The notes below the pieces were generated by a model. It ran no database searches. It was not told where the DNA came from and saw only the letters and a program-made list of their open reading frames with translations. Positions 1 to 64,000 of a stretch of 64,000 nucleotides of DNA are shown one piece after another; position 1 is the stretch's first letter, and every line of letters begins with the position of its first letter. This DNA comes from Pyrococcus sp. ST04. Its GTDB lineage: Archaea; Methanobacteriota_B; Thermococci; Thermococcales; Thermococcaceae. The position numbers were made by a program, and so were the translations under genes. The DNA is taken from NCBI RefSeq assembly GCF_000263735.1, contig NC_017946.1, positions 1,219,348-1,283,347 of the forward strand. The letters are read 5' to 3'.

Positions 1-410
1 GCAAAGCCTATGAACACTACTATCGCAAGTGCAATTGCATTCCCCAAAAACTTTCCAAAAACCACTTGATCCCTATAAATTGGGTGACCTAGGAGAACTT
101 TGATAGTCCCGTCTCTAACTTCTCTGTTTATAGAATCGGCTCCAAGTAAGATCCCTAGAAGGGAACCAAAGAATATCCATAGCATTGAATTTCCCATGAA
201 TATCATTGCAACGGGAGTCATGTACACCCAACCACTTGCTCCGAACATGCTTTGTCTCCCCACACTAGGACTTTCGTATAGTGCAGAGTTTTTACTGAAG
301 TAAATAGCAAGCCCAAGGAAAATTAAATAAATTGAAAGTAGGATTATGAATCTTTTGGTCTTTACTGCTAGATACAGCTCTTTTGAGGCTATGTTCCACT
401 CTTTTTCCAT
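1..410 (-). CDS. ABC-2 type transporter permease, partial (N-terminal 136 residues)
   Basis: Membrane permease of an ABC-2 exporter; the gene runs off the left edge, so the C-terminal half is missing. The ATG at 410-408 follows an AGGAGGT ribosome site that lies inside the end of the upstream gene. The N-terminus is a basic amphipathic helix followed by a membrane segment. A middle stretch (IN-EV-DGTIKVLL, then PIYRD and FGK) closely matches the same region of the second permease at 3549-4520, so the two are paralogues that probably form a heterodimer. It is the last visible gene of the operon that also holds the ATPase and the NEW3 surface protein. The substrate cannot be read from the sequence. 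Confidence 0.85.
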   Translation of the reverse strand, partial: MEKEWNIASKELYLAVKTKRFIILLSIYLIFLGLAIYFSKNSALYESPSVGRQSMFGASGWVYMTPVAMIFMGNSMLWIFFGSLLGILLGADSINREVRDGTIKVLLGHPIYRDQVVFGKFLGNAIALAIVVFIGF

Positions 411-414
411 GAAC

Positions 415-2622
415 CTACCTCCTGCCTATTCTTCTCATCATATATATCACGATTCCAAATGCCAAAACAAGTATCAGAAGGCCTATGTATGCCGAAGTAG
501 ACTTTTGCTTTACAACGACCCTAATACTATCCTGCCACTCCTGCTGGTCAGACTTTACCTGTATCCTTACCCTGTAGTCCCCGGCTGGAGTTCCCTCGGG
601 AACTTTGATCGTTATCATAACCCTCACACTATCCTTTGGATCAAGGATCGGTATTGAGGGTTCAGATACCTTAATATCCCATCCCTGGGGACCTGAAGCT
701 GTTATTTTGATATTCGTAATTGGAGCCGTTCCAAAGTTGACAAGGGCTATAGTAGTGCTCTTTTCTTCTCCTGCCGTTATTGACATTCTATAGTTGGGGA
801 TGTTAACGCCCAAGCGGTACGAACCTATTAGCTTGACCTTAATTGGAACTCTCTTGATTATCCCACTAGAGCTCTGGACTACTATTGTCAAATTATAAAT
901 CCCTGGCTTTGAGTTCAAGGAGGGATAAATCCTTAGGTATACGTTTTCTGCCTTTCCTGACTCTACCCTTATGGTCGTTATCTCTATTGAACCCTCAGGG
1001 GTTTGGCTAAACATTGCATTCCACGCTTCAGGCAGGTTCTCAACCTTTAGCTTATACTCATCATCATTTCTTCCTAAGTTCCTAATTGTGACCGTGAGTG
1101 GTACTGACACTTCTCCGAGAACTATTGAGTACACATCTGACTCCGTTTCAACATCAAAGTAGTAGGCCTCTTTAATAAGCATGACTTTCAACTCTTTTAT
1201 TTCTCCATCTTCTAGCTTTACTATTTCTTCCTTCTTTTCGTATCCCTCCTTGCTTACTGCTATTCTGTATTCTCCAGGATCAAGTTTTACCTCAAGCATC
1301 CCATTACTATCTGTTCCGTAGGTCTCCTCATTTATTTGAACATTTGCTCTTGGAACCGGCATTCCTGACTCATCCACAACAATAAGTTTCAACGTTGCTT
1401 TTTCTCCTTTATAAGTCTTGTATATGTTGACCCAAAACTCCTTAGTTATTGATTTGAGAAGAGTTCCATCAGTATCGTAGAACTTTAACTCAACTGAAAC
1501 CTTATGACTACCGAGTTCGGCATTCCTGGGCACTTCTACTTCAATGCTCAAGGATCCAGCCTGACCTTTGTTGAGCATTATCTTGGAAACCCTAACTCCT
1601 TGGTATAGAGCGTAACCTCTCCATCCCTCTGGAGCTTTCACGCTTATTGTTACTAGAACATCCCGCGGAGGAAGAACTACCATAGGAAACGTTAGTAAGA
1701 TCCCTGCTTCAGCTTCTTGGGATAAAATTGGTGTTTCAATTTTGAATTCTTCAGCTTTCTCCGGTTTGTGTTTAACGTCTATTTCTAAGGTGACTACCTC
1801 ACTATTTATTGTAAAAGAAACATAATGTCTTCCCTCTGCCTTTTGAGGAATTGAAACAGTAAGTAACAACGTTATATAGGATTTTGGCTCAATTTCAAGA
1901 CTCCCAACCTCAACATTGTTGTAAGTAAAAGTTGCATTCCAACCTTCTGGAATAGAAAGGGGTGACACCGTTATTACCGTGGAATTCGTCCCATTATTGA
2001 ATATTGTCAATGGAAGAACAACAGACGATCCAGGATTTGCAAAAATCTCCTTGTATGGAAACTTAACGACAATATACCCTTCAGATTTTTCACTCCTTAA
2101 GAGAGACACTGTTGGAAGTCTATAGACGTAGATGTAGTCACCGTCAAATTTCAGAAGATATCCATTTATCCTAATGCTTCTGTTTGTTGGCAATTTTATG
2201 ACGTTCCCATTATATTTCAGCTCTACTGATGTGTTTGTGACAGAGAATATTGAAAATCCTTCAAAGTAAACTCCACTTTTTGCTTGATACCTCTCTCCTT
2301 CAACCTTATAAGTTACAACAAGGAAGAGGCCCTTATCGTCAAAATACCTGCCAGTTATCACATTGACACTTCCAAGGACCAGTTTAAGGCCAAAATCTGC
2401 CCTAGCAAAATTTCCACCTTCTGGACCTTTAACGAATAGATATGGATAACCATCAACACCTATTTTCACTTCAATTTTATATTCGTCAACCTTTAGAGTC
2501 TCACCCGGTTTTAGGTATCCGCTGTATACAGTTATTTCTTGAACGATTTCATTTGAGAATACGAAAGTAGGAATTAGGGAGATCATAAGGATAAACAAAA
2601 CTGGAACTGCTATTTGCCTCAT
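415..2622 (-). CDS. Membrane-anchored NEW3/CARDB-type surface protein of an ABC exporter operon
   Basis: Large extracytoplasmic protein of 735 residues. A signal peptide covers roughly residues 1-23 and a single C-terminal membrane helix is followed by a short basic tail (MMRRIGRR), so the bulk faces outside. The body consists of beta-sandwich repeats of the NEW3/CARDB kind (motifs such as PEGW-A and the end-to-end spacing of PLTV-I-N-G), with a carboxypeptidase-regulatory-like domain at about 395-485 (VPRANV, LDPGEYRI, KEGYEKKEE). The start overlaps the ATPase stop as ATGA, which implies translational coupling. In this operon it probably helps the exporter act on or receive its substrate outside the cell; that is inferred from context only. 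Confidence 0.85.
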   Translation of the reverse strand: MRQIAVPVLFILMISLIPTFVFSNEIVQEITVYSGYLKPGETLKVDEYKIEVKIGVDGYPYLFVKGPEGGNFARADFGLKLVLGSVNVITGRYFDDKGLFLVVTYKVEGERYQAKSGVYFEGFSIFSVTNTSVELKYNGNVIKLPTNRSIRINGYLLKFDGDYIYVYRLPTVSLLRSEKSEGYIVVKFPYKEIFANPGSSVVLPLTIFNNGTNSTVITVSPLSIPEGWNATFTYNNVEVGSLEIEPKSYITLLLTVSIPQKAEGRHYVSFTINSEVVTLEIDVKHKPEKAEEFKIETPILSQEAEAGILLTFPMVVLPPRDVLVTISVKAPEGWRGYALYQGVRVSKIMLNKGQAGSLSIEVEVPRNAELGSHKVSVELKFYDTDGTLLKSITKEFWVNIYKTYKGEKATLKLIVVDESGMPVPRANVQINEETYGTDSNGMLEVKLDPGEYRIAVSKEGYEKKEEIVKLEDGEIKELKVMLIKEAYYFDVETESDVYSIVLGEVSVPLTVTIRNLGRNDDEYKLKVENLPEAWNAMFSQTPEGSIEITTIRVESGKAENVYLRIYPSLNSKPGIYNLTIVVQSSSGIIKRVPIKVKLIGSYRLGVNIPNYRMSITAGEEKSTTIALVNFGTAPITNIKITASGPQGWDIKVSEPSIPILDPKDSVRVMITIKVPEGTPAGDYRVRIQVKSDQQEWQDSIRVVVKQKSTSAYIGLLILVLAFGIVIYMMRRIGRR

Positions 2623-3542
2623 TCTTCTTCCCTCCTGTATATGGTCTTTAAAAACACATCCTCAAGACTTGGCTCTTCAATTTCTAAGCTGAGAATAGTT
2701 ATACCTTTAGAGGAGAGAACTTCACTAATATCTTCTCTTATATCCTTCTTTGCAAAGATGATTGCCTTATTTTCACTAACTTTTTCCATCCTTATGATCT
2801 CAGGGTGCTCTATCTTCGGAATTGGTTGCTTTGTCTCAAGCTTTATCTCATACCCTTCAAGCTCCATAAACTGTTTCTTTATATCCTCAAGGGTCCCCAC
2901 TGTTCTTAGTTTTCCCTTAACTATTATCCCAACTTTATCGGCAAGTTCCTCAACTTCACTTAATATATGAGATGAGAAAAATATTGTCTTTCCCTCTTTT
3001 CTCTGCTCTTTTATTATGTTTTTGACGAGATAGGCCCCCTCGGGATCAAGTCCGCTAGTTGGTTCGTCTAATATTAAAAGTTCCGGATCATTTATGAGGG
3101 CTTGGGCTAACAGAAGTCTCTGCTTCATTCCCTTAGAAAACGTCTTAACCCTTCTATATCTCACATCCCAGAGGCCCACAAGCTTTAATAGTTCTTCAAT
3201 CCTTCTCTCCTTTTCTTGTCTTGGCATGTTATAAAAACTCGCAAAGAAATCCAAATTTCTCCAAGCCGTAAGGTCTTCATATATTGTGGCATTTTCGGGA
3301 AGAAAGCCTAGTCTCTCCTTTGCCTTTATTGGTTCTCTGAATATATCATAGCCAAGTATCCTTATACTTCCGCTATCGGGAATTATCAGCCCCAACATAC
3401 TCAGGATAGTCGTTGTTTTTCCAGCTCCATTTGGCCCTAAAAATCCAAAAACTATGCCCTTTTCCACTTCGAGTGTTAGATTGTCAACGGCTTTAAGTCT
3501 TCCATAACTTTTTGTCAAATTTTCAATTTCAATGACATTCAT
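2619..3542 (-). CDS. ABC transporter ATP-binding protein (ABC-2 exporter)
   Basis: Cytoplasmic ATPase of 307 residues that would drive the flanking ABC-2 permeases. Walker A is GPNGAGKTT at about 36-44, the signature is FSKGMKQR at about 135-142, Walker B is LLILDEPTSGLDPEG at about 154-168, and the switch His is in SSHILSEVEELADKVG. The roughly 80-residue C-terminal extension is typical of exporter ATPases of the CcmA/NatA/DrrA type. It sits 6 bases after the permease gene and overlaps the next gene by ATGA. The family exports drugs, peptides, ions or polymers; nothing here narrows the substrate. Confidence 0.93.
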   Translation of the reverse strand: MNVIEIENLTKSYGRLKAVDNLTLEVEKGIVFGFLGPNGAGKTTTILSMLGLIIPDSGSIRILGYDIFREPIKAKERLGFLPENATIYEDLTAWRNLDFFASFYNMPRQEKERRIEELLKLVGLWDVRYRRVKTFSKGMKQRLLLAQALINDPELLILDEPTSGLDPEGAYLVKNIIKEQRKEGKTIFFSSHILSEVEELADKVGIIVKGKLRTVGTLEDIKKQFMELEGYEIKLETKQPIPKIEHPEIIRMEKVSENKAIIFAKKDIREDISEVLSSKGITILSLEIEEPSLEDVFLKTIYRREEE

Positions 3543-3548
3543 ATCATC

Positions 3549-4520
3549 TCACCTCAAATCAATCTTTGCAAACTTTACATAGCTTGGAACTAGGAAAAGG
3601 AACAACCCGATGAGCAATACAACAATATCATTCACAACTAGACTTAGTGACTCGAGTATTGACCTATCCTCGACAAAGCTTATTTCATTACCGCCACTCT
3701 CTTCAATCACCCCCGAAAGAGATGAGAGTATGTCCTCAGTTGTTTTCCTGCCAAATATCATCTCACATATCTCTTCAAAATGGTATGGCAATGAGATCGC
3801 AATTACCTTGATATAGGCAGAATAATACCTATCCATCCACTGTTGGTATTCCTGACTTTCCAATACTGTAGTTGAATTATCCATAGGGGCCTCACTGAAG
3901 TGAGGAAGTCCTGCTATTGCAAGTGCTATAATTGGAGCTATGATGGAGGGAATTATTATAGCCAAGAATAAGAATGCAAATATTCCTGCTAAGAGGCTGT
4001 TTGTTGGACTTTTTATTATCACAGAGAATAATAGGCCCAGAGAGTACATGACTATGCCATAGAGGATTGTAAAAGGGTATATCACCAAAAGCCTCGAGAT
4101 ATCATATGACGTAATAGGTTTTCCAAAGATAAGAGCTAAAGCAATCATGAAAGCATAGAACAATCCAACTACAAACGCTATTGAAATGACTCCCCCAAGA
4201 ACTTTCCCAAATATAATCGTATCCCTATATATAGGCTTTGAATACAGAACCTTAATTGTCCCATCCTTTATCTCCTGATTTATCGCCGTTGCCCCCAAGA
4301 GGATTGCAAATAAAGATAATCCATAATTAAAGGCCGTAGAGAGTGAGGAGAAGAACAATGCTTGGAAGGGTGTTTTATAACTTCCAACCTCCTCAACAAA
4401 GACACCCATCATTTTTGTCATAACCACCGCTATCACAAGAAATAGTGCTAGGGTTGCATAAAACCTCTTTGTCCTTACACCAACTTCAAACTCCTTTATT
4501 GCTATATTCAGTAAGCTCAT
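3549..4520 (-). CDS. ABC-2 type transporter permease
   Basis: Integral membrane permease of 323 residues with about six hydrophobic segments and a large polar loop at about 205-270. The N-terminal third (TKRFY, AIN-EIKDGTIKVLYSKPIYRD, IIFGKV) is paralogous to the partial permease at 1-410. This is the first gene of the operon: ATG at 4520 preceded by AAGGTGA, with AT-rich promoter DNA behind it. The order permease-ATPase-surface protein-permease suggests one complete exporter. It resembles NosY-like ABC-2 permeases, but no copper or nitrous oxide genes are nearby. Confidence 0.88.
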   Translation of the reverse strand: MSLLNIAIKEFEVGVRTKRFYATLALFLVIAVVMTKMMGVFVEEVGSYKTPFQALFFSSLSTAFNYGLSLFAILLGATAINQEIKDGTIKVLYSKPIYRDTIIFGKVLGGVISIAFVVGLFYAFMIALALIFGKPITSYDISRLLVIYPFTILYGIVMYSLGLLFSVIIKSPTNSLLAGIFAFLFLAIIIPSIIAPIIALAIAGLPHFSEAPMDNSTTVLESQEYQQWMDRYYSAYIKVIAISLPYHFEEICEMIFGRKTTEDILSSLSGVIEESGGNEISFVEDRSILESLSLVVNDIVVLLIGLFLFLVPSYVKFAKIDLR

Positions 4521-4666
4521 TTTATTTCACCTTGTGGAAAATGTTATAACAAAGTTAAAAATCTTCCTATACACAATGTTGTTAAACTAAATGTTAAGGA
4601 GACTTTACCTTGTTTTGAAAAAATATGAAAAAAATCAGGAATACTGAATTAGAAAAAATTCAAAAA
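4521..4666. promoter_or_regulatory. Intergenic promoter region of the ABC exporter operon
   Basis: AT-rich gap of 146 bases between two minus-strand operons. A perfect 10-base palindrome TGTTATAACA lies at 4542-4551, just upstream of the permease ribosome site (AAGGTGA), and T/A runs at 4552-4560 could be the TATA box read on the minus strand. The 15-base string at 4542-4556 occurs again at 14833-14847 upstream of the thiazole synthase gene. No small gene is visible in the gap. Confidence 0.4.
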
Positions 4667-5815
4667 TCAGCCCATCTGAAGAGCAGTACTTCTGAGTTCT
4701 CCTCTCTCAAACCTATAGGGATCATACCACTCCACTGGTAGCTTTGACTTTCCTTTAGTTATCAAATCAGCCACCATTTCAGCAACCGCCGGAGCCATCA
4801 TAAATCCATGCCCAGAAAAGCCTGCAGCTATGTAATAATCGCTTATCTCCTCTATCCTTCCAATAGCTGGATTGCTATCGGGAGTTTTTGCATAATAGCC
4901 AGCCCACGTTCTAAGAATAAGCAGATCTTTAAGGGCTGGAATTATTTTTGTGAAGTAATAACTGACTTCGCGAAGGAACTCATACGTTGATTCTAAATCG
5001 TAAGTTGGTCCAACTTCATAGCCAACCCCGCCAATCACACCTCCATGAGAAGTTTGAGTGAGATATGCATGTCCATACTTAAATGAGATAACCATGGGCT
5101 TTATTGTTCCCCTCTTTATCGGCTGTGTTATAACGGCTTGATGTTTGTAAGGTTCTATCGGAATGTCTATAGGAATCCCTATCATAGCATTAATGAGCTT
5201 GGCCCATGCATTTGTCGCATTAACAACTATACCAGTCTTTATTATTCCTCTGTTTGTTTTAACTCCCCTAATTTCGTTGTTTTCAACAATGAACCCTTTT
5301 ACCTCAGTATACTCCATTAGTTTTGCCCCATATTCCCTCGCCTTTAGGGCAAAAGCTGTTGTTGAAGCAAAGGGATCAGCCTTACCGTCTGTTGGATTCC
5401 AAGATGCAGCAATTACTTCGCTGATGTCAAGGAGAGGGACTATCTCCTTCGCTTCCTCTGGAGTTATAAGCCTTGTAGGAACACCAAACTTATTTTGGAT
5501 CGCTATATTCTTTTTGAACTCCTCAACTTCTTCCTCATCGTACAGCAAGAACAAGTATCCGGTCTGCTCAAATGAAAATCCATACTCCTCACTGTACTTC
5601 TTCCACAGCTCTACAGATCTTTTCATGACCTTAACATTTGCTTCATCATTGAATTGCTGTCTAATTCCAGTTCCACAACGGAAAGTTGAGCCTGAACCTA
5701 TGAACCTCTTCTCTAAGAGTGTGACGTCTTCACCCCTCTTGGCAAGCTCATGTGCAATAGTGACTCCTACAATTCCTCCACCAATAACAACAATCTCACT
5801 TTTCTCGGGAAGCAT
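4667..5815 (-). CDS. L-proline dehydrogenase PDH1, beta subunit (FAD-dependent oxidoreductase)
   Basis: Flavoprotein of the DAO/glycine-oxidase fold, 382 residues; it oxidises L-proline to pyrroline-5-carboxylate. An N-terminal dinucleotide-binding motif (GGGIVGVTIAHELA) is followed by the FAD-contacting LLEK, and GFSGHGFMMAP lies near the C-terminus. The ATG at 5815 is chosen over the longer frame from 5839 because GGAGGTGA sits just upstream, and the gene then starts 5 bases after the alpha subunit ends. In the characterised Pyrococcus PDH1 the beta subunit carries FAD and the catalytic site in an alpha4beta4 complex. The putP and alpha neighbours make proline the likely substrate rather than sarcosine or glycerol phosphate. 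Confidence 0.9.
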   Translation of the reverse strand: MLPEKSEIVVIGGGIVGVTIAHELAKRGEDVTLLEKRFIGSGSTFRCGTGIRQQFNDEANVKVMKRSVELWKKYSEEYGFSFEQTGYLFLLYDEEEVEEFKKNIAIQNKFGVPTRLITPEEAKEIVPLLDISEVIAASWNPTDGKADPFASTTAFALKAREYGAKLMEYTEVKGFIVENNEIRGVKTNRGIIKTGIVVNATNAWAKLINAMIGIPIDIPIEPYKHQAVITQPIKRGTIKPMVISFKYGHAYLTQTSHGGVIGGVGYEVGPTYDLESTYEFLREVSYYFTKIIPALKDLLILRTWAGYYAKTPDSNPAIGRIEEISDYYIAAGFSGHGFMMAPAVAEMVADLITKGKSKLPVEWYDPYRFERGELRSTALQMG

Positions 5816-5819
5816 AATA

Positions 5820-7298
5820 TCACCTCCTAGCAAGAACACCCATTCTAACGTTCTTAATCGGGGGTCTGGCTACTGGAAGATCTATCTCACTGAGTTTAAC
5901 TCCAGTTCTCTGTGAAACGACTACTGCCCCATTGAAGAGACAGTATCTCCCTTGACAGAACCCCATTGCTAGGTGAGTCAGCCTCTTTATTATCTGTAAG
6001 TCCTTTATTCCCCTTCTAACAACATCATCAACCTTCTTCAAGGAAACATCACAACCACAAATTTGAACATCCGCTAGATTGAACTTTTCAAAGGGGATTT
6101 TTGGAACCTGCAGAGCCTCAGGCTCAAACTCTTTGAGCTTCTCTTCATAAACACATGGTTCTGATTCAAAACCAAACTCCCTAAGGATATAAGCTCCAGC
6201 TAGCCTTCCCTCAATGTAATTCGCATAATGTGGCTTTATACTCACGGCACTTCCAGCTACATAAATCCCTTCCTTTATTCTGTGAAGTGAGTCAATAACA
6301 GGTCTGTAATATCCTCTCCTGAAAAAGAGCTTTCCTCCTGCCTGTGTTATCGGATTTATATCGGGTCTTCTCCCATCAGAGAATATTAAGGCGTCAACTT
6401 TGTATTCATTTCCGTTCATGTCTATTACCTTTTCCACCTTTTCACTTCCTTCAACTCTTTTAACATTTGGAATATGGACATAGTCTATTCCCCATCTTTC
6501 TAGCTCGATTATGACTTCCTCTGCCTTACTTCCCGTTACAGCCACGTTCCATCCTGGGGCAACTTCCCATACATTCATGACTTCAAGGGCGAAGTCTCTC
6601 CTAAACACACCAGGCATATCATTGTTCTCAAAGAGCATTATGCTATCGACTGCCCCAGTTGCCAATATAACTCTCTTAGCCATTATCTCAATTAGCTCAT
6701 TTCCCCTAACCGCAGGCACTAAGAAATACTCTCCCTTTTCAAATACTCCCAGAGCTGAGGTTCCTAAGAATGTAGTAACATTCTCATTGAATTCTGAGGT
6801 CAACTTTTTGATTACTTCTTGAGGACTTCCCTTAAATCCTTCCTGCTCAACCCCCTTAATCCACATATCTCCTCCTAGCCAGCCCTTTTCTTCAACAAGG
6901 GCTACAGTTAAGTAATCCTGAACCTCCAATGTTGCCCCGATTCCAGCTGGACCTCCTCCAACTACTGCCACATCAACCACAACTTGTTTCGGTTTACCTG
7001 AATATTCTCCCACTGGTTCTTCTTGGAATTCACCATACCTCTGCCTCTCAACCTTCATGCCTTCCCTAACTTTTGTCTTTCTGGCGTCAACGTTTTTGAT
7101 GCCGTCAACTACCATCGGTACTGGGCCGAAGGTAAATGCTCCCCTCTTTCTACCTTCTGTGCTCGTTGTTAGCCAGTAGATTCCATTTGCCAGGAGAGCA
7201 ACGGTAAGCTTTTCTCCTTCATAAGCTTCGAGCTTCTTACCTTCGAAGAATATTTCCACTTTCTTACCTTTCTTTTCTGTTAAATCAAGAGGCCTCAA
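5820..7298 (-). CDS. L-proline dehydrogenase PDH1, alpha subunit (NAD(P)H-dehydrogenase-like flavoprotein)
   Basis: 492-residue partner of the proline dehydrogenase. An N-terminal ferredoxin-like fold (VEIFFEGK, YEGEKL) is followed by a two-dinucleotide-binding domain with VVGGGPAGIGA near residue 120, and a BFD-like C-terminal domain with the cysteine set ICGC and CQGRYC that can bind an iron centre. I chose a TTG start at 7298 because GGGGTGA lies a few bases upstream and because recalled homologues begin MRPLDL; an ATG at 7331 in the same frame is the alternative. A TATA-like TTTTATAAGC near 7345-7354 may give this gene its own promoter inside the proline operon. Confidence 0.88.
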   Translation of the reverse strand: MRPLDLTEKKGKKVEIFFEGKKLEAYEGEKLTVALLANGIYWLTTSTEGRKRGAFTFGPVPMVVDGIKNVDARKTKVREGMKVERQRYGEFQEEPVGEYSGKPKQVVVDVAVVGGGPAGIGATLEVQDYLTVALVEEKGWLGGDMWIKGVEQEGFKGSPQEVIKKLTSEFNENVTTFLGTSALGVFEKGEYFLVPAVRGNELIEIMAKRVILATGAVDSIMLFENNDMPGVFRRDFALEVMNVWEVAPGWNVAVTGSKAEEVIIELERWGIDYVHIPNVKRVEGSEKVEKVIDMNGNEYKVDALIFSDGRRPDINPITQAGGKLFFRRGYYRPVIDSLHRIKEGIYVAGSAVSIKPHYANYIEGRLAGAYILREFGFESEPCVYEEKLKEFEPEALQVPKIPFEKFNLADVQICGCDVSLKKVDDVVRRGIKDLQIIKRLTHLAMGFCQGRYCLFNGAVVVSQRTGVKLSEIDLPVARPPIKNVRMGVLARR

Positions 7299-7397
7299 AC
7301 CTCTCACCCCAGAATAATAGTTTACATGCATAAAACTGAAACCAATGCTTATAAAATATTAGGTTTACCAAAAAATGTTTGAAACAAAATGTGAAAA

Positions 7398-9014
7398 TCA
7401 AATAAGGCCCGAGGAAAGTGCATGTTCAAAGACGTTTTCAACTTGGCTCTTTGCTCTGACCTCCCTGACTTCTTTCTTCCCTTCCTGAATAGGGACTTTC
7501 CTGAATAACTCCTCATGAAGCTTAACAACGTCTTCTGGAGGTTTTGTCAAGAGACTAACTATTATTATGATAAACAGTGTGACGAAGAAGTTTATGAAGA
7601 ATACTGGAACCCCTTCAAATATCCTTCCCAAGGTTCCAAAGAATCCTGGAGCGTTTGGATTAAATGCCCAACCATAGATCTTCGCCTCGAGGATAACTTC
7701 ACTAAACAGGCCATAAGCCATTCCAATTATTCCAGCTTCTTTAGTCACTCTCTTCCACCAGAGACTTAGGGTCAAGATTGGACCGAATCCTACCGCCAAG
7801 CCTCCCCAAGCCGTGGCCACCATCTGATATATAACACCTGGCCCCTTGATGGCAAACACTAGCGCAACAAGGGCAACAGCTGCAACAACTATTCTGGAGA
7901 TGTTGACCATTTGCTTCTTCCCTAGTTCCTGGCCAAGAACCTTATGATAAATATCCCTGGCTATTGCCGAAGAGGCTACCAGAAGTTGTGAGTCCGCAGT
8001 ACTCATGACTGCTGATATGATACCCGCTATTACAAATCCCGCAAGCCATCCTGGTAGGAAGTGAACTGCCATTGCCGGAACTATCTTTTCTGGATCATCT
8101 ACCTTTATCAAGCCCTTAACAACCATTGCATACCCTAAGAAACCTGCAAAGAATGCTCCCCAAAGGACTATCGTTGTCCAAATTCCGCTAATAAAGATTC
8201 CTGGTCTCCTAAGCTTTCTCGGATCCTCAACGCTCATGTATCTGGTTACTATATGAGGCTGGCCCAGATAACCAACAATCCATGAAGCGTACCCTATAGC
8301 AAAGATTAATGCAGCAAATCCCGTTTTACCTCCAAATGGATGGAGTTTTGTGGGATCAACAGATGCTATTGCAGCAGTTGCTGAATCTAGTCCTCCTACT
8401 TCGATTAATGCTAATATTGGAACTATTATCAGAGTCATCAGCATAAACATCGCTTGAACAACATCCGTCCAAACAACAGCAAAGAATCCTCCAGTGATAA
8501 CATATGCAGTCAGAATTATCACGGTGATTAGAATTCCAGTAGTTACGCTGACTCCAAATCCCTCCGCAAAGGTCTTCCCACCGGCCGTGAACTGAGCGGC
8601 TACATAAGCGGTCATGAACACGAGGATTATTGCAGCGCTTAGAATTCTTATCAGCTTTGTGTTGTCCTTCAGCCTTGCCTCTAGATAATCTGGCAGAGTT
8701 ATTGCCCTGAACTTTCCAGCATAGATCCTAAGTCTAGGGCCTATCAGGAGATAATCTGCTAAAGTTCCGAAAAGACATCCAATTGCGGCCCAAAACGCTC
8801 CAAGGCCTGCCTTAAACGCGCTACCGGGATATCCCAGCATCAATCATCCAGAGAAGTCACTTGCCTTATCGGAGAGCGTTGCAGCAAGAACATGGACTTT
8901 CCTACCGCCGACAAAATACTGATCCTCGGTTCTAGTGAACCTGTTTGCCCACCAGCCTATATATGCGAGGAGGGCCAAGTAAATCAAGAATCCGAAAAGC
9001 ACGCCGGCGTTCAT
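7398..9014 (-). pseudogene. putP: Na+/proline symporter (PutP/SSS family), interrupted by an in-frame TGA at codon 57
   Basis: Sodium:solute symporter with about 13 membrane segments; here proline uptake is implied by the adjacent proline dehydrogenase genes. The frame from the ATG at 9014 reads MNAGVLFGFLIYLALLAYIG and continues to SDKASDFSG, then hits TGA at 8846-8844, then resumes in the same frame as LMLGYPGSAF. The family motif is SDFSGW followed by a leucine-rich LMG-PG stretch, so TGA replaces the conserved Trp codon TGG by a single base. Without the stop the protein would be 538 residues, normal for the family, and the remaining 481 codons are intact. It may be a real nonsense mutation, a sequencing error, or read through; re-initiation at the adjacent TTG-ATG (8843-8838) would give a protein lacking the first helix. 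The start overlaps the upstream small gene by ATGA. Confidence 0.85.
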
Positions 9015-9178
9015 TTTTCTCCCTCCTTAACCAGCTCTTCGTCATATGCCAGAATCTCCTCGTCAACATAGTACTCCTTTCCAGTAATTTTGTCCCAGAA
9101 GCCATAAAGAACCATCACAACAAAGGCCAAAAACGTCGGCACGAGCAACGTTGCCCATGCAGCACCACTAAGCCCCAC
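9011..9178 (-). CDS. Small membrane protein, symporter accessory protein
   Basis: 55-residue protein with one membrane helix (WATLLVPTFLAFVVMVLYGF) followed by an acidic cytoplasmic tail (KEYYVDEEILAYDEELVKE). The frame ends TGA overlapping the putP ATG as ATGA, the arrangement of small SSS-symporter accessory subunits found next to archaeal and bacterial symporter genes. I chose the GTG at 9178, preceded by GGGGGTG with a six-base gap; a GTG at 9187 is also in frame. It probably stabilises or gates the symporter; the family function is inferred from neighbourhood. Confidence 0.75.
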   Translation of the reverse strand: MGLSGAAWATLLVPTFLAFVVMVLYGFWDKITGKEYYVDEEILAYDEELVKEGEK

Positions 9179-9226
9179 CTCATCCACCCCCGTTAGGTTT
9201 ACAAAATTAATTAAATGTAAATTCAG

Positions 9227-9236
9227 CTTATAAATG
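9227..9236. promoter_or_regulatory. TATA-like element serving the divergent proline operon and the 9271 gene
   Basis: CTTATAAATG in the 92-base divergent gap. Read on the minus strand (CATTTATAAG) it is about 50 bases upstream of the small accessory gene; read on the plus strand (TTATAAAT) it is about 30 bases before the GGAGGTGA ribosome site of the gene at 9271. Both distances fit archaeal promoters with short leaders. Confidence 0.45.
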
Positions 9237-9270
9237 TTAAGTAGAAGATATAATACGGAGGTGAAAAAAC

Positions 9271-9747
9271 TTGGTAAAAGTAAAGGTCATGAGGCCAATA
9301 TTTAAGCCGAATGAAAACATAAAAGTTGAATCTAGGTTCATACTTTATCCATATTGGATATTTCACCTTCGTTTATTTTACAAACGTATAGGAATGAAGG
9401 ACAGAACCTTTGATTACTTCGCCTACATAGACGCATACCGGTATGGGGCGGAAAGAGGAGATGGCTTTATAGATGTTGAAGAGTGGGATGTTGATGAAAG
9501 ACTTCTCATGGATTACCTAGTAGATTTTGAAGAAGCAAAGCAAAAGGCAATAGAGAGTGCAATAATCTGGGGAAACTCTCGAGTAATATCCTGGTGGTAT
9601 CCCAGGGTAGAGGTAGTTCGATGGGAGAAAGCCTACAAAGTGTTCTGGATAACTGAGAACAAAATAATCGACAGCTTAACTGGAGATGAGTACGACGTAG
9701 AGGTTCTCAGAAAAGTATATAAATCTACGAATAATAACCCTAAATAG
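9271..9747 (+). CDS. Hypothetical protein, basic-aromatic N-terminus
   Basis: 158-residue protein I do not recognise. The TTG start is supported by GGAGGTGA seven bases upstream. It has no signal peptide or membrane helix. It is rich in Trp and Tyr ([35 protein letters not shown]) and the C-terminus contains DSLTGDEYD, like a short beta-rich domain. It is the first of three short plus-strand genes ahead of a molybdopterin oxidoreductase, but 28 bases and a new ribosome site separate it from the next gene, so any functional link is uncertain. Confidence 0.7.
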   Translation: MVKVKVMRPIFKPNENIKVESRFILYPYWIFHLRLFYKRIGMKDRTFDYFAYIDAYRYGAERGDGFIDVEEWDVDERLLMDYLVDFEEAKQKAIESAIIWGNSRVISWWYPRVEVVRWEKAYKVFWITENKIIDSLTGDEYDVEVLRKVYKSTNNNPK

Positions 9748-9775
9748 TCAGAAAATCGAACTTAAGGTGAACGAA

Positions 9776-10054
9776 ATGGCAACTATTGGATTTGCAAAAA
9801 TAGATGGAGGTCCCGAGGAGGCTCTAGATTTCATTCTAAAGGAATTAAAGGAGAGAGGATTTGAAATTGAGTTTTATAGACACCACTGGGCCGGAGACAT
9901 GCCATTTGGATTGGTTATAGCCGAAACAAACAAGGGAAAGGTTGCAATAAGATGGTACTTGGGAAATGGCTTCTCCTTTAAACTTGAAGAGGTCAGCGAA
10001 GATGCATTCGAGGACTTCATAGATGAAACTCTCGACTATATTGGGGGTGATTAA
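9776..10054 (+). CDS. Hypothetical protein (92 residues)
   Basis: Small soluble acidic protein of unknown function. The ATG at 9776 is preferred to the GTG at 9767 because AAGGTGA lies five bases before it. Predicted alpha/beta content: an N-terminal strand (ATIGFAKI), a helix (EEALDFILKELKERG), strands around FEIEFYRHHW and GKVAIRWYLG, and an acidic C-terminal helix (EDAFEDFIDETLDYI). It ends directly against the next start (TAA-ATG), so it is co-translated with the CxxC protein and probably the oxidoreductase beyond it. Confidence 0.75.
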   Translation: MATIGFAKIDGGPEEALDFILKELKERGFEIEFYRHHWAGDMPFGLVIAETNKGKVAIRWYLGNGFSFKLEEVSEDAFEDFIDETLDYIGGD

Positions 10055-10321
10055 ATGGAGAAACTTGAAAAGGCAATTCAGGAATTTAACAGACTCCATG
10101 GATCAGAAGCTCAGGCTAGAGTAATCAAAATCGAAGAGAATGAAGTTCTAATAGAGTTCCAAGGTACATTTTGCAAAACCTGCGGTCTTTATGACTACTT
10201 TGAGGACATAACCTGGGAAGCAATCGATCTGGGCTTAAAGATAAAACCCGTTGAAATCGTCGAGAGCGAAGAAGACTTTGAAGAGGGAAGATATGTAGTT
10301 AGATATAAAATTGAACAGTAA
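10055..10321 (+). CDS. Small CxxC protein upstream of a molybdopterin oxidoreductase
   Basis: 88-residue soluble acidic protein. One CKTC motif in FCKTCGLYDYFED is the only cysteine pair, placed after a beta hairpin (ARVIKIEENEVLIEFQG); such a motif could be redox active or half of a metal site in a dimer. The C-terminus is strongly acidic. It begins immediately after the preceding gene with GGGGGTGA as ribosome site, and is followed 21 bases later by the oxidoreductase, so a role in its maturation or electron transfer is possible but unproven. Confidence 0.75.
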   Translation: MEKLEKAIQEFNRLHGSEAQARVIKIEENEVLIEFQGTFCKTCGLYDYFEDITWEAIDLGLKIKPVEIVESEEDFEEGRYVVRYKIEQ

Positions 10322-10342
10322 GTTCCCATATTGGTGTTGTGA

Positions 10343-12271
10343 ATGGTGTTTTCAGCATGCATGAGAGACTGTTACGATACATGCTCAATAATCTCTGAAT
10401 TCAAAGAAGGAAAGCTGACAGTTAAGGGAAATCCGAATCACCCAATAACTAGAGGATTTTTGTGCCCAAAAGGAGCCCTTCTTCCAAAGTGGTTTCATTC
10501 AAGGGACAGACTTAAGGCTCCTCTAGTTCTCGAAGGTAAGAGGGGATCTAGAGAGTTTAAGCAGGTATCTTGGAACACCGCCCTAAATATGATTGCAGAA
10601 AAAATTGAAGAAGCAATTAGAGACTATGGGAGTTATAGCGTCTTAGTGTATAAATATGCAGGGGATAGAGGCGTTGTAAGCTATTACTACCCTATGAGAC
10701 TATTCCACTACCTTAATGCTTCGACTATTGAAGGAGGGATATGCGACAGAGCCGGCCAAGAGGCCCTTAAAGATGTATATGGAACTGCCGTTGGACTTGA
10801 TCCAGAGGATTTGAGAAATCACAAATTGATAGTATATTGGGGAATAAACGCATTCTGGACAAACTTACACGGCTTCATGCTAGCAAAAAAGCATAATCTT
10901 GAAATATGGACTGTTGACGTTTTAAGAACTGAAACAGCGAAAAGAAGCAATAAGTTTTTCCAAATAAAACCAGATACAGACGTTCTCTTTGCACTAGGAG
11001 TTGCGAAGGTGATAATAGAGGAGGGACTTTATGATGCCAAGTTTATCAAGGAGCATGTCTATGGATTTGAAGAATTCAAGAATTATGTAAAAAGATTATC
11101 ACTTAATTACATAGCCAGTGAAACCGGAATTAGCGTGGAAAAAATTGAAGAGTTTGCAAGAGAATTTGCTGAAAAGAGAGGGATAATACACATTGGCTAT
11201 GGCTTCCAAAGATCCCTTGCGGGAGGAGAGGCAATAAGGGCGATAAGCATTTTGCCCGCCCTTGTTGGACATAAATTCGGGTTTATCTACGACATGAAAA
11301 CCCTCGATAAGAGCTACGCAGAGGGAAAGTTTCTGAGGAAGAAGCCAGAAAACAAAATTCCCCAAATGGAACTGACCGAAGCAATTGAAAGTGGGGCAGT
11401 TAAGTTTCTCTACATTTATAACACGAATCCTCTTGCAAGTTATCCAAACCAGAATAGGCTGAGAAGGGCTATAGAGAAGAATAATGTTTTCGTTGTAACC
11501 CACGATATCTTTCTAACAGATACCGCTCTATACTCAGACATAGTTCTCCCAGCAAACACATTCTTTGAAAGACTGGATATAGTAGATTCATACTATCATC
11601 GGTATGTTCTCCTTAATGAGCCTGTAACTCAAGGACCAGGAAAAAGCAATAGTGAGGTTACGAGACTAATCGCAAAAGCCCTCGGAATAAGGAACAAGTA
11701 CCTCCATGAGAGCGATGAGAGTGTGATAAGAAAGGTACTCAAGGACAATGGAATAAGTTGGGAAGAGCTTAAAAAGAAGGGATTTGTCAAGATTCCAGAA
11801 AAAAAGAGAAGTTGGGAAACGCCAAGTGGAAAGATAGAGTTCTATTCCCAGAGAGCTGTCAAAAGAGGTCTAAGTCCATTCCCAGAATACAGAAAGTTTA
11901 GAGGTAACTTCTCCCTAAGGCTACTAAGTCCTACCTACAGGATGACTATAACGAGTCAATATCACAACACTCATGGACTCATAGATCCAAACCTTTACAT
12001 GAATCCCAAGGATGCAGAGAAAAGAGGAATAAGGAGCGGGGACTTAGTTAAGGTGTTCAACGACAAAGGAGAAATCAAAACACGTGTCAAGATAACTACG
12101 GATGTCCCCGAAGGAGTAGTGGTGTTGTATAAGGCATTCTGGCCTTCAATTTTAGGATGGAACGTTAACTTTCTCACAACGGATGAAAAAGTGGAGAAAT
12201 ACGGAAAGGGTTCAGCGTTCCACTCAACCTGGGTAGAGGTTACTCGATGTAATGAACCTGAGGAAGTGTAG
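10343..12271 (+). CDS. Molybdopterin (probably tungsten) oxidoreductase, DMSO reductase superfamily
   Basis: Cytoplasmic catalytic subunit of 642 residues; no Tat signal. The N-terminal [4Fe-4S] motif is C6, C10, C14 and C41 ([17 protein letters not shown]). The usual metal-ligand region reads [12 protein letters not shown], so Cys134 is the likely Mo/W ligand. The C-terminal molybdopterin dinucleotide-binding domain begins near SPTYRMT and includes [18 protein letters not shown]. It is shorter than and distinct from the formate dehydrogenase at 17500. Substrate unknown: the family includes formate dehydrogenases, thiosulfate/polysulfide reductases and other oxidoreductases, and no electron-transfer subunit lies beside it. 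The 3' end overlaps upp by 32 bases. Confidence 0.85.
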
Positions 12272-12938
12272 TTATCTTCAAGGGCTCTCCAAAAGCTCTA
12301 TCTCCTGCATCTCCAAGGCCTGGAAGGATGTACCCTTTGTCGTCAAGTTCCCTGTCTATCTTGGCTACGAATATCTCAACCTCTGGGAACTTACTCTTTA
12401 TCTTTGTTATCCCTTCAGGGGCTGCCAGAACACCGACTATAATTGTTCTCTTGGGCTCCCCATACTTTTTAACCTCTTCAAGAACTCTTGTCAACGTTGA
12501 ACCAGTAGCTATCATAGGATCTGCAACTATAACAGTATCCTCCGGCTTTATTTGGGGAATTTTGACATAATCCATCTCTATTTCAAATTTTGGAGCCTTT
12601 CCTCTAACTGCAGAAACTATTCCAACTCTTGCATGTTCGAACACTTTTATCAAACCTTCCATGAGAGGTATGGCCGCCCTGAGTACGGTTATTATCACAA
12701 CGTTTCTCCTGTCCTTAATTATTATCCCCTCTGTTTCCTCCAGCGGAGTCTCAACCTTTATCGTTTCAACATCCATAGTCTTAGTTATCTCATAGGCCAT
12801 ATACCTTCCAAGCTTCACCAGTCCCTTTCTAAAGGCTATGCTGTCGGTATTTTTGTCCCTCAGCTGGGTTAGTATTTCCATAATAAACGGGGAGTCCTCG
12901 AACGAGTACACATTTTCCCATCTCTTATCTTCAATCAT
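12240..12938 (-). CDS. upp: Uracil phosphoribosyltransferase
   Basis: 232-residue salvage enzyme making UMP from uracil and PRPP. The PRPP-binding loop [15 protein letters not shown] is at about 136-150; [10 protein letters not shown] and [16 protein letters not shown], the C-terminal uracil-binding region, are intact. The ATG at 12938 is used because GAGGTGA lies five bases before it; the GTG at 12947 is in the same frame. It follows the uracil permease gene directly, so uptake and phosphoribosylation are coupled in one operon. The 3' end overlaps the convergent oxidoreductase gene. Confidence 0.95.
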
Positions 12939-12943
12939 TCCAA

Positions 12944-14227
12944 TCACCTCAACACTTGGTCAAGAACTATGGCAGTTATGGCCCCAACCGCCATACCCGA
13001 TTCAAGTATGCTTGCCACTATTTTGGGGAAGTGAGCAAGGAACTCCGGAGGTAGCTGAGGAGCTCCAAGACCTGCTATAAGGGATGCTGCGAGTATGAGT
13101 GTATTTCTATCATCAAGTTCGACCTTTTCCTTAATTAGCCTTAGCCCCGTCACGCTTATCATTCCATAGAGGGCTAAGGTTAGTCCACCGAGAACCGGGG
13201 CAGGCATCGAAGCAAGTATTCCGGCAAATTTTGGAAACATTGCAATAATTATTAGAATAACACCCCCAACTTGAACAACGTACCTACTCGCAACCTTTGT
13301 TAAAGCCACAAGCCCTATGTTTTCTGAATAGCTGGTAGTTCCACAAGCCCCAAGAATTCCCGCAATTGAACAGGCAATTCCTTCACTCATTATTCCTCTG
13401 TTTATGTGGTTATTTGTGATTGGGGCCTCTGCAATGGCAGATATTGCATGGTAATCACCTACGCTTTCTATTATGCTTACCATGAATGCGAAGAGTAGTG
13501 TAACTATGGCCGTCATATCAAACACAGGAGTGCCCCAAGGAAATATTTTAGGAATGCTGACTAGGGGAAGTTCATGAACTAGCTGAAAATTAGTAAGGCC
13601 AAGCGGAATGCTTACTAAATAACCTACGAAGGCTCCTACTATAACAGGCATAGCTCTAAGAGCTCCCTTAGCTTTTAAAGCTACGTATACAGTTGTTCCA
13701 AATGTAATTAGTGCAACTAAAGTTGCTTTTGGTATGCTAGAACCAGAAGGATCGGCATAATAGTTGAAAAAATACTTAACAGCAACATCAGCCAAGGAAA
13801 AGCCTATCAGCATTATAGTTACTCCGGTTACTAGTGGAGTAAAAAGCTTCTTGACTTTCCCCACAATTCCTAGACCTCCAACTAAGGCTTCTATTATTCC
13901 TCCGACTATAAGGGCTCCCTGTGTGGCGGCCATTCCAATGCCCTTCCCAATGCTTATCAATCCAGGAATGAAGGCAAAACTTGATCCTTGGACTATTGGG
14001 TATCGAGAACCAATCGTGGTTTGGAGTAGAGTTGCTATCCCCATAGCCAGTAAGACAGCTTGAATCATTAAAGCTATCTCGTGCTTTGAGAGACCTACTG
14101 CCGTGCCAACAACAAGTGGAACCGTCACTGTGGCTCCAAACATTGCAAGAACGTGCTGAAGGCCAAAGAGAACTGCCTTTTTTGGCTCTACCTTCTCATC
14201 TATTTTAACCCTAACACCTGGACCCAT
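12944..14227 (-). CDS. uraA: Uracil/xanthine permease, NCS2 family
   Basis: Inner membrane nucleobase transporter, 427 residues from the ATG at 14227. The motifs [20 protein letters not shown] at the N-terminus, GSSFAFIPG, and the NCS2 signature region around [17 protein letters not shown] (acidic residues that bind nucleobase) are present, with 12-14 hydrophobic segments. The frame is open to 14308, but the extra 27 residues are amphipathic and lack a ribosome site, whereas AGGCGG precedes the ATG at 14227. It is co-transcribed with upp, so uracil is the probable substrate. Confidence 0.9.
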
Positions 14228-14327
14228 GAAAACCCGCCTAAAGTGTGTCCAAGGCTCCTTAAAAATTTTTAGAAAGATTTTTAACATCAATATCGGGACG
14301 TCGAACATTGGTTGATGTCATTATTAA

Positions 14328-14343
14328 GTAAGTTGGGACTTAC
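14328..14343. promoter_or_regulatory. Perfect inverted repeat in the uraA / 14381 divergent region
   Basis: GTAAGT-TGGG-ACTTAC, six-base perfect arms with a four-base spacer, placed upstream of the uracil operon and just before the TATA-like region (AACTTATTTTAAT) of the divergent gene. It could be an operator for uracil-dependent control; no known regulator motif was recognised. Confidence 0.35.
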
Positions 14344-14380
14344 CAAAACTTATTTTAATTAGAACTCTGAAAAGAGATTC

Positions 14381-14827
14381 ATGCTTTATGAAGAAGAAAT
14401 AAAGAGTAAGGCACTAACGGCTGTTCTTGCACTCAGCATCCTCCCAATGATTATAGCTATATACGCCACTAGGAACATTCCTCAAGCCTCGATTAGCCTT
14501 TCAATAGGATTAATTGTCTTACTTGGATTAACTTGGGATCTAACTGGGATAAGGATAGTCATAACAGACAGGGAAGTAAAAATACGAGGAAGATTGGGGC
14601 TTATAATAAGAAAAACCGTGAGATTGGACGAGGTAGAGGGATACATGGTCGGTCATCACTGGATGGCGTGTCAGCTTAAGGCTAAGGTTCTCCATTTTAC
14701 GCTACCGGCAAAGGGATGCATTGTTCTATTTAGAAGGAAGGGACTGGCTGTATCCTTCTCAACAAATAATCCCGATGAAATTTCGGCGATACTCTCAACC
14801 CTCGGTATACCAAGAAGTAACATATAA
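14381..14827 (+). CDS. Membrane protein with two N-terminal helices and a PH-like domain
   Basis: 148-residue protein. Two membrane segments (about 12-27 and 35-52) are followed by a beta-rich cytoplasmic domain (IVITDREVKIRGRLGLIIRK, VRLDEVEGYMVG, IVLFRRKGLAVSFSTNNPDE) resembling bacterial PH domains (bPH family). The C-terminal LSTLGI helix is typical of that fold. The transcript is probably leaderless: a TATA-like stretch lies about 30 bases upstream and there is no clear ribosome site. Function unknown; no conserved partner nearby apart from thi4 downstream. Confidence 0.7.
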   Translation: MLYEEEIKSKALTAVLALSILPMIIAIYATRNIPQASISLSIGLIVLLGLTWDLTGIRIVITDREVKIRGRLGLIIRKTVRLDEVEGYMVGHHWMACQLKAKVLHFTLPAKGCIVLFRRKGLAVSFSTNNPDEISAILSTLGIPRSNI

Positions 14828-14831
14828 TACC

Positions 14832-14843
14832 TTGTTATAACAA
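14832..14843. promoter_or_regulatory. 12-base perfect palindrome in the thi4 promoter
   Basis: TTGTTATAACAA, located 43-54 bases upstream of the thi4 ATG at the expected TATA-box position. Fifteen bases (14833-14847) recur exactly at 4542-4556 upstream of the ABC exporter operon. It may simply be the TATA element, or an overlapping repressor site. Confidence 0.4.
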
Positions 14844-14885
14844 AGTTTTTAATTGATAAAACTTAGTTTTGGAATGGTGAAGAGC

Positions 14886-15644
14886 ATGCTTAGGGACGTC
14901 ACAATTAGTAGGGCCATAATAGAGAGCTATTTCCATGACCTCCTGTCTAACCTCGAACTTGATGTTGCCATAGTGGGAGCAGGGCCTTCAGGAATGGTTG
15001 CTGCATACTATCTCGCAAAGGGAGGAGCAAAAGTGGCAATATTCGAAAAGAAGCTTTCAATCGGAGGCGGAATTTGGGGAGGTGCAATGGGCTTTAATAA
15101 GATAGTGGTTCAAGAGGACGCTAGAGAAATACTCGATGAGTTTGGGATAAGATATGAGGAATTTGAAAAGGGTTACTATGTCGCGGATGCAATAGAAGTT
15201 GCAAGCACCATAGCCAGCAAAACAGTAAAGGCGGGGGTTAAGATATTCAACATGATAGAGGTTGAAGACTTAGTGGTTAAGGACGGTAAGGTTTCTGGAA
15301 TAGTTATAAACTGGACTCCAGTTCACATGACTGGACTCCATGTTGATCCTCTAACAGTTGAGTCTAAATTCGTTGTTGATTCCACCGGTCATGGAGCCCA
15401 AGTAACACAATACTTACTCAAAAGAGGATTGATTAAAAACATACCCGGCGAAGGGCCTATGTGGGCAGATCAGGGAGAAAAGCTGACTGTTGAGAACACC
15501 AAAGAAGTATTCCCAGGTCTTTATGTTACCGGAATGGCGGCAAATGCCGTTAGTGGAGCCCCAAGAATGGGACCTATCTTTGGAGGAATGTTTCTAAGTG
15601 GCAGGAAGGCTGCAAAAGAAATCCTATCAAAATTGAAAGTTTAA
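14886..15644 (+). CDS. thi4: Thiazole synthase, Thi4 family (sulfide-dependent adenosine diphosphate thiazole synthase)
   Basis: 252-residue enzyme that makes the thiazole precursor of thiamine from NAD and glycine. The dinucleotide motif VGAGPSG is at 30-36, followed by [18 protein letters not shown]. The yeast sulfur-donor cysteine (Cys205) aligns with His152 in TGLHVDP, the signature of archaeal Thi4 enzymes that use free sulfide and iron and act catalytically rather than as suicide enzymes. The ATG at 14886 is chosen because GGTGA lies five bases before it; the frame is open from 14853. Older annotations call this family ribose-1,5-bisphosphate isomerase, a different enzyme. The thiamine transporter genes lie about 4 kb downstream. 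Confidence 0.92.
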
Positions 15645-15769
15645 TGCTTCTTCTCCCTTCATATCTACTTTAATTCTTCAACTGCTTAATTACATAATTA
15701 AAGATAACAAACCTTATATGCAAGTTTTAGCTTGATATAAATTGAAAGTTTAGACTTGAGGTGATGGCC

Positions 15770-16777
15770 ATGGATAAGCTAAAGGTGATTATGGAGAAGG
15801 GAACGGAGAGGCTAAAGAGAGGATTCGCAAAGATGGTTAAGGGCGGAGTTATTATGGATGTAACGAACGCCGAACAGGCAAGGATCGCAGAAGAAGCAGG
15901 AGCAGTTTCAGTAATGGCCCTTCACAAGGTTCCTGCCGACATAAGGAAAGCTGGTGGAGTTGCCAGAATGGCCCCAGTTGAGAAGATTCAGGAGATAATG
16001 GATGCAGTCACGATTCCAGTAATGGCGAAAGTAAGAATAGGACATGAGGCAGAGGCAAGAATCTTAGAGGCCCTCGGAGTTGACATGATAGATGAGAGTG
16101 AGGTTCTAACACCAGCAGATCCATTCTTCCACATATACAAGAAGAAGTTTACCGTGCCATTCGTCTGTGGTGCCAGGAACCTTGGAGAGGCCGTTAGAAG
16201 AATATGGGAAGGGGCGGCGATGATAAGAACTAAGGGTGAGGCAGGAACAGGAAATATAATAGAGGCAGTTAGGCACGTTAGATTAGTTAATGAGAACATA
16301 AGGCTAATCCAAAGAATGACAGATGAAGAAATTTATGGAGTTGCAGAAAAGTTTGCAGAGCCCTATTTGAGACTCGCATTTAGTGTCAAGGAGATAAGCG
16401 GCCTTCCAAAGAGAGTTCTAGAAAATGAGCCCATATATGAGGGCTTCACATATAGGGAGATTGTTGAGGGCCTCTATAAAATACTCCTAGAGATAAAGAA
16501 GCTTGGTAGACTACCAGTAGTTAACTTTGCAGCTGGTGGTGTTGCGACACCTGCAGATGCAGCCCTAATGATGCAGATGGGAATGGATGGAGTCTTTGTC
16601 GGTTCTGGAATATTTAAGAGCTCTAATCCGCCAGCAATGGCGAGGGCAATAGTTGAAGCCGTAAACCACTGGGATGAGCCGGATGTCCTGGCAGAGATAA
16701 GCAGAGAAATTGGAGAGCCCATGAAAGGGCAAGATATAGCGGAACTTGAAGTCAGGATGGAAGAGAGAGGAGTTTGA
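15770..16777 (+). CDS. pdxS: Pyridoxal 5'-phosphate synthase, synthase subunit
   Basis: 335-residue TIM-barrel enzyme making PLP from ribose 5-phosphate, glyceraldehyde 3-phosphate and ammonia delivered by PdxT. Catalytic lysines are K87 (VMAKVRIGH) and K155 ([11 protein letters not shown]), with D30 in MDVTNAEQ. Compared with bacterial PdxS there are about 40 extra residues at roughly 200-240 ([20 protein letters not shown] and beyond) before [19 protein letters not shown]. The ATG at 15770 is chosen because GAGGTGA precedes it; GTG-ATG at 15761 is in frame. An AT-rich promoter (ACCTTATATGC near 15710) precedes the pdxS-pdxT operon. Confidence 0.96.
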
Positions 16778-16810
16778 CTTTTCTTCCTAATAACTTTTGG
16801 AGGAGTTACC

Positions 16811-17404
16811 ATGGTCAAAATAGGAGTCATAGGGCTTCAGGGAGACGTGAGTGAGCATATAGAGGCAACAAAGAGGGCATTAAAAAGTCTCAGCATTCAG
16901 GGAGAGGTATTCTGGCTAAAGAAGCCAGAGCAATTAGAGGAAGCTGATGGAATAATAATTCCAGGAGGGGAAAGCACCACGATCTCAAGGCTAATGCAGA
17001 AAACTGGACTTTTTAAACCTCTTAAGAGCCTCATAGAAAATGGACTTCCAGTTATGGGAACATGTGCTGGGTTAATAATGCTATCCAAAGACGTTATTGG
17101 AGCAACACCCGAGCAGAAATTTTTGGAGGTTTTAGATGTTAAGGTGAACAGAAACGCTTATGGGAGGCAAGTGGACAGCTTTGAGGCTCCCGTAAGATTG
17201 GCATTTGATGACAAACCATTCATTGGAGTTTTTATAAGAGCCCCAAGGATAGTAGAGCTTCTAAGCGAAAACGTTAAGCCGATAGCATGGCTTAATGATA
17301 GGATAGTAGGGGTCGAAGAAGGGAATATAATTGGCTTAGAGTTTCACCCAGAACTAACGGAAGACACAAGGATTCATGAGTATTTCATTAAAAAGATTGT
17401 TTGA
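16811..17404 (+). CDS. pdxT: Pyridoxal 5'-phosphate synthase, glutaminase subunit
   Basis: 197-residue class I glutamine amidotransferase that hydrolyses glutamine and channels ammonia to PdxS. The catalytic triad is visible: Cys85 in MGTCAGLIML, His179 and Glu181 in EFHPEL. The PGGEST oxyanion segment is at about 51-56. The gene lies 33 bases downstream of pdxS with a GGAG ribosome site, forming the usual two-gene operon. Confidence 0.96.
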   Translation: MVKIGVIGLQGDVSEHIEATKRALKSLSIQGEVFWLKKPEQLEEADGIIIPGGESTTISRLMQKTGLFKPLKSLIENGLPVMGTCAGLIMLSKDVIGATPEQKFLEVLDVKVNRNAYGRQVDSFEAPVRLAFDDKPFIGVFIRAPRIVELLSENVKPIAWLNDRIVGVEEGNIIGLEFHPELTEDTRIHEYFIKKIV

Positions 17405-17428
17405 GGTAGTTTTTCCTCTACATTATTT

Positions 17429-17484
17429 AACATAAATGGGTCAATTTTGGCCAAAAATCTTTATATTTTTAACTTGTTTATGTT
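17429..17484. promoter_or_regulatory. Promoter of the formate dehydrogenase gene with flanking inverted repeat
   Basis: AACATAAA (17429-17436) and TTTATGTT (17477-17484) form perfect eight-base arms around a TATA-like CTTTATATTTTTAA (17459-17472). The right arm lies just before the GGTGGT ribosome site of the GTG-started gene at 17500. The arrangement fits a DNA loop or dimer-binding operator, but AT-rich DNA makes chance repeats likely. Confidence 0.35.
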
Positions 17485-17499
17485 TATTTAGGTGGTGTT

Positions 17500-19503
17500 G
17501 TGCTAAAGGTCGTCTGCCCCTATTGTGGATTCGGGTGTAAAATGCTTATCGACCCAAAAACCCTCATGATCAAACCTTACAAAGGTGAGCCCAACAGGGG
17601 GAAGTTATGTCCAAAGGGATTGCATGCATTGGAGTTCGTGCTCTCAAAAGACAGGTTAACCCACCCACTTAAGAAGGTTGGCGAGGACTTCGTGAAAGTT
17701 TCATGGGATGTTGCAATTAAGGAGATAGCCAATAAGCTCCTTGAAATAAAGGAAAACTATGGACCAGATGCTATCGCCTTTATAGCCTCCTCAAAAGTCA
17801 GCAACGAGGAAAATTATCTCCTTCAAAAGATTGCCCGGCTTCTTGGTACTAACAACATAGATAACTGTGCAAGGCTGTGCCACGAAGCAAGCGTTCACGC
17901 TTTAAAGATGACAGTGGGAACAGGAGCCCAAACAAACCCCTACTCCGACCTCGAAAACTTCAAGGCGATAATGATATGGGGATACAACCCAGCAGAGACA
18001 CATCCGGTAGTTATGGACTACATCATCAGGGCAAAGAAGAATGGTGCCAAGATAATAGTAATAGATGTAAGAGAGACAATAACAATGAAATTAGCCGATT
18101 ATAAAGTTATGATAAAGCCAGGAACAGATATAACCCTGGCAAACGCCATAATGAACGTAATAATCGAAGAGGAGCTCTACAATAAAGAGTTCGTTAAAAA
18201 CAGAACTACTGGATTCTCAGAAGTTAAGATGGCAGTAAAGAAGTACACTCCAGAGTACGCAGAAAAAGTTACGGGGGTTAATGCAAGATTAATCAGAGAA
18301 ATTGCAGAAGTCTTTGCAAAGGCTGGAAGTGGAGCAATAATGTGGGGAATGGGGCTGACCCAGCATGTCTCTGGAGTTGAAAACGTTCTCGCGGTTATAG
18401 ACATTGCACTGCTTTTAGGGTACATAGGGGACAAGGGCGGCCTATATCCGATGAGGGGCCAGAACAACGTTCAGGGAGCCGCATACATGGGGGCATTAAG
18501 CGAATTTTTACCAGGTTATGTTCCACTAACAGACTCAAACTTTAGGAAGAGAGTGGCAAGATTATGGGGAGTTGAAGATCTCCCAACAGAAAGAGGGCTG
18601 TACCTAACTGAATACTGGGATGCCATACTCAAGGGAGATGTAAAAGCCCTGTACGTTGTTGGAGAGAACCCAGCGGTGAGCGAAGCAAATGTATTAAAGG
18701 TGAGAAAAGCACTGACAAAGCTGGAGCTCTTGGTCGTTCAGGATATATTCATGACAAAAACGGCGAGATATGCCCACTATGTGCTCCCAGCAGCGGCTTT
18801 TTGTGAAAAAGATGGAAGCTATATGAACAGTGAAAGAAGAATTCAGTGGAGTTCTAAAATCTGCGACCCGCCAGGTGAAGCAAAGCCAGACTGGATAATA
18901 CTAACGGAACTTGCTAAGGCTCTAGGACTTAAGGGCTTCAACTACTCAAAGGTTGAAGAGATAACTGAAGAGTACTTCAAGATGTTCCCCGAGCTTGAAG
19001 GAAGGGATGCTGAAGAGCTTAAAATGTCGGATGGAATAATAATTCCTTACAAGAGACTTCACACCATCCAATTTTCAACCCCAGATGGAAAGGCAAGGAT
19101 GATAGCCGTCGAACAAATAATGCCTTGGGAAGTTCCCAATGGAGAGTATCCCTTGATATTAACGACTGTTAGAGTCGTCAGCCACTATAATACGGGAGAG
19201 ATGACAATGAGAAGCCCATCCCTAGTTAAGCTGATGAGTGAACCAGTCCTCTATATAAGCAAAAAAGATGCTGAGAGATATGGAATCAAAGACGGAGACA
19301 TTGTAAAGGTGGAAACAAGAAGAGGAAGCCTAAAACTAAAGGCAAAGATTGCCAATGTGAAAGAGGGAGTTATAGTTGTTCCCTTCCACTTTGACGCCAA
19401 TATTTTGACCAACGATGCTTTGAACAAGGCAGGAACACCAGAGCTAAAGTTCTCGGCAGCAAGAATAAGCTTGATAAATGAGGGAGAGAATGAACGAACA
19501 TGA
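17500..19503 (+). CDS. fdhA: Formate dehydrogenase alpha subunit, Cys type (Mo/W-bis-MGD)
   Basis: 667-residue cytoplasmic catalytic subunit oxidising formate. The [4Fe-4S] motif is C6, C9, C13 and C37 (VVCPYCGFGCK, KLCPKG). CARLCHEASV matches the active-site segment of formate dehydrogenase H, where the Sec-His pair is replaced here by Cys127-His128; thus a non-selenium, probably tungsten enzyme. MGLTQHVSG, GLYPMRGQNNVQGA and the C-terminal MGD domain are intact. The start is GTG with GGTGGT upstream. There is no beta subunit, hydrogenase or antiporter next to it, unlike formate-hydrogenlyase clusters. The stop overlaps the thiP start by ATGA, an odd partner. The electron acceptor is unknown. 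Confidence 0.9.
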   Translation: MLKVVCPYCGFGCKMLIDPKTLMIKPYKGEPNRGKLCPKGLHALEFVLSKDRLTHPLKKVGEDFVKVSWDVAIKEIANKLLEIKENYGPDAIAFIASSKVSNEENYLLQKIARLLGTNNIDNCARLCHEASVHALKMTVGTGAQTNPYSDLENFKAIMIWGYNPAETHPVVMDYIIRAKKNGAKIIVIDVRETITMKLADYKVMIKPGTDITLANAIMNVIIEEELYNKEFVKNRTTGFSEVKMAVKKYTPEYAEKVTGVNARLIREIAEVFAKAGSGAIMWGMGLTQHVSGVENVLAVIDIALLLGYIGDKGGLYPMRGQNNVQGAAYMGALSEFLPGYVPLTDSNFRKRVARLWGVEDLPTERGLYLTEYWDAILKGDVKALYVVGENPAVSEANVLKVRKALTKLELLVVQDIFMTKTARYAHYVLPAAAFCEKDGSYMNSERRIQWSSKICDPPGEAKPDWIILTELAKALGLKGFNYSKVEEITEEYFKMFPELEGRDAEELKMSDGIIIPYKRLHTIQFSTPDGKARMIAVEQIMPWEVPNGEYPLILTTVRVVSHYNTGEMTMRSPSLVKLMSEPVLYISKKDAERYGIKDGDIVKVETRRGSLKLKAKIANVKEGVIVVPFHFDANILTNDALNKAGTPELKFSAARISLINEGENERT

Positions 19504-21068
19504 AAAAGCTCGTCATAATCCCTTCACTAGTATTTCTACTTGTGTTTTTCTATATGCCAGTAATGTATGTAATAAGACTCGGACTGAACTTTGAGAGTTT
19601 GAGGGATGTATTAACCAATGAGTATCACCTCAGGGTTATAGGCTTCACATTTATCCAGGCAGCTCTCTCCACACTCTTAACGCTTGCAATAGGGCTCCCT
19701 GGAGCCTATATTTTTGCAAGATACGAATTTCCCGGAAAAAGCATACTAAAGGCGATAATGACAATACCATTTGTAATGCCAAGCGTCATGGTAGCCCTCG
19801 GATTTATAGTCCTCTTTGGAAAATCTGGGCCACTAGGATGGATGAATGTTTTATATTCTTGGAAGGCGATAATTTTAGCCCACGCATTCTATAACTTCCC
19901 CGTAGTCGTCAGAATGGTTTCAGCCTTGCTAGAAAGAGTTAACCCCCACTATGAAGAAGCGGCAATGACTTTAGGGGCTAAGGGTTTAATACTTTTCAGA
20001 AAAATAACCCTACCTCTAATCTTACCTGGAATCCTTTCCTCTGCACTTCTAACGTTCACGTTCTCCTTTATGAGCTTCTCGATTCCACTAATTCTCGGTG
20101 GGTACAAATACACAACGCTAGAAGTTGACATATTCACCTCAATAATGGTTCTCTTAGACTTTAAAACAGGATCCTCTCTAGCACTACTCCAGATGATCCT
20201 TAGCTTAATATTCATATATGCCTATCTGAAAACTCTAGACCTTTATGCGAAAAGAGAAGAGCAGAAGATCTTTAGAAGGTGCGAAAAACCAAAAGGCTTA
20301 GCACTCATTGGAACTCTTCTATACTTTTTGCTGACCTCACTATTCATCTTAGGCCCTCTCGTTGCCGTTCTCTATGACTCTTTAGCTTTCAATGGAACGA
20401 TTTCCCTAGAATGGTATAGAAGAGCATTCTCACCGAGGTATAATCCAATGTTCGGAACGTCTGTTCCTAGAACAATTGTGAATTCACTTTTCTTTGGTAT
20501 AATAACGGTAACTATCTCCTTATTGGTCGCAATTCCCCTAAGCTACTCTTTAACGAAGTGGAAGTTTAGAGGGAAATCTCTTGTGGATGCCTTAGCAACA
20601 CTTCCTCTAGCCTCATCCCCTGTAATTTTGGGACTTGGCTATCTCCTCCTCTTCAGAAAAAGTTCATTATATGGAAGTTGGATTTTAGTTGGAATAGCTC
20701 ACTCGATAGTGGCATATCCATTCGTTCTCAGGGCAGTCTCTTCTTCGCTGGTTAAAATAAGAGAGAATCTTTTTGAGGCTGCTCTAACGCTTGGCGCTAA
20801 AGAATTCATTGCATTCTTTAAGGTCGAACTTCCTCTAGCTTTGAGGGGAATAATTGTTGGGGCAATATTTGCATTTGCCATAAGCATTGCAGAGCTTGCA
20901 ACAACTTACATGCTGGCAAAGCCTGAATACACCACCTTAACATTGGCAATATACAAGTTTATATCTTCCAGGCAATTTGGGCCAGCATCGGCATTGGCGA
21001 CCATCCTAATGATAATATCGGGGATATCCTTTATCCTGATAGAAAAAACGGGGGAAGAAGTATGGTAG
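19500..21068 (+). CDS. thiP: Thiamine ABC transporter permease, fused two-domain ThiP
   Basis: 522-residue membrane protein with about 12 helices made of two tandem binding-protein-dependent permease domains. Each has an EAA loop: EEAAMTLGAKGLILFRKITL in the first half and FEAALTLGAKEFIAFFKVEL in the second, the ATPase contact sites. Length and fusion match E. coli ThiP. It overlaps the formate dehydrogenase stop (ATGA) and the next ATPase start, so it is translationally coupled on both sides. Thiamine is assigned mainly from the clear ThiB protein encoded on the facing strand; iron or another ligand cannot be excluded from the permease alone. Confidence 0.85.
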   Translation: MKKLVIIPSLVFLLVFFYMPVMYVIRLGLNFESLRDVLTNEYHLRVIGFTFIQAALSTLLTLAIGLPGAYIFARYEFPGKSILKAIMTIPFVMPSVMVALGFIVLFGKSGPLGWMNVLYSWKAIILAHAFYNFPVVVRMVSALLERVNPHYEEAAMTLGAKGLILFRKITLPLILPGILSSALLTFTFSFMSFSIPLILGGYKYTTLEVDIFTSIMVLLDFKTGSSLALLQMILSLIFIYAYLKTLDLYAKREEQKIFRRCEKPKGLALIGTLLYFLLTSLFILGPLVAVLYDSLAFNGTISLEWYRRAFSPRYNPMFGTSVPRTIVNSLFFGIITVTISLLVAIPLSYSLTKWKFRGKSLVDALATLPLASSPVILGLGYLLLFRKSSLYGSWILVGIAHSIVAYPFVLRAVSSSLVKIRENLFEAALTLGAKEFIAFFKVELPLALRGIIVGAIFAFAISIAELATTYMLAKPEYTTLTLAIYKFISSRQFGPASALATILMIISGISFILIEKTGEEVW

Positions 21069-22051
21069 ATGTAAGGTTAGAAAACATTAGGAAGTCCTTT
21101 CCTGGATTTGAGCTAAATCTATCCCTCAAAGTTAACGATGGAGAACTGCTGACTCTTCTGGGCCCCAGTGGATGTGGAAAAACAACAACTCTCAGAATAG
21201 TTGCTGGACTCGAAAAGCCAGATGAAGGAAAAGTGTATTTTGGGGAAGAAGATGTTACAAACAAAAAACCCTATGAGCGAAACATTGGAATGGTGTTTCA
21301 AGATTATGCTCTCTTTCCTCACATGACGGTTTTTGAAAATATAGCCTTTGGATTGAAACTCAGAAAAATTCCAAAAAGTGAGATAGAGAGAAGAGTGCAA
21401 TGGATTTTAGAGTTAGTCGGGCTAAAAGGTCTAGAAGAGAGATATCCAGAACAACTTAGCGGTGGCCAACAACAGAGAGTTGCCCTTGCCAGAGCTTTAG
21501 TAATTGAGCCAGAAGTTCTGCTACTTGATGAACCACTAAGTAACCTAGATGCAAAGGTTAGAGAAAAGCTTAGGGGAGAGATAAGAAGAATACAAAAAGA
21601 GTTAGGAATTACAACAATCTACGTTACCCACGATCAGGAAGAGGCCATGGCGATAAGTGATAGGATAGCGGTGATGAATGAAGGGAGGATAGAGCAAATA
21701 GATGACCCAGTAACCCTATACTTTAATCCAAAAACAGAGTTTGTCGCAAAATTCCTTGGAACAGGAAACCTGATAGAGGTGAGAGCCAAAGATGGAAAGG
21801 CTTGTCTAAGAGAATTATGCTTTTCCACATCTAGAAATGGAAGGGTTAAAATATTCTTTAGGCCAGAAAACGTTTTGATTGGGGATAAGGGAGCAGAGGC
21901 AGAAGTTTTAGATTATGAAATTCTCCCTGGGAGGATTAGAGTAAGACTCCTTATCGAAGATAGGGAGATAATCGCCGAAAGGCCACTTGAAGAAATTGAA
22001 AAGTTAGGAAAGAAAGTCAAAATAACCGTGAACAAGTACATTATCCTTTAA
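21062..22051 (+). CDS. thiQ: Thiamine ABC transporter ATP-binding protein
   Basis: 329-residue cytoplasmic ATPase energising ThiP. Walker A GPSGCGKTT at about 34-42, Q-loop MVFQDYALFPHM, signature LSGGQQQRVALARAL at about 132-146, Walker B LLLDEPLSNLDAKVRE at 153-168, switch TIYVTHDQEEAMAI. A C-terminal extension of about 90 residues is an OB/TOBE-like regulatory domain (VKIFFRPENVLIG), making it longer than E. coli ThiQ and more like MalK/PotA-type ATPases. The 3' end overlaps the convergent thiB by 11 bases. Confidence 0.88.
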   Translation: MVDVRLENIRKSFPGFELNLSLKVNDGELLTLLGPSGCGKTTTLRIVAGLEKPDEGKVYFGEEDVTNKKPYERNIGMVFQDYALFPHMTVFENIAFGLKLRKIPKSEIERRVQWILELVGLKGLEERYPEQLSGGQQQRVALARALVIEPEVLLLDEPLSNLDAKVREKLRGEIRRIQKELGITTIYVTHDQEEAMAISDRIAVMNEGRIEQIDDPVTLYFNPKTEFVAKFLGTGNLIEVRAKDGKACLRELCFSTSRNGRVKIFFRPENVLIGDKGAEAEVLDYEILPGRIRVRLLIEDREIIAERPLEEIEKLGKKVKITVNKYIIL

Positions 22052-23096
22052 CTTCTTCAGGACTCTTTCCCTGAACAACAACCTCAGTCCACTGCTTAAG
22101 CCACTTGTCTAAGTTTTTCTCAACTTCTTTTGGATCTATGGTCACTGGCTTCTCAACCTTTAAGGCGTATTTGTAAACTTCTGGAAGCTTAACATTCTTG
22201 TTAACAGGATACATCCACTGGGTAGTTGGGAGCTTCTCCTGAGCTTTTTCACTTAGGAGAAACTCTATGAACTTCTCGGCAAGTTCCCTGTTTTTCGCAC
22301 CTTTGACTATTCCAACTCCTTCTATCTGAAGAAAGTTACCCTCCTTGAACTCGACTGCCTTAACGTTCGTTTTGTTGTCATAATAAACCGTGGCAGCTGG
22401 TGAGGTCGCATAGCTTAGGACAACAGGATATTCTCCCTTGCTAAATGCCTCCCATGCGGCGCTCCAACCCTTAACTATTTGGACATTATCTCTAAGCTTT
22501 GCCCAGTAATCCAGCCACTTATCTTTGTAAACTGCAATCGTCCACAACATAAAGGCCAAACCCGGAGAACTTGTTCTCGGATCCTCAATAATTATCTTAC
22601 CCTTCCACTCAGGTTTAATTAAATCACCAAGGCTCTTTGGGGGCTCACTTATTAAATCAGTCCTGTAGTTGAACGCTATATATCCATAGTCAAACGGTGT
22701 TAGGTAAAAATCCGGATCAAAGCTATTGATGATCCACTCCGGGATAACATCTGCATTCTTAGGTTTGTATTTTTCGAGAACCCCCGCATCCAAGGCCTTC
22801 GCCATGAACGTATTGTCTATTCCCACAACAACGTCAGCTTGAGGATTGTCCTTCTCAAGGATCAATCTATTGACGAGCTCACCGGTACTGCCAATGAGAA
22901 CAAGGTTCACTTTAACGTTGTACTCTTTTTCAAACTCTGGAATTACTTCCTTAAGCCAGTACTCTAGACTGTCATATGCATAAACTGTCAGTGTCCTCTC
23001 TTTCTCTGCCTGTGACGATGTTTCTGTTCCACCAATGCATCCAGCTACTGAAACGAGCATTGCGATGAAGATTGCAAGTATTAACTTCCCCCTCAT
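22041..23096 (-). CDS. thiB: Thiamine ABC transporter substrate-binding lipoprotein
   Basis: 351-residue extracellular binding protein. The signal ends in a lipobox-like VSVAGCIGG, so it is probably anchored through Cys20, followed by a Ser/Thr linker. It matches ThiB segment by segment: LTVYAYDS, DVVVGIDN, PFDYGYIAFNY, EDPRTSSPGL, VKGWSAAWE, VVLSYATSPAA, TTQWMYPV. The gene faces thiPQ on the opposite strand and has its own promoter (ACTTAAAAAGTC near 23126), so the receptor can be regulated apart from the permease. A sulfate, tungstate or iron receptor is excluded by these motifs. Confidence 0.9.
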   Translation of the reverse strand: MRGKLILAIFIAMLVSVAGCIGGTETSSQAEKERTLTVYAYDSLEYWLKEVIPEFEKEYNVKVNLVLIGSTGELVNRLILEKDNPQADVVVGIDNTFMAKALDAGVLEKYKPKNADVIPEWIINSFDPDFYLTPFDYGYIAFNYRTDLISEPPKSLGDLIKPEWKGKIIIEDPRTSSPGLAFMLWTIAVYKDKWLDYWAKLRDNVQIVKGWSAAWEAFSKGEYPVVLSYATSPAATVYYDNKTNVKAVEFKEGNFLQIEGVGIVKGAKNRELAEKFIEFLLSEKAQEKLPTTQWMYPVNKNVKLPEVYKYALKVEKPVTIDPKEVEKNLDKWLKQWTEVVVQGKSPEEVKG

Positions 23097-23210
23097 TTTA
23101 CAACCACCAAGGCAGATTTCACAACCGACTTTTTAAGTTAAGCCATTCGAAAGCCAAACTTTATAGGCATAAATTTGTAAAAATAAACCTTAAAAGTTCA
23201 GAAATTTTAA

Positions 23211-24233
<1,023 letters not shown>

Positions 24234-25160
24234 ATGGTTTGGGAGAAGTTCATAGAGGAGAAGGTTAGAGAAATTAGAGAGACCGTTGGAGATGCTAAGG
24301 CAATAATAGCCCTTTCTGGGGGAGTTGACAGCTCAACGGCTGCAGTACTTGCGCACAAGGCGATAGGAGATAGACTACATGCTGTCTTTGTTAACACAGG
24401 GTTCCTCAGAAAGGGTGAGCCTGAGTTTGTTGTAAAAACGTTCAGAGATGAATTTGGAATGAATCTCCATTACATAGATGCCCAGGATAGATTTTTCTCA
24501 GCTTTAAAAGGAGTAACAGATCCGGAAGAGAAGAGGAAGATCATAGGAAGAGTCTTTATAGAGGTCTTTGAGGAAGTGGCTAAGGAAATCGGGGCCGAGT
24601 ATCTTATTCAGGGAACAATAGCTCCGGACTGGATCGAGAGTAAGGGGAAGATAAAGAGCCACCACAACGTCGGCGGCCTCCCAGAGAGGCTAAACCTGAA
24701 ACTGATAGAGCCCCTTAGGGACTTGTACAAAGATGAAGTCAGACAGCTAGCAAAAGAACTGGGGCTTCCAGAGAAAATATACAACAGGATGCCATTTCCA
24801 GGGCCAGGATTGGCCGTTAGGGTTATAGGAGAGGTCACCCCAGAGAAGATAGCAATAGTTAGAGAGGCAAATGCTATTGTAGAAGAAGAGGTTGAAAAGG
24901 CCGGTCTAAGACCCTGGCAGGCCTTTGCAGTTCTCTTAGGGGTTAAAACTGTTGGAGTTCAGGGAGACATAAGAGCTTACAAAGAAACGATAGCCGTCAG
25001 AATAGTTGAAAGCCTTGATGGAATGACTGCAAATGCAATGAACGTTCCATGGGAAGTTCTCCAGAGAATAGCGTTCAGGATAACAAGCGAAATCCCGCAG
25101 GTCGGAAGGGTGCTCTATGATATAACAAACAAACCCCCAGCCACGATAGAGTTTGAGTGA
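24234..25160 (+). CDS. guaAB: GMP synthase, PP-ATPase subunit B
   Basis: 308-residue subunit that adenylates XMP and aminates it to GMP with ammonia from the partner subunit. The PP-loop is SGGVDSS at about 28-34; the C-terminal dimerisation domain has [30 protein letters not shown] and the terminal KPPATIEFE signature. In bacteria it is fused to the amidotransferase; in Thermococcales the two are separate, as here. It begins immediately after the purP stop codon. Confidence 0.96.
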
Positions 25161-25202
25161 AGTTTATCTACTCCAAACTTCAACTTTCAGGTGGGGCGAG
25201 AG

Positions 25203-25769
25203 ATGATAGTTATCATGGATAATGGAGGCCAATACGTCCACAGGATATGGAGGACGCTCAGATACCTTGGGGTTGAGGCAAAGATAATACCAAACACAAC
25301 TCCTCTAGAAGAAATAAAGAAGATGAATCCCAAGGGGATAATATTCTCAGGAGGACCAAGCTTGGAGAACACAGGCAACTGCTCAGCAATCCTAGAGAAT
25401 TATGATGATTTTAACGTGCCAATTCTGGGAATATGCCTAGGCCACCAGCTTATAGCAAAGTTCTTTGGAGGAAAAGTTGGGAGGGGAGAAAAGGCCGAAT
25501 ACAGTCTTGTCGAGATTGAGATAGTAGAAGAGAACGACATATTCAGGGGAATTCCAAAGAGGCTCAAAGTGTGGGAGAGCCATATGGACGAGGTAAAAGA
25601 GCTACCTCCAAACTTCAAGCTCTTGGCAAAAAGTGAAACCTGCCCAATAGAGGCTATGAAACATGAAAAGCTTCCCATATATGGTGTTCAGTTTCATCCC
25701 GAGGTTGCACACACCGAGCATGGAGCTGATATTCTAAGGAATTTTGCCGAGATTTGTGGGGAATTTTAA
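25203..25769 (+). CDS. guaAA: GMP synthase, glutamine amidotransferase subunit A
   Basis: 188-residue class I amidotransferase supplying ammonia to GuaAB. The triad is Cys78 in [11 protein letters not shown], His166 and Glu168 in GVQFHPEV. The ATG at 25203 follows AGGTGGGG; the in-frame GTG at 25191 is part of that ribosome site. It ends the purP-guaAB-guaAA operon; a C/D box sRNA on the other strand begins at its stop codon. Confidence 0.96.
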
Positions 25770-25826
25770 TCAGCTAGTCGGTCCTTTCATCATCTTTTTC
25801 TCAGCAACGGGTTTCTTCATCATTCA
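25767..25826 (-). ncRNA. C/D box sRNA (2'-O-methylation guide)
   Basis: Read on the minus strand: C box ATGATGA (25823-25817), 12-nt guide AGAAACCCGTTG, D' box CTGA (25804-25801), spacer GAAAAAG, C' box ATGATGA (25793-25787), 13-nt guide AAGGACCGACTAG, D box CTGA (25773-25770). Order, box sequences and spacing are those of archaeal double-guide sRNAs, which with L7Ae, Nop5 and fibrillarin methylate rRNA or tRNA at the base paired to the fifth guide nucleotide upstream of D or D'. Predicted target strings are CAACGGGTTTCT and CTAGTCGGTCCTT. Exact ends are estimates. It lies in the gap after guaAA. Confidence 0.88.
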
Positions 25827-25885
25827 TTTAATGCACCAAAGGCAAACTTTTTAAAATTTAAGTTATTACTATCTAGGGTGAGATT

Positions 25886-26155
25886 TTGGGATACACAGTG
25901 TACTATAAGACAAAAATTGATAAATGGAGAGAATTTATAAAACTTATAGAAAGAATAAGCGGGGGGTTAGGAATTGAGATTAAAATTCGCGAAAATGAAG
26001 TTATTCTAAAAGGAGAAGATGTTGAGGAGTTGAGAATAAAGAAAGAAGGGTATAGCTCTGTGAAAACATATGGAAGAGAACCTTACACTTCAATATACCT
26101 TTTGATCCTCTACTCCATATCCTCCTTTGGCTCCGTTGAAGTCTGGGAAGATTGA
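25886..26155 (+). CDS. Hypothetical protein (89 residues)
   Basis: Small soluble protein of unknown function with TTG start and GGGTGA ribosome site. Predicted alpha/beta: N-terminal strand (YTVYYKTKI), a helix (WREFIKLIERISGG), a beta hairpin (IEIKIRENEVILKG), and a C-terminal helix (TSIYLLILYSISSFGSVEVWED). The N-terminal YKTK-I-KWREF pattern resembles small Thermococcales proteins of unknown role. The 3' end overlaps the convergent DUF2101 gene by 46 bases, the longest such overlap in the window. Confidence 0.7.
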   Translation: MGYTVYYKTKIDKWREFIKLIERISGGLGIEIKIRENEVILKGEDVEELRIKKEGYSSVKTYGREPYTSIYLLILYSISSFGSVEVWED

Positions 26156-26832
26156 AGGACTTCGATAATAGCCTTTGGAACAGCTCCCCTGAAAATTCTA
26201 TCTTCTACCACTATTTTAACTAGATCCCCTTCATTAACGACATTCTCACCTTTCTCAATCCAATAATATCCCGGCTTAACATTTGCCGCAATATCATCGT
26301 GCACAAAAACCTTCACTAGATTATTTTTAACTTCTTCTACTATCCCATAAGTGTATTCTCTGCCAAATTTCATTTTGAAATAATTTCTAAATCCTAAAAC
26401 AAGAAGTGTTATTGCGATAATAAACACATAGAGGTAGAGAATGCCAACATTGAGATTTCTCAGAATCTCATATCCCACTAGAGCAATTGCCGAAATAAAA
26501 ACAAGCCCATGATAGAAATATCTGTAAGCTTCAATATTTATTATGTAGTCAGACCCTCTAACCAGAGTATACCTAATGAAAAGAAACTCAAAAATCGAGA
26601 TTGCAATTAGTAGTAGAATAGAAGTGTTGAGAATTATCAAGATAACACCTACAATTAGGTATAAGATAAAAGAAAGTTGCAATTGAAGACTGAAAGTTTC
26701 ATGCAGTGTATATTTTTTGAGTCTTAGTATAGGAGGCTTGTTAGTGGGCTTTGGAAATAAAAATGACTTTAAAATTCTGAAAATTTCCTCGGTCTTCTGC
26801 CCTATTTTATCTAAGAGTTCTATTATAGCCAT
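26110..26832 (-). CDS. DUF2101 family membrane protein
   Basis: 240-residue protein: a cytoplasmic N-terminal helix (LLDKIGQKTEEIFRILK), then four membrane segments at about 50-160, then a soluble beta-rich C-terminal domain (FGREYTYGIVEEV, VFVHDDIAANVKPGYYWIEK, DLVKIVVEDR) that looks like an OB/NfeD-type fold. It is the last gene of the minus-strand surface island, 25 bases after the DUF2341 protein, so it is probably co-expressed with the pilin-like genes. DUF2101 is an archaeal family without known function; my assignment is from memory of the pattern. Confidence 0.75.
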   Translation of the reverse strand: MAIIELLDKIGQKTEEIFRILKSFLFPKPTNKPPILRLKKYTLHETFSLQLQLSFILYLIVGVILIILNTSILLLIAISIFEFLFIRYTLVRGSDYIINIEAYRYFYHGLVFISAIALVGYEILRNLNVGILYLYVFIIAITLLVLGFRNYFKMKFGREYTYGIVEEVKNNLVKVFVHDDIAANVKPGYYWIEKGENVVNEGDLVKIVVEDRIFRGAVPKAIIEVLQSSQTSTEPKEDME

Positions 26833-26856
26833 TTTGCATCACCCATGACTATATGC

Positions 26857-29800
26857 TTATCTCTGTAATAAGTCTCTAGCCCCCGTTACTCCGAACATCG
26901 TAGATGCCGTATTTTCATCTATGAAGAAGTAAACACTATCCCTATCTGGGGAATCTGATATCCCGTAAACTCTATATGTTTGTAAATCACATATTGGATT
27001 ATCAACTAGGAGCTTTCCTGGGAAGTAGTGATCTAAGAAGCAGAAGTCAACACTACTGACATTTTCCTCTGGTGCCCTTTGAAGCACTGTTAAGAACAAG
27101 TTGTTAAGCTTCTCATCAAAGTAATAAGTTAGACTATCCGTGGGTACCATAAAGCTTACGAGTCCTATTGGATAATACATGCCATTCTTAGCTAAACCAA
27201 CTTCATTTTGAATTTGTTCAGACAATCTAACGTATTTTTCATGATTAACCGTGCTACCCTCGAGTCTCTCAAAGAAAGACATTCCCCAGGACACGCCAAA
27301 GTATCCTATCTCCCCCTCCCTGTTTCCAACCCTCTCTTGCTCATTGATACAGAGCAGGAAAGGTTCAAGATCATAAGCCCTCGCAAGGTTCTCAGGTGGC
27401 TTGGTTTCTTCTTGAGAGAGAAGAGGAGTATAGGTTATGTAAGAATCCCCCCATATTACCCACGAGAAGAATCCTCTGTTACCAACGGTATTATTAACCA
27501 CAAGGTAAACTGAAATATCACTAGTAACATCTCCGGAGAGTGTTACTTGGGAAGTCTCAGAAGAAACCCGTGGTTCATGAATGTAGGTTAAGTTTAAGCC
27601 ATTGGCGGCATTGAACTTGACCTCATACCTGTTTGGATTGGATATGAACCACGTCCCTGGGGAATAACTTGCCAGCTTATCCTTCCAGTCCTTGAGGATC
27701 AGAAGTTTCTCAGTAGTCCAGTTGTCGACGAACTGGAAGGTCACGGGAGTTCCAAGTATCGTGATTTTTTGAGATAAGTCGCCGATATTGATGTACTTCC
27801 TTATGAATATCCAATCAAAGATTGCCCCTCTCGATGAAGATCCACTATCTATAAATATATACAAATAGTATAAGGGGAACTTAAATACCCAATCTTTAAC
27901 AGTTTCTTGTCTGTTTTGAGCAGTTAAATCCTTAAATTCAAAAGTTCCAGATAAATAAGAATAGTAACTTAGCTCAACAGAATATACATGATAGCCATAG
28001 TCTCCCCTAGGACTTGAACTAGAGATCAAAACCCACCCCCAAGCATAATATTGAGCCAAGAAATTTTTTGAGATGTCATCAGTAAATAATAATGTTATGT
28101 TTAACTTAAATATCTTATATTGGAGCCCAATTCCTGCATTCCACTTCCCTTCGTATTCAAAACTTGGCCTCATTCTAAATTCAACAACAAATTGATTATT
28201 TATATTGAGAGGTTTTCTTGTTCTCAGGGCATACACTTTATCTCCACCAAAAATAGTTAGGGTGCCATTTCCACTAGGATTCAAAGAAACCACCCCATTA
28301 ATTATCCAATTTTGCTCTAGCTCGGTTCTGCTTTCATTAAAATCATCAAAGAACAGAAACACTGAATTCCCATCTCCCCTCGTGTATTGGAAGGAGTCAG
28401 AGTAAGCTATGTAAACGCTTCCAGGGAGGTCAGTTCTAACCCATATTAATGCTCCCCCATCGCCCCAATACTCTATCCAGAAGGGAACTTCTTTAGTAAG
28501 TGAGCCGTCAGCATACACCTTAATTTTCGCCTTGTTTGTCGTGGAATCATGGGGAATCAAGCTGGCAATTGTGGAGTTCAGGTATATTGGAACCTGAACA
28601 TCTGTAATGGTTTTAGGATAACTTAACTGCACTTCAATAATACTAATATCCGGGATCCCAGTGGCATTCAAACTTATCTCCACCCCTCCATTGAAATCAT
28701 TATTCCATGATGCCGAAAGATTGTACCTAACAAAGAATTCTCTTTGAGCTGTGGTAAAGAGTGGAAATACAGTCCCAGGGGATAAAGTAACATTCTGAGT
28801 ATAGTTCGCTCCAAACACAGACAGCAGACTTCCTCTCTTATATGGAACATCGGAAGATTTAGAATAATAGATATAATAAGTGGTTGTAGTCGGTCTCAGC
28901 CATATTAGAACCTTTTGATCATCCCAGCTCTCTATCCAGTAACTAGCCTCAACACAATCTGGGGTATAAAGTACCAAAGCCCCAGATGCTCCCGAATGAG
29001 GAATTGAGCTGAAAGGATAGTCCGTTGCATTGAATTCAAGAAGAACGAGCTTTCCAATATAGCTTGCAGGAACAGTAAAAGATACACGGTAGGGATAAGT
29101 ATAGTTACACCAAGTGACAGCACTACCAAATACAAGAACACCCATATCGCCTTCTTTAAACACATCGGCCGGATTTACGAGTTCTCCTCCTACCGTTGTG
29201 TTTACAATGATTGGAGCTGTTGTTTCAGAAAAGTCACCTTCCTTTAAGACATATGCCAACGCTCCATCACCCGGATACTTTTCTCCAATATATATTGTAT
29301 CCGACGTTACTGCCGTTGAATATCTGCCAATTACTGGAGAAGTACTACTAACTCCAGACCCCTCAATAACTTTAACAGGTTTTGCAAAGATCTCCGGGTA
29401 GGCATATTTACATGCCCTTACAATCCTTTGATATCTTCCCCCAGTAACCGCTGAGAACATGGGATCTTCAAGACCATTTAAGTCAACTATTGAATAAACG
29501 TAACCTTTCTCTGGAATACTCCCTTTGTAAACTATCTTACCCGCGAGATCTTTAATTACTATACTGTTAATTCTTCCCTTTATTACAATCCTGAACGAGT
29601 CTAAGGGAGCAATCAAAATTGTAGTGTTCCTAATAATGCTATCCCTATTGACCCCAAAAAGTAACCCCTGTTTTCTTAATTGTTTTTCAACTTCACCCAA
29701 CCAAGCCTCAATAGTTTGATTCCCCATAATTCTTTCTACATCGTAACCAGCTAACGGAGGAGAATTTCCTTTTAAAATAAGATCCCTTATTGTATTGTTC

Positions 29801-30063
29801 GCTCCATAAGTTGGAGAAATGAACTTACCAGTCACGGCAACATAGTCAATTGCAGCTATTAGAGCCCTCTTACCAGATATCTCCAGGGCTCTTTTAAATT
29901 CTAATTGAAGCGATGATATAACTTGATAAACTCTTTCAGAATAAGCCCTCTCACTTTGACTAAGAATTACCTGGGATGATATTTCCTCATATGTTGCTAA
30001 TAGTAATAAAATTGGAATCAACATCACGAGAATTGAAGCATTGATTATAAAACCCCTTCTCAT
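26857..30063 (-). CDS. Giant pilin-like surface protein with two DUF2341-like modules
   Basis: 1068-residue extracellular protein. The N-terminus MRRGFIINASILVMLIPILL is a short basic leader plus one hydrophobic helix with no later membrane segment, like the three preceding genes. Two DUF2341-like modules at about 320-420 and 480-580 share FWIEYWGD/YWIESWDD, ALIWVR/VLIWLR and YIAYS/YIYYS blocks; the second is followed by a jelly-roll-like region (FFDDFNES, NGTLTIFGGDKVYAL, FVVEFRMRPS). Many NxT/NxS sites suggest glycosylation. The ATG overlaps the upstream stop as TAATG, with GGAGGGAG before it; the longer frame from 30078 is less likely. Probably a filament tip or adhesive component; ligand unknown. 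Confidence 0.85.
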   Translation of the reverse strand: MRRGFIINASILVMLIPILLLLATYEEISSQVILSQSERAYSERVYQVISSLQLEFKRALEISGKRALIAAIDYVAVTGKFISPTYGANNTIRDLILKGNSPPLAGYDVERIMGNQTIEAWLGEVEKQLRKQGLLFGVNRDSIIRNTTILIAPLDSFRIVIKGRINSIVIKDLAGKIVYKGSIPEKGYVYSIVDLNGLEDPMFSAVTGGRYQRIVRACKYAYPEIFAKPVKVIEGSGVSSTSPVIGRYSTAVTSDTIYIGEKYPGDGALAYVLKEGDFSETTAPIIVNTTVGGELVNPADVFKEGDMGVLVFGSAVTWCNYTYPYRVSFTVPASYIGKLVLLEFNATDYPFSSIPHSGASGALVLYTPDCVEASYWIESWDDQKVLIWLRPTTTTYYIYYSKSSDVPYKRGSLLSVFGANYTQNVTLSPGTVFPLFTTAQREFFVRYNLSASWNNDFNGGVEISLNATGIPDISIIEVQLSYPKTITDVQVPIYLNSTIASLIPHDSTTNKAKIKVYADGSLTKEVPFWIEYWGDGGALIWVRTDLPGSVYIAYSDSFQYTRGDGNSVFLFFDDFNESRTELEQNWIINGVVSLNPSGNGTLTIFGGDKVYALRTRKPLNINNQFVVEFRMRPSFEYEGKWNAGIGLQYKIFKLNITLLFTDDISKNFLAQYYAWGWVLISSSSPRGDYGYHVYSVELSYYSYLSGTFEFKDLTAQNRQETVKDWVFKFPLYYLYIFIDSGSSSRGAIFDWIFIRKYINIGDLSQKITILGTPVTFQFVDNWTTEKLLILKDWKDKLASYSPGTWFISNPNRYEVKFNAANGLNLTYIHEPRVSSETSQVTLSGDVTSDISVYLVVNNTVGNRGFFSWVIWGDSYITYTPLLSQEETKPPENLARAYDLEPFLLCINEQERVGNREGEIGYFGVSWGMSFFERLEGSTVNHEKYVRLSEQIQNEVGLAKNGMYYPIGLVSFMVPTDSLTYYFDEKLNNLFLTVLQRAPEENVSSVDFCFLDHYFPGKLLVDNPICDLQTYRVYGISDSPDRDSVYFFIDENTASTMFGVTGARDLLQR

Positions 30064-32225
30064 TATCTCTCCCTCCAAATTCTTAGAGTTACCATTATTG
30101 GGGTGAATAATCCAGGAATACTACCCATACTCGCCGTTTGAATACTAACTCCCTTAGGCAAGTCTATGTCGATAGGATTAGATCTAGACCCATCATAAGG
30201 TACAGTTCTCCAGTCGTTAGGATTCAAATCGTCTAAATAATTGAGCTTGTTAAATAATCTCAGGACAGCATCATCAACTGCATACTTTGTTGGATCAAGT
30301 TCATCAACTGAGATCTGCTTATACGGCGGATCACCAACTATTATGCTCCTCCTTTCAACGCTACTTCCATCAAAGTAATAATAAGTTAAGTTGTATCCCT
30401 TATATGTTGGATATCCTTGGAGGAGATAGGGAAAGATATCACCATACCCGGCGTATCCCTGAATAAAATATCTTATTATCCCTCTTGTTTCACCATCTCT
30501 TACATATGATGACCCATCAGTCATTCTTATTTCAAAGGTATTCTGCTGCCCTGGAACCATCATCCAGTCGTATAATCTTGTGTAAGCGACCCTTATTGCA
30601 TACCTTCCCAATGGACCAGAATAGAACTCTCTGTTGTTCTCATACAAGTGTTGAACTGTAGAATAATCAGCAAATGAATATCCAACCCACCAATCGGCAT
30701 ACCATGGCTCAGCTGTAGGTGGTAGGGAATATCTAACCTGAAGTCCTGCTCCATTGTAGCTGACTCTTGGATCTCCATAGGGAAAATATATTGCCAATGG
30801 AATACTATACATTGTCAGTGCAGTTTTTGGTATGTAATCAATTTTGACATAGGAATCGGGGTACCCATATAGCACTCTCTGTCCTACCCCCCCATAAGTA
30901 GAGCTAGTTGCCGTACAATTAAAACCATAACATCTTGCCCCTCCATATTTCCACCGACCATTTGCTGGATTAAACTCCGCATCAAATCCTACAACAAAGT
31001 CAAAAACCATTTTGCTTATATTACTAAGAAATTCTGCATAGCAATCCCTACCGCCACATAATTTACTGTTTACAGCATTCCTGATTTCGCTGTCTGTGAA
31101 TTCCACAATTCCATCCACAGAAGGATGTTTCCATAAGAGTAGAGTTAACTTACCTCCAAGTCCGTAATATAAATTTACTCTATGAACACCATTCACTTTA
31201 AATTTCATTGTTATTCCCGTTATGTTGCCAGGAACAAACATCTCTAACAAGTAGAAGAACCCAGTATATTTCGAAGTTACGCTATAAATTTTCACGAGTC
31301 CTGGATCCTCAACTGCAAGAGAATTCGATTTGTATTTAATATATAGTGTTGTACCACTGGCAGAACCTATACCATCTTGCCTATATGGGTAGGTAGGAAG
31401 ATAGTATATTATAGTGACGTTATTTGAACCTGACTTTAGACAATTTGTCAAATCCTCGTTTATTGTTCTAGCAGTTGGACCAAATGTACATTCATAACGA
31501 GAGCCTACATTTATTTTTAGAAGTTGGTATTCCCTATATCTCTTTACAAATTTTCCATCTGCTTTAATTATTTCCGCATCTTCTGGGAGATTAATTTCTC
31601 TGGTAATAGTAAGAATATTGTAATCATCATATAAATTATATGGACCAGCGAGGACTCTAAACCATCCATACAATTCCTCTCTTATAACAGTAGCCTTAGT
31701 TAAGTAAGCCCTCGCTATGTATCCCCTAGGGGTTCTATTATATGAGTAACCACTCAGAATCATGCTTGAAGTTGAAATATCAAACCTTTCCTTAATCCCC
31801 TGAACTTTTACGAAAGATTGGTTATCAACTATGAACTCATATCCATAGCCAGGCAATAACCTTGACAAAACATATCCTATTATTGTCCTCGCTCTGGCCT
31901 TATAGTCAATCGAAGGATAAAGTGGCTGAACAGCCCAATACGTCGCAAGAATGTCTAGGGGGGACATGTCAGGAGTCACAAGGGTCATGTTCAATGTTCC
32001 ATTCCGAATCCACTCCTGGATTACATCTCCAGGAACCAGCTGATTAAGGGGAACAGTTCTTAGGATAGTAAGGACGTCTTCCGCACTCTTCATGCTTTGC
32101 TCCCTCATGTATGTCTGATACAGGGCTTGTGTGTTAATTTCCATAGTTACAACTCCCACAATAACAGTAGATACCAAGATGAACGCTAACAATGCGTCAA
32201 ATGTAAATATAAACCCCCTTCTCAT
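30063..32225 (-). CDS. Large pilin-like surface protein (720 residues)
   Basis: The N-terminus MRRGFIFTFDALLAFILVST matches archaeal type IV pilin leaders: basic residues, Gly at the cleavage position, an acidic residue (Asp) at +5 or so, and a hydrophobic helix. The ectodomain is Tyr- and Gly-rich, with several cysteines that could form disulfides (CTFGPTARTINEDLTNC, LCGGRDCYAEF, ARCYGFNCTA) and many potential N-glycosylation sites. No catalytic motif is recognised. It overlaps its neighbours by 4 bases upstream and 1 base downstream, so it belongs to one tightly coupled operon. Confidence 0.82.
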   Translation of the reverse strand: MRRGFIFTFDALLAFILVSTVIVGVVTMEINTQALYQTYMREQSMKSAEDVLTILRTVPLNQLVPGDVIQEWIRNGTLNMTLVTPDMSPLDILATYWAVQPLYPSIDYKARARTIIGYVLSRLLPGYGYEFIVDNQSFVKVQGIKERFDISTSSMILSGYSYNRTPRGYIARAYLTKATVIREELYGWFRVLAGPYNLYDDYNILTITREINLPEDAEIIKADGKFVKRYREYQLLKINVGSRYECTFGPTARTINEDLTNCLKSGSNNVTIIYYLPTYPYRQDGIGSASGTTLYIKYKSNSLAVEDPGLVKIYSVTSKYTGFFYLLEMFVPGNITGITMKFKVNGVHRVNLYYGLGGKLTLLLWKHPSVDGIVEFTDSEIRNAVNSKLCGGRDCYAEFLSNISKMVFDFVVGFDAEFNPANGRWKYGGARCYGFNCTATSSTYGGVGQRVLYGYPDSYVKIDYIPKTALTMYSIPLAIYFPYGDPRVSYNGAGLQVRYSLPPTAEPWYADWWVGYSFADYSTVQHLYENNREFYSGPLGRYAIRVAYTRLYDWMMVPGQQNTFEIRMTDGSSYVRDGETRGIIRYFIQGYAGYGDIFPYLLQGYPTYKGYNLTYYYFDGSSVERRSIIVGDPPYKQISVDELDPTKYAVDDAVLRLFNKLNYLDDLNPNDWRTVPYDGSRSNPIDIDLPKGVSIQTASMGSIPGLFTPIMVTLRIWRER

Positions 32226-33934
32226 CTCTCATCCCACACCCAAAGCTTTACCAAGCCCAGCTCATACCTTTTATCAAGTAATAGACCAATATTGTACTCA
32301 TCTATTAAATATACCGGACCATTGAAATTTGTTTCGTAAATCCACATCTCAACGGGTTTTCCTCTTTCACTTGAGACTTCTGAAAATACATCGATCCAGG
32401 GAATTATTATGGAAGTTTCGTTTCCTACATAAGTTTTTTGAAGGATAACTCTCCCAGTAGCATTTACTTTCCAAAGATACGCTTGGACATTTGGAGAAAC
32501 TGCACTCTTAGTTACTCCCAGTAATTTAGTCTTTTCCCCATCTAAGATTATAAATAGGGCGTATCCAGTTTCATTTGGAACAGTTATCTCAAACCTTGCA
32601 TAAGCAGGAGGAGTATATTTAAGAACACCTGAAATAAGCCTCGTATAGTTGGAGGAAACCTCAATAGTCATATTGTATTTTTTAATATCGACAGTTACAG
32701 CTCTGCTGGCATATTCAACCCAACTAGCATTCTTTGGAATTTGAATTAATACTGTTGTCAAATTATCTTTGTAATAAACAGCTCTGGCCCAAGCCTGAGA
32801 TCTCTCTAAGACTTGGGGGTACGTATAATCCAAGGAGGCAGAACTAACTGAAAGAGGCAGTTCTCCCAAAATGAAACATGGTGGGGGAGACGGAGGAGTC
32901 CAATCATCTGGAAGTGGATAACCATATATGTTTAGTGTAAAGCTCGAGGTATAGGAGATAACCTGAGGCTCATTTACTCTCTCCCATCCACTCCCTGTCC
33001 ATTCATACCATTCTCCAGTTCTGTTTGAAGCATACCAAATGTTTCCAACTTTGATGTAAAGGTTTCCTGGTAAATAGTTTTGAATACCAATATTTACTGT
33101 TGCAACACCTGAGACGTCAATAAGGTAAGGATTTATCGTGTCTCCGAATATTACCAAGTCCCTGGCGATATCTATTTGCCTACTGCCTTGTCCCCTAATT
33201 ATTAAAGCCCTATCTATGTAGACACTACCACCTACTCTTACAGTAACTGACCCATTAATTGTCCAGTCTCCATCTATTGCAAGGTAAGGATAGGGTCCTC
33301 CAAGTGTGGGGGGATAATGACCAACCGTTATATCTAATGAGCCATCTGTATTTACGTCTCCAAGGATACAAAGAGGAGAATCGGATGTTATACTAGCGGA
33401 TCCCCTTATTATTAGAGGAGAACACTGAATTATAGTTGGATTACCAAATTTTAAGGACTGGGTACCAGTTACTGTACAGCTTCCAGAATATACATCAAAA
33501 TTCCCGGAGATTCCGCCTGCATCTGGGTTCCATGTGAAGTTCACCGTGAAGTTCCATATACCAAGATAAAATTCAAGGCAGAAGGGCTTTCCAAGGCTCA
33601 AGTTTCTGAGGAAGTCAAGAACTTTGGAATCATCTTTTTTGATTAGATCAAAGAAAACTAGAGCCTTTTCGTAAGATACAAATGGAGAATCCTCCTCTTT
33701 CAGTCCAAAGCTCTTAGCATTGGTAATATTATCATTCCAATTTGGAGGCTCTCCAGGAGTTTTTAACAAGACATCTAACATGTTATCTGGAATGTTAACT
33801 CTCTCATACCACTCAACAATAGATGATATAGCCTCTCTTATTGAATCAGATGTGGTGGATATTGTTCCGAGGAGTATTATTGTCATGGTTAAAGCAACAA
33901 AGGCATCTAGTGAGAATATCTGGCCTTTTTTCAT
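32222..33934 (-). CDS. Pilin-like surface protein with beta-solenoid-like region (570 residues)
   Basis: The leader MKKGQIFSLDAFVALTMTII has the pilin pattern (KKG/Q, Asp near +5, hydrophobic helix). Residues about 130-280 are short repeating beta strands (IIRGSASI, CILGDVNTDGSLDI, LAIDGDWTINGSVTV, VGGSVYIDRALIIRG, IARDLVIFGD) like a polymer-forming or right-handed beta-helix cap; a Pro-rich linker (TPPSPPPC) and further beta domains follow. The ATG at 33934 overlaps the upstream stop by ATGA and has a GGAGTGTGA ribosome site; the longer start at 33949 is unlikely. Part of the island of six pilin-like genes. Confidence 0.82.
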   Translation of the reverse strand: MKKGQIFSLDAFVALTMTIILLGTISTTSDSIREAISSIVEWYERVNIPDNMLDVLLKTPGEPPNWNDNITNAKSFGLKEEDSPFVSYEKALVFFDLIKKDDSKVLDFLRNLSLGKPFCLEFYLGIWNFTVNFTWNPDAGGISGNFDVYSGSCTVTGTQSLKFGNPTIIQCSPLIIRGSASITSDSPLCILGDVNTDGSLDITVGHYPPTLGGPYPYLAIDGDWTINGSVTVRVGGSVYIDRALIIRGQGSRQIDIARDLVIFGDTINPYLIDVSGVATVNIGIQNYLPGNLYIKVGNIWYASNRTGEWYEWTGSGWERVNEPQVISYTSSFTLNIYGYPLPDDWTPPSPPPCFILGELPLSVSSASLDYTYPQVLERSQAWARAVYYKDNLTTVLIQIPKNASWVEYASRAVTVDIKKYNMTIEVSSNYTRLISGVLKYTPPAYARFEITVPNETGYALFIILDGEKTKLLGVTKSAVSPNVQAYLWKVNATGRVILQKTYVGNETSIIIPWIDVFSEVSSERGKPVEMWIYETNFNGPVYLIDEYNIGLLLDKRYELGLVKLWVWDER

Positions 33935-34431
33935 CTTATCACACTCCATCCATTATTAACCGTTATATTCATTACAATTCTTTTCTCTCCAATATATATA
34001 CCATCACCCCTTAAGCTCGTTATCCGGAGATTTTTCAGGGAATTTTTCAAGAATTCACCGAGTAGCGTCGCTATTCTAGAATTCTCTTCAGCAGTCAAGT
34101 TATTCAAATTATGGGAGAACCCCAGGTAGATAACTATTTCGCTTGAGTTTTCCTTAGTAACTTTCAGGCCAATAAAAGAAAATCTAACCCCATAGTACCC
34201 AGTATAACTTGTTATAATCTCATTCAATGGAGCGAGTTCGCTCTTGTTTACCACAACGCCATTGGTTATATAGGAAGAAGCATATCCAGCAAAATCTTTG
34301 AGTTCAACCAGAACTGAGATATCACCTGAGCTTTTTAAATAAACGATTGATACACTAATAGCGGATAAGACTATTATCCCCACTAATAACAGGCCTTCAA
34401 CTGAAGTTTGGGCTCTTTGAGACTTTGACAT
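33931..34431 (-). CDS. Type IV pilin-like protein (166 residues)
   Basis: N-terminus SKSQRAQTSVEGLLLVGIIV is a textbook archaeal class III signal: basic leader, cleavage near A/Q, Glu at +5 (QTSVEG), then a 20-residue hydrophobic helix for filament packing. The globular part (about 40-166) has NNLTAEEN, several N-glycosylation motifs and an amphipathic helix (EFLKNSLKNLRI). Its start lies inside the end of the preceding pilin gene (35-base overlap), with GAGGGAGG before the ATG. Likely cleaved by an EppA/PibD-like peptidase encoded elsewhere. Confidence 0.85.
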   Translation of the reverse strand: MSKSQRAQTSVEGLLLVGIIVLSAISVSIVYLKSSGDISVLVELKDFAGYASSYITNGVVVNKSELAPLNEIITSYTGYYGVRFSFIGLKVTKENSSEIVIYLGFSHNLNNLTAEENSRIATLLGEFLKNSLKNLRITSLRGDGIYIGEKRIVMNITVNNGWSVIR

Positions 34432-34852
34432 CTAGTCCTCCCTCACTAGCGTTATAGAATACAATTATCCAAAATTCAGGAGATTCATTCGTCAGTATCA
34501 CAGAACTAGTTGAAATGACATTGACGGGAAGTTTTTGTTGCGTATAGTACATTGCTCCACCAATGGTGGAATATATCTGAACTAAATCACTTGTTCCATT
34601 TATCGTTACCTTAATAGAGTCACTGGGAGATACAGAGAAGGGCAAATTAAGTCTAATTGAGTATCCTGGACCCATACTATAAGCCTTCGTAACGCTATCC
34701 CTGACTGTTATAGATAGAACCTTTATTTTTGTTGCCATTGAGAAAGTGTTTGCCATTTCATTTTCCTGTAATCCAATACTAATTATCCCAACAGAAAGCA
34801 CACTTATTAGTGCTATAGCAAAAAGAAAATCAATGCTTAACTGACTCCTCAC
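34397..34852 (-). CDS. Type IV pilin-like protein (151 residues)
   Basis: The N-terminus MRSQLSIDFLFAIALISVLS has the basic leader, Gln, Asp at +5 and hydrophobic helix of a pilin. I prefer the GTG at 34852, preceded by AGGTGGT, because it gives a leader matching its neighbours; a GTG at 34861 adds three residues. The C-terminal domain is small and beta-rich (SIRLNLPFSVSPSDSIKVTI, EFWIIVFYNASEGGLDVKV). It overlaps the next gene by 35 bases and follows the previous stop directly. Confidence 0.8.
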   Translation of the reverse strand: MRSQLSIDFLFAIALISVLSVGIISIGLQENEMANTFSMATKIKVLSITVRDSVTKAYSMGPGYSIRLNLPFSVSPSDSIKVTINGTSDLVQIYSTIGGAMYYTQQKLPVNVISTSSVILTNESPEFWIIVFYNASEGGLDVKVSKSPNFS

Positions 34853-34853
34853 T

Positions 34854-35471
34854 CTAACCACCTGGATTAATGTTTATCACAATTTCTTGAGACGTTGAAT
34901 TGTACTGCCAAATATTTTCAATCTCGGGATTCCATTCAACTACTATTTTCAACATTTTGGGGAGGTTCGCCGGTGATAATTTAACACAAGCAAGATTTAC
35001 AAAGGTTCCTCCAAAGTTCACATTCAAAATTTGGTCAGGAAATACCGTTGTGTTTGTAAGGAAGTCCCTCCTATATAGGGACATTGCAAAGAAAGCATTC
35101 TTATTAACACCTTCGAAGTTGACGCTTATAGGCTCAGTTCCATTTAAAAGCATTACATAAGTTCCGTTTCTGTAGGATATGCATATAATGGGATTATTTA
35201 TGAAAAAAGCTTTCTCTATGTAGTTAGGATCTCTAAGGTATGTTAACCTATAATACGTGGTAACCTTCGCCCCCGGACCTTGAGCATAGACCTGGCTTAT
35301 TGCATTCGATATAGAGCTTGCAAGGCCTTTCGCCTCAACACCAATTTGAGCAGCGAGAACATCTTGAGAAGGAGAACTAGAAAAACTCGTTAACTTCAAA
35401 GAGTACACTAACATAAGGACAAATATCATAAATAGGAACATGAACTCTAGGGAAATTTGACCCTTCCGCAT
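34854..35471 (-). CDS. Type IV pilin-like protein (205 residues)
   Basis: First of the consecutive pilin-like genes. MRKGQISLEFMFLFMIFVLM has KG/Q cleavage, Glu at +5 (QISLEF) and the hydrophobic helix. The mature domain contains two cysteines (IICISYR, NLACVKL) that could pair, and ends in a Gly-rich tail. GGGGGGAT lies before the ATG, and a TATA-like AT-rich stretch in the 89-base gap (35472-35560) could give the pilin block its own promoter separate from cetZ. Could be the major or a minor pilin; the sequence does not tell. Confidence 0.85.
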   Translation of the reverse strand: MRKGQISLEFMFLFMIFVLMLVYSLKLTSFSSSPSQDVLAAQIGVEAKGLASSISNAISQVYAQGPGAKVTTYYRLTYLRDPNYIEKAFFINNPIICISYRNGTYVMLLNGTEPISVNFEGVNKNAFFAMSLYRRDFLTNTTVFPDQILNVNFGGTFVNLACVKLSPANLPKMLKIVVEWNPEIENIWQYNSTSQEIVININPGG

Positions 35472-35560
35472 AATCCCCCCTGGTTAGAGATTTAACAAAA
35501 CCATTATTTAATCATTACCCACTAAATTTTTCATAATGACCCTCAAATATGTCTAAACAG

Positions 35561-36154
35561 TTACTCAACCCTAGCCCTTCCTCTGTGGTCAAACAGAACT
35601 CCTTTGTAATCTGAATTGTATAAATTGAACTTATATTTTTCCTTATCTAGATCAAATCTTTCCAAAAGGGCTTTCAGCTCATACACAAAGAACTGAACAA
35701 GTTCATAATACTTCATATCCACTTCACTCTTCTGGCGGTCGAAGATGTAAATCGCTAGGGGAAGAACTCCAAGTGCAATGACGAATGTTGGGTATCCCGT
35801 AATGAAGGAGAGGATTATCATAAGAAGTGCAAAACCCGAAAGGGCTATTATTGAATAATATATTATCCTCATGCTTCTTTTTGCCTCCTTAACTTTTTCC
35901 TCCCAAATATCCATGAGAAATGGGTTGTAAAAATCGAAGACCGTGTGCCTTTTTCCTTTTCTTATCCTCTCCCTAATTAGAAGATCCCAATCATCCTTAT
36001 AATAAACTTCAATGCCTCTCAGCTTTGCTCTCTCGGCATCTATTGCAGAAATTATTCTTATGATATCTTCAGCACTCTCGTGGGCAATGTGGGAGTAAAC
36101 CTTCTTTTCATCCAGTTCAAGAGCGACTTCAACAGAATCTTTAACCTTAATCAT
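35561..36154 (-). CDS. Membrane protein coupled to the CetZ-like gene
   Basis: 197-residue protein with a soluble N-terminal part (about 1-90, helical, acidic and basic) and two adjacent membrane helices near 95-140 (IIYYSIIALSGFALLMIILSF, FVIALGVLPLAIYIF) followed by a helical cytoplasmic tail (YYELVQFFVYELKALLERFD). The ATG at 36154 overlaps the CetZ stop by eight bases and has GGTGAGG upstream; the longer frame from 36196 is not supported. The coupling suggests it may tether or position the tubulin-like protein at the membrane. No family recognised. Confidence 0.78.
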   Translation of the reverse strand: MIKVKDSVEVALELDEKKVYSHIAHESAEDIIRIISAIDAERAKLRGIEVYYKDDWDLLIRERIRKGKRHTVFDFYNPFLMDIWEEKVKEAKRSMRIIYYSIIALSGFALLMIILSFITGYPTFVIALGVLPLAIYIFDRQKSEVDMKYYELVQFFVYELKALLERFDLDKEKYKFNLYNSDYKGVLFDHRGRARVE

Positions 36155-37241
36155 CAACCTCACCAGGGTATATATCGTCAAAGTCTGGAAGACCACTTAG
36201 TAATTCTTTTTTCTTTATCTCACTTTCCTCTTTAGCTTTCATAAAATCTCTGGCATATTTCTTTGCGGTCAAGATTATCTCTTCTATACTCTTACTTTCG
36301 TATATCCCACTTAACAGTGTAACAACCTCAACTTCCCTCTCCCTAGGATCTGGGTAGAATCCCCTAAATATCTGCTTTCCCTTTATCCTTTCCGTGAGCT
36401 CATTTAATGCCTCAAATATGTCTTTAGCCTTTAAGGCTTCAGGAGGCCCATGGATAGCTACAAGACCGTAAAGTGCCGACTCTATGTTAACATCAAGGTA
36501 GAGTCCCTCTGTCTCGAACGATCTTATTATCAGCCTTGACAGGCTTTTGATCTTTGAAGCATCTGCTTTTGCATATCCAATTGTAGCAAAACTGCCCATT
36601 GCCCTAAGAACAAACTTCAAATCACTTGCATCCAACGTTTGTTCTCCAGGAACGTCGATCAAAGCCAACAAAGAGGCTATTCTTTCAACAATTGCATAGT
36701 TTATCTTTTCATAGGCCTGGCTTATATCTTCACCACTCTCCTTGAGCTTATTGTTGTCTATTGCTATTATTGAGTCAACTATCTTTGAGAGCTTGTCTAT
36801 AGTTATTGCGGCATTTATAGTTGGCCTTATTCCCTCCTCCTTTAGTGGCAGTGCTCCTACTGCAACAACAAGGGAATCAGGGTACTCCTCTTTGAGTGCT
36901 TCTGCCAAGACTGGAGTGCCGCCGGCTCCAGTCCCACCTCCAAACCCGAAAGTCAAGAAAAATATATCAACGTCCTCGTACCCAACTAGGGAGTTTATTT
37001 TTTTCATTACCATCGGAAGATCTCTTTTCATTGCCTCTCTCCCGAGAACGGGATTTGCATTTACCCCTTTACCCCCAACTATGCTCTCGCCTATCAGGAT
37101 CCTCCTTTCTGGAGGGATATGCTTCAGATATTCAAGATCTCCTCTTGAAGTGTTTATGGCCAATGCCTCAAAATCAACTAAAGAAAATATGTCTGCTATC
37201 TTTGTCCCGCACTGGCCTATTCCTATTATTATTGCCCTCAC
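36147..37241 (-). CDS. cetZ: CetZ-like tubulin/FtsZ superfamily GTPase
   Basis: 364-residue cytoskeletal GTPase. The glycine-rich tubulin signature FGFGGGTGAGGTP is at about 98-110; GIGQCG at 6-11 is the T1 loop and AINTSRGDL the T2/T3 region. It lacks the C-terminal FtsZ tail that binds FtsA/SepF partners and ends in an acidic segment, as CetZ-type (FtsZ3) proteins do; archaeal CetZ controls cell shape and motility rather than division. The GTG at 37241 is used because GGGGGTGA lies about eight bases before it and the protein then begins MRAIIIGIGQ; the open frame extends to 37271. It sits in an operon with surface and pilin-like genes, which suggests a role in placing surface structures. 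Confidence 0.88.
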   Translation of the reverse strand: MRAIIIGIGQCGTKIADIFSLVDFEALAINTSRGDLEYLKHIPPERRILIGESIVGGKGVNANPVLGREAMKRDLPMVMKKINSLVGYEDVDIFFLTFGFGGGTGAGGTPVLAEALKEEYPDSLVVAVGALPLKEEGIRPTINAAITIDKLSKIVDSIIAIDNNKLKESGEDISQAYEKINYAIVERIASLLALIDVPGEQTLDASDLKFVLRAMGSFATIGYAKADASKIKSLSRLIIRSFETEGLYLDVNIESALYGLVAIHGPPEALKAKDIFEALNELTERIKGKQIFRGFYPDPREREVEVVTLLSGIYESKSIEEIILTAKKYARDFMKAKEESEIKKKELLSGLPDFDDIYPGEVDD

Positions 37242-37267
37242 TCCAGGTTCACCCCCGTAAAAATAAA

Positions 37268-39331
37268 TCAAATGAAGATCACAGATATCTCATTTTCCTG
37301 AACCTCGTCATCTCTGTTTTCATCAACCCAAGATGCCACGATAGCTTTTCCATGCAGGTACTTGAGTATTGGTGTGTTGAAGAGGAGGTTTGCTATGTCT
37401 TCAGTATTTCTACCTTTGTATAGAACGAAAAGCAACTCTCCATCCCTGTTTCTGCCAGGAACTATAAGGAGAACCCCATCGCCATATAATGGAATACCAT
37501 TTACAGCAAGTACTCCCTTCATAATTCCAATTTTGACATCAGCGTTGTATTTAGACACATCGACCCTTCCCAAGGGATAGATTAAGATATAATTGCCATA
37601 CTCTGGGATCTTAATCAGAACTGTAGTCCTTATGCTAGTATTGGTGTGGAATATTTCCTTTAACCCATCTGAAACGACACCAGCTATGCTTGGACTCGTT
37701 GTTAGTATCTTAACTTTCTTTCCTTTTATGCTTGTTAGTACCGTGTATATATTCACTTTTGGAACTTCAGGGAAGAGTGTGTAGTACATAATAAAGGTTG
37801 CGTCAAGCAGTGGGCTCTCGTAAAAGTCTTCCACCTTTGGAATTTCCCATGTTGGCTTAAAGCCGAGTTTTGACAATAAGACGTAAAGATAAAGTTTCTC
37901 CCACTCTTGCGAGGGTGGGTTATTTAGGATATATTCTATTGTATCGTGGAGATCATCCAGACGAGCCACGTTTAAGAGAGAACTAAAGATTATGGTAGTC
38001 TCTGGGTACTCTGGGGCAAAATACCAGTAAGTTATTGGGGTTCTAAAGACGTAACCCCATCCCCCATCATTTTTCATAGATAATAACCACTCAACGTTTT
38101 CATGTATAATTGGATCATACTTAGATACACCCAATCTCCATAATGCTTCAACTGCAAGAGCCACTATTAATGGTTGTCTCCCAAAACTATCTCCCCAATA
38201 TGTACTAAGAATTAATTCTTTAGCATGTTGTTTTTCTTCTAGTGAGAGAGCATTATACTCTAAAAGGGATAGAAGAGCAAATAGATATTCTTCTCTCATA
38301 TATCTATCCCTGAGAATAAGTTGTTCTTCTCTAAAGAGAACCTTTCTCATAAATTCGAGTCCTCTCTGAGCGGCATCGCTACTGGGGTTGCATATCTTTA
38401 CAGCCTTTAAAACGAAGTATGTTGTTGAAACACTTGAAGGAGATCCTCTATATATTCCCCATCCACCATCTTCATTTTGAAGACTCTGGAGAATACTACA
38501 GGCCTTGCCTAAGACATCTTCTTGAGGGCTCACTAAGTTCTCTGAAACTAAAGAAAATGCCATCGTTGCATATAAGGGGTAGTATTTATCAGGCCAATCC
38601 TCTTTCTCCTCCTCGACCTTTGTTAATAACTTTGCCGCTTCAAAATTTAAACCTTTAAGAGAAAGAATAGCATATGCCCCTAGGGCGGTGTTTAGGGTTG
38701 CTAATTTTTCAAGGGCATCCGAGGGTGTTTCACCTGTGACTTTTCTAGTTACAATTATCCAGAGATAGAGATGATAAGGATCGGAAGGCATTTTATCCCT
38801 TATTATTGAATATGCTTTCTCAACTAGATCAAGCTTAGTTTCTAAGAATACCAGAGCTGCAGAAGCTAATAGGGTACTTCTATAATCGGGCTTCATACCT
38901 TTTAAATATCCCCATCCGTCTCCAGTAAAAGACTCCGTAAGAAAACTAATTCCTCTATTTATAGCCTCTACTATTTTCCTCTCCTTATTTTTATCAAAAG
39001 AAAATGCTTTTTTAGCTTCTGCAAGAGCTATTAGTGCATATCCGGTATCTGGAACTGAACTCACACTCCCATAAAAGTATCCCCACCCACCATCTGGATT
39101 TTGCCAAGATAGTAGCTCCTCGACTCTCTTCCAGGCTTCATCTACAGACAAATTCTCGCTCTTATTAAGGGCTAGGCTAAGTGCAAATACTATCAAGCTA
39201 AGATTTTCTGTTTTATTATCATCGGGAAAGTCCTTCGAAATATCCACGGAATAGTCAAGTATTTCTAATGCTGACATCGGAAGCAATAAAATATTAATGA
39301 ATATCAGGGCTACTGCAATCTTCATCCTCAT
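37268..39331 (-). CDS. Secreted protein with prenyltransferase/squalene-cyclase (alpha-alpha toroid) repeats
   Basis: 687 residues with a signal peptide (MRMKIAVALIFINILLLPMS). QW-type repeats are plain: QNPDGGWGYFYG at about 77-88, GDGWGYLKG, QNEDGGWGIYRGSPSSVSTT and KNDGGWGYVFRTP, each followed by a helix pair (GYALIALAEA, YFVLKAVKIC). The catalytic DxDD of true cyclases is not evident, and extracellular location argues against an enzyme on squalene; related toroids in complement-like proteins and gliding proteins bind partners. A beta-rich C-terminal domain (about 560-687) follows. It is co-directional with cetZ (its stop lies 26 bases upstream of the cetZ GTG). Confidence 0.82.
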   Translation of the reverse strand: MRMKIAVALIFINILLLPMSALEILDYSVDISKDFPDDNKTENLSLIVFALSLALNKSENLSVDEAWKRVEELLSWQNPDGGWGYFYGSVSSVPDTGYALIALAEAKKAFSFDKNKERKIVEAINRGISFLTESFTGDGWGYLKGMKPDYRSTLLASAALVFLETKLDLVEKAYSIIRDKMPSDPYHLYLWIIVTRKVTGETPSDALEKLATLNTALGAYAILSLKGLNFEAAKLLTKVEEEKEDWPDKYYPLYATMAFSLVSENLVSPQEDVLGKACSILQSLQNEDGGWGIYRGSPSSVSTTYFVLKAVKICNPSSDAAQRGLEFMRKVLFREEQLILRDRYMREEYLFALLSLLEYNALSLEEKQHAKELILSTYWGDSFGRQPLIVALAVEALWRLGVSKYDPIIHENVEWLLSMKNDGGWGYVFRTPITYWYFAPEYPETTIIFSSLLNVARLDDLHDTIEYILNNPPSQEWEKLYLYVLLSKLGFKPTWEIPKVEDFYESPLLDATFIMYYTLFPEVPKVNIYTVLTSIKGKKVKILTTSPSIAGVVSDGLKEIFHTNTSIRTTVLIKIPEYGNYILIYPLGRVDVSKYNADVKIGIMKGVLAVNGIPLYGDGVLLIVPGRNRDGELLFVLYKGRNTEDIANLLFNTPILKYLHGKAIVASWVDENRDDEVQENEISVIFI

Positions 39332-39392
39332 GTAATTTCCCTCCCACAGAATTTAGGCTGGGTGTTAAATAAAATTTATGATAGGGAAGAAA

Positions 39393-41483
39393 CTACTCCG
39401 TTAATACTTTAATTTCAGAAATCTCCTCTTCCTCTTTCTTTGGAAGACCTCCTGGTCTTGGCTGTTTTCTCCTAGCTTTGAGTTTTTCTAGTTCATTTTT
39501 ATATTTGACCATGCTATATCCAGTCCATCCGGATACTATTACAAGAGCTATTACTATGAACGTCAAGACATCTACCAAACTGACTCCTTTTGGACTTTCT
39601 TTGTTACTTTCTTTCAAGTATTCCTTAGTTATGTTTGCTATTTCCTCTGCTAAATACGTTGCATTCTCCTGGGAAGCCAAAACTTCCTTTATGAACTCTG
39701 GTAATTCCTCCGGGGATGGATATTTCTCGATAACTTTAGTATTTTCTTTAACTATTATCCTCGGTGGAACACTGTTTATCAGGACAGTATTAGGATACTC
39801 TATCGTGTGCCATCCTCCTAAGGGATCTTGGAACTTTAGAACGACTTTTAGGGGGTAGACTCCCTGTTTAAGAACAAGATATTGGGAGTCCACAACCTTC
39901 TCTTCACCAGCCTTTAGTGTCCCTATCTCAATTACATCTTTTCCATCTAAGAAATCTCCAAGAGATACAAGGAGCGAAGCATTCTTTATGAACTCGTATT
40001 CATTGTTATTTCCGTAAGCCTTTATTGTAAACCTCAATTTTACTGTCGAGTTTTCTTTTGCAATCACGTAGTTGCTCCAGGAGGAATTTGAAAATCCTTC
40101 AACATTTAGGCTTATTCTGGGAACTGCATAGACATTTATTTTCTCTATAACATTTGATTTCACCGTTATCTTTCTTCCAGCTTCGTCATAGTACTCAACG
40201 ATAACGGGACCCAACGTATATGTCCCAACTGCCTTTGGCTTTAAGGTGTACACTAAAACTGGCATCTCGGAAAATGCCTCTAAGGTATTTAATGTCCATG
40301 CTCCGATTCCACTCCTGAGCTCGAAGTTATTTGGAACGGGGGCAACTACTCTAACTTGAAATGCATTTCCTCTTCCTTCATTCTTTACTTTAATGAAAAC
40401 TATAAGCTCGTCACCACCAAGCAAGAGATCCTTTGTGCTAACCTTGAGTTCGGCTGTGACTTTTGCAGATCTTATTATTGGCTTTGCTATGGCCCCCAAA
40501 GGAGCGTACACCTTTACATAAGTCCTGTTGTAAGTCATGTCAACGGAATTTGGAGGAATTTCAATCCTGAGAGGTGCTTTCGTGCAAAGATAAATGTTTC
40601 CTTCTCTAACGGAGAATTCTTCTAAGGTTTTTCCTTTGCTGTCTAGTACGGCAAACCTAGAGTAATATCCAACGCTTTTTAGCAAAATATTGTATTTTGT
40701 ATTATTGTACTCTATAGTTAAGTTCTCCCCCACGTAAAGTATATCGCTATACACAAGCTGAGTTGCTTCAGTAGGTGTTAACTGCTCTTCTTCCTCGGTT
40801 TCTTCTGGGGGCTTAATTACTTGAGGATTTGAAAATACAAATTTTGGAACGTATATATCAACTACTGCCTCATCATCTTTTTTTGCACTAACGAGGGTTA
40901 TCACTAAGAAAGGAGACTGAACAAAGTCGGAATTCAATCTATATGGTACTTTTATTGGGGAGTCTTTTTCTAGGAGTTTATCGACAGTCTCTCCATCCGG
41001 ATATGTTATCCTAAACTTTGCTTGAGTATCGGAGGGAACGTCAAGAAGTTTTATGGAGAACTTTGGAAAGAGTTTTGGAAGAGTGTAGGAGTCACCTTCA
41101 TTTAAGACCATGTTATCTTCGAGTAGTTTCATAGGAGTTGAGAGCTTCACATAAACTACGCCTTTATCCTTCCATATCCCGCTAATTTTAATTGCCAGAA
41201 GGATATTATCTTGAGATGGATAGTATCCAGTTTCGTCTTCTGCTAATATGAACGTTTTCATTGGATTATTATTCTCATATACCCTTATCTTTACCTTTGT
41301 CCAGTCAACGTCAACGTCTTCAAATTTCACAAGGTATTTCTCTGAGAACTTTATCCCCCAACCTAATTTTAACCCAATCGTTGTCAGACTTGAATACATT
41401 GTTTCTTCTCCCTTCACTTTTGGTATAAACAACATTGAAGAGCCAATTAGGATAAGTAGAATTAGTACACCCGCTTTTCTCAT
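39393..41483 (-). CDS. Membrane-anchored CARDB-type surface protein
   Basis: 696 residues: signal peptide (MRKAGVLILLILIGSSMLFI), several beta-sandwich domains including CARDB/BatD-like ones (VFIKVKNEGRGNAFQVRVVA, YTLKPKAVGTYTLGPVIVEY), a membrane helix near 640-660 (VLTFIVIALVIVSGWTGYSM) and a charged cytoplasmic tail of about 35 residues (KKEEEEISEIKV). BatD-like domains are typical of surface or oxygen-tolerance operons, but no MoxR or VWA partner is here. Likely first gene of the surface island, 61 bases before the toroid protein, with its own AT-rich promoter at 41484-41552. Confidence 0.8.
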   Translation of the reverse strand: MRKAGVLILLILIGSSMLFIPKVKGEETMYSSLTTIGLKLGWGIKFSEKYLVKFEDVDVDWTKVKIRVYENNNPMKTFILAEDETGYYPSQDNILLAIKISGIWKDKGVVYVKLSTPMKLLEDNMVLNEGDSYTLPKLFPKFSIKLLDVPSDTQAKFRITYPDGETVDKLLEKDSPIKVPYRLNSDFVQSPFLVITLVSAKKDDEAVVDIYVPKFVFSNPQVIKPPEETEEEEQLTPTEATQLVYSDILYVGENLTIEYNNTKYNILLKSVGYYSRFAVLDSKGKTLEEFSVREGNIYLCTKAPLRIEIPPNSVDMTYNRTYVKVYAPLGAIAKPIIRSAKVTAELKVSTKDLLLGGDELIVFIKVKNEGRGNAFQVRVVAPVPNNFELRSGIGAWTLNTLEAFSEMPVLVYTLKPKAVGTYTLGPVIVEYYDEAGRKITVKSNVIEKINVYAVPRISLNVEGFSNSSWSNYVIAKENSTVKLRFTIKAYGNNNEYEFIKNASLLVSLGDFLDGKDVIEIGTLKAGEEKVVDSQYLVLKQGVYPLKVVLKFQDPLGGWHTIEYPNTVLINSVPPRIIVKENTKVIEKYPSPEELPEFIKEVLASQENATYLAEEIANITKEYLKESNKESPKGVSLVDVLTFIVIALVIVSGWTGYSMVKYKNELEKLKARRKQPRPGGLPKKEEEEISEIKVLTE

Positions 41484-41552
41484 CCTCTCCCAACCCCCAT
41501 TATTTGATGATTCTTAAGTTTAGAATTTTTGATAAGTATAAAGCTCTTTTGG

Positions 41553-44294
41553 TTAATCCCAAAACTTCCTTGTCCTTATATATTTCTTCTCAAGCTCCAT
41601 TAATTCGGAAATAAGTTGTGATCTTGGAATGCTTGCAAGAACCCTACTCGCTGTTTTAACACCAACACCATAAGTTGCCAATGCCAAAACTGCATTTTCT
41701 CCATAAGTTCTATACAAGTCTGAAGCCTTTAGTCCTCTAAGGTAAACCCTTTCCTCCTCTGCACTAAGTCTCATTTTATTCTTAACTTTTTTAAGAACCT
41801 TTAAGAATTCCTCAGCATCTTTGGGATGAAGAGGAGCTAACATGAGTGATCCACACTTTGGACATGTTACATTCCCTCTCCCAATCACTCTCCCAACTTT
41901 TGTTCTCCAATGCCATCCACAATTGGTACAAACCATGACAATATCTTTTTCAAGCAACTTCTGATAGAACATTTCTCTTAGATCCTCTTCTGTGAACGGG
42001 CCAGAAATCAAAAATTCCCCAAGGAAGTTCATGTATGGGAGAGCTAAAATGCTTGGCTTTTCATTAATTGTAGTTTTTATCCTTAAGAATCCCTCTCTTA
42101 TGCTTCTGATAATTTGTATACTCGTTGGAATGTCAACTTTTTCTTGAAATATCTCATTTAGAGTTTCTTTTTCAATAATAGTCCCTTCAAACAACTTTTC
42201 TATGCTTTTAACCTTTGCTCGCTTCGAGAGTGCCCCAATCCTTTTAGCAACATTGATCATCTTCCATCTATATATTGAGCTAAACTTAGCCCCTTTTATC
42301 ACAAGCTCAGGAATTCCTTCTGGGGGAATAACGGAGATAAAATCTGCGATTTCTTGTGGATTTAATTTGAAAGGTGCTTTTATAACTATTGCATGAGCAT
42401 ACGCTTTCATTGAAAATATGTTCCCATATTTTGAGGAAAGAAGAACCCAGAGAATCCTCGCTAGAGTTTCATTAACTTTATTCCCAAAGCTTGCATGAAT
42501 TATTGCTATCTTTCCCACCACCTCAATAACAATATCCCTATCTGTGGAGAGCAAACTTCCCTTGAGCTCTTCTACAACCCTTCTAATATCTTCATCTTCA
42601 AACTCAACTCCCTCTATTAGTTTGACTCCCCTAGAAATATCATATAAGAGTTCCCTTTTGAGAACGCCCGTATCTCTAGCAACCTCATAGGGGACGGGTA
42701 TTAGTTCCCCCTCCCAGCTAGGTATGGCACCTTCGATATTCCCAGACTCTCTGACCTTAACTATCTCCCCGTCCCTATCGATTTCTAGCACAATCCAACT
42801 CCGCCCATGCATTATAAATTCAACACCTTCTTCAAGCTCTATCACGAAGTTTTCGTCTAGTCGACCAATAATTTTTCCAGATACAACGTCTAATACCTTG
42901 TAGCTGATCTCGTCCGGTATCATTGATAGGTTATCAAAATAGTATTTATACGATCTCCTACCAAGCTTTAGTTTTCCTTCCACGATTTTTATTATCCCTG
43001 CCTCCTCAAGAAGTCTCAGAACTTCTAGGTAATCCTCCCAAGAGAGATTCTTGTAAGGATATGTTGATTTTGCAATTCTATATGGTTCACTAATGCTAAT
43101 TTCCTTATACTCTATTAATAATCCAACCACAAAGTGGGCCAAAACATCCCTAGCATTCATATAAGGTCTTACGGGTTCGAGTTTTCCTTCAAGTGCCCTC
43201 TTCGCAATGACAAGGCTTTCAAGGTAGTCTTCCGGACTTGTTGTAATTATATAAGCCTCGCTAGTCTCACTAAGCCTATGTTTACTTCTTCCTGCCCTCT
43301 GAATCAACCTATTGACTTGTCTTGGGCTCATATATTGAACAACAACGTCAACGTCCCCAATGTCAATGCCTAACTCCATTGAAGATGTACAGACCAAAGC
43401 CTTTACTTCTCCATTCTTAAGTTTCTTCTCCGCTTCTATTCTAGCATCCCTTGAAAGACTACCGTGATGAACTTCAACAGGTTTTCCCCATGCTTTAAGT
43501 CTATGTGCCAAAACTTCAGCGAACTGCCTAGTGTTTACAAAAATTAGTGCCCTTCTGTAGTTCTCAACTATATTCCACAACGTTCTTAACCTAGCAGCGA
43601 CATCTGAAGGAATCTTTAATCTCTCAGCGAGCTTTTCATCTTCCTCAGATATTCTCGGATATAGGACTTTAAACTTGTACTTCTTCTTTAGCCTTGGCCT
43701 TACAATAACATCAGCCTTTAACCATTCTCTAATTTCTTCCTCATTACCCACGGTAGCCGATAATCCAATCCTTATGAAATCAGAAATTAGCCTGAGCCTT
43801 TCTAGGTTTAGAATCAGCTGAACTCCCCTTTTATTGTCAACGAGTTCCGCAATTTCATCTATTATCACAAATTTCACGTTTCTAAGGAATGGTCGGAGAG
43901 ATTTCATTGTCAATATTATTGGCAAAGTTTCTGGCGTTACTATCAAAATATGGGGAGGATTCCTTACTTGCCTTGCCCTTTTTGACTGTGGTGTATCTCC
44001 ATGCCTAACATCGACCATAACCCCTGTCCTTTTCCCCCACCACATAAGTCTCTCTAAGAGATCCCTATTAAGAGCCTTGAGAGGAGCTATATAAAGGGCA
44101 GATATCGGAGGTAAGTTCTCCTCAAGAATAGAATTTATTACAGGGAGAATTGCGGCCTCAGTTTTACCACTACCTGTCGGGGCTATTATTAAGGTACTTT
44201 TTTTCTCTCCATAGATCCTTCTAAACGCTTCAATTTGAATTTGATTCAGTCTGCCAAATTTTTCTTTGATGGCCTTTCTGATTAAGATGTGCAT
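41553..44294 (-). CDS. lhr: ATP-dependent helicase Lhr (archaeal Lhr core type)
   Basis: 913-residue superfamily 2 DNA/RNA helicase. Motif [10 protein letters not shown] at 38-46, motif [14 protein letters not shown], motif [11 protein letters not shown], motif IV-VI including [17 protein letters not shown] and QRAGRSKHR; the Lhr winged-helix and DUF-type middle domain follow. A four-cysteine zinc finger lies near the C-terminus (CTNCGWHW, then CPKCGS). Lhr proteins act in DNA repair or RNA metabolism. It is divergent from hjc with only 52 bases between the starts, consistent with joint regulation of repair functions. Confidence 0.93.
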
Positions 44295-44346
44295 ACCAAG
44301 TTACCCAATAAAAACTCACTTAAAAGTATATGGTAATTATTTGTGT

Positions 44347-44715
44347 ATGTACAGGAAAGGTGCAAATAGCGAAAGGGAATTAATTAAGATGCTCGAAAAA
44401 CATGGATTTGCAGTAGTTAGATCAGCAGGAAGTAAGAAGGTAGATCTTGTAGCAGGGAATGGGAAAAAATTCCTCTGTATAGAGGTTAAGTCTACAAAAA
44501 AGGATAAGATATACATAAAGAAAGAGGACATAGAAAGACTCGTTTCGTTTTCTAGAAAATTTGGAGGAATTCCAGTATTAGCGGTAAAATTCATCGGAAA
44601 TGGGTGGAAGTTTATGAATGTGGAGAAAATTGAGACGATTAGGTTTAGCATTAATGATGGAGATCCTCTAGAAGTATTTTTGGGAATTCAAAGAAAGTTG
44701 GGGGATGAAAGATGA
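44347..44715 (+). CDS. hjc: Holliday junction resolvase Hjc
   Basis: 122-residue archaeal resolvase that cuts four-way junctions as a dimer. Catalytic residues are Glu9, Asp33, Glu46 and Lys48 (the [18 protein letters not shown] and IEVKST segments). The ATG at 44347 is preferred over the long frame from 44266: the protein then starts MYRKGA as in the family, and a TATA-like stretch (AAAAGTATATGG) lies about 25 bases upstream, so the mRNA is leaderless. Its stop overlaps the next gene by ATGA, an odd coupling to a surface protein. Confidence 0.95.
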
Positions 44716-46277
44716 AAAAACATCATGTTGTGGCTCTAATGTTCTGGATTGGGATTATGATTTGCTCAACAATACCTTCCATCTCTGCGCAGCCTGTGCT
44801 AATTGTAAAAGTGTCTCCAGATAAAATAGAAGCTCTCCCCAATCAAACCGTTACCATTAATGTCACGATAACTAACCTTGGAAACGCTTCTGCAAGTAAT
44901 GTAACGGTTTTTGCACTTGACGATATAAAGGGCGTAATATTCACTCAAGGCTTTATAAAAGAAATACCCCCTAACGGCACCGTAACACTTCCCATTACTA
45001 TATACATCCTAAAAGCTGAAGCCGGAGTATATACGGTTAGAATTGGAGCAAGAGTCGGTAACCAGCTTAGTATTGGAGAGTTCTCTATTAAAGTTAAGTC
45101 AGTGATAAATTATACCGTGGATATCTTGGGAGATAAGAAATTTCTTTATGGCAAAAATGTAACTTTGACAGCAAAAATCCTCTCAACTTCGAATGTACTG
45201 TTATATGGAAATGTTGAGATAGTAGTTAGGAAGGGAGAAGAAACTATTAGAAAGTTTTCCGATAAGGTTATGATACAACCCTGGGGAGAATGGAAGAAGA
45301 AAATAGCGTTAGGAAATCTTCCTCTAGGCGAGTACAGAGTAGAGATTAAAACCGATTTTTATGGAAGAAAAGAAGCCAAGGTTTTTATGTTTGAAGTCTA
45401 TAGAAGGCCCCTCACCTATACAGCTTATTTTGAAAACGGAGAGATATTAGTTAAGGTTTACAGAAAAGACACGAAGGAACCCGTAAGTGGAATAAAGGTT
45501 GTTATTGGAAATTCGACTTTCTTTACCGACTACAATGGACTTGTTGAATATAGTGTAAAAGCCCCTGGTCTATATATGATTCGAGTATATCTTGACGGTG
45601 TAATAAGTGAGAGTATAGTTAGGGTTGAGAAGCCGATAATAGTTGCATACACAGAAAACAATAGTTTAATTGTTAAAGTCGTTGACTCTTTAGGTTATCC
45701 GATAGGAAATATCACGGTGAAGGTTTCCAGTATAAGGGGAGTGTTCTACAATGTAACAAACTCTGAGGGAATCTGTGCATTTAATGTATCAAGAATCGGA
45801 AGTGGAAAGATACAGATATCTGTGGAAAGTTTGAAATATCTGCCTTCGTCAATCGAAATAAATGTGCTACCACAAAAAAAGACGATGACAATACCAAAAA
45901 CTACAGAGTTAACGAAAACAGAAACTAAGAAGATAGTGCATACAATAACAGTAACTCAAGAAATCAAGGGTAAGACCATAATAGACAGATGGATAGTAAT
46001 TATTCTCGGCCTGTTCTTTGTCACATTAGGAGGAAGTTCATATCTCGCGTTCTTTAGACCAATAATCACAGAGGATAGAATAGAGAAGTATTACTTCATT
46101 AAAGTCAAAGCTCCCAGACTAATCCCCCTGAAAAATTTCAGCTACGAAATTCTTGCAAGTGCAAAAGAGGCTTGGACAAATAAGGGAAAAGTCAGAATCG
46201 AAGATAGCAGAATAATCTGGGAGATTGAGGAATTAGAGCCAGGAGAAGAAGCCATATTACAAATAGTTCTTGCATAG
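44712..46277 (+). CDS. Membrane-anchored CARDB-type surface protein
   Basis: 521 residues: signal peptide (about 1-27), a CARDB-like domain ([23 protein letters not shown]), further Ig-like beta domains (about 130-390), a Thr-rich stalk ([17 protein letters not shown]), a membrane helix near 428-450 and a cytoplasmic domain of about 75 residues that is itself beta-rich ([32 protein letters not shown]). The last residues look like a coiled or conserved intracellular module. Translation is coupled to hjc by ATGA overlap. Similar in architecture to the proteins at 415 and 39393; role unknown. Confidence 0.8.
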
Positions 46278-46853
46278 ATTATAAATTTCTTCTGCTATTT
46301 TTGATTTACCTCCAAGCCTCCTATATTCCCAATACAATTTCTCAACTTCTTTAAAGAGCCTAGTACCAATAGGGAGGTTCTTTTTTAGTGCATATAGGGC
46401 TCTACTCCCAATAACCCCCAACTCAATAAGATAGTTATCTGCCCTACTTATTGGCCTAGGGGTTTTTTGTGTGATTCCAACATAGATAGGGGAAACTTTA
46501 CATTTTCTAGCTAGACTTTCTCCTAGGGAATCTTTCACACTTATAACTTTACAGTCAGCATGTCCCTCTACCCAAGGATATCCTGCAACTCTATTCAGCT
46601 CCAATTTCTCACACTTTTCAAGCTTTAGGGATATGGGAAAATTAAAAGCAAGAGCAACTAGAATCTCTGGGTCATCGATTATTTGAATTACAACAGAGTT
46701 ATCCTTTTTGAGGTCATCAAAGCTTTTACCTTGGAAAATTTTAAAATATAAAAATTTCCCAATCCTTGTAATACCCACTGGAGTCATGTTTGACCTTGTT
46801 ATTAAAAGGACCTCGTACACCTTACTTTCTTCGGGAAATAGCTTTTCTATCAT
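46257..46853 (-). CDS. DUF447 family protein
   Basis: 198-residue archaeal protein with a split beta-barrel, flavin-reductase-like core (YEVLLITRSNMTPVGITR, FLYFKIFQGKS) and a C-terminal helical part (SRALYALKKN, EKLYWEYRRLGGKSKIAEEIYN). The family is conserved in archaea and structures are reported to bind FMN; the function is not established. It lies 8 bases after the PRC-barrel gene, and its 3' end overlaps the convergent surface-protein gene by 21 bases. Confidence 0.8.
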   Translation of the reverse strand: MIEKLFPEESKVYEVLLITRSNMTPVGITRIGKFLYFKIFQGKSFDDLKKDNSVVIQIIDDPEILVALAFNFPISLKLEKCEKLELNRVAGYPWVEGHADCKVISVKDSLGESLARKCKVSPIYVGITQKTPRPISRADNYLIELGVIGSRALYALKKNLPIGTRLFKEVEKLYWEYRRLGGKSKIAEEIYNLCKNYL

Positions 46854-46861
46854 CGCCAGGA

Positions 46862-47140
46862 TTATCTAGCAATTCTAGCAAGTTCAGCCGAATCTACAAC
46901 TATTACTTCTCCTATGCTTTTGATGGCTCTCATCGGGATAACTAATAAACCATCGTCAGTAACTGTGAAAGAGCTTAAATCAAGATCCTCATCTGGATCG
47001 ACGAGAATCGCTAATATCTCTCCCTTTTCACCCTGACTACCATCCTCATCAAATAGGATATCATAAAGCCATCCAAGTCTTATCCCAGTGTCAGTGATTA
47101 GCTCAACATCCCTCAGCTTTGATGCCCTTATCCTAACCAT
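46862..47140 (-). CDS. PRC-barrel domain protein
   Basis: 92-residue single PRC-barrel domain (RASKLRDVELITDTGIRLGW, YDILFDEDG, ILAILVDPDE, GLLVIPMRAIKSIGEVIVV). PRC-barrels in archaea occur in RNA-processing and cell-division contexts, for example beside CdvA or in RimM. Here it follows rpS19e in the same direction, 44 bases downstream, which suggests a ribosome- or RNA-related role. Single domain, no other motif. Confidence 0.85.
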   Translation of the reverse strand: MVRIRASKLRDVELITDTGIRLGWLYDILFDEDGSQGEKGEILAILVDPDEDLDLSSFTVTDDGLLVIPMRAIKSIGEVIVVDSAELARIAR

Positions 47141-47184
47141 AGCTCATCCCTAAAATTTGTTAAAATGAGAGTATAAAAATGTTG

Positions 47185-47637
47185 TTAATATTTCTTGAGC
47201 TCAGGAATGACTTCTTCGAGCTCCTTCTTAAGTTCAGTTGCGATCTTGTCTAGAAAGCTTCTACCTTTTGGAGTTACTACCCTACCCTTTCCTGGAACCT
47301 TTTCAACGAATCCTGCAGCCTCTAGTTGCTGGAGAGCCTTCCTTATTATGCTACCTCCAGCCTTATAGAATTTCTCTGGAGCGTGACCCCTATTTTTCCT
47401 TCCACCATAGTACGTCCTAAGCCTCTCAATACCAACCGGGCCATCAATGTAAACTCTCCTCAATATTGAAGCCACCCTGTAGTACCACCAGTCCTCCTGT
47501 TCTGGAAGCCTCTCCTTGTGCCTGCCGGTCTTGACGAACGGTGCCCATTCTGGAGGCTTTATCTCAGGGATTTCCTTAAGCCTCTGAGCAACCCTCTCAA
47601 CTAAAAGATCACCAGGAACATCATAAACTGTTGCCAT
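47185..47637 (-). CDS. rps19e: 30S ribosomal protein S19e
   Basis: 150-residue small-subunit protein of the archaeal/eukaryotic S19e family ([72 protein letters not shown]). Involved in 40S/30S head assembly. Preceded by AGGGGTT and separated by 3 bases from the YhbY-like gene, forming a translation-related operon. Confidence 0.97.
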
Positions 47638-47640
47638 CTT

Positions 47641-48063
47641 TCAACCCCTCCTCCCTCTTTTGAATTTCTTTCTGAACTCGAGGACATCGAGCTTGATCTT
47701 GCGAATTGGTTCTTCCTTAACTTTTTTCTTTGATTGCTCCTTCATTTGGAGCCTCTTTAAATACCTTTCCCAACCCTCTCTCGGCTTGAATAATATAAAC
47801 CTTTTGCCCCTAACCTCAAGCAACTCGCTATCAGTCAGCTCCGCCACTTTCTCCGCAATTTCCTTTCTTGTCATCTTGGTCGCTATAAGCGCGCCCTTTC
47901 TTATTTCAACTTTTAGCACACCTGTTCTGGCTAGCTGAGTTTCGATCTCCTTGATTACACTATCTTCAAGCCCTCTCTTTCCAATCCACGCCCTAGGCTC
48001 AATATCATAATATCTCGCCCTAAGAGCTCGCCTAATTTTTCCTGGTAGCCTTTTAGTGACCAT
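47641..48063 (-). CDS. YhbY/CRM-domain RNA-binding protein
   Basis: 140-residue protein with one CRM domain (LRARYYDIEPRAWIGKRG, VIKEIETQLARTGVLKVEI, TRKEIAEKVAELTDSELLEV, GKRFILFK), including the GKxG-type loop of this family, and a highly basic C-terminal tail (FRKKFKRGRRG). CRM/YhbY proteins bind pre-ribosomal particles, so with rps19e it probably acts in ribosome assembly. It is first in its operon; the tRNA genes start 105 bases away on the other strand. Confidence 0.9.
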   Translation of the reverse strand: MVTKRLPGKIRRALRARYYDIEPRAWIGKRGLEDSVIKEIETQLARTGVLKVEIRKGALIATKMTRKEIAEKVAELTDSELLEVRGKRFILFKPREGWERYLKRLQMKEQSKKKVKEEPIRKIKLDVLEFRKKFKRGRRG

Positions 48064-48126
48064 AACATCTCACCCTTGTTTCAACAATTTCTAGTTGGCT
48101 TTTAAAGGTGTCGGAGTTGGGAATAA

Positions 48127-48136
48127 AATTTATAAG
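48127..48136 (+). promoter_or_regulatory. TATA box of tRNA-Thr
   Basis: AATTTATAAG about 32 bases before the mature tRNA 5' end, the usual archaeal distance allowing a short leader. Confidence 0.5.
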
Positions 48137-48168
48137 GTTATTTCAGATTTAGCCCAAAATGGACACGA

Positions 48169-48245
48169 GCCGGGATAGCCTAGCCTGGTGGGGCGGGGGA
48201 CTCGTAATCCCCAGGTCCCGGGTTCAAATCCCGGTCCCGGCTCCA
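48169..48245 (+). tRNA. tRNA-Thr (anticodon CGT), CCA encoded
   Basis: Acceptor arms GCCGGGA and TCCCGGC pair fully, discriminator T at 48242, CCA encoded at 48243-48245. The anticodon stem GGGGA/TCCCC encloses the loop CTCGTAA, giving anticodon CGT (codon ACG, Thr). The T arm has GGTTCAAATCC. No intron. First of three tandem tRNAs; its acceptor stem and T arm are identical to those of tRNA-Cys at 48407. Confidence 0.95.
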
Positions 48246-48263
48246 CAGTTTTCCCTCGACAAA

Positions 48264-48274
48264 AACTTTAAATA
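48264..48274 (+). promoter_or_regulatory. TATA box of tRNA-Ser
   Basis: AACTTTAAATA located about 30-40 bases before the tRNA-Ser 5' end, suggesting that it is transcribed separately from tRNA-Thr. Confidence 0.45.
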
Positions 48275-48304
48275 TCCTCCATGAACTCAAACCCTATCGG
48301 GAGT

Positions 48305-48391
48305 GCCGCGGTAGCCTAGCCTGGTAGGGCGCCGGCCTGCTAAGCCGGTGGGCGTGGTCCCGCCGGGGTTCAAATCCCCGCCGCGGCGCCA
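48305..48391 (+). tRNA. tRNA-Ser (anticodon GCT), CCA encoded
   Basis: Acceptor GCCGCGG/CCGCGGC, discriminator G at 48388, CCA at 48389-48391. The anticodon stem CCGGC/GCCGG encloses CTGCTAA, anticodon GCT (codons AGC/AGT). The long variable arm (GTGGGCGTGGTCCCGC) is the class II feature of serine tRNAs. No intron. Confidence 0.95.
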
Positions 48392-48406
48392 TTCTATTAC
48401 TGCAAT

Positions 48407-48481
48407 GCCGGGATAGCCTAGAGGCCAGGCGGGGGACTGCAGATCCCCTCTACCCGGGTTCAAATCCCGGTCCCGGCTCCA
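48407..48481 (+). tRNA. tRNA-Cys (anticodon GCA), CCA encoded
   Basis: Acceptor GCCGGGA/TCCCGGC, discriminator T at 48478 as expected for Cys, CCA at 48479-48481. The anticodon stem GGGGA/TCCCC encloses CTGCAGA, anticodon GCA. Class I variable loop. No promoter is obvious in the short gap after tRNA-Ser, so it may be co-transcribed with it. Confidence 0.95.
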
Positions 48482-48539
48482 TCCTATTCTTTATTAAGTA
48501 AGCCATGAGAAGAGCAAAGGAGGTATAGAAAAGAGAAAA

Positions 48540-49736
48540 TCATGAAGATAGCTTCTCCTTCATGAACTTCTCAAATCTATCCATAGCTTCTTCAAGAACT
48601 TCGATTGGAGGTAAGAATACCGCTCTAAAGTGGCCTTTACCGTATTCTCCAAATCCTGAACCATGGACAAAGAGCACATGAGCATTGTGAAGAACATCGA
48701 GAACAAACTCTTTATCACTCTTCCAAGGCCCTTCTTCAATCTTGGGGAATATGTAGAATGCTCCCTGAGGTTTAGTTGTACTAATCCCGGGAATCTCATT
48801 AAGTCTCTTGTAAATGAAGTCCCTTCTTTCCTTAAGCTTCTTCATGTACTCTTCTAGGTAATCCATTGGCCCTTTCAACCCTGCTATTGCAGCAAACTGT
48901 GCCGGTGTGTTTGGACAAAGTCTTATTCTGGCCAGTTTGTCAATGGCTTCTTTAACTTCAGCCAGCTTGTTTTCTGGATCTACAAAGTACATGTATCCCA
49001 ATCTCCACCCAGTAGCAAAGTACACTTTGGAAAGGCCGTTCATAACTATAACGGGAACATCTTTTGTTATGGATCCAGGAGAAACGTGTTTTCCTTCATA
49101 GGTCATTAAGTCATATATTTCATCGCTTATTACTGGCAAATCATACTCTCCTGCAACATCAAGAATCTCCTTTAAGGTTTTCTTTTCATAAAGAGCCCCG
49201 GTTGGGTTATTTGGATTTATAACAGCTATAGCTTTTGTCTTCTCAGTAATTTTCTTTCTGAGATCATCTATGTCTGGCTGCCATCCGTTTTCTTCAACGG
49301 TTCTATACTCTATAGGAACTCCTCCTAGGAACTTAACTAGGCCAGTATATGGAGGATAGCTAGGCCCAGGGATTAACACTTCGTCCCCAGGATCCAAAAG
49401 AGCCCCAAACAACAGCTGTAAAGCTTCTGTAACTGCCGCAGTTACTCTCACGTCATCTGGGGTTATATCAACTCCATTTTTCTTCTTTTCTCTTTCTACT
49501 ATAGCCTCTCTAAGCTCCAAGAGGCCCTCACTATCTCCATAGTAGTTATGACCCTCTTTTATTGCCCTACAGTATGCCTCCTTCATGTGTTCGGGTGGTT
49601 GGAAGTCAAATTTTACTGGATCACCTATGTTAAGTCTTATTACTTTAATTCCTTTCTTTTCAAGTTCTCTGGCAGGTAAAACAACGTCTCTAATCGCATA
49701 CTCAACAGAGAGAGCCCTTTTAGAAGCCCTAATCAT
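48540..49736 (-). CDS. Alanine aminotransferase (class I PLP aminotransferase)
   Basis: 398-residue PLP enzyme that interconverts pyruvate/glutamate and alanine/2-oxoglutarate; in Pyrococcus it disposes of pyruvate as alanine. Lys237 in NGLSKVYFATGW is the Schiff-base lysine; NPNNPTGALY and PGPSYPPYTGL are the substrate and PLP segments. The frame is open to 50099, but the ATG at 49736 gives a full-length family protein and has GGTGGGA just upstream, so the 121-residue extension is rejected. The assignment to alanine rather than another amino acid rests on length and similarity to the P. furiosus enzyme as I recall it. Confidence 0.88.
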   Translation of the reverse strand: MIRASKRALSVEYAIRDVVLPARELEKKGIKVIRLNIGDPVKFDFQPPEHMKEAYCRAIKEGHNYYGDSEGLLELREAIVEREKKKNGVDITPDDVRVTAAVTEALQLLFGALLDPGDEVLIPGPSYPPYTGLVKFLGGVPIEYRTVEENGWQPDIDDLRKKITEKTKAIAVINPNNPTGALYEKKTLKEILDVAGEYDLPVISDEIYDLMTYEGKHVSPGSITKDVPVIVMNGLSKVYFATGWRLGYMYFVDPENKLAEVKEAIDKLARIRLCPNTPAQFAAIAGLKGPMDYLEEYMKKLKERRDFIYKRLNEIPGISTTKPQGAFYIFPKIEEGPWKSDKEFVLDVLHNAHVLFVHGSGFGEYGKGHFRAVFLPPIEVLEEAMDRFEKFMKEKLSS

Positions 49737-49806
49737 ATTCCCACCATGAAATATTATGCATAAATTAGTTAAATCCTTTGCCATGAAATATTTTAGGTAG
49801 TGAATT

Positions 49807-50829
49807 GTGGAAAATGGAAAACATAGGAAAATTCTAGAAGAATGTTCTAGAGAACTTGAGGTGTTGGAACCTAAAATAGCCAAAAAAATTAGAGAGCTGC
49901 AGAATTTAACTCCAAAGGACGCTTTCTTAGAATACCTTAGGCTTCTCGATGAAGTTAGTAGGATGAAAATAGGAAAGAGAAAAAAGAACTCAATCCTCCT
50001 TACATTATGGAAATATGGAGAAAAATTGGAGACAATTGTTAACCCTGAGCAAAAACATTTTTTGAAATTCCAGTATAAGTTTAGGAGGTTTAGGTTCATA
50101 GACTTTAATATTCTCGGCCTATTCTTTATTGTCTTTCTATTGATGCCTGCACTATCTTCATTTCTCTGGAATTTCCAAAATGATCATGTTATTATTAACA
50201 AGCATGAAGTTGTAACTTTTAATGAGAACTTATGCAGGTACAGAACTGCATGGCTCTACGATTTTAGAGCTTCTATGGTATGTGTACTGATCTACAGATA
50301 TGGAAACGTAAGAATAAAGCTAAATACCACGAATCCTTGGGAGGCAGCAATGGAAGTAGAAAAATTGATTTCTCGTATTCCATATGATTATGGTAGGCTA
50401 AAAAGCGTCGTTACATATATACAAACACCAGAAGAAACTATTGGAAGAAAAATAGGGGTATGTAGTGATTTTGCTCTGTTAATCGCCCAAATTTTCTTAT
50501 ATAACAATATAACACCCGTTTACATCGTTCACACGGTATTCAAGGGGGATGAATCAGGAGGCCATGCAGCTGCGGCCATAATGTACAATGGAACCCTTTG
50601 GATAGTTGATTGGGGGTCTAACCCAACAAAGTTCGAAACGTTTGTCGAGAAAATTGGAAGAATATGGGAAGTAAGAGAAATCAGGATCTACAAGATCACA
50701 AAAAGTGCGATAATTTTAGATAGAATTTATAAAGCAAAGCTTGAGAACGACCAGTGGAGATTCGCATACTTCCTTACTATCGCCATCGGAATATTCCTAA
50801 TGAAGAGAAAGGAGTGGTGGTTAATTTAA
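49807..50829 (+). CDS. Membrane protein with transglutaminase-like (papain-fold) domain
   Basis: 340 residues: a helical cytoplasmic N-terminus (about 1-95), one membrane helix at about 102-120, an extracellular transglutaminase-like domain, and a second hydrophobic segment near the C-terminus (FAYFLTIAIGIFLM). The triad is visible: Cys219 (GVCSDFALLIAQ), His253 (GGHAAAAIMY) and Asp268 (IVDWGS). The family includes peptidases and peptide-linking enzymes; substrate unknown. GTG start with GGTAGTGA upstream. It faces the alanine aminotransferase gene across a 70-base promoter gap. Confidence 0.82.
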   Translation: MENGKHRKILEECSRELEVLEPKIAKKIRELQNLTPKDAFLEYLRLLDEVSRMKIGKRKKNSILLTLWKYGEKLETIVNPEQKHFLKFQYKFRRFRFIDFNILGLFFIVFLLMPALSSFLWNFQNDHVIINKHEVVTFNENLCRYRTAWLYDFRASMVCVLIYRYGNVRIKLNTTNPWEAAMEVEKLISRIPYDYGRLKSVVTYIQTPEETIGRKIGVCSDFALLIAQIFLYNNITPVYIVHTVFKGDESGGHAAAAIMYNGTLWIVDWGSNPTKFETFVEKIGRIWEVREIRIYKITKSAIILDRIYKAKLENDQWRFAYFLTIAIGIFLMKRKEWWLI

Positions 50830-50849
50830 CGCGAGAGGGGGTGGTTGTA

Positions 50850-51929
50850 ATGAAGAATCCTTTTGAAAGAATGCCCACAGTACTTACCGCTGATGAATTA
50901 ATAGACAAGGCGTTTAGAAGAGCTGAGAGAGCAGCATCAGCCTTTAAACCTAGAGGAGATAAAGTTAAGAAAGCAAGACAGAGAGAAGAGCTCAGAATAA
51001 GAACTGTTAGCAATGTTATAAGGGACAACTTAAAAAAAGTGCTCGAAAGAACTCCTGGGTTATCAACCCTTCCCAAATTCTACCAAGAGCTTGTGGATGT
51101 TCTGGTTGACAGGGATACATTTCATAAAGCAATGGCTGGAATTGATTGGGCTATAAGAATGGTGAGAGAGCTAGAGGAGAGATATGTGGAGAGGATTAGA
51201 CACTCCAAGGATCCAGATGAGATGGCTCAGTTAAGAAGACAGTTTTACGGGAGGGTTGCAAGTGTCCTAAGGGACATAGATGACAGGCTCAGATACCTTA
51301 ACAAAGCCAGGGAAGTCCTTAAGGATTTGCCGGTAGTAGATTTGGAGATCCCAACCGTTGTCATTGCTGGCCATCCAAATGTTGGTAAATCAACCCTCCT
51401 AAAGGCCTTAACCACGGCAAAGCCAGAGATTGCCAGTTATCCGTTTACAACCAGGGGAATTAACGTTGGTATTTTTGAAGATGGCTACTTCAAGTACCAA
51501 GTGATAGATACCCCTGGCCTACTGGACAGACCTCTTAGTGAAAGAAATGAGATAGAGAAGCAGGCCATATTGGCATTGAAGCATCTTGGAAAGCTTATAG
51601 TTTACATTTTTGATCCCAGTGAATATTGTGGATTTCCAATAGAGGAACAGATGCACTTATTCGAAGAGATATATTCTGAATTCAATGAGTTTCCATTCAT
51701 AGTTGTTCTTAACAAGATAGACATTGCAAAAAAGGAGCAGGTAGAAAAGATTGAGGAATTCGTTAAGAGAAAGGGGCTGGAAGTTTTCAAGATATCGGCC
51801 GCAAAGGGAGAGGGGGTTGAAGAACTGAAAAAGAAAATTGTTGAAGTTCTAAGACCCTTGGCTCATGAAGTTGCAAAAAAGAAAATTGAGGAGGAACTAA
51901 GAAGATACAGGAGTGCTCTCAACCTTTGA
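50850..51929 (+). CDS. NOG1-like GTPase (ribosome assembly)
   Basis: 359-residue GTPase. The helical NOG1-type N-terminal domain (FERMPTVLTADELIDKAFRRA, LPKFYQELVDVLVDRDTF) precedes the G domain: G1 GHPNVGKST at about 174-182, G3 DTPGLLDRPLSERNE, G4 NKID, G5 ISAAKGEG. In yeast and archaea NOG1 acts in large-subunit assembly. The ATG at 50850 is used because GAGGGGGTGG lies just upstream; the frame is open from 50754 inside the previous gene. The 3' end overlaps the convergent DUF996 gene by 33 bases. Confidence 0.92.
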   Translation: MKNPFERMPTVLTADELIDKAFRRAERAASAFKPRGDKVKKARQREELRIRTVSNVIRDNLKKVLERTPGLSTLPKFYQELVDVLVDRDTFHKAMAGIDWAIRMVRELEERYVERIRHSKDPDEMAQLRRQFYGRVASVLRDIDDRLRYLNKAREVLKDLPVVDLEIPTVVIAGHPNVGKSTLLKALTTAKPEIASYPFTTRGINVGIFEDGYFKYQVIDTPGLLDRPLSERNEIEKQAILALKHLGKLIVYIFDPSEYCGFPIEEQMHLFEEIYSEFNEFPFIVVLNKIDIAKKEQVEKIEEFVKRKGLEVFKISAAKGEGVEELKKKIVEVLRPLAHEVAKKKIEEELRRYRSALNL

Positions 51930-52463
51930 AACTTCCTCCGGTAGAGAGAAGAATGCAACTATCTCCAGTATAGCCGCCACTAGAATAACGATGAGCCCTA
52001 TCCCTATTATTAACAATATTCCTCCTATGAAGTACAACAGACCTGCAGTCTTGAACATGTCGACACTAGTGTACTGGGCGACCAGCTCGTAACTCTTCTT
52101 CCTGAAATATGTTGAAACAACGAACAGTATCCAGAATATAAGGAAGCCTATCAGGATAGAGCCTATGATTGACATCATTTTTGCTGGATGAAGAAGTTCC
52201 GATCCTTTTAGTACTGCAATTCCGACACTACCGATCAGTATTCCTATGAAGAGTACGACCCCAATTATCGCTGTTATGAAAGCCTTAAGGAAGTTGTTGA
52301 AAATATCCCTGTCACCAGTTTCATCGCTGATTATCTTTATTGCCAAAAATACTAGTACAAGGCCAACTATGGATAAAACAAATCCTACATTGGGGACTAA
52401 TGGACCAACCAAGTTTAGAATTGCCCCAATACCACCATACAACTTGGCATTGCTCAGTGTCAT
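51897..52463 (-). CDS. DUF996 family membrane protein
   Basis: 188 residues with five or six membrane segments (GAILNLVGPLVPNVGFVLSI, FITAIIGVVLFIGILIGSVG, SIIGSILIGFLIFWILFVV, GLLYFIGGILLIIGIGLIVI). The pattern of Gly-rich helices and the N-terminal MTLSNAKLYGGIGAIL match the archaeal DUF996 family as I remember it; no function known. The ATG at 52463 has AGGTGA upstream; GTG at 52472 is in frame. Confidence 0.78.
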   Translation of the reverse strand: MTLSNAKLYGGIGAILNLVGPLVPNVGFVLSIVGLVLVFLAIKIISDETGDRDIFNNFLKAFITAIIGVVLFIGILIGSVGIAVLKGSELLHPAKMMSIIGSILIGFLIFWILFVVSTYFRKKSYELVAQYTSVDMFKTAGLLYFIGGILLIIGIGLIVILVAAILEIVAFFSLPEEVSKVESTPVSS

Positions 52464-52526
52464 GCAAATCACCTAGCATCATTACATGCATCTCCTTATA
52501 AATATTTACGACTAAAATTCTAAACA

Positions 52527-52988
52527 TTAGTCAACCAAAATTAATCCATACAAAACAGATTCACGGAAGTTTATTGTTACTAGATTTGATAGTTCAATAC
52601 CAATTGCATCTATGCTTGGTCGAACTTTTTCAGGCATCTTACACATTCCGCTCTCCTCAAATGTGCAAACATCACATAAGTTGCAATTTCCGGGGAATAA
52701 TGCAATTGCATAAATATTCCCCTGATTGAACAGCTCCTTCTCCTTCTCAAGCAACCATAAAAGCACCTTCCTTTTCTCTTCCTCAAATTTCTCCATGTTG
52801 ATTTCAAATTTTATTAGAAGGGCCTTTTTATAGTGTTTCACTAGCTCCTTAGTTTCAACCCAACTTGGAACATGAGGAGGACAACTAGGACGTTTTCCAT
52901 ACATAGGACATGTTCTGCACTTCCAAACCGGCCTTGGAGAAACGACAATTTTTGAAGCATCTATCTCCTTTACCCACACCACTTTCAT
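52527..52988 (-). CDS. DUF2284 cysteine-rich metal-binding protein
   Basis: 153-residue soluble protein with two cysteine clusters: [20 protein letters not shown] at about 23-42 and [18 protein letters not shown] at about 101-118. The spacing suits a [4Fe-4S] or zinc site, and the CxxC-x9-SCPP pattern is the DUF2284 signature. Function unknown; members occur widely in archaea and anaerobic bacteria, suggesting a redox role. It is divergent from gcvH across a 70-base gap. Confidence 0.82.
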
Positions 52989-53058
52989 TGCCTATTCCCC
53001 TCCCTTTTTATGCAAGGCTTTAAAAAGGATATTTTGTAATCCTAAAATGGTGGTTCAC

Positions 53059-53463
53059 ATGATTGAGGTTGGGGAGTACAAAGTAAAAGAAGGATTGTAC
53101 TACACAAAAGATCATGAATGGGTAAAGGTTCTTGAAGATGGAACAGTACTTGTCGGAATTAGTGACTACGCTCAGAAGGAGTTAGGAGACTTAGCTTACG
53201 TAGAACTCCCAGAAATAGGGAAAGAAGTCAACAAGGGAGACGTCCTCTGTGAAGTAGAGAGTGTTAAGGCAGTTAGTGAAGTTTATGCCCCAGTCAGTGG
53301 TGAGGTTATTGAAGTTAATGAAGAACTTAGCGATAGTCCAGAAAAAATAAACGAAGATCCCTACGAAGCTTGGATAGCAAAACTGAAGCCAAAGAACTTA
53401 GAAGAAGAGTTGAAAGAGTTAATGGACGCTAACGCATATGCGGAGTATCTAAAAACACTTTAA
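53059..53463 (+). CDS. gcvH: Glycine cleavage system H protein
   Basis: 134-residue lipoyl carrier that shuttles the aminomethyl group between P, T and L proteins. The lipoylated residue is Lys70 in [17 protein letters not shown]. The start at 53059 follows GGTGGT with a four-base gap; the ATG at 53047 is in frame. The other glycine cleavage genes are not in the window. The stop overlaps the convergent S17e gene by four bases. Confidence 0.95.
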
Positions 53464-53663
53464 AGTATCTTTCCTTCTTCCTTCATCCTCATAAGCTTTG
53501 TAACGTATCCAGCAATCCTGTTCCTTATCCTCTTGCTGGTAACGTTCGTTAGCTCCTGAACCTTCTTCTTGTTGTGCTCAAAATCCGTGGTGAACTCATT
53601 CGGATACTTGTTAACCAGTTCCCTCGCAACCCTCTTAATGAAACCTTGCCTTATCTTACCCAT
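53460..53663 (-). CDS. rps17e: 30S ribosomal protein S17e
   Basis: 67-residue small-subunit protein, family signature [19 protein letters not shown] and [15 protein letters not shown]. Preceded by GGTGAGAA. Monocistronic by context: divergent PHP gene upstream, convergent gcvH downstream. Confidence 0.96.
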
Positions 53664-53739
53664 TTCTCACCACCCCTCTTATTTATCCAAACTCCGCTTG
53701 ACCGTAGCAGTTTTAAACTTTTACCTATATGCACCGAGC

Positions 53740-54390
53740 ATGATGGATTTACACACCCACACAAGATACTCAGATGGGCTGGGTTTGGTTCAGGATAACG
53801 TCTCCTGGGCAGAGAAAAGAGGCCTCAAGATAGTTGGAATAAGCGATCATATTCATTTTTTTACTCCATCCACGTTTTCTAAATATATAAGGGAGATAGA
53901 AGAGGCCAAAAAGGAAAGTGAAATAACAGTCCTAGCTGGGATTGAAGCCAATATAACGGAGTTTGGTACGGACATAACAGATGAGTTCGCGAAGAAGCTT
54001 GACTATGTTATAGCAAGCGTTCATGAATGGTTCAGAGAGGGGGAGGTGCACAAGTACTTGGAGTATGTTAAAGCCGGAATAATGGATGACAACGTTGACA
54101 TAATAGGACACTTTGGTAATACATTTCCCTGGATTGGATATCCCACGTGGGAGGATGTCCTGGAAATAATAAAGCTTGCCGAGGAACACGGGAAGGCTTT
54201 TGAAATAAGCTCAAGGTACAAGGTTCCAGATCTTGAATTCATAAAAGAGTGCATCAAGAGAGGGGTTAAACTTTCACTAGCTACAGACGCCCACAGGCCA
54301 GAAGATGTTGGAAAAATTCAATGGAGCCTAAAGATGTTTGAAAAAGCAGGAGGAAAAAAAGAGGACTTAGTATTCTCAGAGTATCTCTAA
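53740..54390 (+). CDS. PHP domain metal-dependent phosphoesterase
   Basis: 216-residue protein of the PHP/HisK-like histidinol-phosphatase fold. Metal ligands are visible: DLHTHTRYSDG at the N-terminus, ISDHIHFF, Glu in AGIEANI, SVHEWF, IGHFGN, and ATDAHRPEDVG. Substrate unknown; related archaeal proteins include phosphoesterases and DNA polymerase-associated domains. The ATG-ATG at 53740/53743 has no ribosome site, but a TATA-like TTTTAAACTTTT lies about 30 bases upstream, so the mRNA is probably leaderless; the longer frame from 53569 lies antisense to S17e and is rejected. Confidence 0.88.
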   Translation: MMDLHTHTRYSDGLGLVQDNVSWAEKRGLKIVGISDHIHFFTPSTFSKYIREIEEAKKESEITVLAGIEANITEFGTDITDEFAKKLDYVIASVHEWFREGEVHKYLEYVKAGIMDDNVDIIGHFGNTFPWIGYPTWEDVLEIIKLAEEHGKAFEISSRYKVPDLEFIKECIKRGVKLSLATDAHRPEDVGKIQWSLKMFEKAGGKKEDLVFSEYL

Positions 54391-54924
54391 AACTTCCTTG
54401 GCTATATCTCCAATTTTGACCCATTTTCTTCCCTTGAAAGGTAGTATTACCTTATCTTCAACCTCAACAAACTCTGAGATTTTATCCTTAAATTCTGAAA
54501 GTCTAAGCTCCTTTATTATTAGTAAAGCGAATGCAACTAGATTCTTATCCCCCTCACTGATCATTCTTTCCACAACTCTCTTGAATTCATTCTTAAATTT
54601 TTCACCTTCTTTACTTGCTATTTCCATTGAAAGGCCCATTGCCCCTTCTCTTACGTAGGGGTTTTTTGAAAATAAGAGGGAGAGTACTTTCTCAACTAAT
54701 TCTGGTGTAATGTTTATCGAAGTAGGGCTCTCCCTAAGGACAGTCATTAGAACAAACAGTGAATCCCCGACTGTTCCAGGATTTTCATCCGAAAGAAGTT
54801 CTATTAAGTATTGGACTGTCTTTTTATCTTTTATAGCCTTCTCAACAACCTCGTCCATCTTGTTGTCTTCCATGAGCTTTTTTATTTTATCCCTCCCTTT
54901 TTTACCAAATGAAAATATTACCAC
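54376..54924 (-). CDS. HEAT-like helical-repeat protein
   Basis: 182-residue all-helical protein with HEAT/armadillo-like repeats (TVQYLIELLSDENPGTVGDS, VEKVLSLLFSKNPYVREGAM, LVAFALLIIKELRLSEF). A basic N-terminus (FGKKGRDKIKKLM) and acidic middle. No catalytic motif; probably a protein-interaction scaffold. The start is GTG at 54924, with AGGTGGGGG five bases before; the TTG at 54945 is in frame. Overlaps the convergent PHP gene by 15 bases. Confidence 0.75.
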   Translation of the reverse strand: MVIFSFGKKGRDKIKKLMEDNKMDEVVEKAIKDKKTVQYLIELLSDENPGTVGDSLFVLMTVLRESPTSINITPELVEKVLSLLFSKNPYVREGAMGLSMEIASKEGEKFKNEFKRVVERMISEGDKNLVAFALLIIKELRLSEFKDKISEFVEVEDKVILPFKGRKWVKIGDIAKEVLEIL

Positions 54925-54983
54925 GTTCCCCCACCTTAGTTTCAAGAATAATAAAAAGAAAATTTAAACCTTGTTCCATAAAT

Positions 54984-55652
54984 TTAATCAAGCATCCCTA
55001 AAACCTTGTCGACTTCATTGGCAACTTCTACATCGAAGAGATGAAGTGTTGGCAATGTCCAGTAAAGTCTGTAATTGTGCACTTTGTCTTCCTCACCAAA
55101 ATACTGGAACACAAATCTTCCAAACCCCATTAAATCTCTGTGAATATCTCTAACTTCCCTAAGAACTCTCCTAACCTTTGGAGGATATTCTTCGTAGGGT
55201 AGGGGAATTGACTTCACAAAAACATTGTCCTTGTAAAAGTCCGTTGTCAAACCAACAGCTCTTACGGATTTCAATAGTTGGGTGAGCTTTTCCTTCTCCC
55301 AAAATCTCTTAAGTATTATTCTTGGATCCTCTTTAGCAAGTGGAAACTTTGTATCTTCTTCCTCTAGCCAAAACTCTAAGTAAGGCTGTCCTTTTTCAAT
55401 AACTATCCTCGCAAGTAGCCTTGCATTCTCTGGTATCTCTGTCTGAGTTTCTTCAATGTGATACTCCTTTCCTCCGACTGTATATGTTTCACCTTCCTCC
55501 CTCTCTCCTATGCCAGAAACGAAGTATGCTCTTTCTCCTTCTATTGTTCCTAAATGGAGATCATATCCCCATGCCTTGAGATCCCTCATCTTAAACCTTC
55601 TCTCAGACGGAACAACTCCTGGGTTCTCAATAATATAGTAACCCTCCAGCAT
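54984..55652 (-). CDS. Hypothetical protein (222 residues)
   Basis: I do not recognise the family. Soluble, acidic, rich in Glu/Tyr, with a predicted alpha/beta fold: N-terminal LEGYYIIENPGVVPSERRFK, a hairpin ERAYFVSGIGEREEGETYTV, and a helical C-terminal half (LTQLLKSVRAVGLTTDFYKD, VRRVLREVRDIHRDLMGF). No cysteine or metal motif. The ATG at 55652 follows GGTGA by seven bases; the frame is open to 55724. Divergent from the ThiI-like gene, about 90 bases away. Confidence 0.72.
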   Translation of the reverse strand: MLEGYYIIENPGVVPSERRFKMRDLKAWGYDLHLGTIEGERAYFVSGIGEREEGETYTVGGKEYHIEETQTEIPENARLLARIVIEKGQPYLEFWLEEEDTKFPLAKEDPRIILKRFWEKEKLTQLLKSVRAVGLTTDFYKDNVFVKSIPLPYEEYPPKVRRVLREVRDIHRDLMGFGRFVFQYFGEEDKVHNYRLYWTLPTLHLFDVEVANEVDKVLGMLD

Positions 55653-55740
55653 CTTTTCTTCACCAATAGTTATTAAAACATTGAACCTTTTAAATGTTTG
55701 GGCCAATGCGTTTTTATACCCCAAAAATCATCCAAAACCC

Positions 55741-56664
55741 ATGAACACAGTTATAGTGAGGTACGGTGAGATTGGAACAAAGTCAAGACAAACCAGGACT
55801 TGGTTCGAGAGGATACTAATCAACAACATTAGGGAAGCCCTAACTACCGAAGAAATAGAATATAAGAGCGTGTTTGCAAAACATGGAAGAGTTATAGTTA
55901 GAACGAACAATGCCGAGGAAGCCTCAAAAGTGTTATTAAGGGTTTTTGGAATAGTGTCACTCTCGCCAGCCTTAGAGGTTGATGCATCACTCGACAAAAT
56001 AAACAAGACTGCACTAACCCTATTTAGGAGGAAAAAGAGGCAACTAAATATAGACAAGCCAAGATTCAGGGTAACCGCAAGAAGAATCACAAAGGAGTTT
56101 CCCTTGAACAGTATAGAGCTACAAGCTAAGGTCGGGGAGTTTATACTAGAGAATGAAGAAAGTGTGGTAGATCTCCATAATTACGATATAGAGGTTGGCA
56201 TAGAAATTATGGAAGGGAAAGCATACATATTTACTGAAAAGATAAAGGGATGGGGAGGGCTTCCAATAGGAACCCAAGGAAAGATGATTGGATTATTAAG
56301 CGGAAAAAATTCAGCGCTAGCAATGTTTCTCATGATGAAAAGAGGTGTAGAGATAATACCAGTTCATATAAGAGAAAGCGAAGAATCTGTCGAAAATGCA
56401 AGAAAACTATGGAATATTCTTGAGATGTACAACTATGGAGGGAAAGGAAGACTGATAGTTGTGGACACCATTACCTCAGTAAAAAAGATTATTAGAGAGT
56501 TTGGAGCCAAAGGGATAGTAAAAGGGAGCAGAAAGGAGCTCAATGAGGAATTTGAAAATGAAATAATGGAAGATAAAAGGCTTTTCAGTGTTCCTGTATA
56601 CTACCCATTAGTCGCGCTTCCAGAAGATTATATTAAGGACGTTGCTAGGCGGATTCCTCTGTAG
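55741..56664 (+). CDS. ThiI-like protein with THUMP domain and degenerate PP-loop
   Basis: 307 residues: an N-terminal ferredoxin-like domain (VIVRYGEIGTKSRQTRTWFE), a THUMP RNA-binding domain (about 60-165, RFRVTARRITKEFPLNS) and a C-terminal PP-ATPase-like domain. The PP-loop that should read SGGxDS is LLSGKNSALA here, so AMP-forming activity for 4-thiouridine or thiazole synthesis is doubtful; there is no rhodanese domain. It binds tRNA by family analogy (a P. horikoshii homologue of the same length was solved structurally, as I recall). A TATA-like TTTTTATACCC near 55709-55719 suggests a leaderless mRNA. Function: tRNA-binding protein, chemistry uncertain. Confidence 0.85.
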   Translation: MNTVIVRYGEIGTKSRQTRTWFERILINNIREALTTEEIEYKSVFAKHGRVIVRTNNAEEASKVLLRVFGIVSLSPALEVDASLDKINKTALTLFRRKKRQLNIDKPRFRVTARRITKEFPLNSIELQAKVGEFILENEESVVDLHNYDIEVGIEIMEGKAYIFTEKIKGWGGLPIGTQGKMIGLLSGKNSALAMFLMMKRGVEIIPVHIRESEESVENARKLWNILEMYNYGGKGRLIVVDTITSVKKIIREFGAKGIVKGSRKELNEEFENEIMEDKRLFSVPVYYPLVALPEDYIKDVARRIPL

Positions 56665-57049
56665 CATCACTCTCCTCAGCTACAATTCCCCCCTCCTCTC
56701 CTCCATTATGGAGCTCATGGATTTCAAATAACTTCAGAGGAACTTTTTTTAGGGCCTTACCTACAACAGCCTTGGCTATCCTTTCAGCATGCTCAAGACT
56801 CTGAGCATTAAAGACCTTAAGGGTCAAGTATATGCCCACGAGTCCAACGTCCCCAACAACAAATGCACTCTCAAACTGAGCTCCACATACAGGACACTTT
56901 GAGTAACCAATCTCAACCTTCACAAAATCAAGCTTTTCTCTCTCAAGGGCGCTCATAACTTTATTGGCAGCCATCTCTATAGCCTCTTCAACATTTCTCA
57001 CGTCCTTAACAATTATTGGAGCTTCTAAAACAACTATGTAGTCTCCCAT
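56645..57049 (-). CDS. DUF555 (UPF0212) family protein
   Basis: 134 residues with a central C-x2-C pair (GYSKCPVCGAQFE) that may bind zinc, flanked by a beta-alpha-beta half (YIVVLEAPIIVKDVRNVEEA) and a second half (VGIYLTLKVFNAQSLEHAERI). An acidic low-complexity tail ends it. Conserved in archaea, function unknown. ATG at 57049 with GAGGTGGG upstream; it follows the DUF357 gene by 10 bases. Overlaps the convergent ThiI-like gene by 20 bases. Confidence 0.88.
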   Translation of the reverse strand: MGDYIVVLEAPIIVKDVRNVEEAIEMAANKVMSALEREKLDFVKVEIGYSKCPVCGAQFESAFVVGDVGLVGIYLTLKVFNAQSLEHAERIAKAVVGKALKKVPLKLFEIHELHNGGEEGGIVAEESDATEESA

Positions 57050-57059
57050 GGCTCCCACC

Positions 57060-57353
57060 TCACCCAAAGGCAAACAGTCTGTTATCATCTCCCTTAAACA
57101 CACCAAGCCTCACTCCAGCATCTATAAAGCCGTGTGCATAGTTTAATGCTGCAAAGGCTGTTACGTAATCTCCCTTTTCATAGTAGTATTTTGCATCCTG
57201 GAAGTAGCTCCTGGCCATTGTTAAAAAGTCTTTCGCGACTACATAAAGATGACTTCTCTCATCTACTACAATTTCGAGCTTCTTTAGAGCCTCTTCAGTT
57301 ATTCTGAAGTATTTTTCAAGCTTCTCTTTTGTGATAATGTTAACAACCTCCAT
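57060..57353 (-). CDS. DUF357 family helical protein
   Basis: 97-residue helical protein ([60 protein letters not shown]), TPR-like in pattern. DUF357 is an archaeal family of unknown function that often neighbours DUF555, as here. The ATG at 57353 is taken rather than the extension to 57509, which runs into the divergent gene. No ribosome site is visible, so the message is probably leaderless. Confidence 0.85.
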
Positions 57354-57410
57354 GGACAAAAATTGCAAAATGAGAATGGTTAATAACTTTTGCTCACAAA
57401 TATCCCATAT

Positions 57411-57809
57411 ATGGTGAAACTGATAACAAGAGAAGAGGCATTTAAAAGGGCTGAGAGGATTAAAAGAGAAAATGAACTCCTCTACAATACCCCATTTGAA
57501 ATTATACACACAATGGTGCCCCTAGAAGCTCTAATACCAACACAAAAAGAGCTAAATAGGAGAAAGTTCGAGATCGTTTTTGAAAAAGTTATCCATGGGT
57601 ACGATGCACCGTTGATAATTCTTGAGTATAATGAAAAGTTATACATACTTGATGGCCACCATCGAGCTTATGTGATGAAAATTCTTGGATTCAAATATGC
57701 CGAAGCCCTGATACTCAAACCCCTTAAAGACGTTGAAATTAAAATTGCAAAATCTGTAGAAAAGCAGGGTTTAAGAAAAATCGAAGATATGAAGGTTGTT
57801 AATTACTAA
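57411..57809 (+). CDS. ParB-like nuclease/sulfiredoxin-fold domain protein
   Basis: 132 residues with a ParB N-terminal-type domain: [20 protein letters not shown] and the signature [15 protein letters not shown] with the DGHHR motif, followed by a short helix-rich tail. No helix-turn-helix, so it is not a chromosome partition ParB. The same fold occurs in free serine kinase SerK of Thermococcales and in sulfiredoxin; a small-molecule kinase or ATPase role is possible but the protein is shorter than SerK. ATG at 57411; no clear ribosome site, probably leaderless. Confidence 0.8.
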
Positions 57810-57865
57810 TTATTCACAAAAAGCAAGATAGGGAAGAACAAGATCAACACAAAATAATAATTAAA

Positions 57866-57883
57866 CCGAAAAGCTTATAAAAT
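57866..57883 (+). promoter_or_regulatory. BRE/TATA promoter of tRNA-Lys
   Basis: CCGAAAAGCTTATAAAAT, about 30-46 bases before the mature tRNA. It shares the CCGAAAAG prefix with the 5S rRNA promoter, which is a plausible strong BRE. Confidence 0.65.
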
Positions 57884-57911
57884 ATATTACAGCCAACAAA
57901 AATCGGGTCAT

Positions 57912-57989
57912 GGGCCGGTAGCTTAGCCTGGTTAGAGCGGCGGACTCTTAATCCGCAGGTCGGGGGTTCAAATCCCCCCCGGCCCGCCA
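57912..57989 (+). tRNA. tRNA-Lys (anticodon CTT), CCA encoded
   Basis: Acceptor GGGCCGG/CCGGCCC, discriminator G at 57986, CCA at 57987-57989. Anticodon stem GCGGA/TCCGC encloses CTCTTAA, anticodon CTT (codon AAG). T arm GGGGGTTCAAATCCCC. No intron. Followed 23 bases later by the metallophosphoesterase gene. Confidence 0.95.
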
Positions 57990-58012
57990 GTTCTTCTTAT
58001 GAGGGAGCGTCA

Positions 58013-58708
58013 ATGAAAGTTAGGTTTCTTCCCTCAAAGGGAGTTTTAATAGGAAAAGCCCTGATAATTGCTGACACTCATATAGGATTTGAAGAGAGTA
58101 TGATAAAAGAAGGAGCATACATCCCCAAGCTTCTTAGAGAGATGATAGCATCTATTGTAGATCTTATAAAAACAACAAATGCCAAAACCCTCGTAATAAA
58201 TGGAGATCTAAAGCACTCCTTCACTCCTGAAAGACGAGAATTCATAGAACTGTCAACATTCTTTGAAAGCATATCCTCCTACCTTGAAGAGATAGTCTTA
58301 GTGAGGGGCAATCACGATACTGGGATATCATGGATAAAAAGGTTTGAAGTTGAGATAGTGGATAGGATAACTGTTCATGGATGGGACGTATTTCATGGAC
58401 ACTTAAAGCTTGATTACAACAAAGCAATAATTGGGCATGAGCATCCATCTATAAGGCTTAGAGACGAAGTTGGAGCTACATTAAAGGTCCCCATATTTCT
58501 AAAAGCCAAAGACCTAATAGTCCTACCCGCCTTCAGTCCTTGGGCTTATGGAAATGATTTGACTATTAATGAGCCAATTTCTCCAGTTCTAAAAGAAAGA
58601 AATCTTGACAATTTTGAAATCTTAATTCCCGTAGACGATGAGATATTGAATTTTGGAAGGTTCAGAGACTTAATTGAAGCAATAAGAAAGCTATCAGGTA
58701 ATCCCTAA
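58013..58708 (+). CDS. Metallophosphoesterase (calcineurin-like)
   Basis: 231 residues with the full MPE motif set: DTHIG at 21-25, GDLKHS at about 65-70, GNHD at 99-102, GHLK near 129 and GHEHP near 141. Binuclear metal phosphodiesterase; substrate unknown. The archaeal branch (COG1407) often lies beside Lhr or ligase-associated genes and is linked to DNA repair; here it is near a tRNA gene and 5S rRNA instead. Ribosome site GAGGGAG. Confidence 0.9.
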   Translation: MKVRFLPSKGVLIGKALIIADTHIGFEESMIKEGAYIPKLLREMIASIVDLIKTTNAKTLVINGDLKHSFTPERREFIELSTFFESISSYLEEIVLVRGNHDTGISWIKRFEVEIVDRITVHGWDVFHGHLKLDYNKAIIGHEHPSIRLRDEVGATLKVPIFLKAKDLIVLPAFSPWAYGNDLTINEPISPVLKERNLDNFEILIPVDDEILNFGRFRDLIEAIRKLSGNP

Positions 58709-58773
58709 AGAAAAAATCCTCACTTTTTTCTAATTTTTAGGCAATACTTTTAGGGTGCCTCACTTATACAACA

Positions 58774-58789
58774 CCGAAAAGTTTTTAAG
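58774..58789 (+). promoter_or_regulatory. BRE/TATA promoter of the 5S rRNA gene
   Basis: CCGAAAAGTTTTTAAG, about 25-40 bases upstream of the 5S 5' end; same CCGAAAAG start as the tRNA-Lys promoter. Confidence 0.7.
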
Positions 58790-58812
58790 TTGGGGTTGGG
58801 GAGGTTATTTCG

Positions 58813-58937
58813 GCACGGCGGCCATAGCGGGGGGGCTACACCCGGTCTCATTTCGAACCCGGAAGTTAAGCCCCCCAGCGATCCCGGTTGTACTGCCCTC
58901 CGAGAGGGGGCGGGAAGCCGGGGACGCCGCCGGCCAC
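58813..58937 (+). rRNA. rrf: 5S ribosomal RNA, free-standing gene
   Basis: About 122-125 bases with the archaeal 5S landmarks: CGGCGGCCATAGCGG at the 5' end, CACCCGGTCTCATTTCGAAC and CCGGAAGTTAAGCC in loops B/C, and GACGCCGCCGG closing helix I at the 3' end. It is not linked to 16S/23S genes, as in other Thermococcales, and has its own promoter and T-run terminator. The ends are estimated from helix I pairing, within a few bases. Confidence 0.92.
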
Positions 58938-58943
58938 TCAAAC

Positions 58944-58949
58944 TTTTTT
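58944..58949 (+). terminator. T-run terminator of 5S rRNA
   Basis: Six consecutive T residues starting about 7 bases after the 5S 3' end, the usual archaeal termination signal. The following gap to 59099 (150 bases) holds no gene. Confidence 0.55.
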
Positions 58950-59099
58950 GAAATTAACAATATTAGAGAACAGACGTTCTTAATCTTCAACAATACTACA
59001 AATGACACCTAATTCTCGACAAGTTAATCTCCTAAGGGTATGCTTTTAGAAGAAAAGTTATCAAAATTAAAATTGGAAGTGAATCTAAGGGGTGGGTTC

Positions 59100-59840
59100 A
59101 TGTTACTATCAGAAATTAAGGAAAAAGCCCTTGAACTTGTAGACAACCTCAAACTAGTTGATTTTGGCTTTGCTCTGCCATATACATGGGTTCTAGTCCA
59201 AGGACCGAAGGGAAAAGCACTTGGAGTTGCAATGACTCTGCCTGAAGAAATTCAACGATACACAAACTCAATAAGCGAACCATCCCTGGAGAAATTCATA
59301 GAGAAAGCTGACAGTCTAAACGTGATCGAGCGCACCCTCGGTCTTGCTGCTATCAACGCAGTTTCCCAGTACCACATAGATCTTAGCAATGCTGAGTGGG
59401 TCGATGTCCTTGAGCTTCTTCCAGAAACTTCTGGAAAAGTTGCTTTAATTGGCAATATGCCTCCTCTTACTAAAGAACTCAGAGAAAGAGGTTATGATGT
59501 TTATGTCTTTGAGCGAAACGCCAAGCTCTGGGATAGAGACACCTATAGCGATGCTCTCGAGTATAACCTCCTTCCAGAAATGGACGCAGTAATAGCAAGT
59601 GCAACATGTCTTGTAAATGGGACAATAGACATGCTCCTCGATAGAGCAAAGAACGCCAAGATCTTCGTTTTGACGGGCCCCACTGGCCAGCTACTACCAG
59701 AATTTCTGAAGGGAACGAGAGTAACTCATCTAGCCTCTATGAAAGTTGTTGATATTAAAAAGGCCTTATTAGGGCTTAAACTCGGTTCTTTCAAGGGTTT
59801 TGAGAAAGGAAACAGAAAATATGTTTTAAAAGTTGTGTGA
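59100..59840 (+). CDS. DUF364/DUF4213 family protein
   Basis: 246 residues with an N-terminal enolase-like DUF4213 part (DFGFALPYTWVLVQGPKGKA, VIERTLGLAAINAVSQYH) and a C-terminal Rossmann-like DUF364 domain (GKVALIGNMPPLTKELRERG, VFERNAKLWD, DAVIASATCLVNGTIDMLL, VLTGPTGQLLPEFL). The family is proposed to chelate heavy metals or act in molybdenum cofactor or iron handling. The ATG at 59100 follows GGTGGG; the longer frame from 59040 is less likely. Monocistronic by context. Confidence 0.85.
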   Translation: MLLSEIKEKALELVDNLKLVDFGFALPYTWVLVQGPKGKALGVAMTLPEEIQRYTNSISEPSLEKFIEKADSLNVIERTLGLAAINAVSQYHIDLSNAEWVDVLELLPETSGKVALIGNMPPLTKELRERGYDVYVFERNAKLWDRDTYSDALEYNLLPEMDAVIASATCLVNGTIDMLLDRAKNAKIFVLTGPTGQLLPEFLKGTRVTHLASMKVVDIKKALLGLKLGSFKGFEKGNRKYVLKVV

Positions 59841-59978
59841 TAAATAAACACCACAAGCTCTCTTCCCAAACGAAACATTGAAAATCTGGACAAAATGTCC
59901 AAATTTCTTCCCGAAACCTTTAGTTTTGTAAAGTTTTTTATAGGTAAAATACCCATATAAACAACAGGTGGAGCAGGA

Positions 59979-61667
59979 ATGACTTTCGATAAAGAGAAAT
60001 TAAAAAAGATTAGAGAGGAAGAAAAGAGATGGGAGGAAACTACTGTCACAAAGTTCTTACAAAAAGCCCCAGAAAGAAAGGAAAAGTTCATGACAGATGA
60101 CGGCTTTGAAATAAAGAGGATATACACCCCAGCTGATCTCGGAGAAGACTGGGACTATATGGAAAAGCTCGGCTTCCCAGGTGAGTATCCCTTCACGAGA
60201 GGAGTTTATGCAACGATGTACAGAGGAAGATTCTGGACAATGAGACAATACGCTGGATATGCTACTGCAGAAGAATCAAATAAGAGGTACAAGTACCTCT
60301 TAAGCCAGGGACAAACGGGTCTAAGTGTAGCCTTTGACCTCCCAACGCAACTAGGATACGACAGCGACCATCCTCTCGCGGAGGGAGAGGTTGGAAAGGT
60401 TGGTGTTGCTATAGATTCCCTCTGGGACATGGAAATCCTGTTCGACGGAATCCCGCTAGATAAGGTATCAACCTCAATGACGATAAACTCTACCGCCGCA
60501 AACCTTCTAGCAATGTATATCCTGGTTGCCGAGAAGCAGGGAGTACCTCAAGAGGTTTTGAGAGGAACAGTGCAGAATGACATCCTCAAAGAATACATCG
60601 CCAGGGGAACCTACATATTCCCACCACAACCCTCCATGAGGTTGACCACAGATATAATAATGTACTGTGCAGAGAACGTCCCCAAGTGGAACCCAATAAG
60701 CATAAGCGGTTACCACATCCGTGAAGCAGGAGCAAATGCCGTTCAAGAGGTTGCATTTACGTTAGCAGATGGGATTGAATACGTAAAAGCTGTAATAGAG
60801 AGAGGAATGGACGTGGATAAGTTTGCACCAAGACTAAGCTTCTTCTTTGCAGCCCACAACAACTTCCTAGAGGAGATCGCAAAGTTTAGGGCTGCAAGAA
60901 GGCTCTGGGCTTATATAATGAAGGAGTGGTTTAATGCAAAGAATCCAAGATCCATGATGCTAAGGTTCCACACTCAGACAGCAGGATCAACCTTAACGGC
61001 CCAACAACCAGAAAATAACATTATTAGAGTTGCAATTCAGGCATTGGCCGCTGTTCTCGGTGGAACTCAATCACTTCACACCAATAGTTATGATGAAGCT
61101 CTAAGTCTGCCTACCGAAAAGAGCGTTAGGATTGCCCTTAGAACTCAGCAGATAATAGCATATGAAAGCGGAGTTGCTGACACAGTTGATCCACTTGGAG
61201 GCGCCTACTATATAGAGTGGCTCACTGACCACATTTATGAAGAGGCGTTGAAGTACATCGAGAAGATTCAGAAGATGGGTGGAATGATGAGGGCAATTGA
61301 AAGGGGATACATTCAAAAGGAAATTGCAGAAGCCGCTTACAAGTATCAGAAAGAAATCGAAGAGGGGAAGAGAATAATAGTTGGAGTTAACAAATTCGTT
61401 ACAGATGAACCAATTGAAGTTGAAATACTTAAGGTAGATCCAAGCATCAGAGAGAAACAAATTGAAAGGCTGAAGAAACTGAGAAGCGAGAGAGATAACA
61501 AGAAAGTCGAAGAAGCTTTAGACAAGCTTAGGAACGCTGCAGAGAAGGATGATGTGAACTTAATGCCATACATAATAGAGGCACACAGACACCTTGCAAC
61601 TCTCCAAGAGGTTACAGATGTTCTCAGAGAGGTGTGGGGAGAGTACCGTGCACCATTGATATTCTGA
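59979..61667 (+). CDS. mcmA1: Methylmalonyl-CoA mutase, large-subunit catalytic domain
   Basis: 562-residue TIM-barrel substrate domain of coenzyme B12-dependent methylmalonyl-CoA mutase, converting methylmalonyl-CoA to succinyl-CoA. Motifs: [75 protein letters not shown] and [16 protein letters not shown]. It ends before the cobalamin-binding domain, which is a separate small subunit in archaea and is not in this window. Ribosome site AGGTGGA. Monocistronic by context. Confidence 0.95.
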
Positions 61668-61821
61668 TCAGACTTCTTTATCTTGAATTTTATAATTTTG
61701 GTTGATTTTATATATTTTTGTAATTTCAGAAATTGTCATTTTTTGTAAATTAGTATTTAATTTTTATAAAACTGCTGTCTTTTATCCAAATGTATGCCCA
61801 CTTTTTGGCATATTTTTTCAA

Positions 61822-61867
61822 AAAACATAGGGAACCAACCGAAAAATATTTTAACAAGATATGTTTT
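61822..61867. promoter_or_regulatory. padR promoter with flanking inverted repeat
   Basis: AAAACATA (61822-61829) and TATGTTTT (61860-61867) are perfect eight-base arms around ACCGAAAAATATTTTAAC, the likely BRE/TATA. The right arm lies about 40 bases before the padR start, so autoregulation by the encoded PadR dimer is plausible. The whole gap 61668-61906 is over 70% A+T and has no gene. Confidence 0.4.
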
Positions 61868-61906
61868 ATGTTGAAAGAATACATCAGCATATGCGGGGGA
61901 TTTAAT

Positions 61907-62233
61907 ATGGAGGAAATTGTTGTGAGGCTTAGGGATAAACTCACTAAAGAGATGCTCTGGATGTACATTCTGAAACTGCTAAAAGAAAGACCAATGTATG
62001 CGTATGAAATCAGGGGGCAGTTAAAACGGAGATTCGGCTTTGAACCAGCAACAGTTAGTTCATATGTGGTCTTATATAAACTTGAGGAAGCTGGTTATGT
62101 GACTTCAGAGTGGCACGAAAGTGAGAGTGGGAGGCCTTCGAGAAAATACTATAAACTTACAGAGAAGGGGGAAAAGCTGTTTGAAGAGGGGATAAAGACA
62201 ATAGAGAACGTACTCGAAATGCTTAGAGAGTGA
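61907..62233 (+). CDS. PadR family transcriptional regulator
   Basis: 108-residue winged-helix repressor: LWMYILKLLKERPMYAYEIR, FGFEPATVSSYVVLYKLEEAGYV and SGRPSRKYYKLTEKGEKLFEEG are the PadR DNA-binding signature; the C-terminal helix (EGIKTIENVLEMLRE) gives dimerisation. The ATG at 61907 with GGGGGATT before it is used; the frame is open from 61790. An inverted repeat around its TATA box suggests that it controls itself. Ligand unknown. Confidence 0.92.
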   Translation: MEEIVVRLRDKLTKEMLWMYILKLLKERPMYAYEIRGQLKRRFGFEPATVSSYVVLYKLEEAGYVTSEWHESESGRPSRKYYKLTEKGEKLFEEGIKTIENVLEMLRE

Positions 62234-62431
<198 letters not shown>

Positions 62432-62474
62432 TTATTGTCAAACTATATATAGGGGGAGAAACAAGCCTTATACC

Positions 62475-62768
62475 ATGAGAAAAGAAACAATTGTAGGGGT
62501 GTTATTCACGCTTGGAGTTAGCTTAACAATACTCTTTAGGGATTACATATTCCTTGTGCTTCCATCTTTTGGTATTCCAATTGCACTTGCCTATATAGAA
62601 AGGAAGAAGAATATTCTGTCTCATTCTAAACTTTTTGATAAGGATACTCTCTTAATTATAGGAGCTATAGTGGGGGTAACGATTTTATTTAACTACATAG
62701 CCGATCCAAGGCTCGGCCTTCTTCTCTTAGGTATTATAGCTCCAGTAGCCGTAGCGATGAATTCTTAA
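62475..62768 (+). CDS. Small membrane protein (97 residues)
   Basis: Unknown protein with four hydrophobic segments (ETIVGVLFTLGVSLTILF, YIFLVLPSFGIPIALAYI, TLLIIGAIVGVTILFNYI, LGLLLLGIIAPVAVAMN) and short charged loops. The ATG at 62475 has a TATA-like CTATATATAGG about 30 bases before it, so a leaderless transcript is likely. Ends 3 bases before the convergent kinase-like gene. Only Thermococcales-type small-protein context; no family recognised. Confidence 0.65.
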   Translation: MRKETIVGVLFTLGVSLTILFRDYIFLVLPSFGIPIALAYIERKKNILSHSKLFDKDTLLIIGAIVGVTILFNYIADPRLGLLLLGIIAPVAVAMNS

Positions 62769-62771
62769 TAA

Positions 62772-63428
62772 TTATAGCAACATTAGAATGTCAAAAACCT
62801 TTGAAGGATTTCCAGTTTTTTTGTACTCTCTCAATGCAGACTTGAGGAGACCCTTAAAATCTTCTGAAATATTGAAAGTGGTAACTACTCTCCTAGAGAT
62901 AATATTCTCGGCAAGAAAGAGCATGGCAATGGCAGATGTTAAATTCTTTACCCTTCTCTGTGTGCTAGCTTTTTCAAAATCTATTATCCAAACATCCCTT
63001 CCTATCAAAATGTGCTTGCCCCCTTGAATCTGGCCATGATCTATACCAAGTTTATCAAGCGCATATGTTTTTCCAGCTATCCTAATTATGTGCCATTTCC
63101 TAATCTCCTTAAGATCCTTTAACAGCGTTCCCTCAAGGTACTCCCTAACGAGAACCTCTCTATTATCTATAACCGTATAAAGAACGATATCCCCTGTAAT
63201 TCCTCTATCTTTAAGCAACTTCAATATCTCTGCCTCTCTCCATAATGTCTTCCTGGGAGAATCCGGTCTTTGGAACTTAACAATTACCTTTTTTCCCTCG
63301 TACTCGCCAAGAAAAATAAAGCTAGTAGTTCCTTTACTCAAGAATTCAAGGACAGAAACACCAAAAGGTGACAATTTATCATTAAGGATTCTTATTTCAT
63401 CCTTAACAATTTCTTGGAACATATACAT
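62772..63428 (-). CDS. Protein kinase-like protein (RIO/Bud32-related fold), putative
   Basis: 218 residues. VSVLEFLSKGTTSFIFLGEY is a glycine-poor P-loop, KVIVKFQR supplies the Lys (about 51), TLWREAEILKLL the Glu, DHGQIQGGKHILIG the catalytic-loop equivalent with His-Gly instead of His-Arg-Asp order, and WIIDFEKAS the DFG-like metal site. The pattern fits the small archaeal kinase superfamily; substrate unknown. ATG choice is uncertain: 63428 fits a leaderless transcript from a TATA element at about 63446-63460, while 63422 has GGGGATG upstream. Confidence 0.75.
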   Translation of the reverse strand: MYMFQEIVKDEIRILNDKLSPFGVSVLEFLSKGTTSFIFLGEYEGKKVIVKFQRPDSPRKTLWREAEILKLLKDRGITGDIVLYTVIDNREVLVREYLEGTLLKDLKEIRKWHIIRIAGKTYALDKLGIDHGQIQGGKHILIGRDVWIIDFEKASTQRRVKNLTSAIAMLFLAENIISRRVVTTFNISEDFKGLLKSALREYKKTGNPSKVFDILMLL

Positions 63429-63484
63429 CCCCAGGGGCAAATCATTTTTATAGCTATAAAACTATAGTGGGAATGGTGAGAAAT

Positions 63485-64000
63485 ATGGAGTATGAAGAAG
63501 CCTTTAAAGAAGTTTATGAGATGGTAAAGCCAAAGTACAAGCTTTTTACAGCCGGTCCAGTAGCATGTTTCCCCGAAGTTCTTGAGATAATGAAAGTTCA
63601 GATGTTTAGCCACAGATCAAAGGAGTATAGAAAAGTTCACGTTGATACAGTTGAGAGGCTTAGGGACTTCCTAGAAGTCAAAAAGGGAGAAGTACTCCTG
63701 GTTCCAAGTTCTGGAACTGGAATAATGGAAGCAAGCATAAGAAATGGCGTCAGCAAAGGTGGAAAGGTTCTGGTAACAATCATTGGGGCATTTGGGAAGA
63801 GATACAAGGAGGTTGTAGAAACCAATGGTAGAAAAGCAATAGTCTTGGAATACGAGCCAGGAAAAGCTGTTAAGCCTGAGGACTTGGACGATGCACTTAA
63901 GAAGAATCCAGACGTAGAGGCCGTCACGATAACGTATAATGAAACATCAACCGGTGTCTTGAACCCACTTCCCGAGCTTGCAAAGGTTGCAAAGGAACAT
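63485..64000 (+). CDS. Class V aminotransferase (serine/alanine-glyoxylate type), partial
   Basis: The first 172 residues of a PLP-dependent class V aminotransferase; the gene continues past the right edge and the Schiff-base lysine is not yet reached. KYKLFTAGPVACFPEVLEIM, SHRSKEYRKV, VPSSGTGIMEASIRNGV, and TITYNETSTGVLNPLPELA match serine-pyruvate and alanine-glyoxylate transaminases. GGTGA lies five bases before the ATG. In Thermococcales this enzyme is proposed to make glycine from glyoxylate or serine; the specificity cannot be read from this part. Confidence 0.88.
   Translation, partial: MEYEEAFKEVYEMVKPKYKLFTAGPVACFPEVLEIMKVQMFSHRSKEYRKVHVDTVERLRDFLEVKKGEVLLVPSSGTGIMEASIRNGVSKGGKVLVTIIGAFGKRYKEVVETNGRKAIVLEYEPGKAVKPEDLDDALKKNPDVEAVTITYNETSTGVLNPLPELAKVAKEH

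Follow-up and report, generated by a model that had tools for sequence, protein, structure and literature searches.

The CetZ-pilin locus of Thermococcales: a putative clade 1 type IV pilus tip module and a candidate membrane anchor for CetZ

Gene content of the locus

The window analysed here is a stretch of 64,000 nucleotides from Pyrococcus sp. ST04 (contig NC_017946.1, positions 1,219,348 to 1,283,347). Eleven ORFs lie on its minus strand between positions 26110 and 41483, with short gaps or overlaps between neighbours; the original prediction of eleven co-directional genes was thus borne out, coordinates and strand included. Most of the labels that it gave to the parts also held: CetZ (PF00091, PF21011), DUF2101 and the six pilin-like N-termini were recovered, and the QW toroid label is backed by squalene-cyclase/prenyltransferase matches in Pfam. 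The exception is the label CARDB, which corresponds to a sub-threshold match (E 0.012). The gene concerned (39393-41483) encodes a secreted, C-terminally anchored surface protein; it had been counted as part of the system, but it lies outside the conserved unit, being confined to Pyrococcus loci with no homologue in 16 non-Pyrococcus loci. Comparison of this protein with the surface protein of the archaellum operon revealed no meaningful similarity. A TATA-like element, GCTTTATACTTATC, is present upstream of the gene (window 41460-41560), suggesting from sequence that it has its own promoter apart from lhr.

The next gene (37268-39331) encodes a secreted, squalene-cyclase-like QW-repeat alpha/alpha toroid protein (PF13243, 3.7e-10), and its stop codon is located just ahead of the CetZ start. 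The QW proteins share 37% mean identity; the catalytic DxDD motif of squalene-hopene cyclases is absent in all 20 of them, and no CGEQ motif was found. Judged by these motifs, QW is a toroid fold and not a squalene-hopene cyclase enzyme. In many QW proteins (window 37268-37390 and orthologues), the C-terminus carries an EF-hand/dockerin-like DxNxDG motif, and it is different in a subset of loci (L047, L048, L053, L054 and L060).

CetZ, a tubulin-family GTPase (36147-37241), matches PF00091 (4.1e-30) and PF21011 (CetZ_C, 9.5e-18), both above the Pfam cut-off. It carries the GTPase signature GGGTGAGG and a TLDASD motif, both of its T7-loop acids are invariant across 21 genomes, and its conserved C-terminal tail reads GLPDFDDIYP. 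The closest PDB chains are 4b46, 4b45 and 3zid, which we take to be CetZ structures. The start codon is most likely the GTG at 37241, behind the ribosome-binding site GGGGGTGA, and not position 37271. Open frames of ~1100 aa around CetZ, which could be read as a QW-CetZ fusion, were rejected as a read-through artefact, an in-frame TGA being located a few codons before CetZ. In four loci (L048, L052, L056 and L060), CetZ is extended by ~20-25 residues past the GLPDFDD tail, ending in a basic LRR-type stretch, and this extension is possibly a second binding motif.

The gene that follows (35561-36154) encodes a two-helix membrane protein, here termed 2TM, which on the basis of its conserved head and its adjacency to cetZ is a candidate membrane anchor of CetZ. 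It most likely starts with the ATG at 36154, giving an 8-nt overlap with the cetZ stop, and is separated from pil1 by 89 nt in which a promoter may lie. The minor pilins Pil1 (34854-35471), Pil2 (34397-34861), Pil3 (33931-34431) and the large Pil4 (32222-33949), Pil5 (30063-32225) and Pil6 (26857-30078) come next; the N-terminus of Pil4 is likely at 33934 (MKKGQIFSLD) and that of Pil6 at 30063. The final gene of the block (26110-26832) encodes a DUF2101 membrane protein (PF09874, 4.1e-67; 52% mean identity).

Conservation of the block and of the CetZ-2TM pair

A gene order not kept outside close relatives had been named beforehand as grounds for refuting the original prediction, and the locus passes this test. 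The order QW-CetZ-2TM-Pil1-6-DUF2101 recurs in all of 20 loci, which represent six genera, with the single exception of one genome (G019) without the QW gene; a few of these genes were assigned by position, including two pil3 genes whose divergence put them beyond the blastp cut-off, and overlapping ORFs hid one or two short ORFs in one listing that were visible in another. The upstream neighbours are lhr and the CARDB-like gene in Pyrococcus and a wyosine radical-SAM gene in the other genera. As Pyrococcus has other flanks than the remaining genera and the order is constant, the block has been held together while its neighbourhood changed. The genetic tie between CetZ and surface filaments that the original prediction had drawn is therefore upheld, the linkage to pilins being preserved across the six genera. 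In genome G019 (L049:5951-8210 and 13938-15377; n = 1, QW being judged at this locus), Pil6 also lacks its DUF2341 insert. This double loss is suggestive only; it possibly indicates a functional link between QW and the adhesin insert, or joint decay.

Within the block, conservation is very uneven. The genes other than cetZ and 2TM show 33-52% mean identity, and CetZ shows 85.7% mean pairwise identity (21 genomes). CetZ orthologues were found in 89/94 genomes, with 81-93% identity to the window protein, and the five genomes without cetZ are all fragmented drafts and are the same five that lack 2TM. Outside Pyrococcus, identity to the copy of the window genome is 80-82% for FtsZ1 and 81-88% for CetZ, so that CetZ appears to be under roughly the same constraint as FtsZ1, the division protein. 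Such strong conservation could by itself be explained by self-assembly. Searches for CetZ_C found it in none of the sister orders examined and, of 14 control genomes, in that of Haloferax volcanii only. Methanocaldococcus jannaschii has no CetZ despite possessing clade 1 pilus genes (DUF515, DUF2341), which indicates that CetZ is an add-on to such pili. Two plasmid-borne haloarchaeal CetZs have no annotated pilin within their 9-kb flanks.

The conservation of 2TM is concentrated in one part of the protein. The cytoplasmic head (residues about 4-87) is nearly invariant, with a mean pairwise identity of 81.5%, compared with 30% for the transmembrane hairpin and 52% for the C-terminal part (21 genomes). 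A head conserved to this degree on a fast-evolving membrane hairpin suggests that it has a fixed cytoplasmic partner. CetZ would be the obvious candidate, because cetZ overlaps the 2TM gene and evolves equally slowly; moreover, the two genes are adjacent and on the same strand in 89/89 genomes. We consider it reasonably probable that CetZ and 2TM work as a pair. A scan of 84,980 genomes/species yielded 24 confirmed 2TM loci, all in Thermococci; the scan relies on short conserved patterns, recovered fewer loci than the order contains and would miss remote relatives. An AF2 model of 2TM (pLDDT 74.7, 21 sequences) gave no match in a PDB fold search (best E 0.99).

Minor pilins and unlinked pilus machinery

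All six pilin-like N-termini proved genuine and are conserved among the orthologues. The class III signal peptide of Pil1 is above the Pfam cut-off (PF04021, 8.6e-8), and that of Pil3 has an E value of 0.013. The prepilin sites of Pil1-4 have the form [GA]/Q in nearly all orthologues, the slash marking the predicted cleavage, and those of Pil5 and Pil6 the form G/F (G/FxFTxD in Pil5). The AF2 model of Pil1 (pLDDT 88.9) consists of an N-terminal helix and a beta domain, as in pilins; a PDB fold search with this model returned no match (best E 0.38).

The acidic residue after the predicted cleavage site divides the pilins into two kinds. It occurs at +5 in 61/61 orthologues of Pil1-3 (21/21, 21/21 and 19/19, respectively) and at +6 in 42/42 orthologues of Pil4 and Pil5 (21/21 each), that is, at +5 or +6 in 103/103 sequences. 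No acid was found at +1 to +12 in any of the 21 Pil6 orthologues. In bacteria, a likely mark of the first subunit is one minor pilin without Glu5 that is larger and whose gene closes the cluster at its 3' end (PMC5207764). All three features are present in Pil6, which is the largest of the six, is the last in the cluster and lacks the position-5 acid while Pil1-5 are acidic; thus, it agrees with what has been published as the hallmark of a subunit that initiates the tip. About 300 residues at its N-terminus and ~200 at its C-terminus form constant ends, and the insert of variable size between them carries DUF2341 (1.7e-11), the sole such domain in the genome. The minor pseudopilins GspH-I-J-K of the T2SS and the minor-pilin priming complex of type IV pili likewise form a cluster in which the last member is the largest, has no acid at position 5 and contains a bulky internal insert. 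However, the acid lies at +6 in two of the five acidic pilins here. Pil6, for which no GspK-type match was found in Pfam or NCBIfam, may be called GspK-like by analogy only.

The original prediction had also noted that no assembly ATPase, platform protein or peptidase is visible here. This is correct for the locus itself, but all of them are encoded elsewhere in the same genome: the partner search that had been proposed recovered an ATPase, two platform proteins, DUF515, EppA and short pilins, so that genes for the pilus lie at four or more separate places in the genome. A motor locus at C1:1112776-1120081 (L004) encodes an ATPase, two TadC proteins, a DUF515 protein and a 320-aa protein. The pilus ATPase (PF00437; L004:7801-10641, minus strand) is 946 aa long including an intein (PF14890, 2.6e-24) inserted at the GHDG/CMGT motif, and the two TadC platform proteins (PF00482) are 356 and 313 aa long. 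No gene resembling MinD was evident at the motor locus examined. Among the 14 control genomes, DUF515 was found in M. jannaschii only. From the two TadC genes, DUF515 and the assignment of Makarova et al. (PMC4858521), we infer that the pilus ATPase belongs to clade 1.

A search for prepilin peptidases with PF01478 found none in the genome, because EppA is divergent; it is detected by PF06819 (C1:643433-644629, 398 aa, 4.5e-34), and its sole NCBIfam match is EppA (1.3e-10), under the cut-off of that model. The eppA gene directly follows the gene of a 57-aa class III pilin (L085:6245-7630, equal to C1:643244-644629), well away from both the motor locus and the tip locus. Two further short class III pilins are encoded at about C1:700.3-700.8 kb, giving three pilins of ~60 aa in total. 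A third PF00437 match (C1:962530) was rejected as a pilus motor, as it is a PIN-ATPase-KH protein. In 41 genomes, the ATPase/platform locus lies 33-967 kb from cetZ, with several genome lengths rounded. The split between motor and tip is therefore the rule in the order and, since at least 33 kb always separate the motor from cetZ, their partnership is proposed from family membership.

Pilus assignment and the role of CetZ

The locus had been described as being of unknown function, which is too strong, because its type has been recognised previously. Makarova et al. (2016; PMC4858521) assigned it to clade 1 type IV pili, named an FtsZ-family GTPase and a squalene cyclase in most Thermococci loci and proposed DUF2341 proteins as tip adhesins. 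According to Brown and Duggin (2023; PMC9856176), all 15 Thermococcales cetZ genes analysed sit among pilins in a conserved organisation, and a scaffold role for pili is suggested. The CetZ-pilin association in Thermococcales is thus already known; the invariant 2TM head, the tip signature and the unlinked motor genes, none of which appears to be picked out in that paper, are described here. Clade 1 pili such as the Epd/EppA system of Methanococcus maripaludis share with the Thermococcales short class III major pilins off the main locus, several minor pilins, a DUF2341 adhesin, EppA, a VirB11-like ATPase with two TadC proteins and DUF515. In contrast to clade 1 pili elsewhere, those of Thermococcales add CetZ, 2TM and QW, and their motor and EppA are encoded at separate loci.

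The locus very probably belongs to a pilus. Its fuller reading, in which it encodes the minor-pilin/tip module of a clade 1 type IV pilus and CetZ-2TM serves as a membrane-tethered scaffold or positioner, seems to us evenly balanced, and the scaffold or positioning role of CetZ, taken separately, stands at this level or slightly lower. According to this model, Pil6 would be the first subunit and tip adhesin, and Pil1-5 would form the priming or upper filament under it. The small stand-alone class III pilins would provide the shaft subunits, EppA at C1:643433-644629 would process the prepilins, and the ATPase and platform proteins at C1:1112776-1120081 would drive assembly, both as presumed partners. 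On the cytoplasmic face, a CetZ polymer tethered through a putative contact with the invariant 2TM head would scaffold or position the pilus base, and the QW toroid would act on the outer side of the membrane, its target perhaps being the tip adhesin. More tentatively, 2TM can be proposed as a dedicated membrane anchor and adaptor between a tubulin-family cytoskeleton and the type IV pilus, with the pilus base being built on, or moved by, the CetZ polymer that the head holds. We know of no experimental description of a cytoskeleton-linked pilus.

Alternatively, CetZ and 2TM might form a general cytoskeleton for shape or polarity that shares an operon with the pilins through one envelope regulon and has no action on the pilus. 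Conservation at the level of FtsZ1, far above that of the pilins, is expected of a core cytoskeletal part, and CetZ1 of H. volcanii acts in cell shape and motility (PMC11621097). However, the linkage to pilins holds in six genera despite differing surroundings, and in Halobacteria a cetZ2 subgroup also adjoins a pilus locus, a different one (pilB2/C2, subclade 4F; PMC9856176). In this haloarchaeal arrangement, too, a CetZ-family GTPase neighbours the genes of a type IV pilus, but the pilus belongs to another clade and the locus includes its own ATPase and platform genes (PMC9856176). We regard a general shape or polarity function without action on the pilus as unlikely, albeit as the most serious competitor. 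Chance or passive neighbourhood without any functional link, for which only the general compactness of archaeal genomes speaks, is extremely improbable in view of the 89/89 adjacency of cetZ and 2TM and the gene order kept in six genera.

Other structures could also be served. The proteins of the polar cap under the archaella of Pyrococcus furiosus and Thermococcus kodakarensis are unidentified according to PMC5517150, and CetZ1 affects archaellum positioning in H. volcanii (PMC11621097), so that CetZ-2TM could organise the cell pole as this cap and place archaella besides or instead of pili. The archaellum operon is, however, a separate locus without CetZ, the cetZ operon contains pilins and not archaellins, and the cap is reported for other motile Euryarchaeota too (PMC5517150), whereas 2TM was found in Thermococci only; this possibility is improbable. 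A little more improbable still is that the six pilins form a separate short pseudopilus or secretion device powered by another motor such as FlaI and not by the clade 1 ATPase. The operon has no linked motor gene, and three very large pilins would be unusual for a plain pilus, but the genome has only two pilus-type ATPases, one of them inside the archaellum operon, and methanogens too pair the clade 1 ATPase with minor pilins and DUF2341 proteins (PMC4858521).

Returning to the assignment to a clade 1 pilus, its output can be suggested from the homologous pilus of M. maripaludis, in which transformation-defective mutants carry insertions in epd genes, in eppA and in the gene of a DUF2341 protein (PMC10133366). 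As the same work counts T. kodakarensis and P. furiosus among naturally competent organisms, adhesion and/or DNA uptake would be the likeliest output. In Thermococcales, there is essentially a single CetZ, its gene is tied to one operon, and it has a single candidate partner in the membrane. Together with the competence of T. kodakarensis and P. furiosus, this would make the role of a tubulin relative in building or positioning a pilus testable by deletion of a single gene.

Follow-up and report, generated by a model that had tools for sequence, protein, structure and literature searches.

A conserved leader code in a six-gene minor-pilin cluster of Pyrococcus and a candidate tip complex of the thermococcal clade 1 type IV pilus

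Clade 1 type IV pili have been described in Thermococci, Methanococci and Methanobacteria, with loci that resemble the one analyzed here in having several minor pilins with class III signals, large DUF2341 proteins and neighbours that encode an FtsZ-family GTPase and a squalene cyclase, together with EppA, an ATPase, two TadC proteins and small stand-alone major pilins (PMC4858521). The locus, in a 64,000-nt stretch of Pyrococcus DNA (the window), is thus already known: it holds the minor pilins of thermococcal clade 1. Makarova and colleagues (2016) described the locus type, its minor pilins, the large DUF2341 proteins and the FtsZ-family and squalene-cyclase neighbours (PMC4858521), and the features of a clade 1 locus are present: consecutive class III leaders, EppA, PilB/TadA with two TadC proteins, small pilins and a DUF2341 giant. 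A study that analyzed CetZ rather than pilins reported that every Thermococcales cetZ gene studied adjoins this pilin cluster and suggested a scaffold role for CetZ (PMC9856176). No experimental study of the locus in Thermococcales was found in the literature. What sequence comparison appears to add is a strict leader code and its match in methanogens; the main text of PMC4858521 gives neither the +5/+6/no-acid code, nor a 1:1 six-member match between Thermococcaceae and Methanobacteria, nor the layout of cores and inserts described below.

Six consecutive, tightly coupled minus-strand genes, hereafter the hexad, encode proteins of 205, 151, 166, 570, 720 and 1068 aa (Table 1). All six genes noted in a preliminary description were found at their reported stop codons, adjacent and on the minus strand, which confirms its observation of six genes with pilin leaders. 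The size range it gave, 151-1068 residues, is correct, since the chosen starts agree with relatives, with Shine-Dalgarno (SD)-like sequence and with overlap of each start with the gene before it; its interval of 30063-35471 holds the other hexad genes and leaves the 1068-aa gene (26857-30063) outside. The gradual rise in size that it saw along the operon is really three small genes followed by three large ones, and a size gradient is rejected as a functional feature because relatives do not keep it: their last protein can be ~365-400 aa beside a homologue, >800 aa long, of the 720-aa protein.

Table 1 Positions in the window of the hexad genes and their conserved neighbours. A slash marks the end of the predicted leader.
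Feature	Position	Strand	Remarks
Secreted squalene-cyclase/prenyltransferase-like alpha-toroid repeat protein	37268..39331	-	PF13243/PF00432; 31/32 loci
CetZ, tubulin/FtsZ-superfamily GTPase	36147..37271	-	PF00091 E=4.1e-30; CetZ_C E=9.5e-18
211-aa predicted membrane protein	35561..36196 (start uncertain)	-	49-69% identical in relatives
205-aa minor pilin	34854..35471	-	Leader MRKG/QISLEF, acid +5; PF04021 class III signal E=8.6e-8
151-aa minor pilin	34397..34852	-	Leader MRS/QLSIDF, Asp +5; GTG start 34852
166-aa minor pilin	33931..34431	-	Leader RA/QTSVEG, acid +5; PF04021 weak
570-aa modular minor pilin	32222..33934	-	Leader KKG/QIFSLDA, Asp +6; ATG start 33934
720-aa modular minor pilin	30063..32225	-	Leader RRG/FIFTFDA, Asp +6
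1068-aa giant pilin-like protein, candidate first (tip) subunit	26857..30063	-	Leader RRG/FIINAS; ATG 30063
DUF2101 membrane protein	26110..26832	-	PF09874 E=4.1e-67; 31/32 loci

Inspection of relatives reveals a conserved run that opens with the squalene-cyclase-like gene and ends with the DUF2101 gene. The order of cetZ, the 211-aa gene and the hexad is identical in 32/32 Thermococcaceae loci, with both flanking genes also in place in 30 of the 32. CetZ is 81-93% identical in relatives. The 211-aa gene, whose product gave no family match, always lies between cetZ and the first pilin gene, and the giant is the last gene of the hexad (each in 32/32 neighbour loci).

Each hexad protein carries a class III (pilin-type) leader under a leader rule (6/6), with PF04021 above cut-off in the 205-aa protein and weak in the 166-aa protein; the basic pilin-like leaders claimed for the six genes are thus borne out. 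As background, a generic leader rule was run on 132 ORFs from ~135 kb of the Pyrococcus genome. It matched 13 of these, namely the hexad, four archaellins, two stand-alone small pilins and one probable ordinary signal peptide. The hexad leaders are not chance, since the rule is matched so sparingly and picks the hexad as the sole set within the window. The acidic residue said to lie "usually" near +5 can also be placed more sharply: the three small proteins have it at +5, the 570-aa and 720-aa ones at +6, and the giant has none. Relatives retain Q1 and E5 in the 205-aa family (45/45), Q1 and D5 in the 151-aa family (44/44), E5 in the 166-aa family (46/46), D6 and A7 in the 570-aa family (46/46) and D6 in the 720-aa family (49/50), while the 1068-aa family has N4 in 50/50 and lacks an acid at +5/+6 in 50/50. 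That is to say, the predicted leaders follow a conserved +5/+6/no-acid code, and the acid pattern is invariant across 44-50 orthologs per protein though whole-protein identity falls as low as 24-30%.

The hexad leader classes are also seen in methanogen loci next to EppA, and when profiles are compared each Thermococcaceae protein finds one partner in a methanogen set (1:1). The 205-aa protein pairs with the QxSxEY pilin (hhalign 97.9%), the 151-aa protein with the VLS(I/T)D pilin (96.8%), the 166-aa protein with the QISAEF pilin (89.8%), the 570-aa protein with the MTFTTD pilin (95.7%), the 720-aa protein with the FIFT(T/I)D pilin (97.5% over 231 columns) and the giant with the acid-less LIP pilin (95%). 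Profiles of the ectodomains alone return the same best partner in 6/6 rows, weakly for the 151-aa (12%) and 166-aa (6%) proteins. The partner of a further methanogen family, FAFSLD (Asp+6, ~300 aa), is ambiguous because its match to the 570-aa family is nearly as good as that to the 720-aa family. In methanogen loci the acid-less protein is not the final gene of the set. DUF2341 was found in 1/66 Methanobacteriota genomes searched and, being nearly absent there, is not the conserved feature.

In each of the three large proteins the ends are conserved and the middle varies, as seen for the 570-aa protein in its conservation profile. The model of the 720-aa protein (pLDDT 83) consists of a predicted helix at 9-57 followed by beta-rich domains; this protein occurs in 33 Thermococcaceae and in no sister family. 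A scan of genome contigs gave matches with the 720-aa alignment and none with the 570-aa protein. The giant, detected in nearly all Thermococcaceae searched, contains an 'LIPxLLLLAT' helix (2-78 in its model), and DUF2341 (PF10102, E=1.7e-11) and a predicted lectin-like fold (~520-790) are inserted between its conserved ends. Its model (pLDDT 80.6) is matched by Foldseek with probability 1.00 to L-type lectins, calreticulin and GH16, with target TM mostly 0.45-0.62, so that a ConA/L-type-lectin-like fold is predicted to be grafted on the pilin core, the match being at the level of fold only. A short form of the giant, 362-418 residues, lacks the middle including DUF2341 in ~11 relatives/species. 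Searched by sequence against solved structures, the three large families gave no match.

These results bear on the proposal of giant adhesins or enzymes displayed on a pilus. An adhesin role of the 1068-aa protein is plausible because it combines DUF2341 with the predicted ConA/L-type-lectin-like fold. An enzyme finds no support and is set aside: no enzyme family was found, and the fold matches of the 720-aa protein are weak, with low whole-length TM. Leaders, conservation, methanogen loci and machinery agree with pilin-like proteins bearing outsized ectodomains on a type IV pilus, and the preliminary interpretation as a whole is partly supported.

The pilus machinery lies elsewhere in the genome. 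It comprises an EppA-type prepilin peptidase of 398 aa (PF06819, E=4e-35, at G000:C1:644198), a PilB/TadA ATPase of 946 aa with an intein, two T2SSF/TadC proteins side by side, and small stand-alone pilins of 67, 65 and 54 aa with class III signals. A PF01478 (Peptidase_A24) search of the same genome gave no match; as the sole peptidase found is EppA-type, the search did not reveal another one that would process archaellins. Substrates of EppA in Methanococcus maripaludis share Gln at +1 (PMC3875500), and processing of the 720- and 1068-aa proteins is therefore uncertain, given their Phe/Tyr at +1.

We favor, with a probability of roughly 0.62, a reading in which the hexad proteins are minor pilins of the thermococcal clade 1 pilus that form its initiating tip complex, with the acid-less giant first; leader cleavage, tip position, subunit order and adhesion are the parts we infer. 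EppA would remove the short leaders, and the N-terminal helices would enter a pilus that the PilB/TadA ATPase assembles with two TadC proteins, the shaft being built from the small stand-alone pilins of 54-67 aa. The 1068-aa protein may be the first, GspK-like subunit at the tip, a place that suits an acid-less giant because no subunit lies above whose amine needs neutralising. The Asp+6 modular pilins (720 and 570 aa) would adjoin it, and the three acid-+5 pilins would connect the tip complex to the shaft. Assembly may be the task of the conserved cores at the two termini, whereas the variable middles, including the lectin-like one, would be exposed and attach to surfaces, glycans or other cells. 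Lack of Glu5, a large size and a 3'-end position have been proposed as signatures of a first subunit (PMC5207764), and the giant in this window matches all three as the acid-less, largest and 3'-most member; in short-form species it is smaller than the homologue of the 720-aa protein. A broader proposal is more tentative, and we would sooner bet against it than for it: the acid position may be an ancient assembly code ordering six tip minor pilins, common to Thermococci and Methanobacteria, with lineages grafting their own fast-changing adhesion domains on the tipmost subunits and the acid-less subunit serving as initiator, cap and adhesin.

A different function for the same complex, chiefly as a DNA-uptake tip for natural transformation rather than as a surface adhesin, seems to us unlikely, about one chance in a handful or slightly better. 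Transformation of M. maripaludis needs type IV-like pili, including the DUF2341 gene of the homologous operon, which was hit repeatedly in the transformation screen, and P. furiosus and T. kodakarensis are listed among competent archaea (PMC10133366); yet the predicted ConA-like lectin fold points to glycans, and the variability of the middles to shifting targets. The two roles are not mutually exclusive. Somewhat less probable is a position at the base or along the shaft, where the hexad would decorate or regulate the pilus without capping it. The model of Makarova 2016 has the minor pilins close to the base, as an analogy to minor archaellins (PMC4858521), and Asp+6 could pair in-register inside the shaft too, but bulky ectodomains of 570-1068 aa and an acid-less largest member are signatures of tip subunits, and strict one-copy-each conservation fits a defined complex. 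We think it improbable that the large three are membrane-anchored surface proteins, either uncut or cut without polymerising, as in a bindosome-like coat. Leaders with Phe+1 may evade EppA, yet the small basic leader, G/A at -1 and invariant +4/+6 positions are conserved far beyond the needs of an anchor, the large three always share an operon with three canonical pilins, and their leader classes recur in methanogens. Finally, although Pyrococcus has an archaellum and archaella can act in surface adhesion too (PMC5517150), it is very improbable that the hexad belongs to it, since the archaellum has a separate locus (G000 601.9-611.5 kb) that encodes archaellins, a FlaI-type ATPase and a FlaJ-type protein, archaellin leaders are acid-less A-(I/V)-G-I-G, and the hexad recurs beside EppA in methanogens.

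With the leader code, what had passed for a "few poorly conserved minor pilins" would become a defined set of six parts whose order can be tested, and the genetically tractable T. kodakarensis offers a route to learn whether the tubulin relative CetZ has a part in pilus building. If true, the tip-complex reading would supply an archaeal counterpart of the GspHIJK and PilABC tip complexes with a named first-subunit candidate. The GspHIJK/T4P initiation complex of the type II secretion system (T2SS) resembles the set in this window in its acid-less largest member, in genes encoded together and, for Thermococcaceae, in the last place in the cluster. It differs in having four members rather than six, and here two members carry the acid at +6 and none matches the GspK family in sequence; the T2SSK/GspK family gave no Pfam match in the 1068-aa protein, its short forms or a methanogen homolog. 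PilY1/PilC tip adhesins are likewise very large, proposed to act at the tip and, for PilY proteins, reported to contain DUF2341, but here the protein itself bears the pilin leader and helix, and the C-terminal beta-propeller domain of PilY1 was not found in a Pfam search at E<=0.1. In Streptococcus sanguinis, PilA, PilB and PilC form a modelled minor-pilin tip complex in which modular pilins, onto which a ConA-like lectin or another module is grafted, are joined by an acid-less partner (PMC9934059). There the lectin module belongs to a Glu5 pilin and the pilin lacking the acid is a small one, whereas the Pyrococcus giant would combine both traits.

The preliminary description had placed six consecutive genes with type IV pilin-like leaders in this region, and that observation was borne out: every stop lies where it was said to lie, and the genes adjoin one another on the minus strand. 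Orthologs, SD-like sequence and the overlap of each start with the stop of the preceding gene guided the choice of start sites. A scan of ~135 kb of the 1.74 Mb, single-contig host genome with a generic leader rule returned 13 of 132 ORFs. Besides all six genes, these are four archaellins, two stand-alone pilins of small size and one ORF that probably has an ordinary signal peptide. The cluster is therefore not a chance occurrence.

Positions of the pilin-type genes, pilus machinery and large secreted proteins (window positions unless L041 or L044, two stretches of the same genome, is named; slash, predicted cleavage site)
Feature	Position	Leader	Remarks
205-aa protein	end 34854	RKG/QISLE	
151-aa protein	GTG 34852, end 34397	RS/QLSID	
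166-aa protein	end 33931	RA/QTSVE	
570-aa protein	ATG 33934, end 32222	KKG/QIFSLD	ATGA overlap
720-aa protein	end 30063	RRG/FIFTFD	
1068-aa protein (giant)	ATG 30063, end 26857	RRG/FIINAS	TGATG-type overlap
Pilus assembly ATPase	contig ~1114.8-1117.6 kb (L041 7801-10641)		intein PF14890, residues 502-781 of 946
DUF515 protein and 320-aa secreted protein	L041 10643-13081		upstream of the ATPase, in the motor locus
54-aa pilin (MRRAQTAIEYLF...)	L044 about 9254-9418		directly upstream of peptidase; candidate major pilin
EppA-type peptidase	L044 about 9434-10630		
696-aa secreted protein	39393-41483		C-terminal membrane helix; adjoins squalene-cyclase-like gene
Large secreted protein	415-2622		C-terminal anchor; adjoins ABC transporter; possible surface protein
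Large secreted protein	44712-46277		C-terminal anchor; possible surface protein

Scoring 44-50 orthologs per protein reveals a strict leader code. An acid occupies +5 in the three small families (Glu in 45/45 of the 205-aa and 46/46 of the 166-aa orthologs, Asp in 44/44 of the 151-aa orthologs) and Asp occupies +6 in the 570-aa (46/46) and 720-aa (49/50) families, the sole exception being a truncated contig end. The giant carries Asn at +4 and no acid at +5 or +6 in all 50 orthologs. This Asn and the Asp of the 570- and 720-aa proteins are invariant columns in full alignments, so the code is no artefact of the search pattern.

Comparison of the three large proteins with their relatives indicates high identity at both ends and a poorly conserved, gap-rich middle. 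At least eleven species encode a giant frame of only 362-418 residues, whose match to the profile is confined to the initial ~230 positions and a portion of the final ~150. The 720-aa model (pLDDT 83) combines a long N-terminal helix (9-57) with beta-rich domains and has weak whole-length matches in the PDB. For the giant (pLDDT 80.6, pTM 0.48), helix 2-78 and further helices precede beta domains, and the fold matches are mostly to ConA-like lectins, calreticulin and GH16-type folds (probability 1.00, target TM mostly 0.45-0.62); DUF2341 spans residues 526-591 of the ORF. The core thus performs the conserved function, and the outer domain can be exchanged as a module.

Ahead of the six genes lie those for a squalene-cyclase-like protein, CetZ (a tubulin/FtsZ-superfamily GTPase, which may take part in pilus function) and a predicted 211-aa membrane protein; a DUF2101 gene comes after them. 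All 32 Thermococcaceae loci compared keep every gene from cetZ to the giant in the same order, and 30 of them also hold both outer genes. The 720-aa protein occurs in 33 Thermococcaceae genomes and is absent from all sister families searched. Contigs titled Thermoproteota (L079) and Altiarchaeales (L087) bear Thermococcaceae-type pilin clusters and are probably mis-binned metagenome contigs. The 696-aa secreted protein has matches in Pyrococcus-type loci only; other genera have a different gene of ~330 aa there.

A matching set was found in methanogens, where 21 loci beside EppA-like (prepilin peptidase) genes were compared. The leader classes are QVS(L/F)EY, VLS(I/T)D, QISAEF (6 loci), FIFT(T/I)D, MTFTTD (2 loci) or FAFSLD, and an acid-less Y(A/V/T)(F/L) protein whose helix contains LLLIP or LLFIP. 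Each main class is present in 13-18 loci; the complete set is clearest in two (L128 and L141), and Methanothermobacter-like loci hold most classes. Profile-profile comparison paired these classes with the six Thermococcaceae families, taken in the gene order of the table, at 97.9, 96.8, 89.8, 95.7, 97.5 and 95.0% probability. Cutting the first 45 residues from each trimmed protein left the same best partner in 6/6 rows, although the 151- and 166-aa proteins scored weakly. The six-gene set is therefore probably ancient.

Pilus machinery is encoded elsewhere in the genome: a motor locus holds an intein-containing PilB/TadA ATPase and two TadC proteins, the EppA-type prepilin peptidase follows the 54-aa pilin gene, two small pilins are encoded in tandem, and the archaellum locus is separate. 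Peptidase_A24 (PF01478) had no match in the whole genome despite the archaellins, and a second, archaellin-type peptidase was not located.

The preliminary description had pictured the large proteins as adhesins or enzymes on a pilus tip, a view that is supported in part. The genes, their leaders and conservation, the machinery and the modular layout are established, whereas leader cleavage, subunit order, tip position, adhesion and a part for CetZ are inferred. In bacterial initiating sets, one large, 3'-end-encoded minor pilin lacks Glu5, proposed signatures of the first subunit (PMC5207764). Because the giant of this window fits these (no acid, large, 3' end), it probably both starts and caps the filament; the two Asp+6 proteins would sit next to it, and the acid-+5 proteins would connect to a shaft of small pilins. 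A specific doubt over this working is that the 720- and 1068-aa proteins have Phe/Tyr at +1, in contrast to the Gln of M. maripaludis EppA substrates (PMC3875500). In M. maripaludis, a transformation screen had hits in the homologous operon, among them a DUF2341 gene and several epd genes (PMC10133366), which gives a hint of function.

No description of the leader code or the modular core/insert layout was found in the pilus literature examined. The locus itself is already known: Makarova et al. 2016 described it, together with its machinery, as the type IV pilus system of clade 1 and also mentioned the squalene-cyclase and FtsZ-family genes beside it (PMC4858521), and the link of CetZ to the pilin cluster was confirmed in 2023 (PMC9856176). 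Lectin and vWA modules are added at the tip in S. sanguinis PilA/B/C (PMC9934059).
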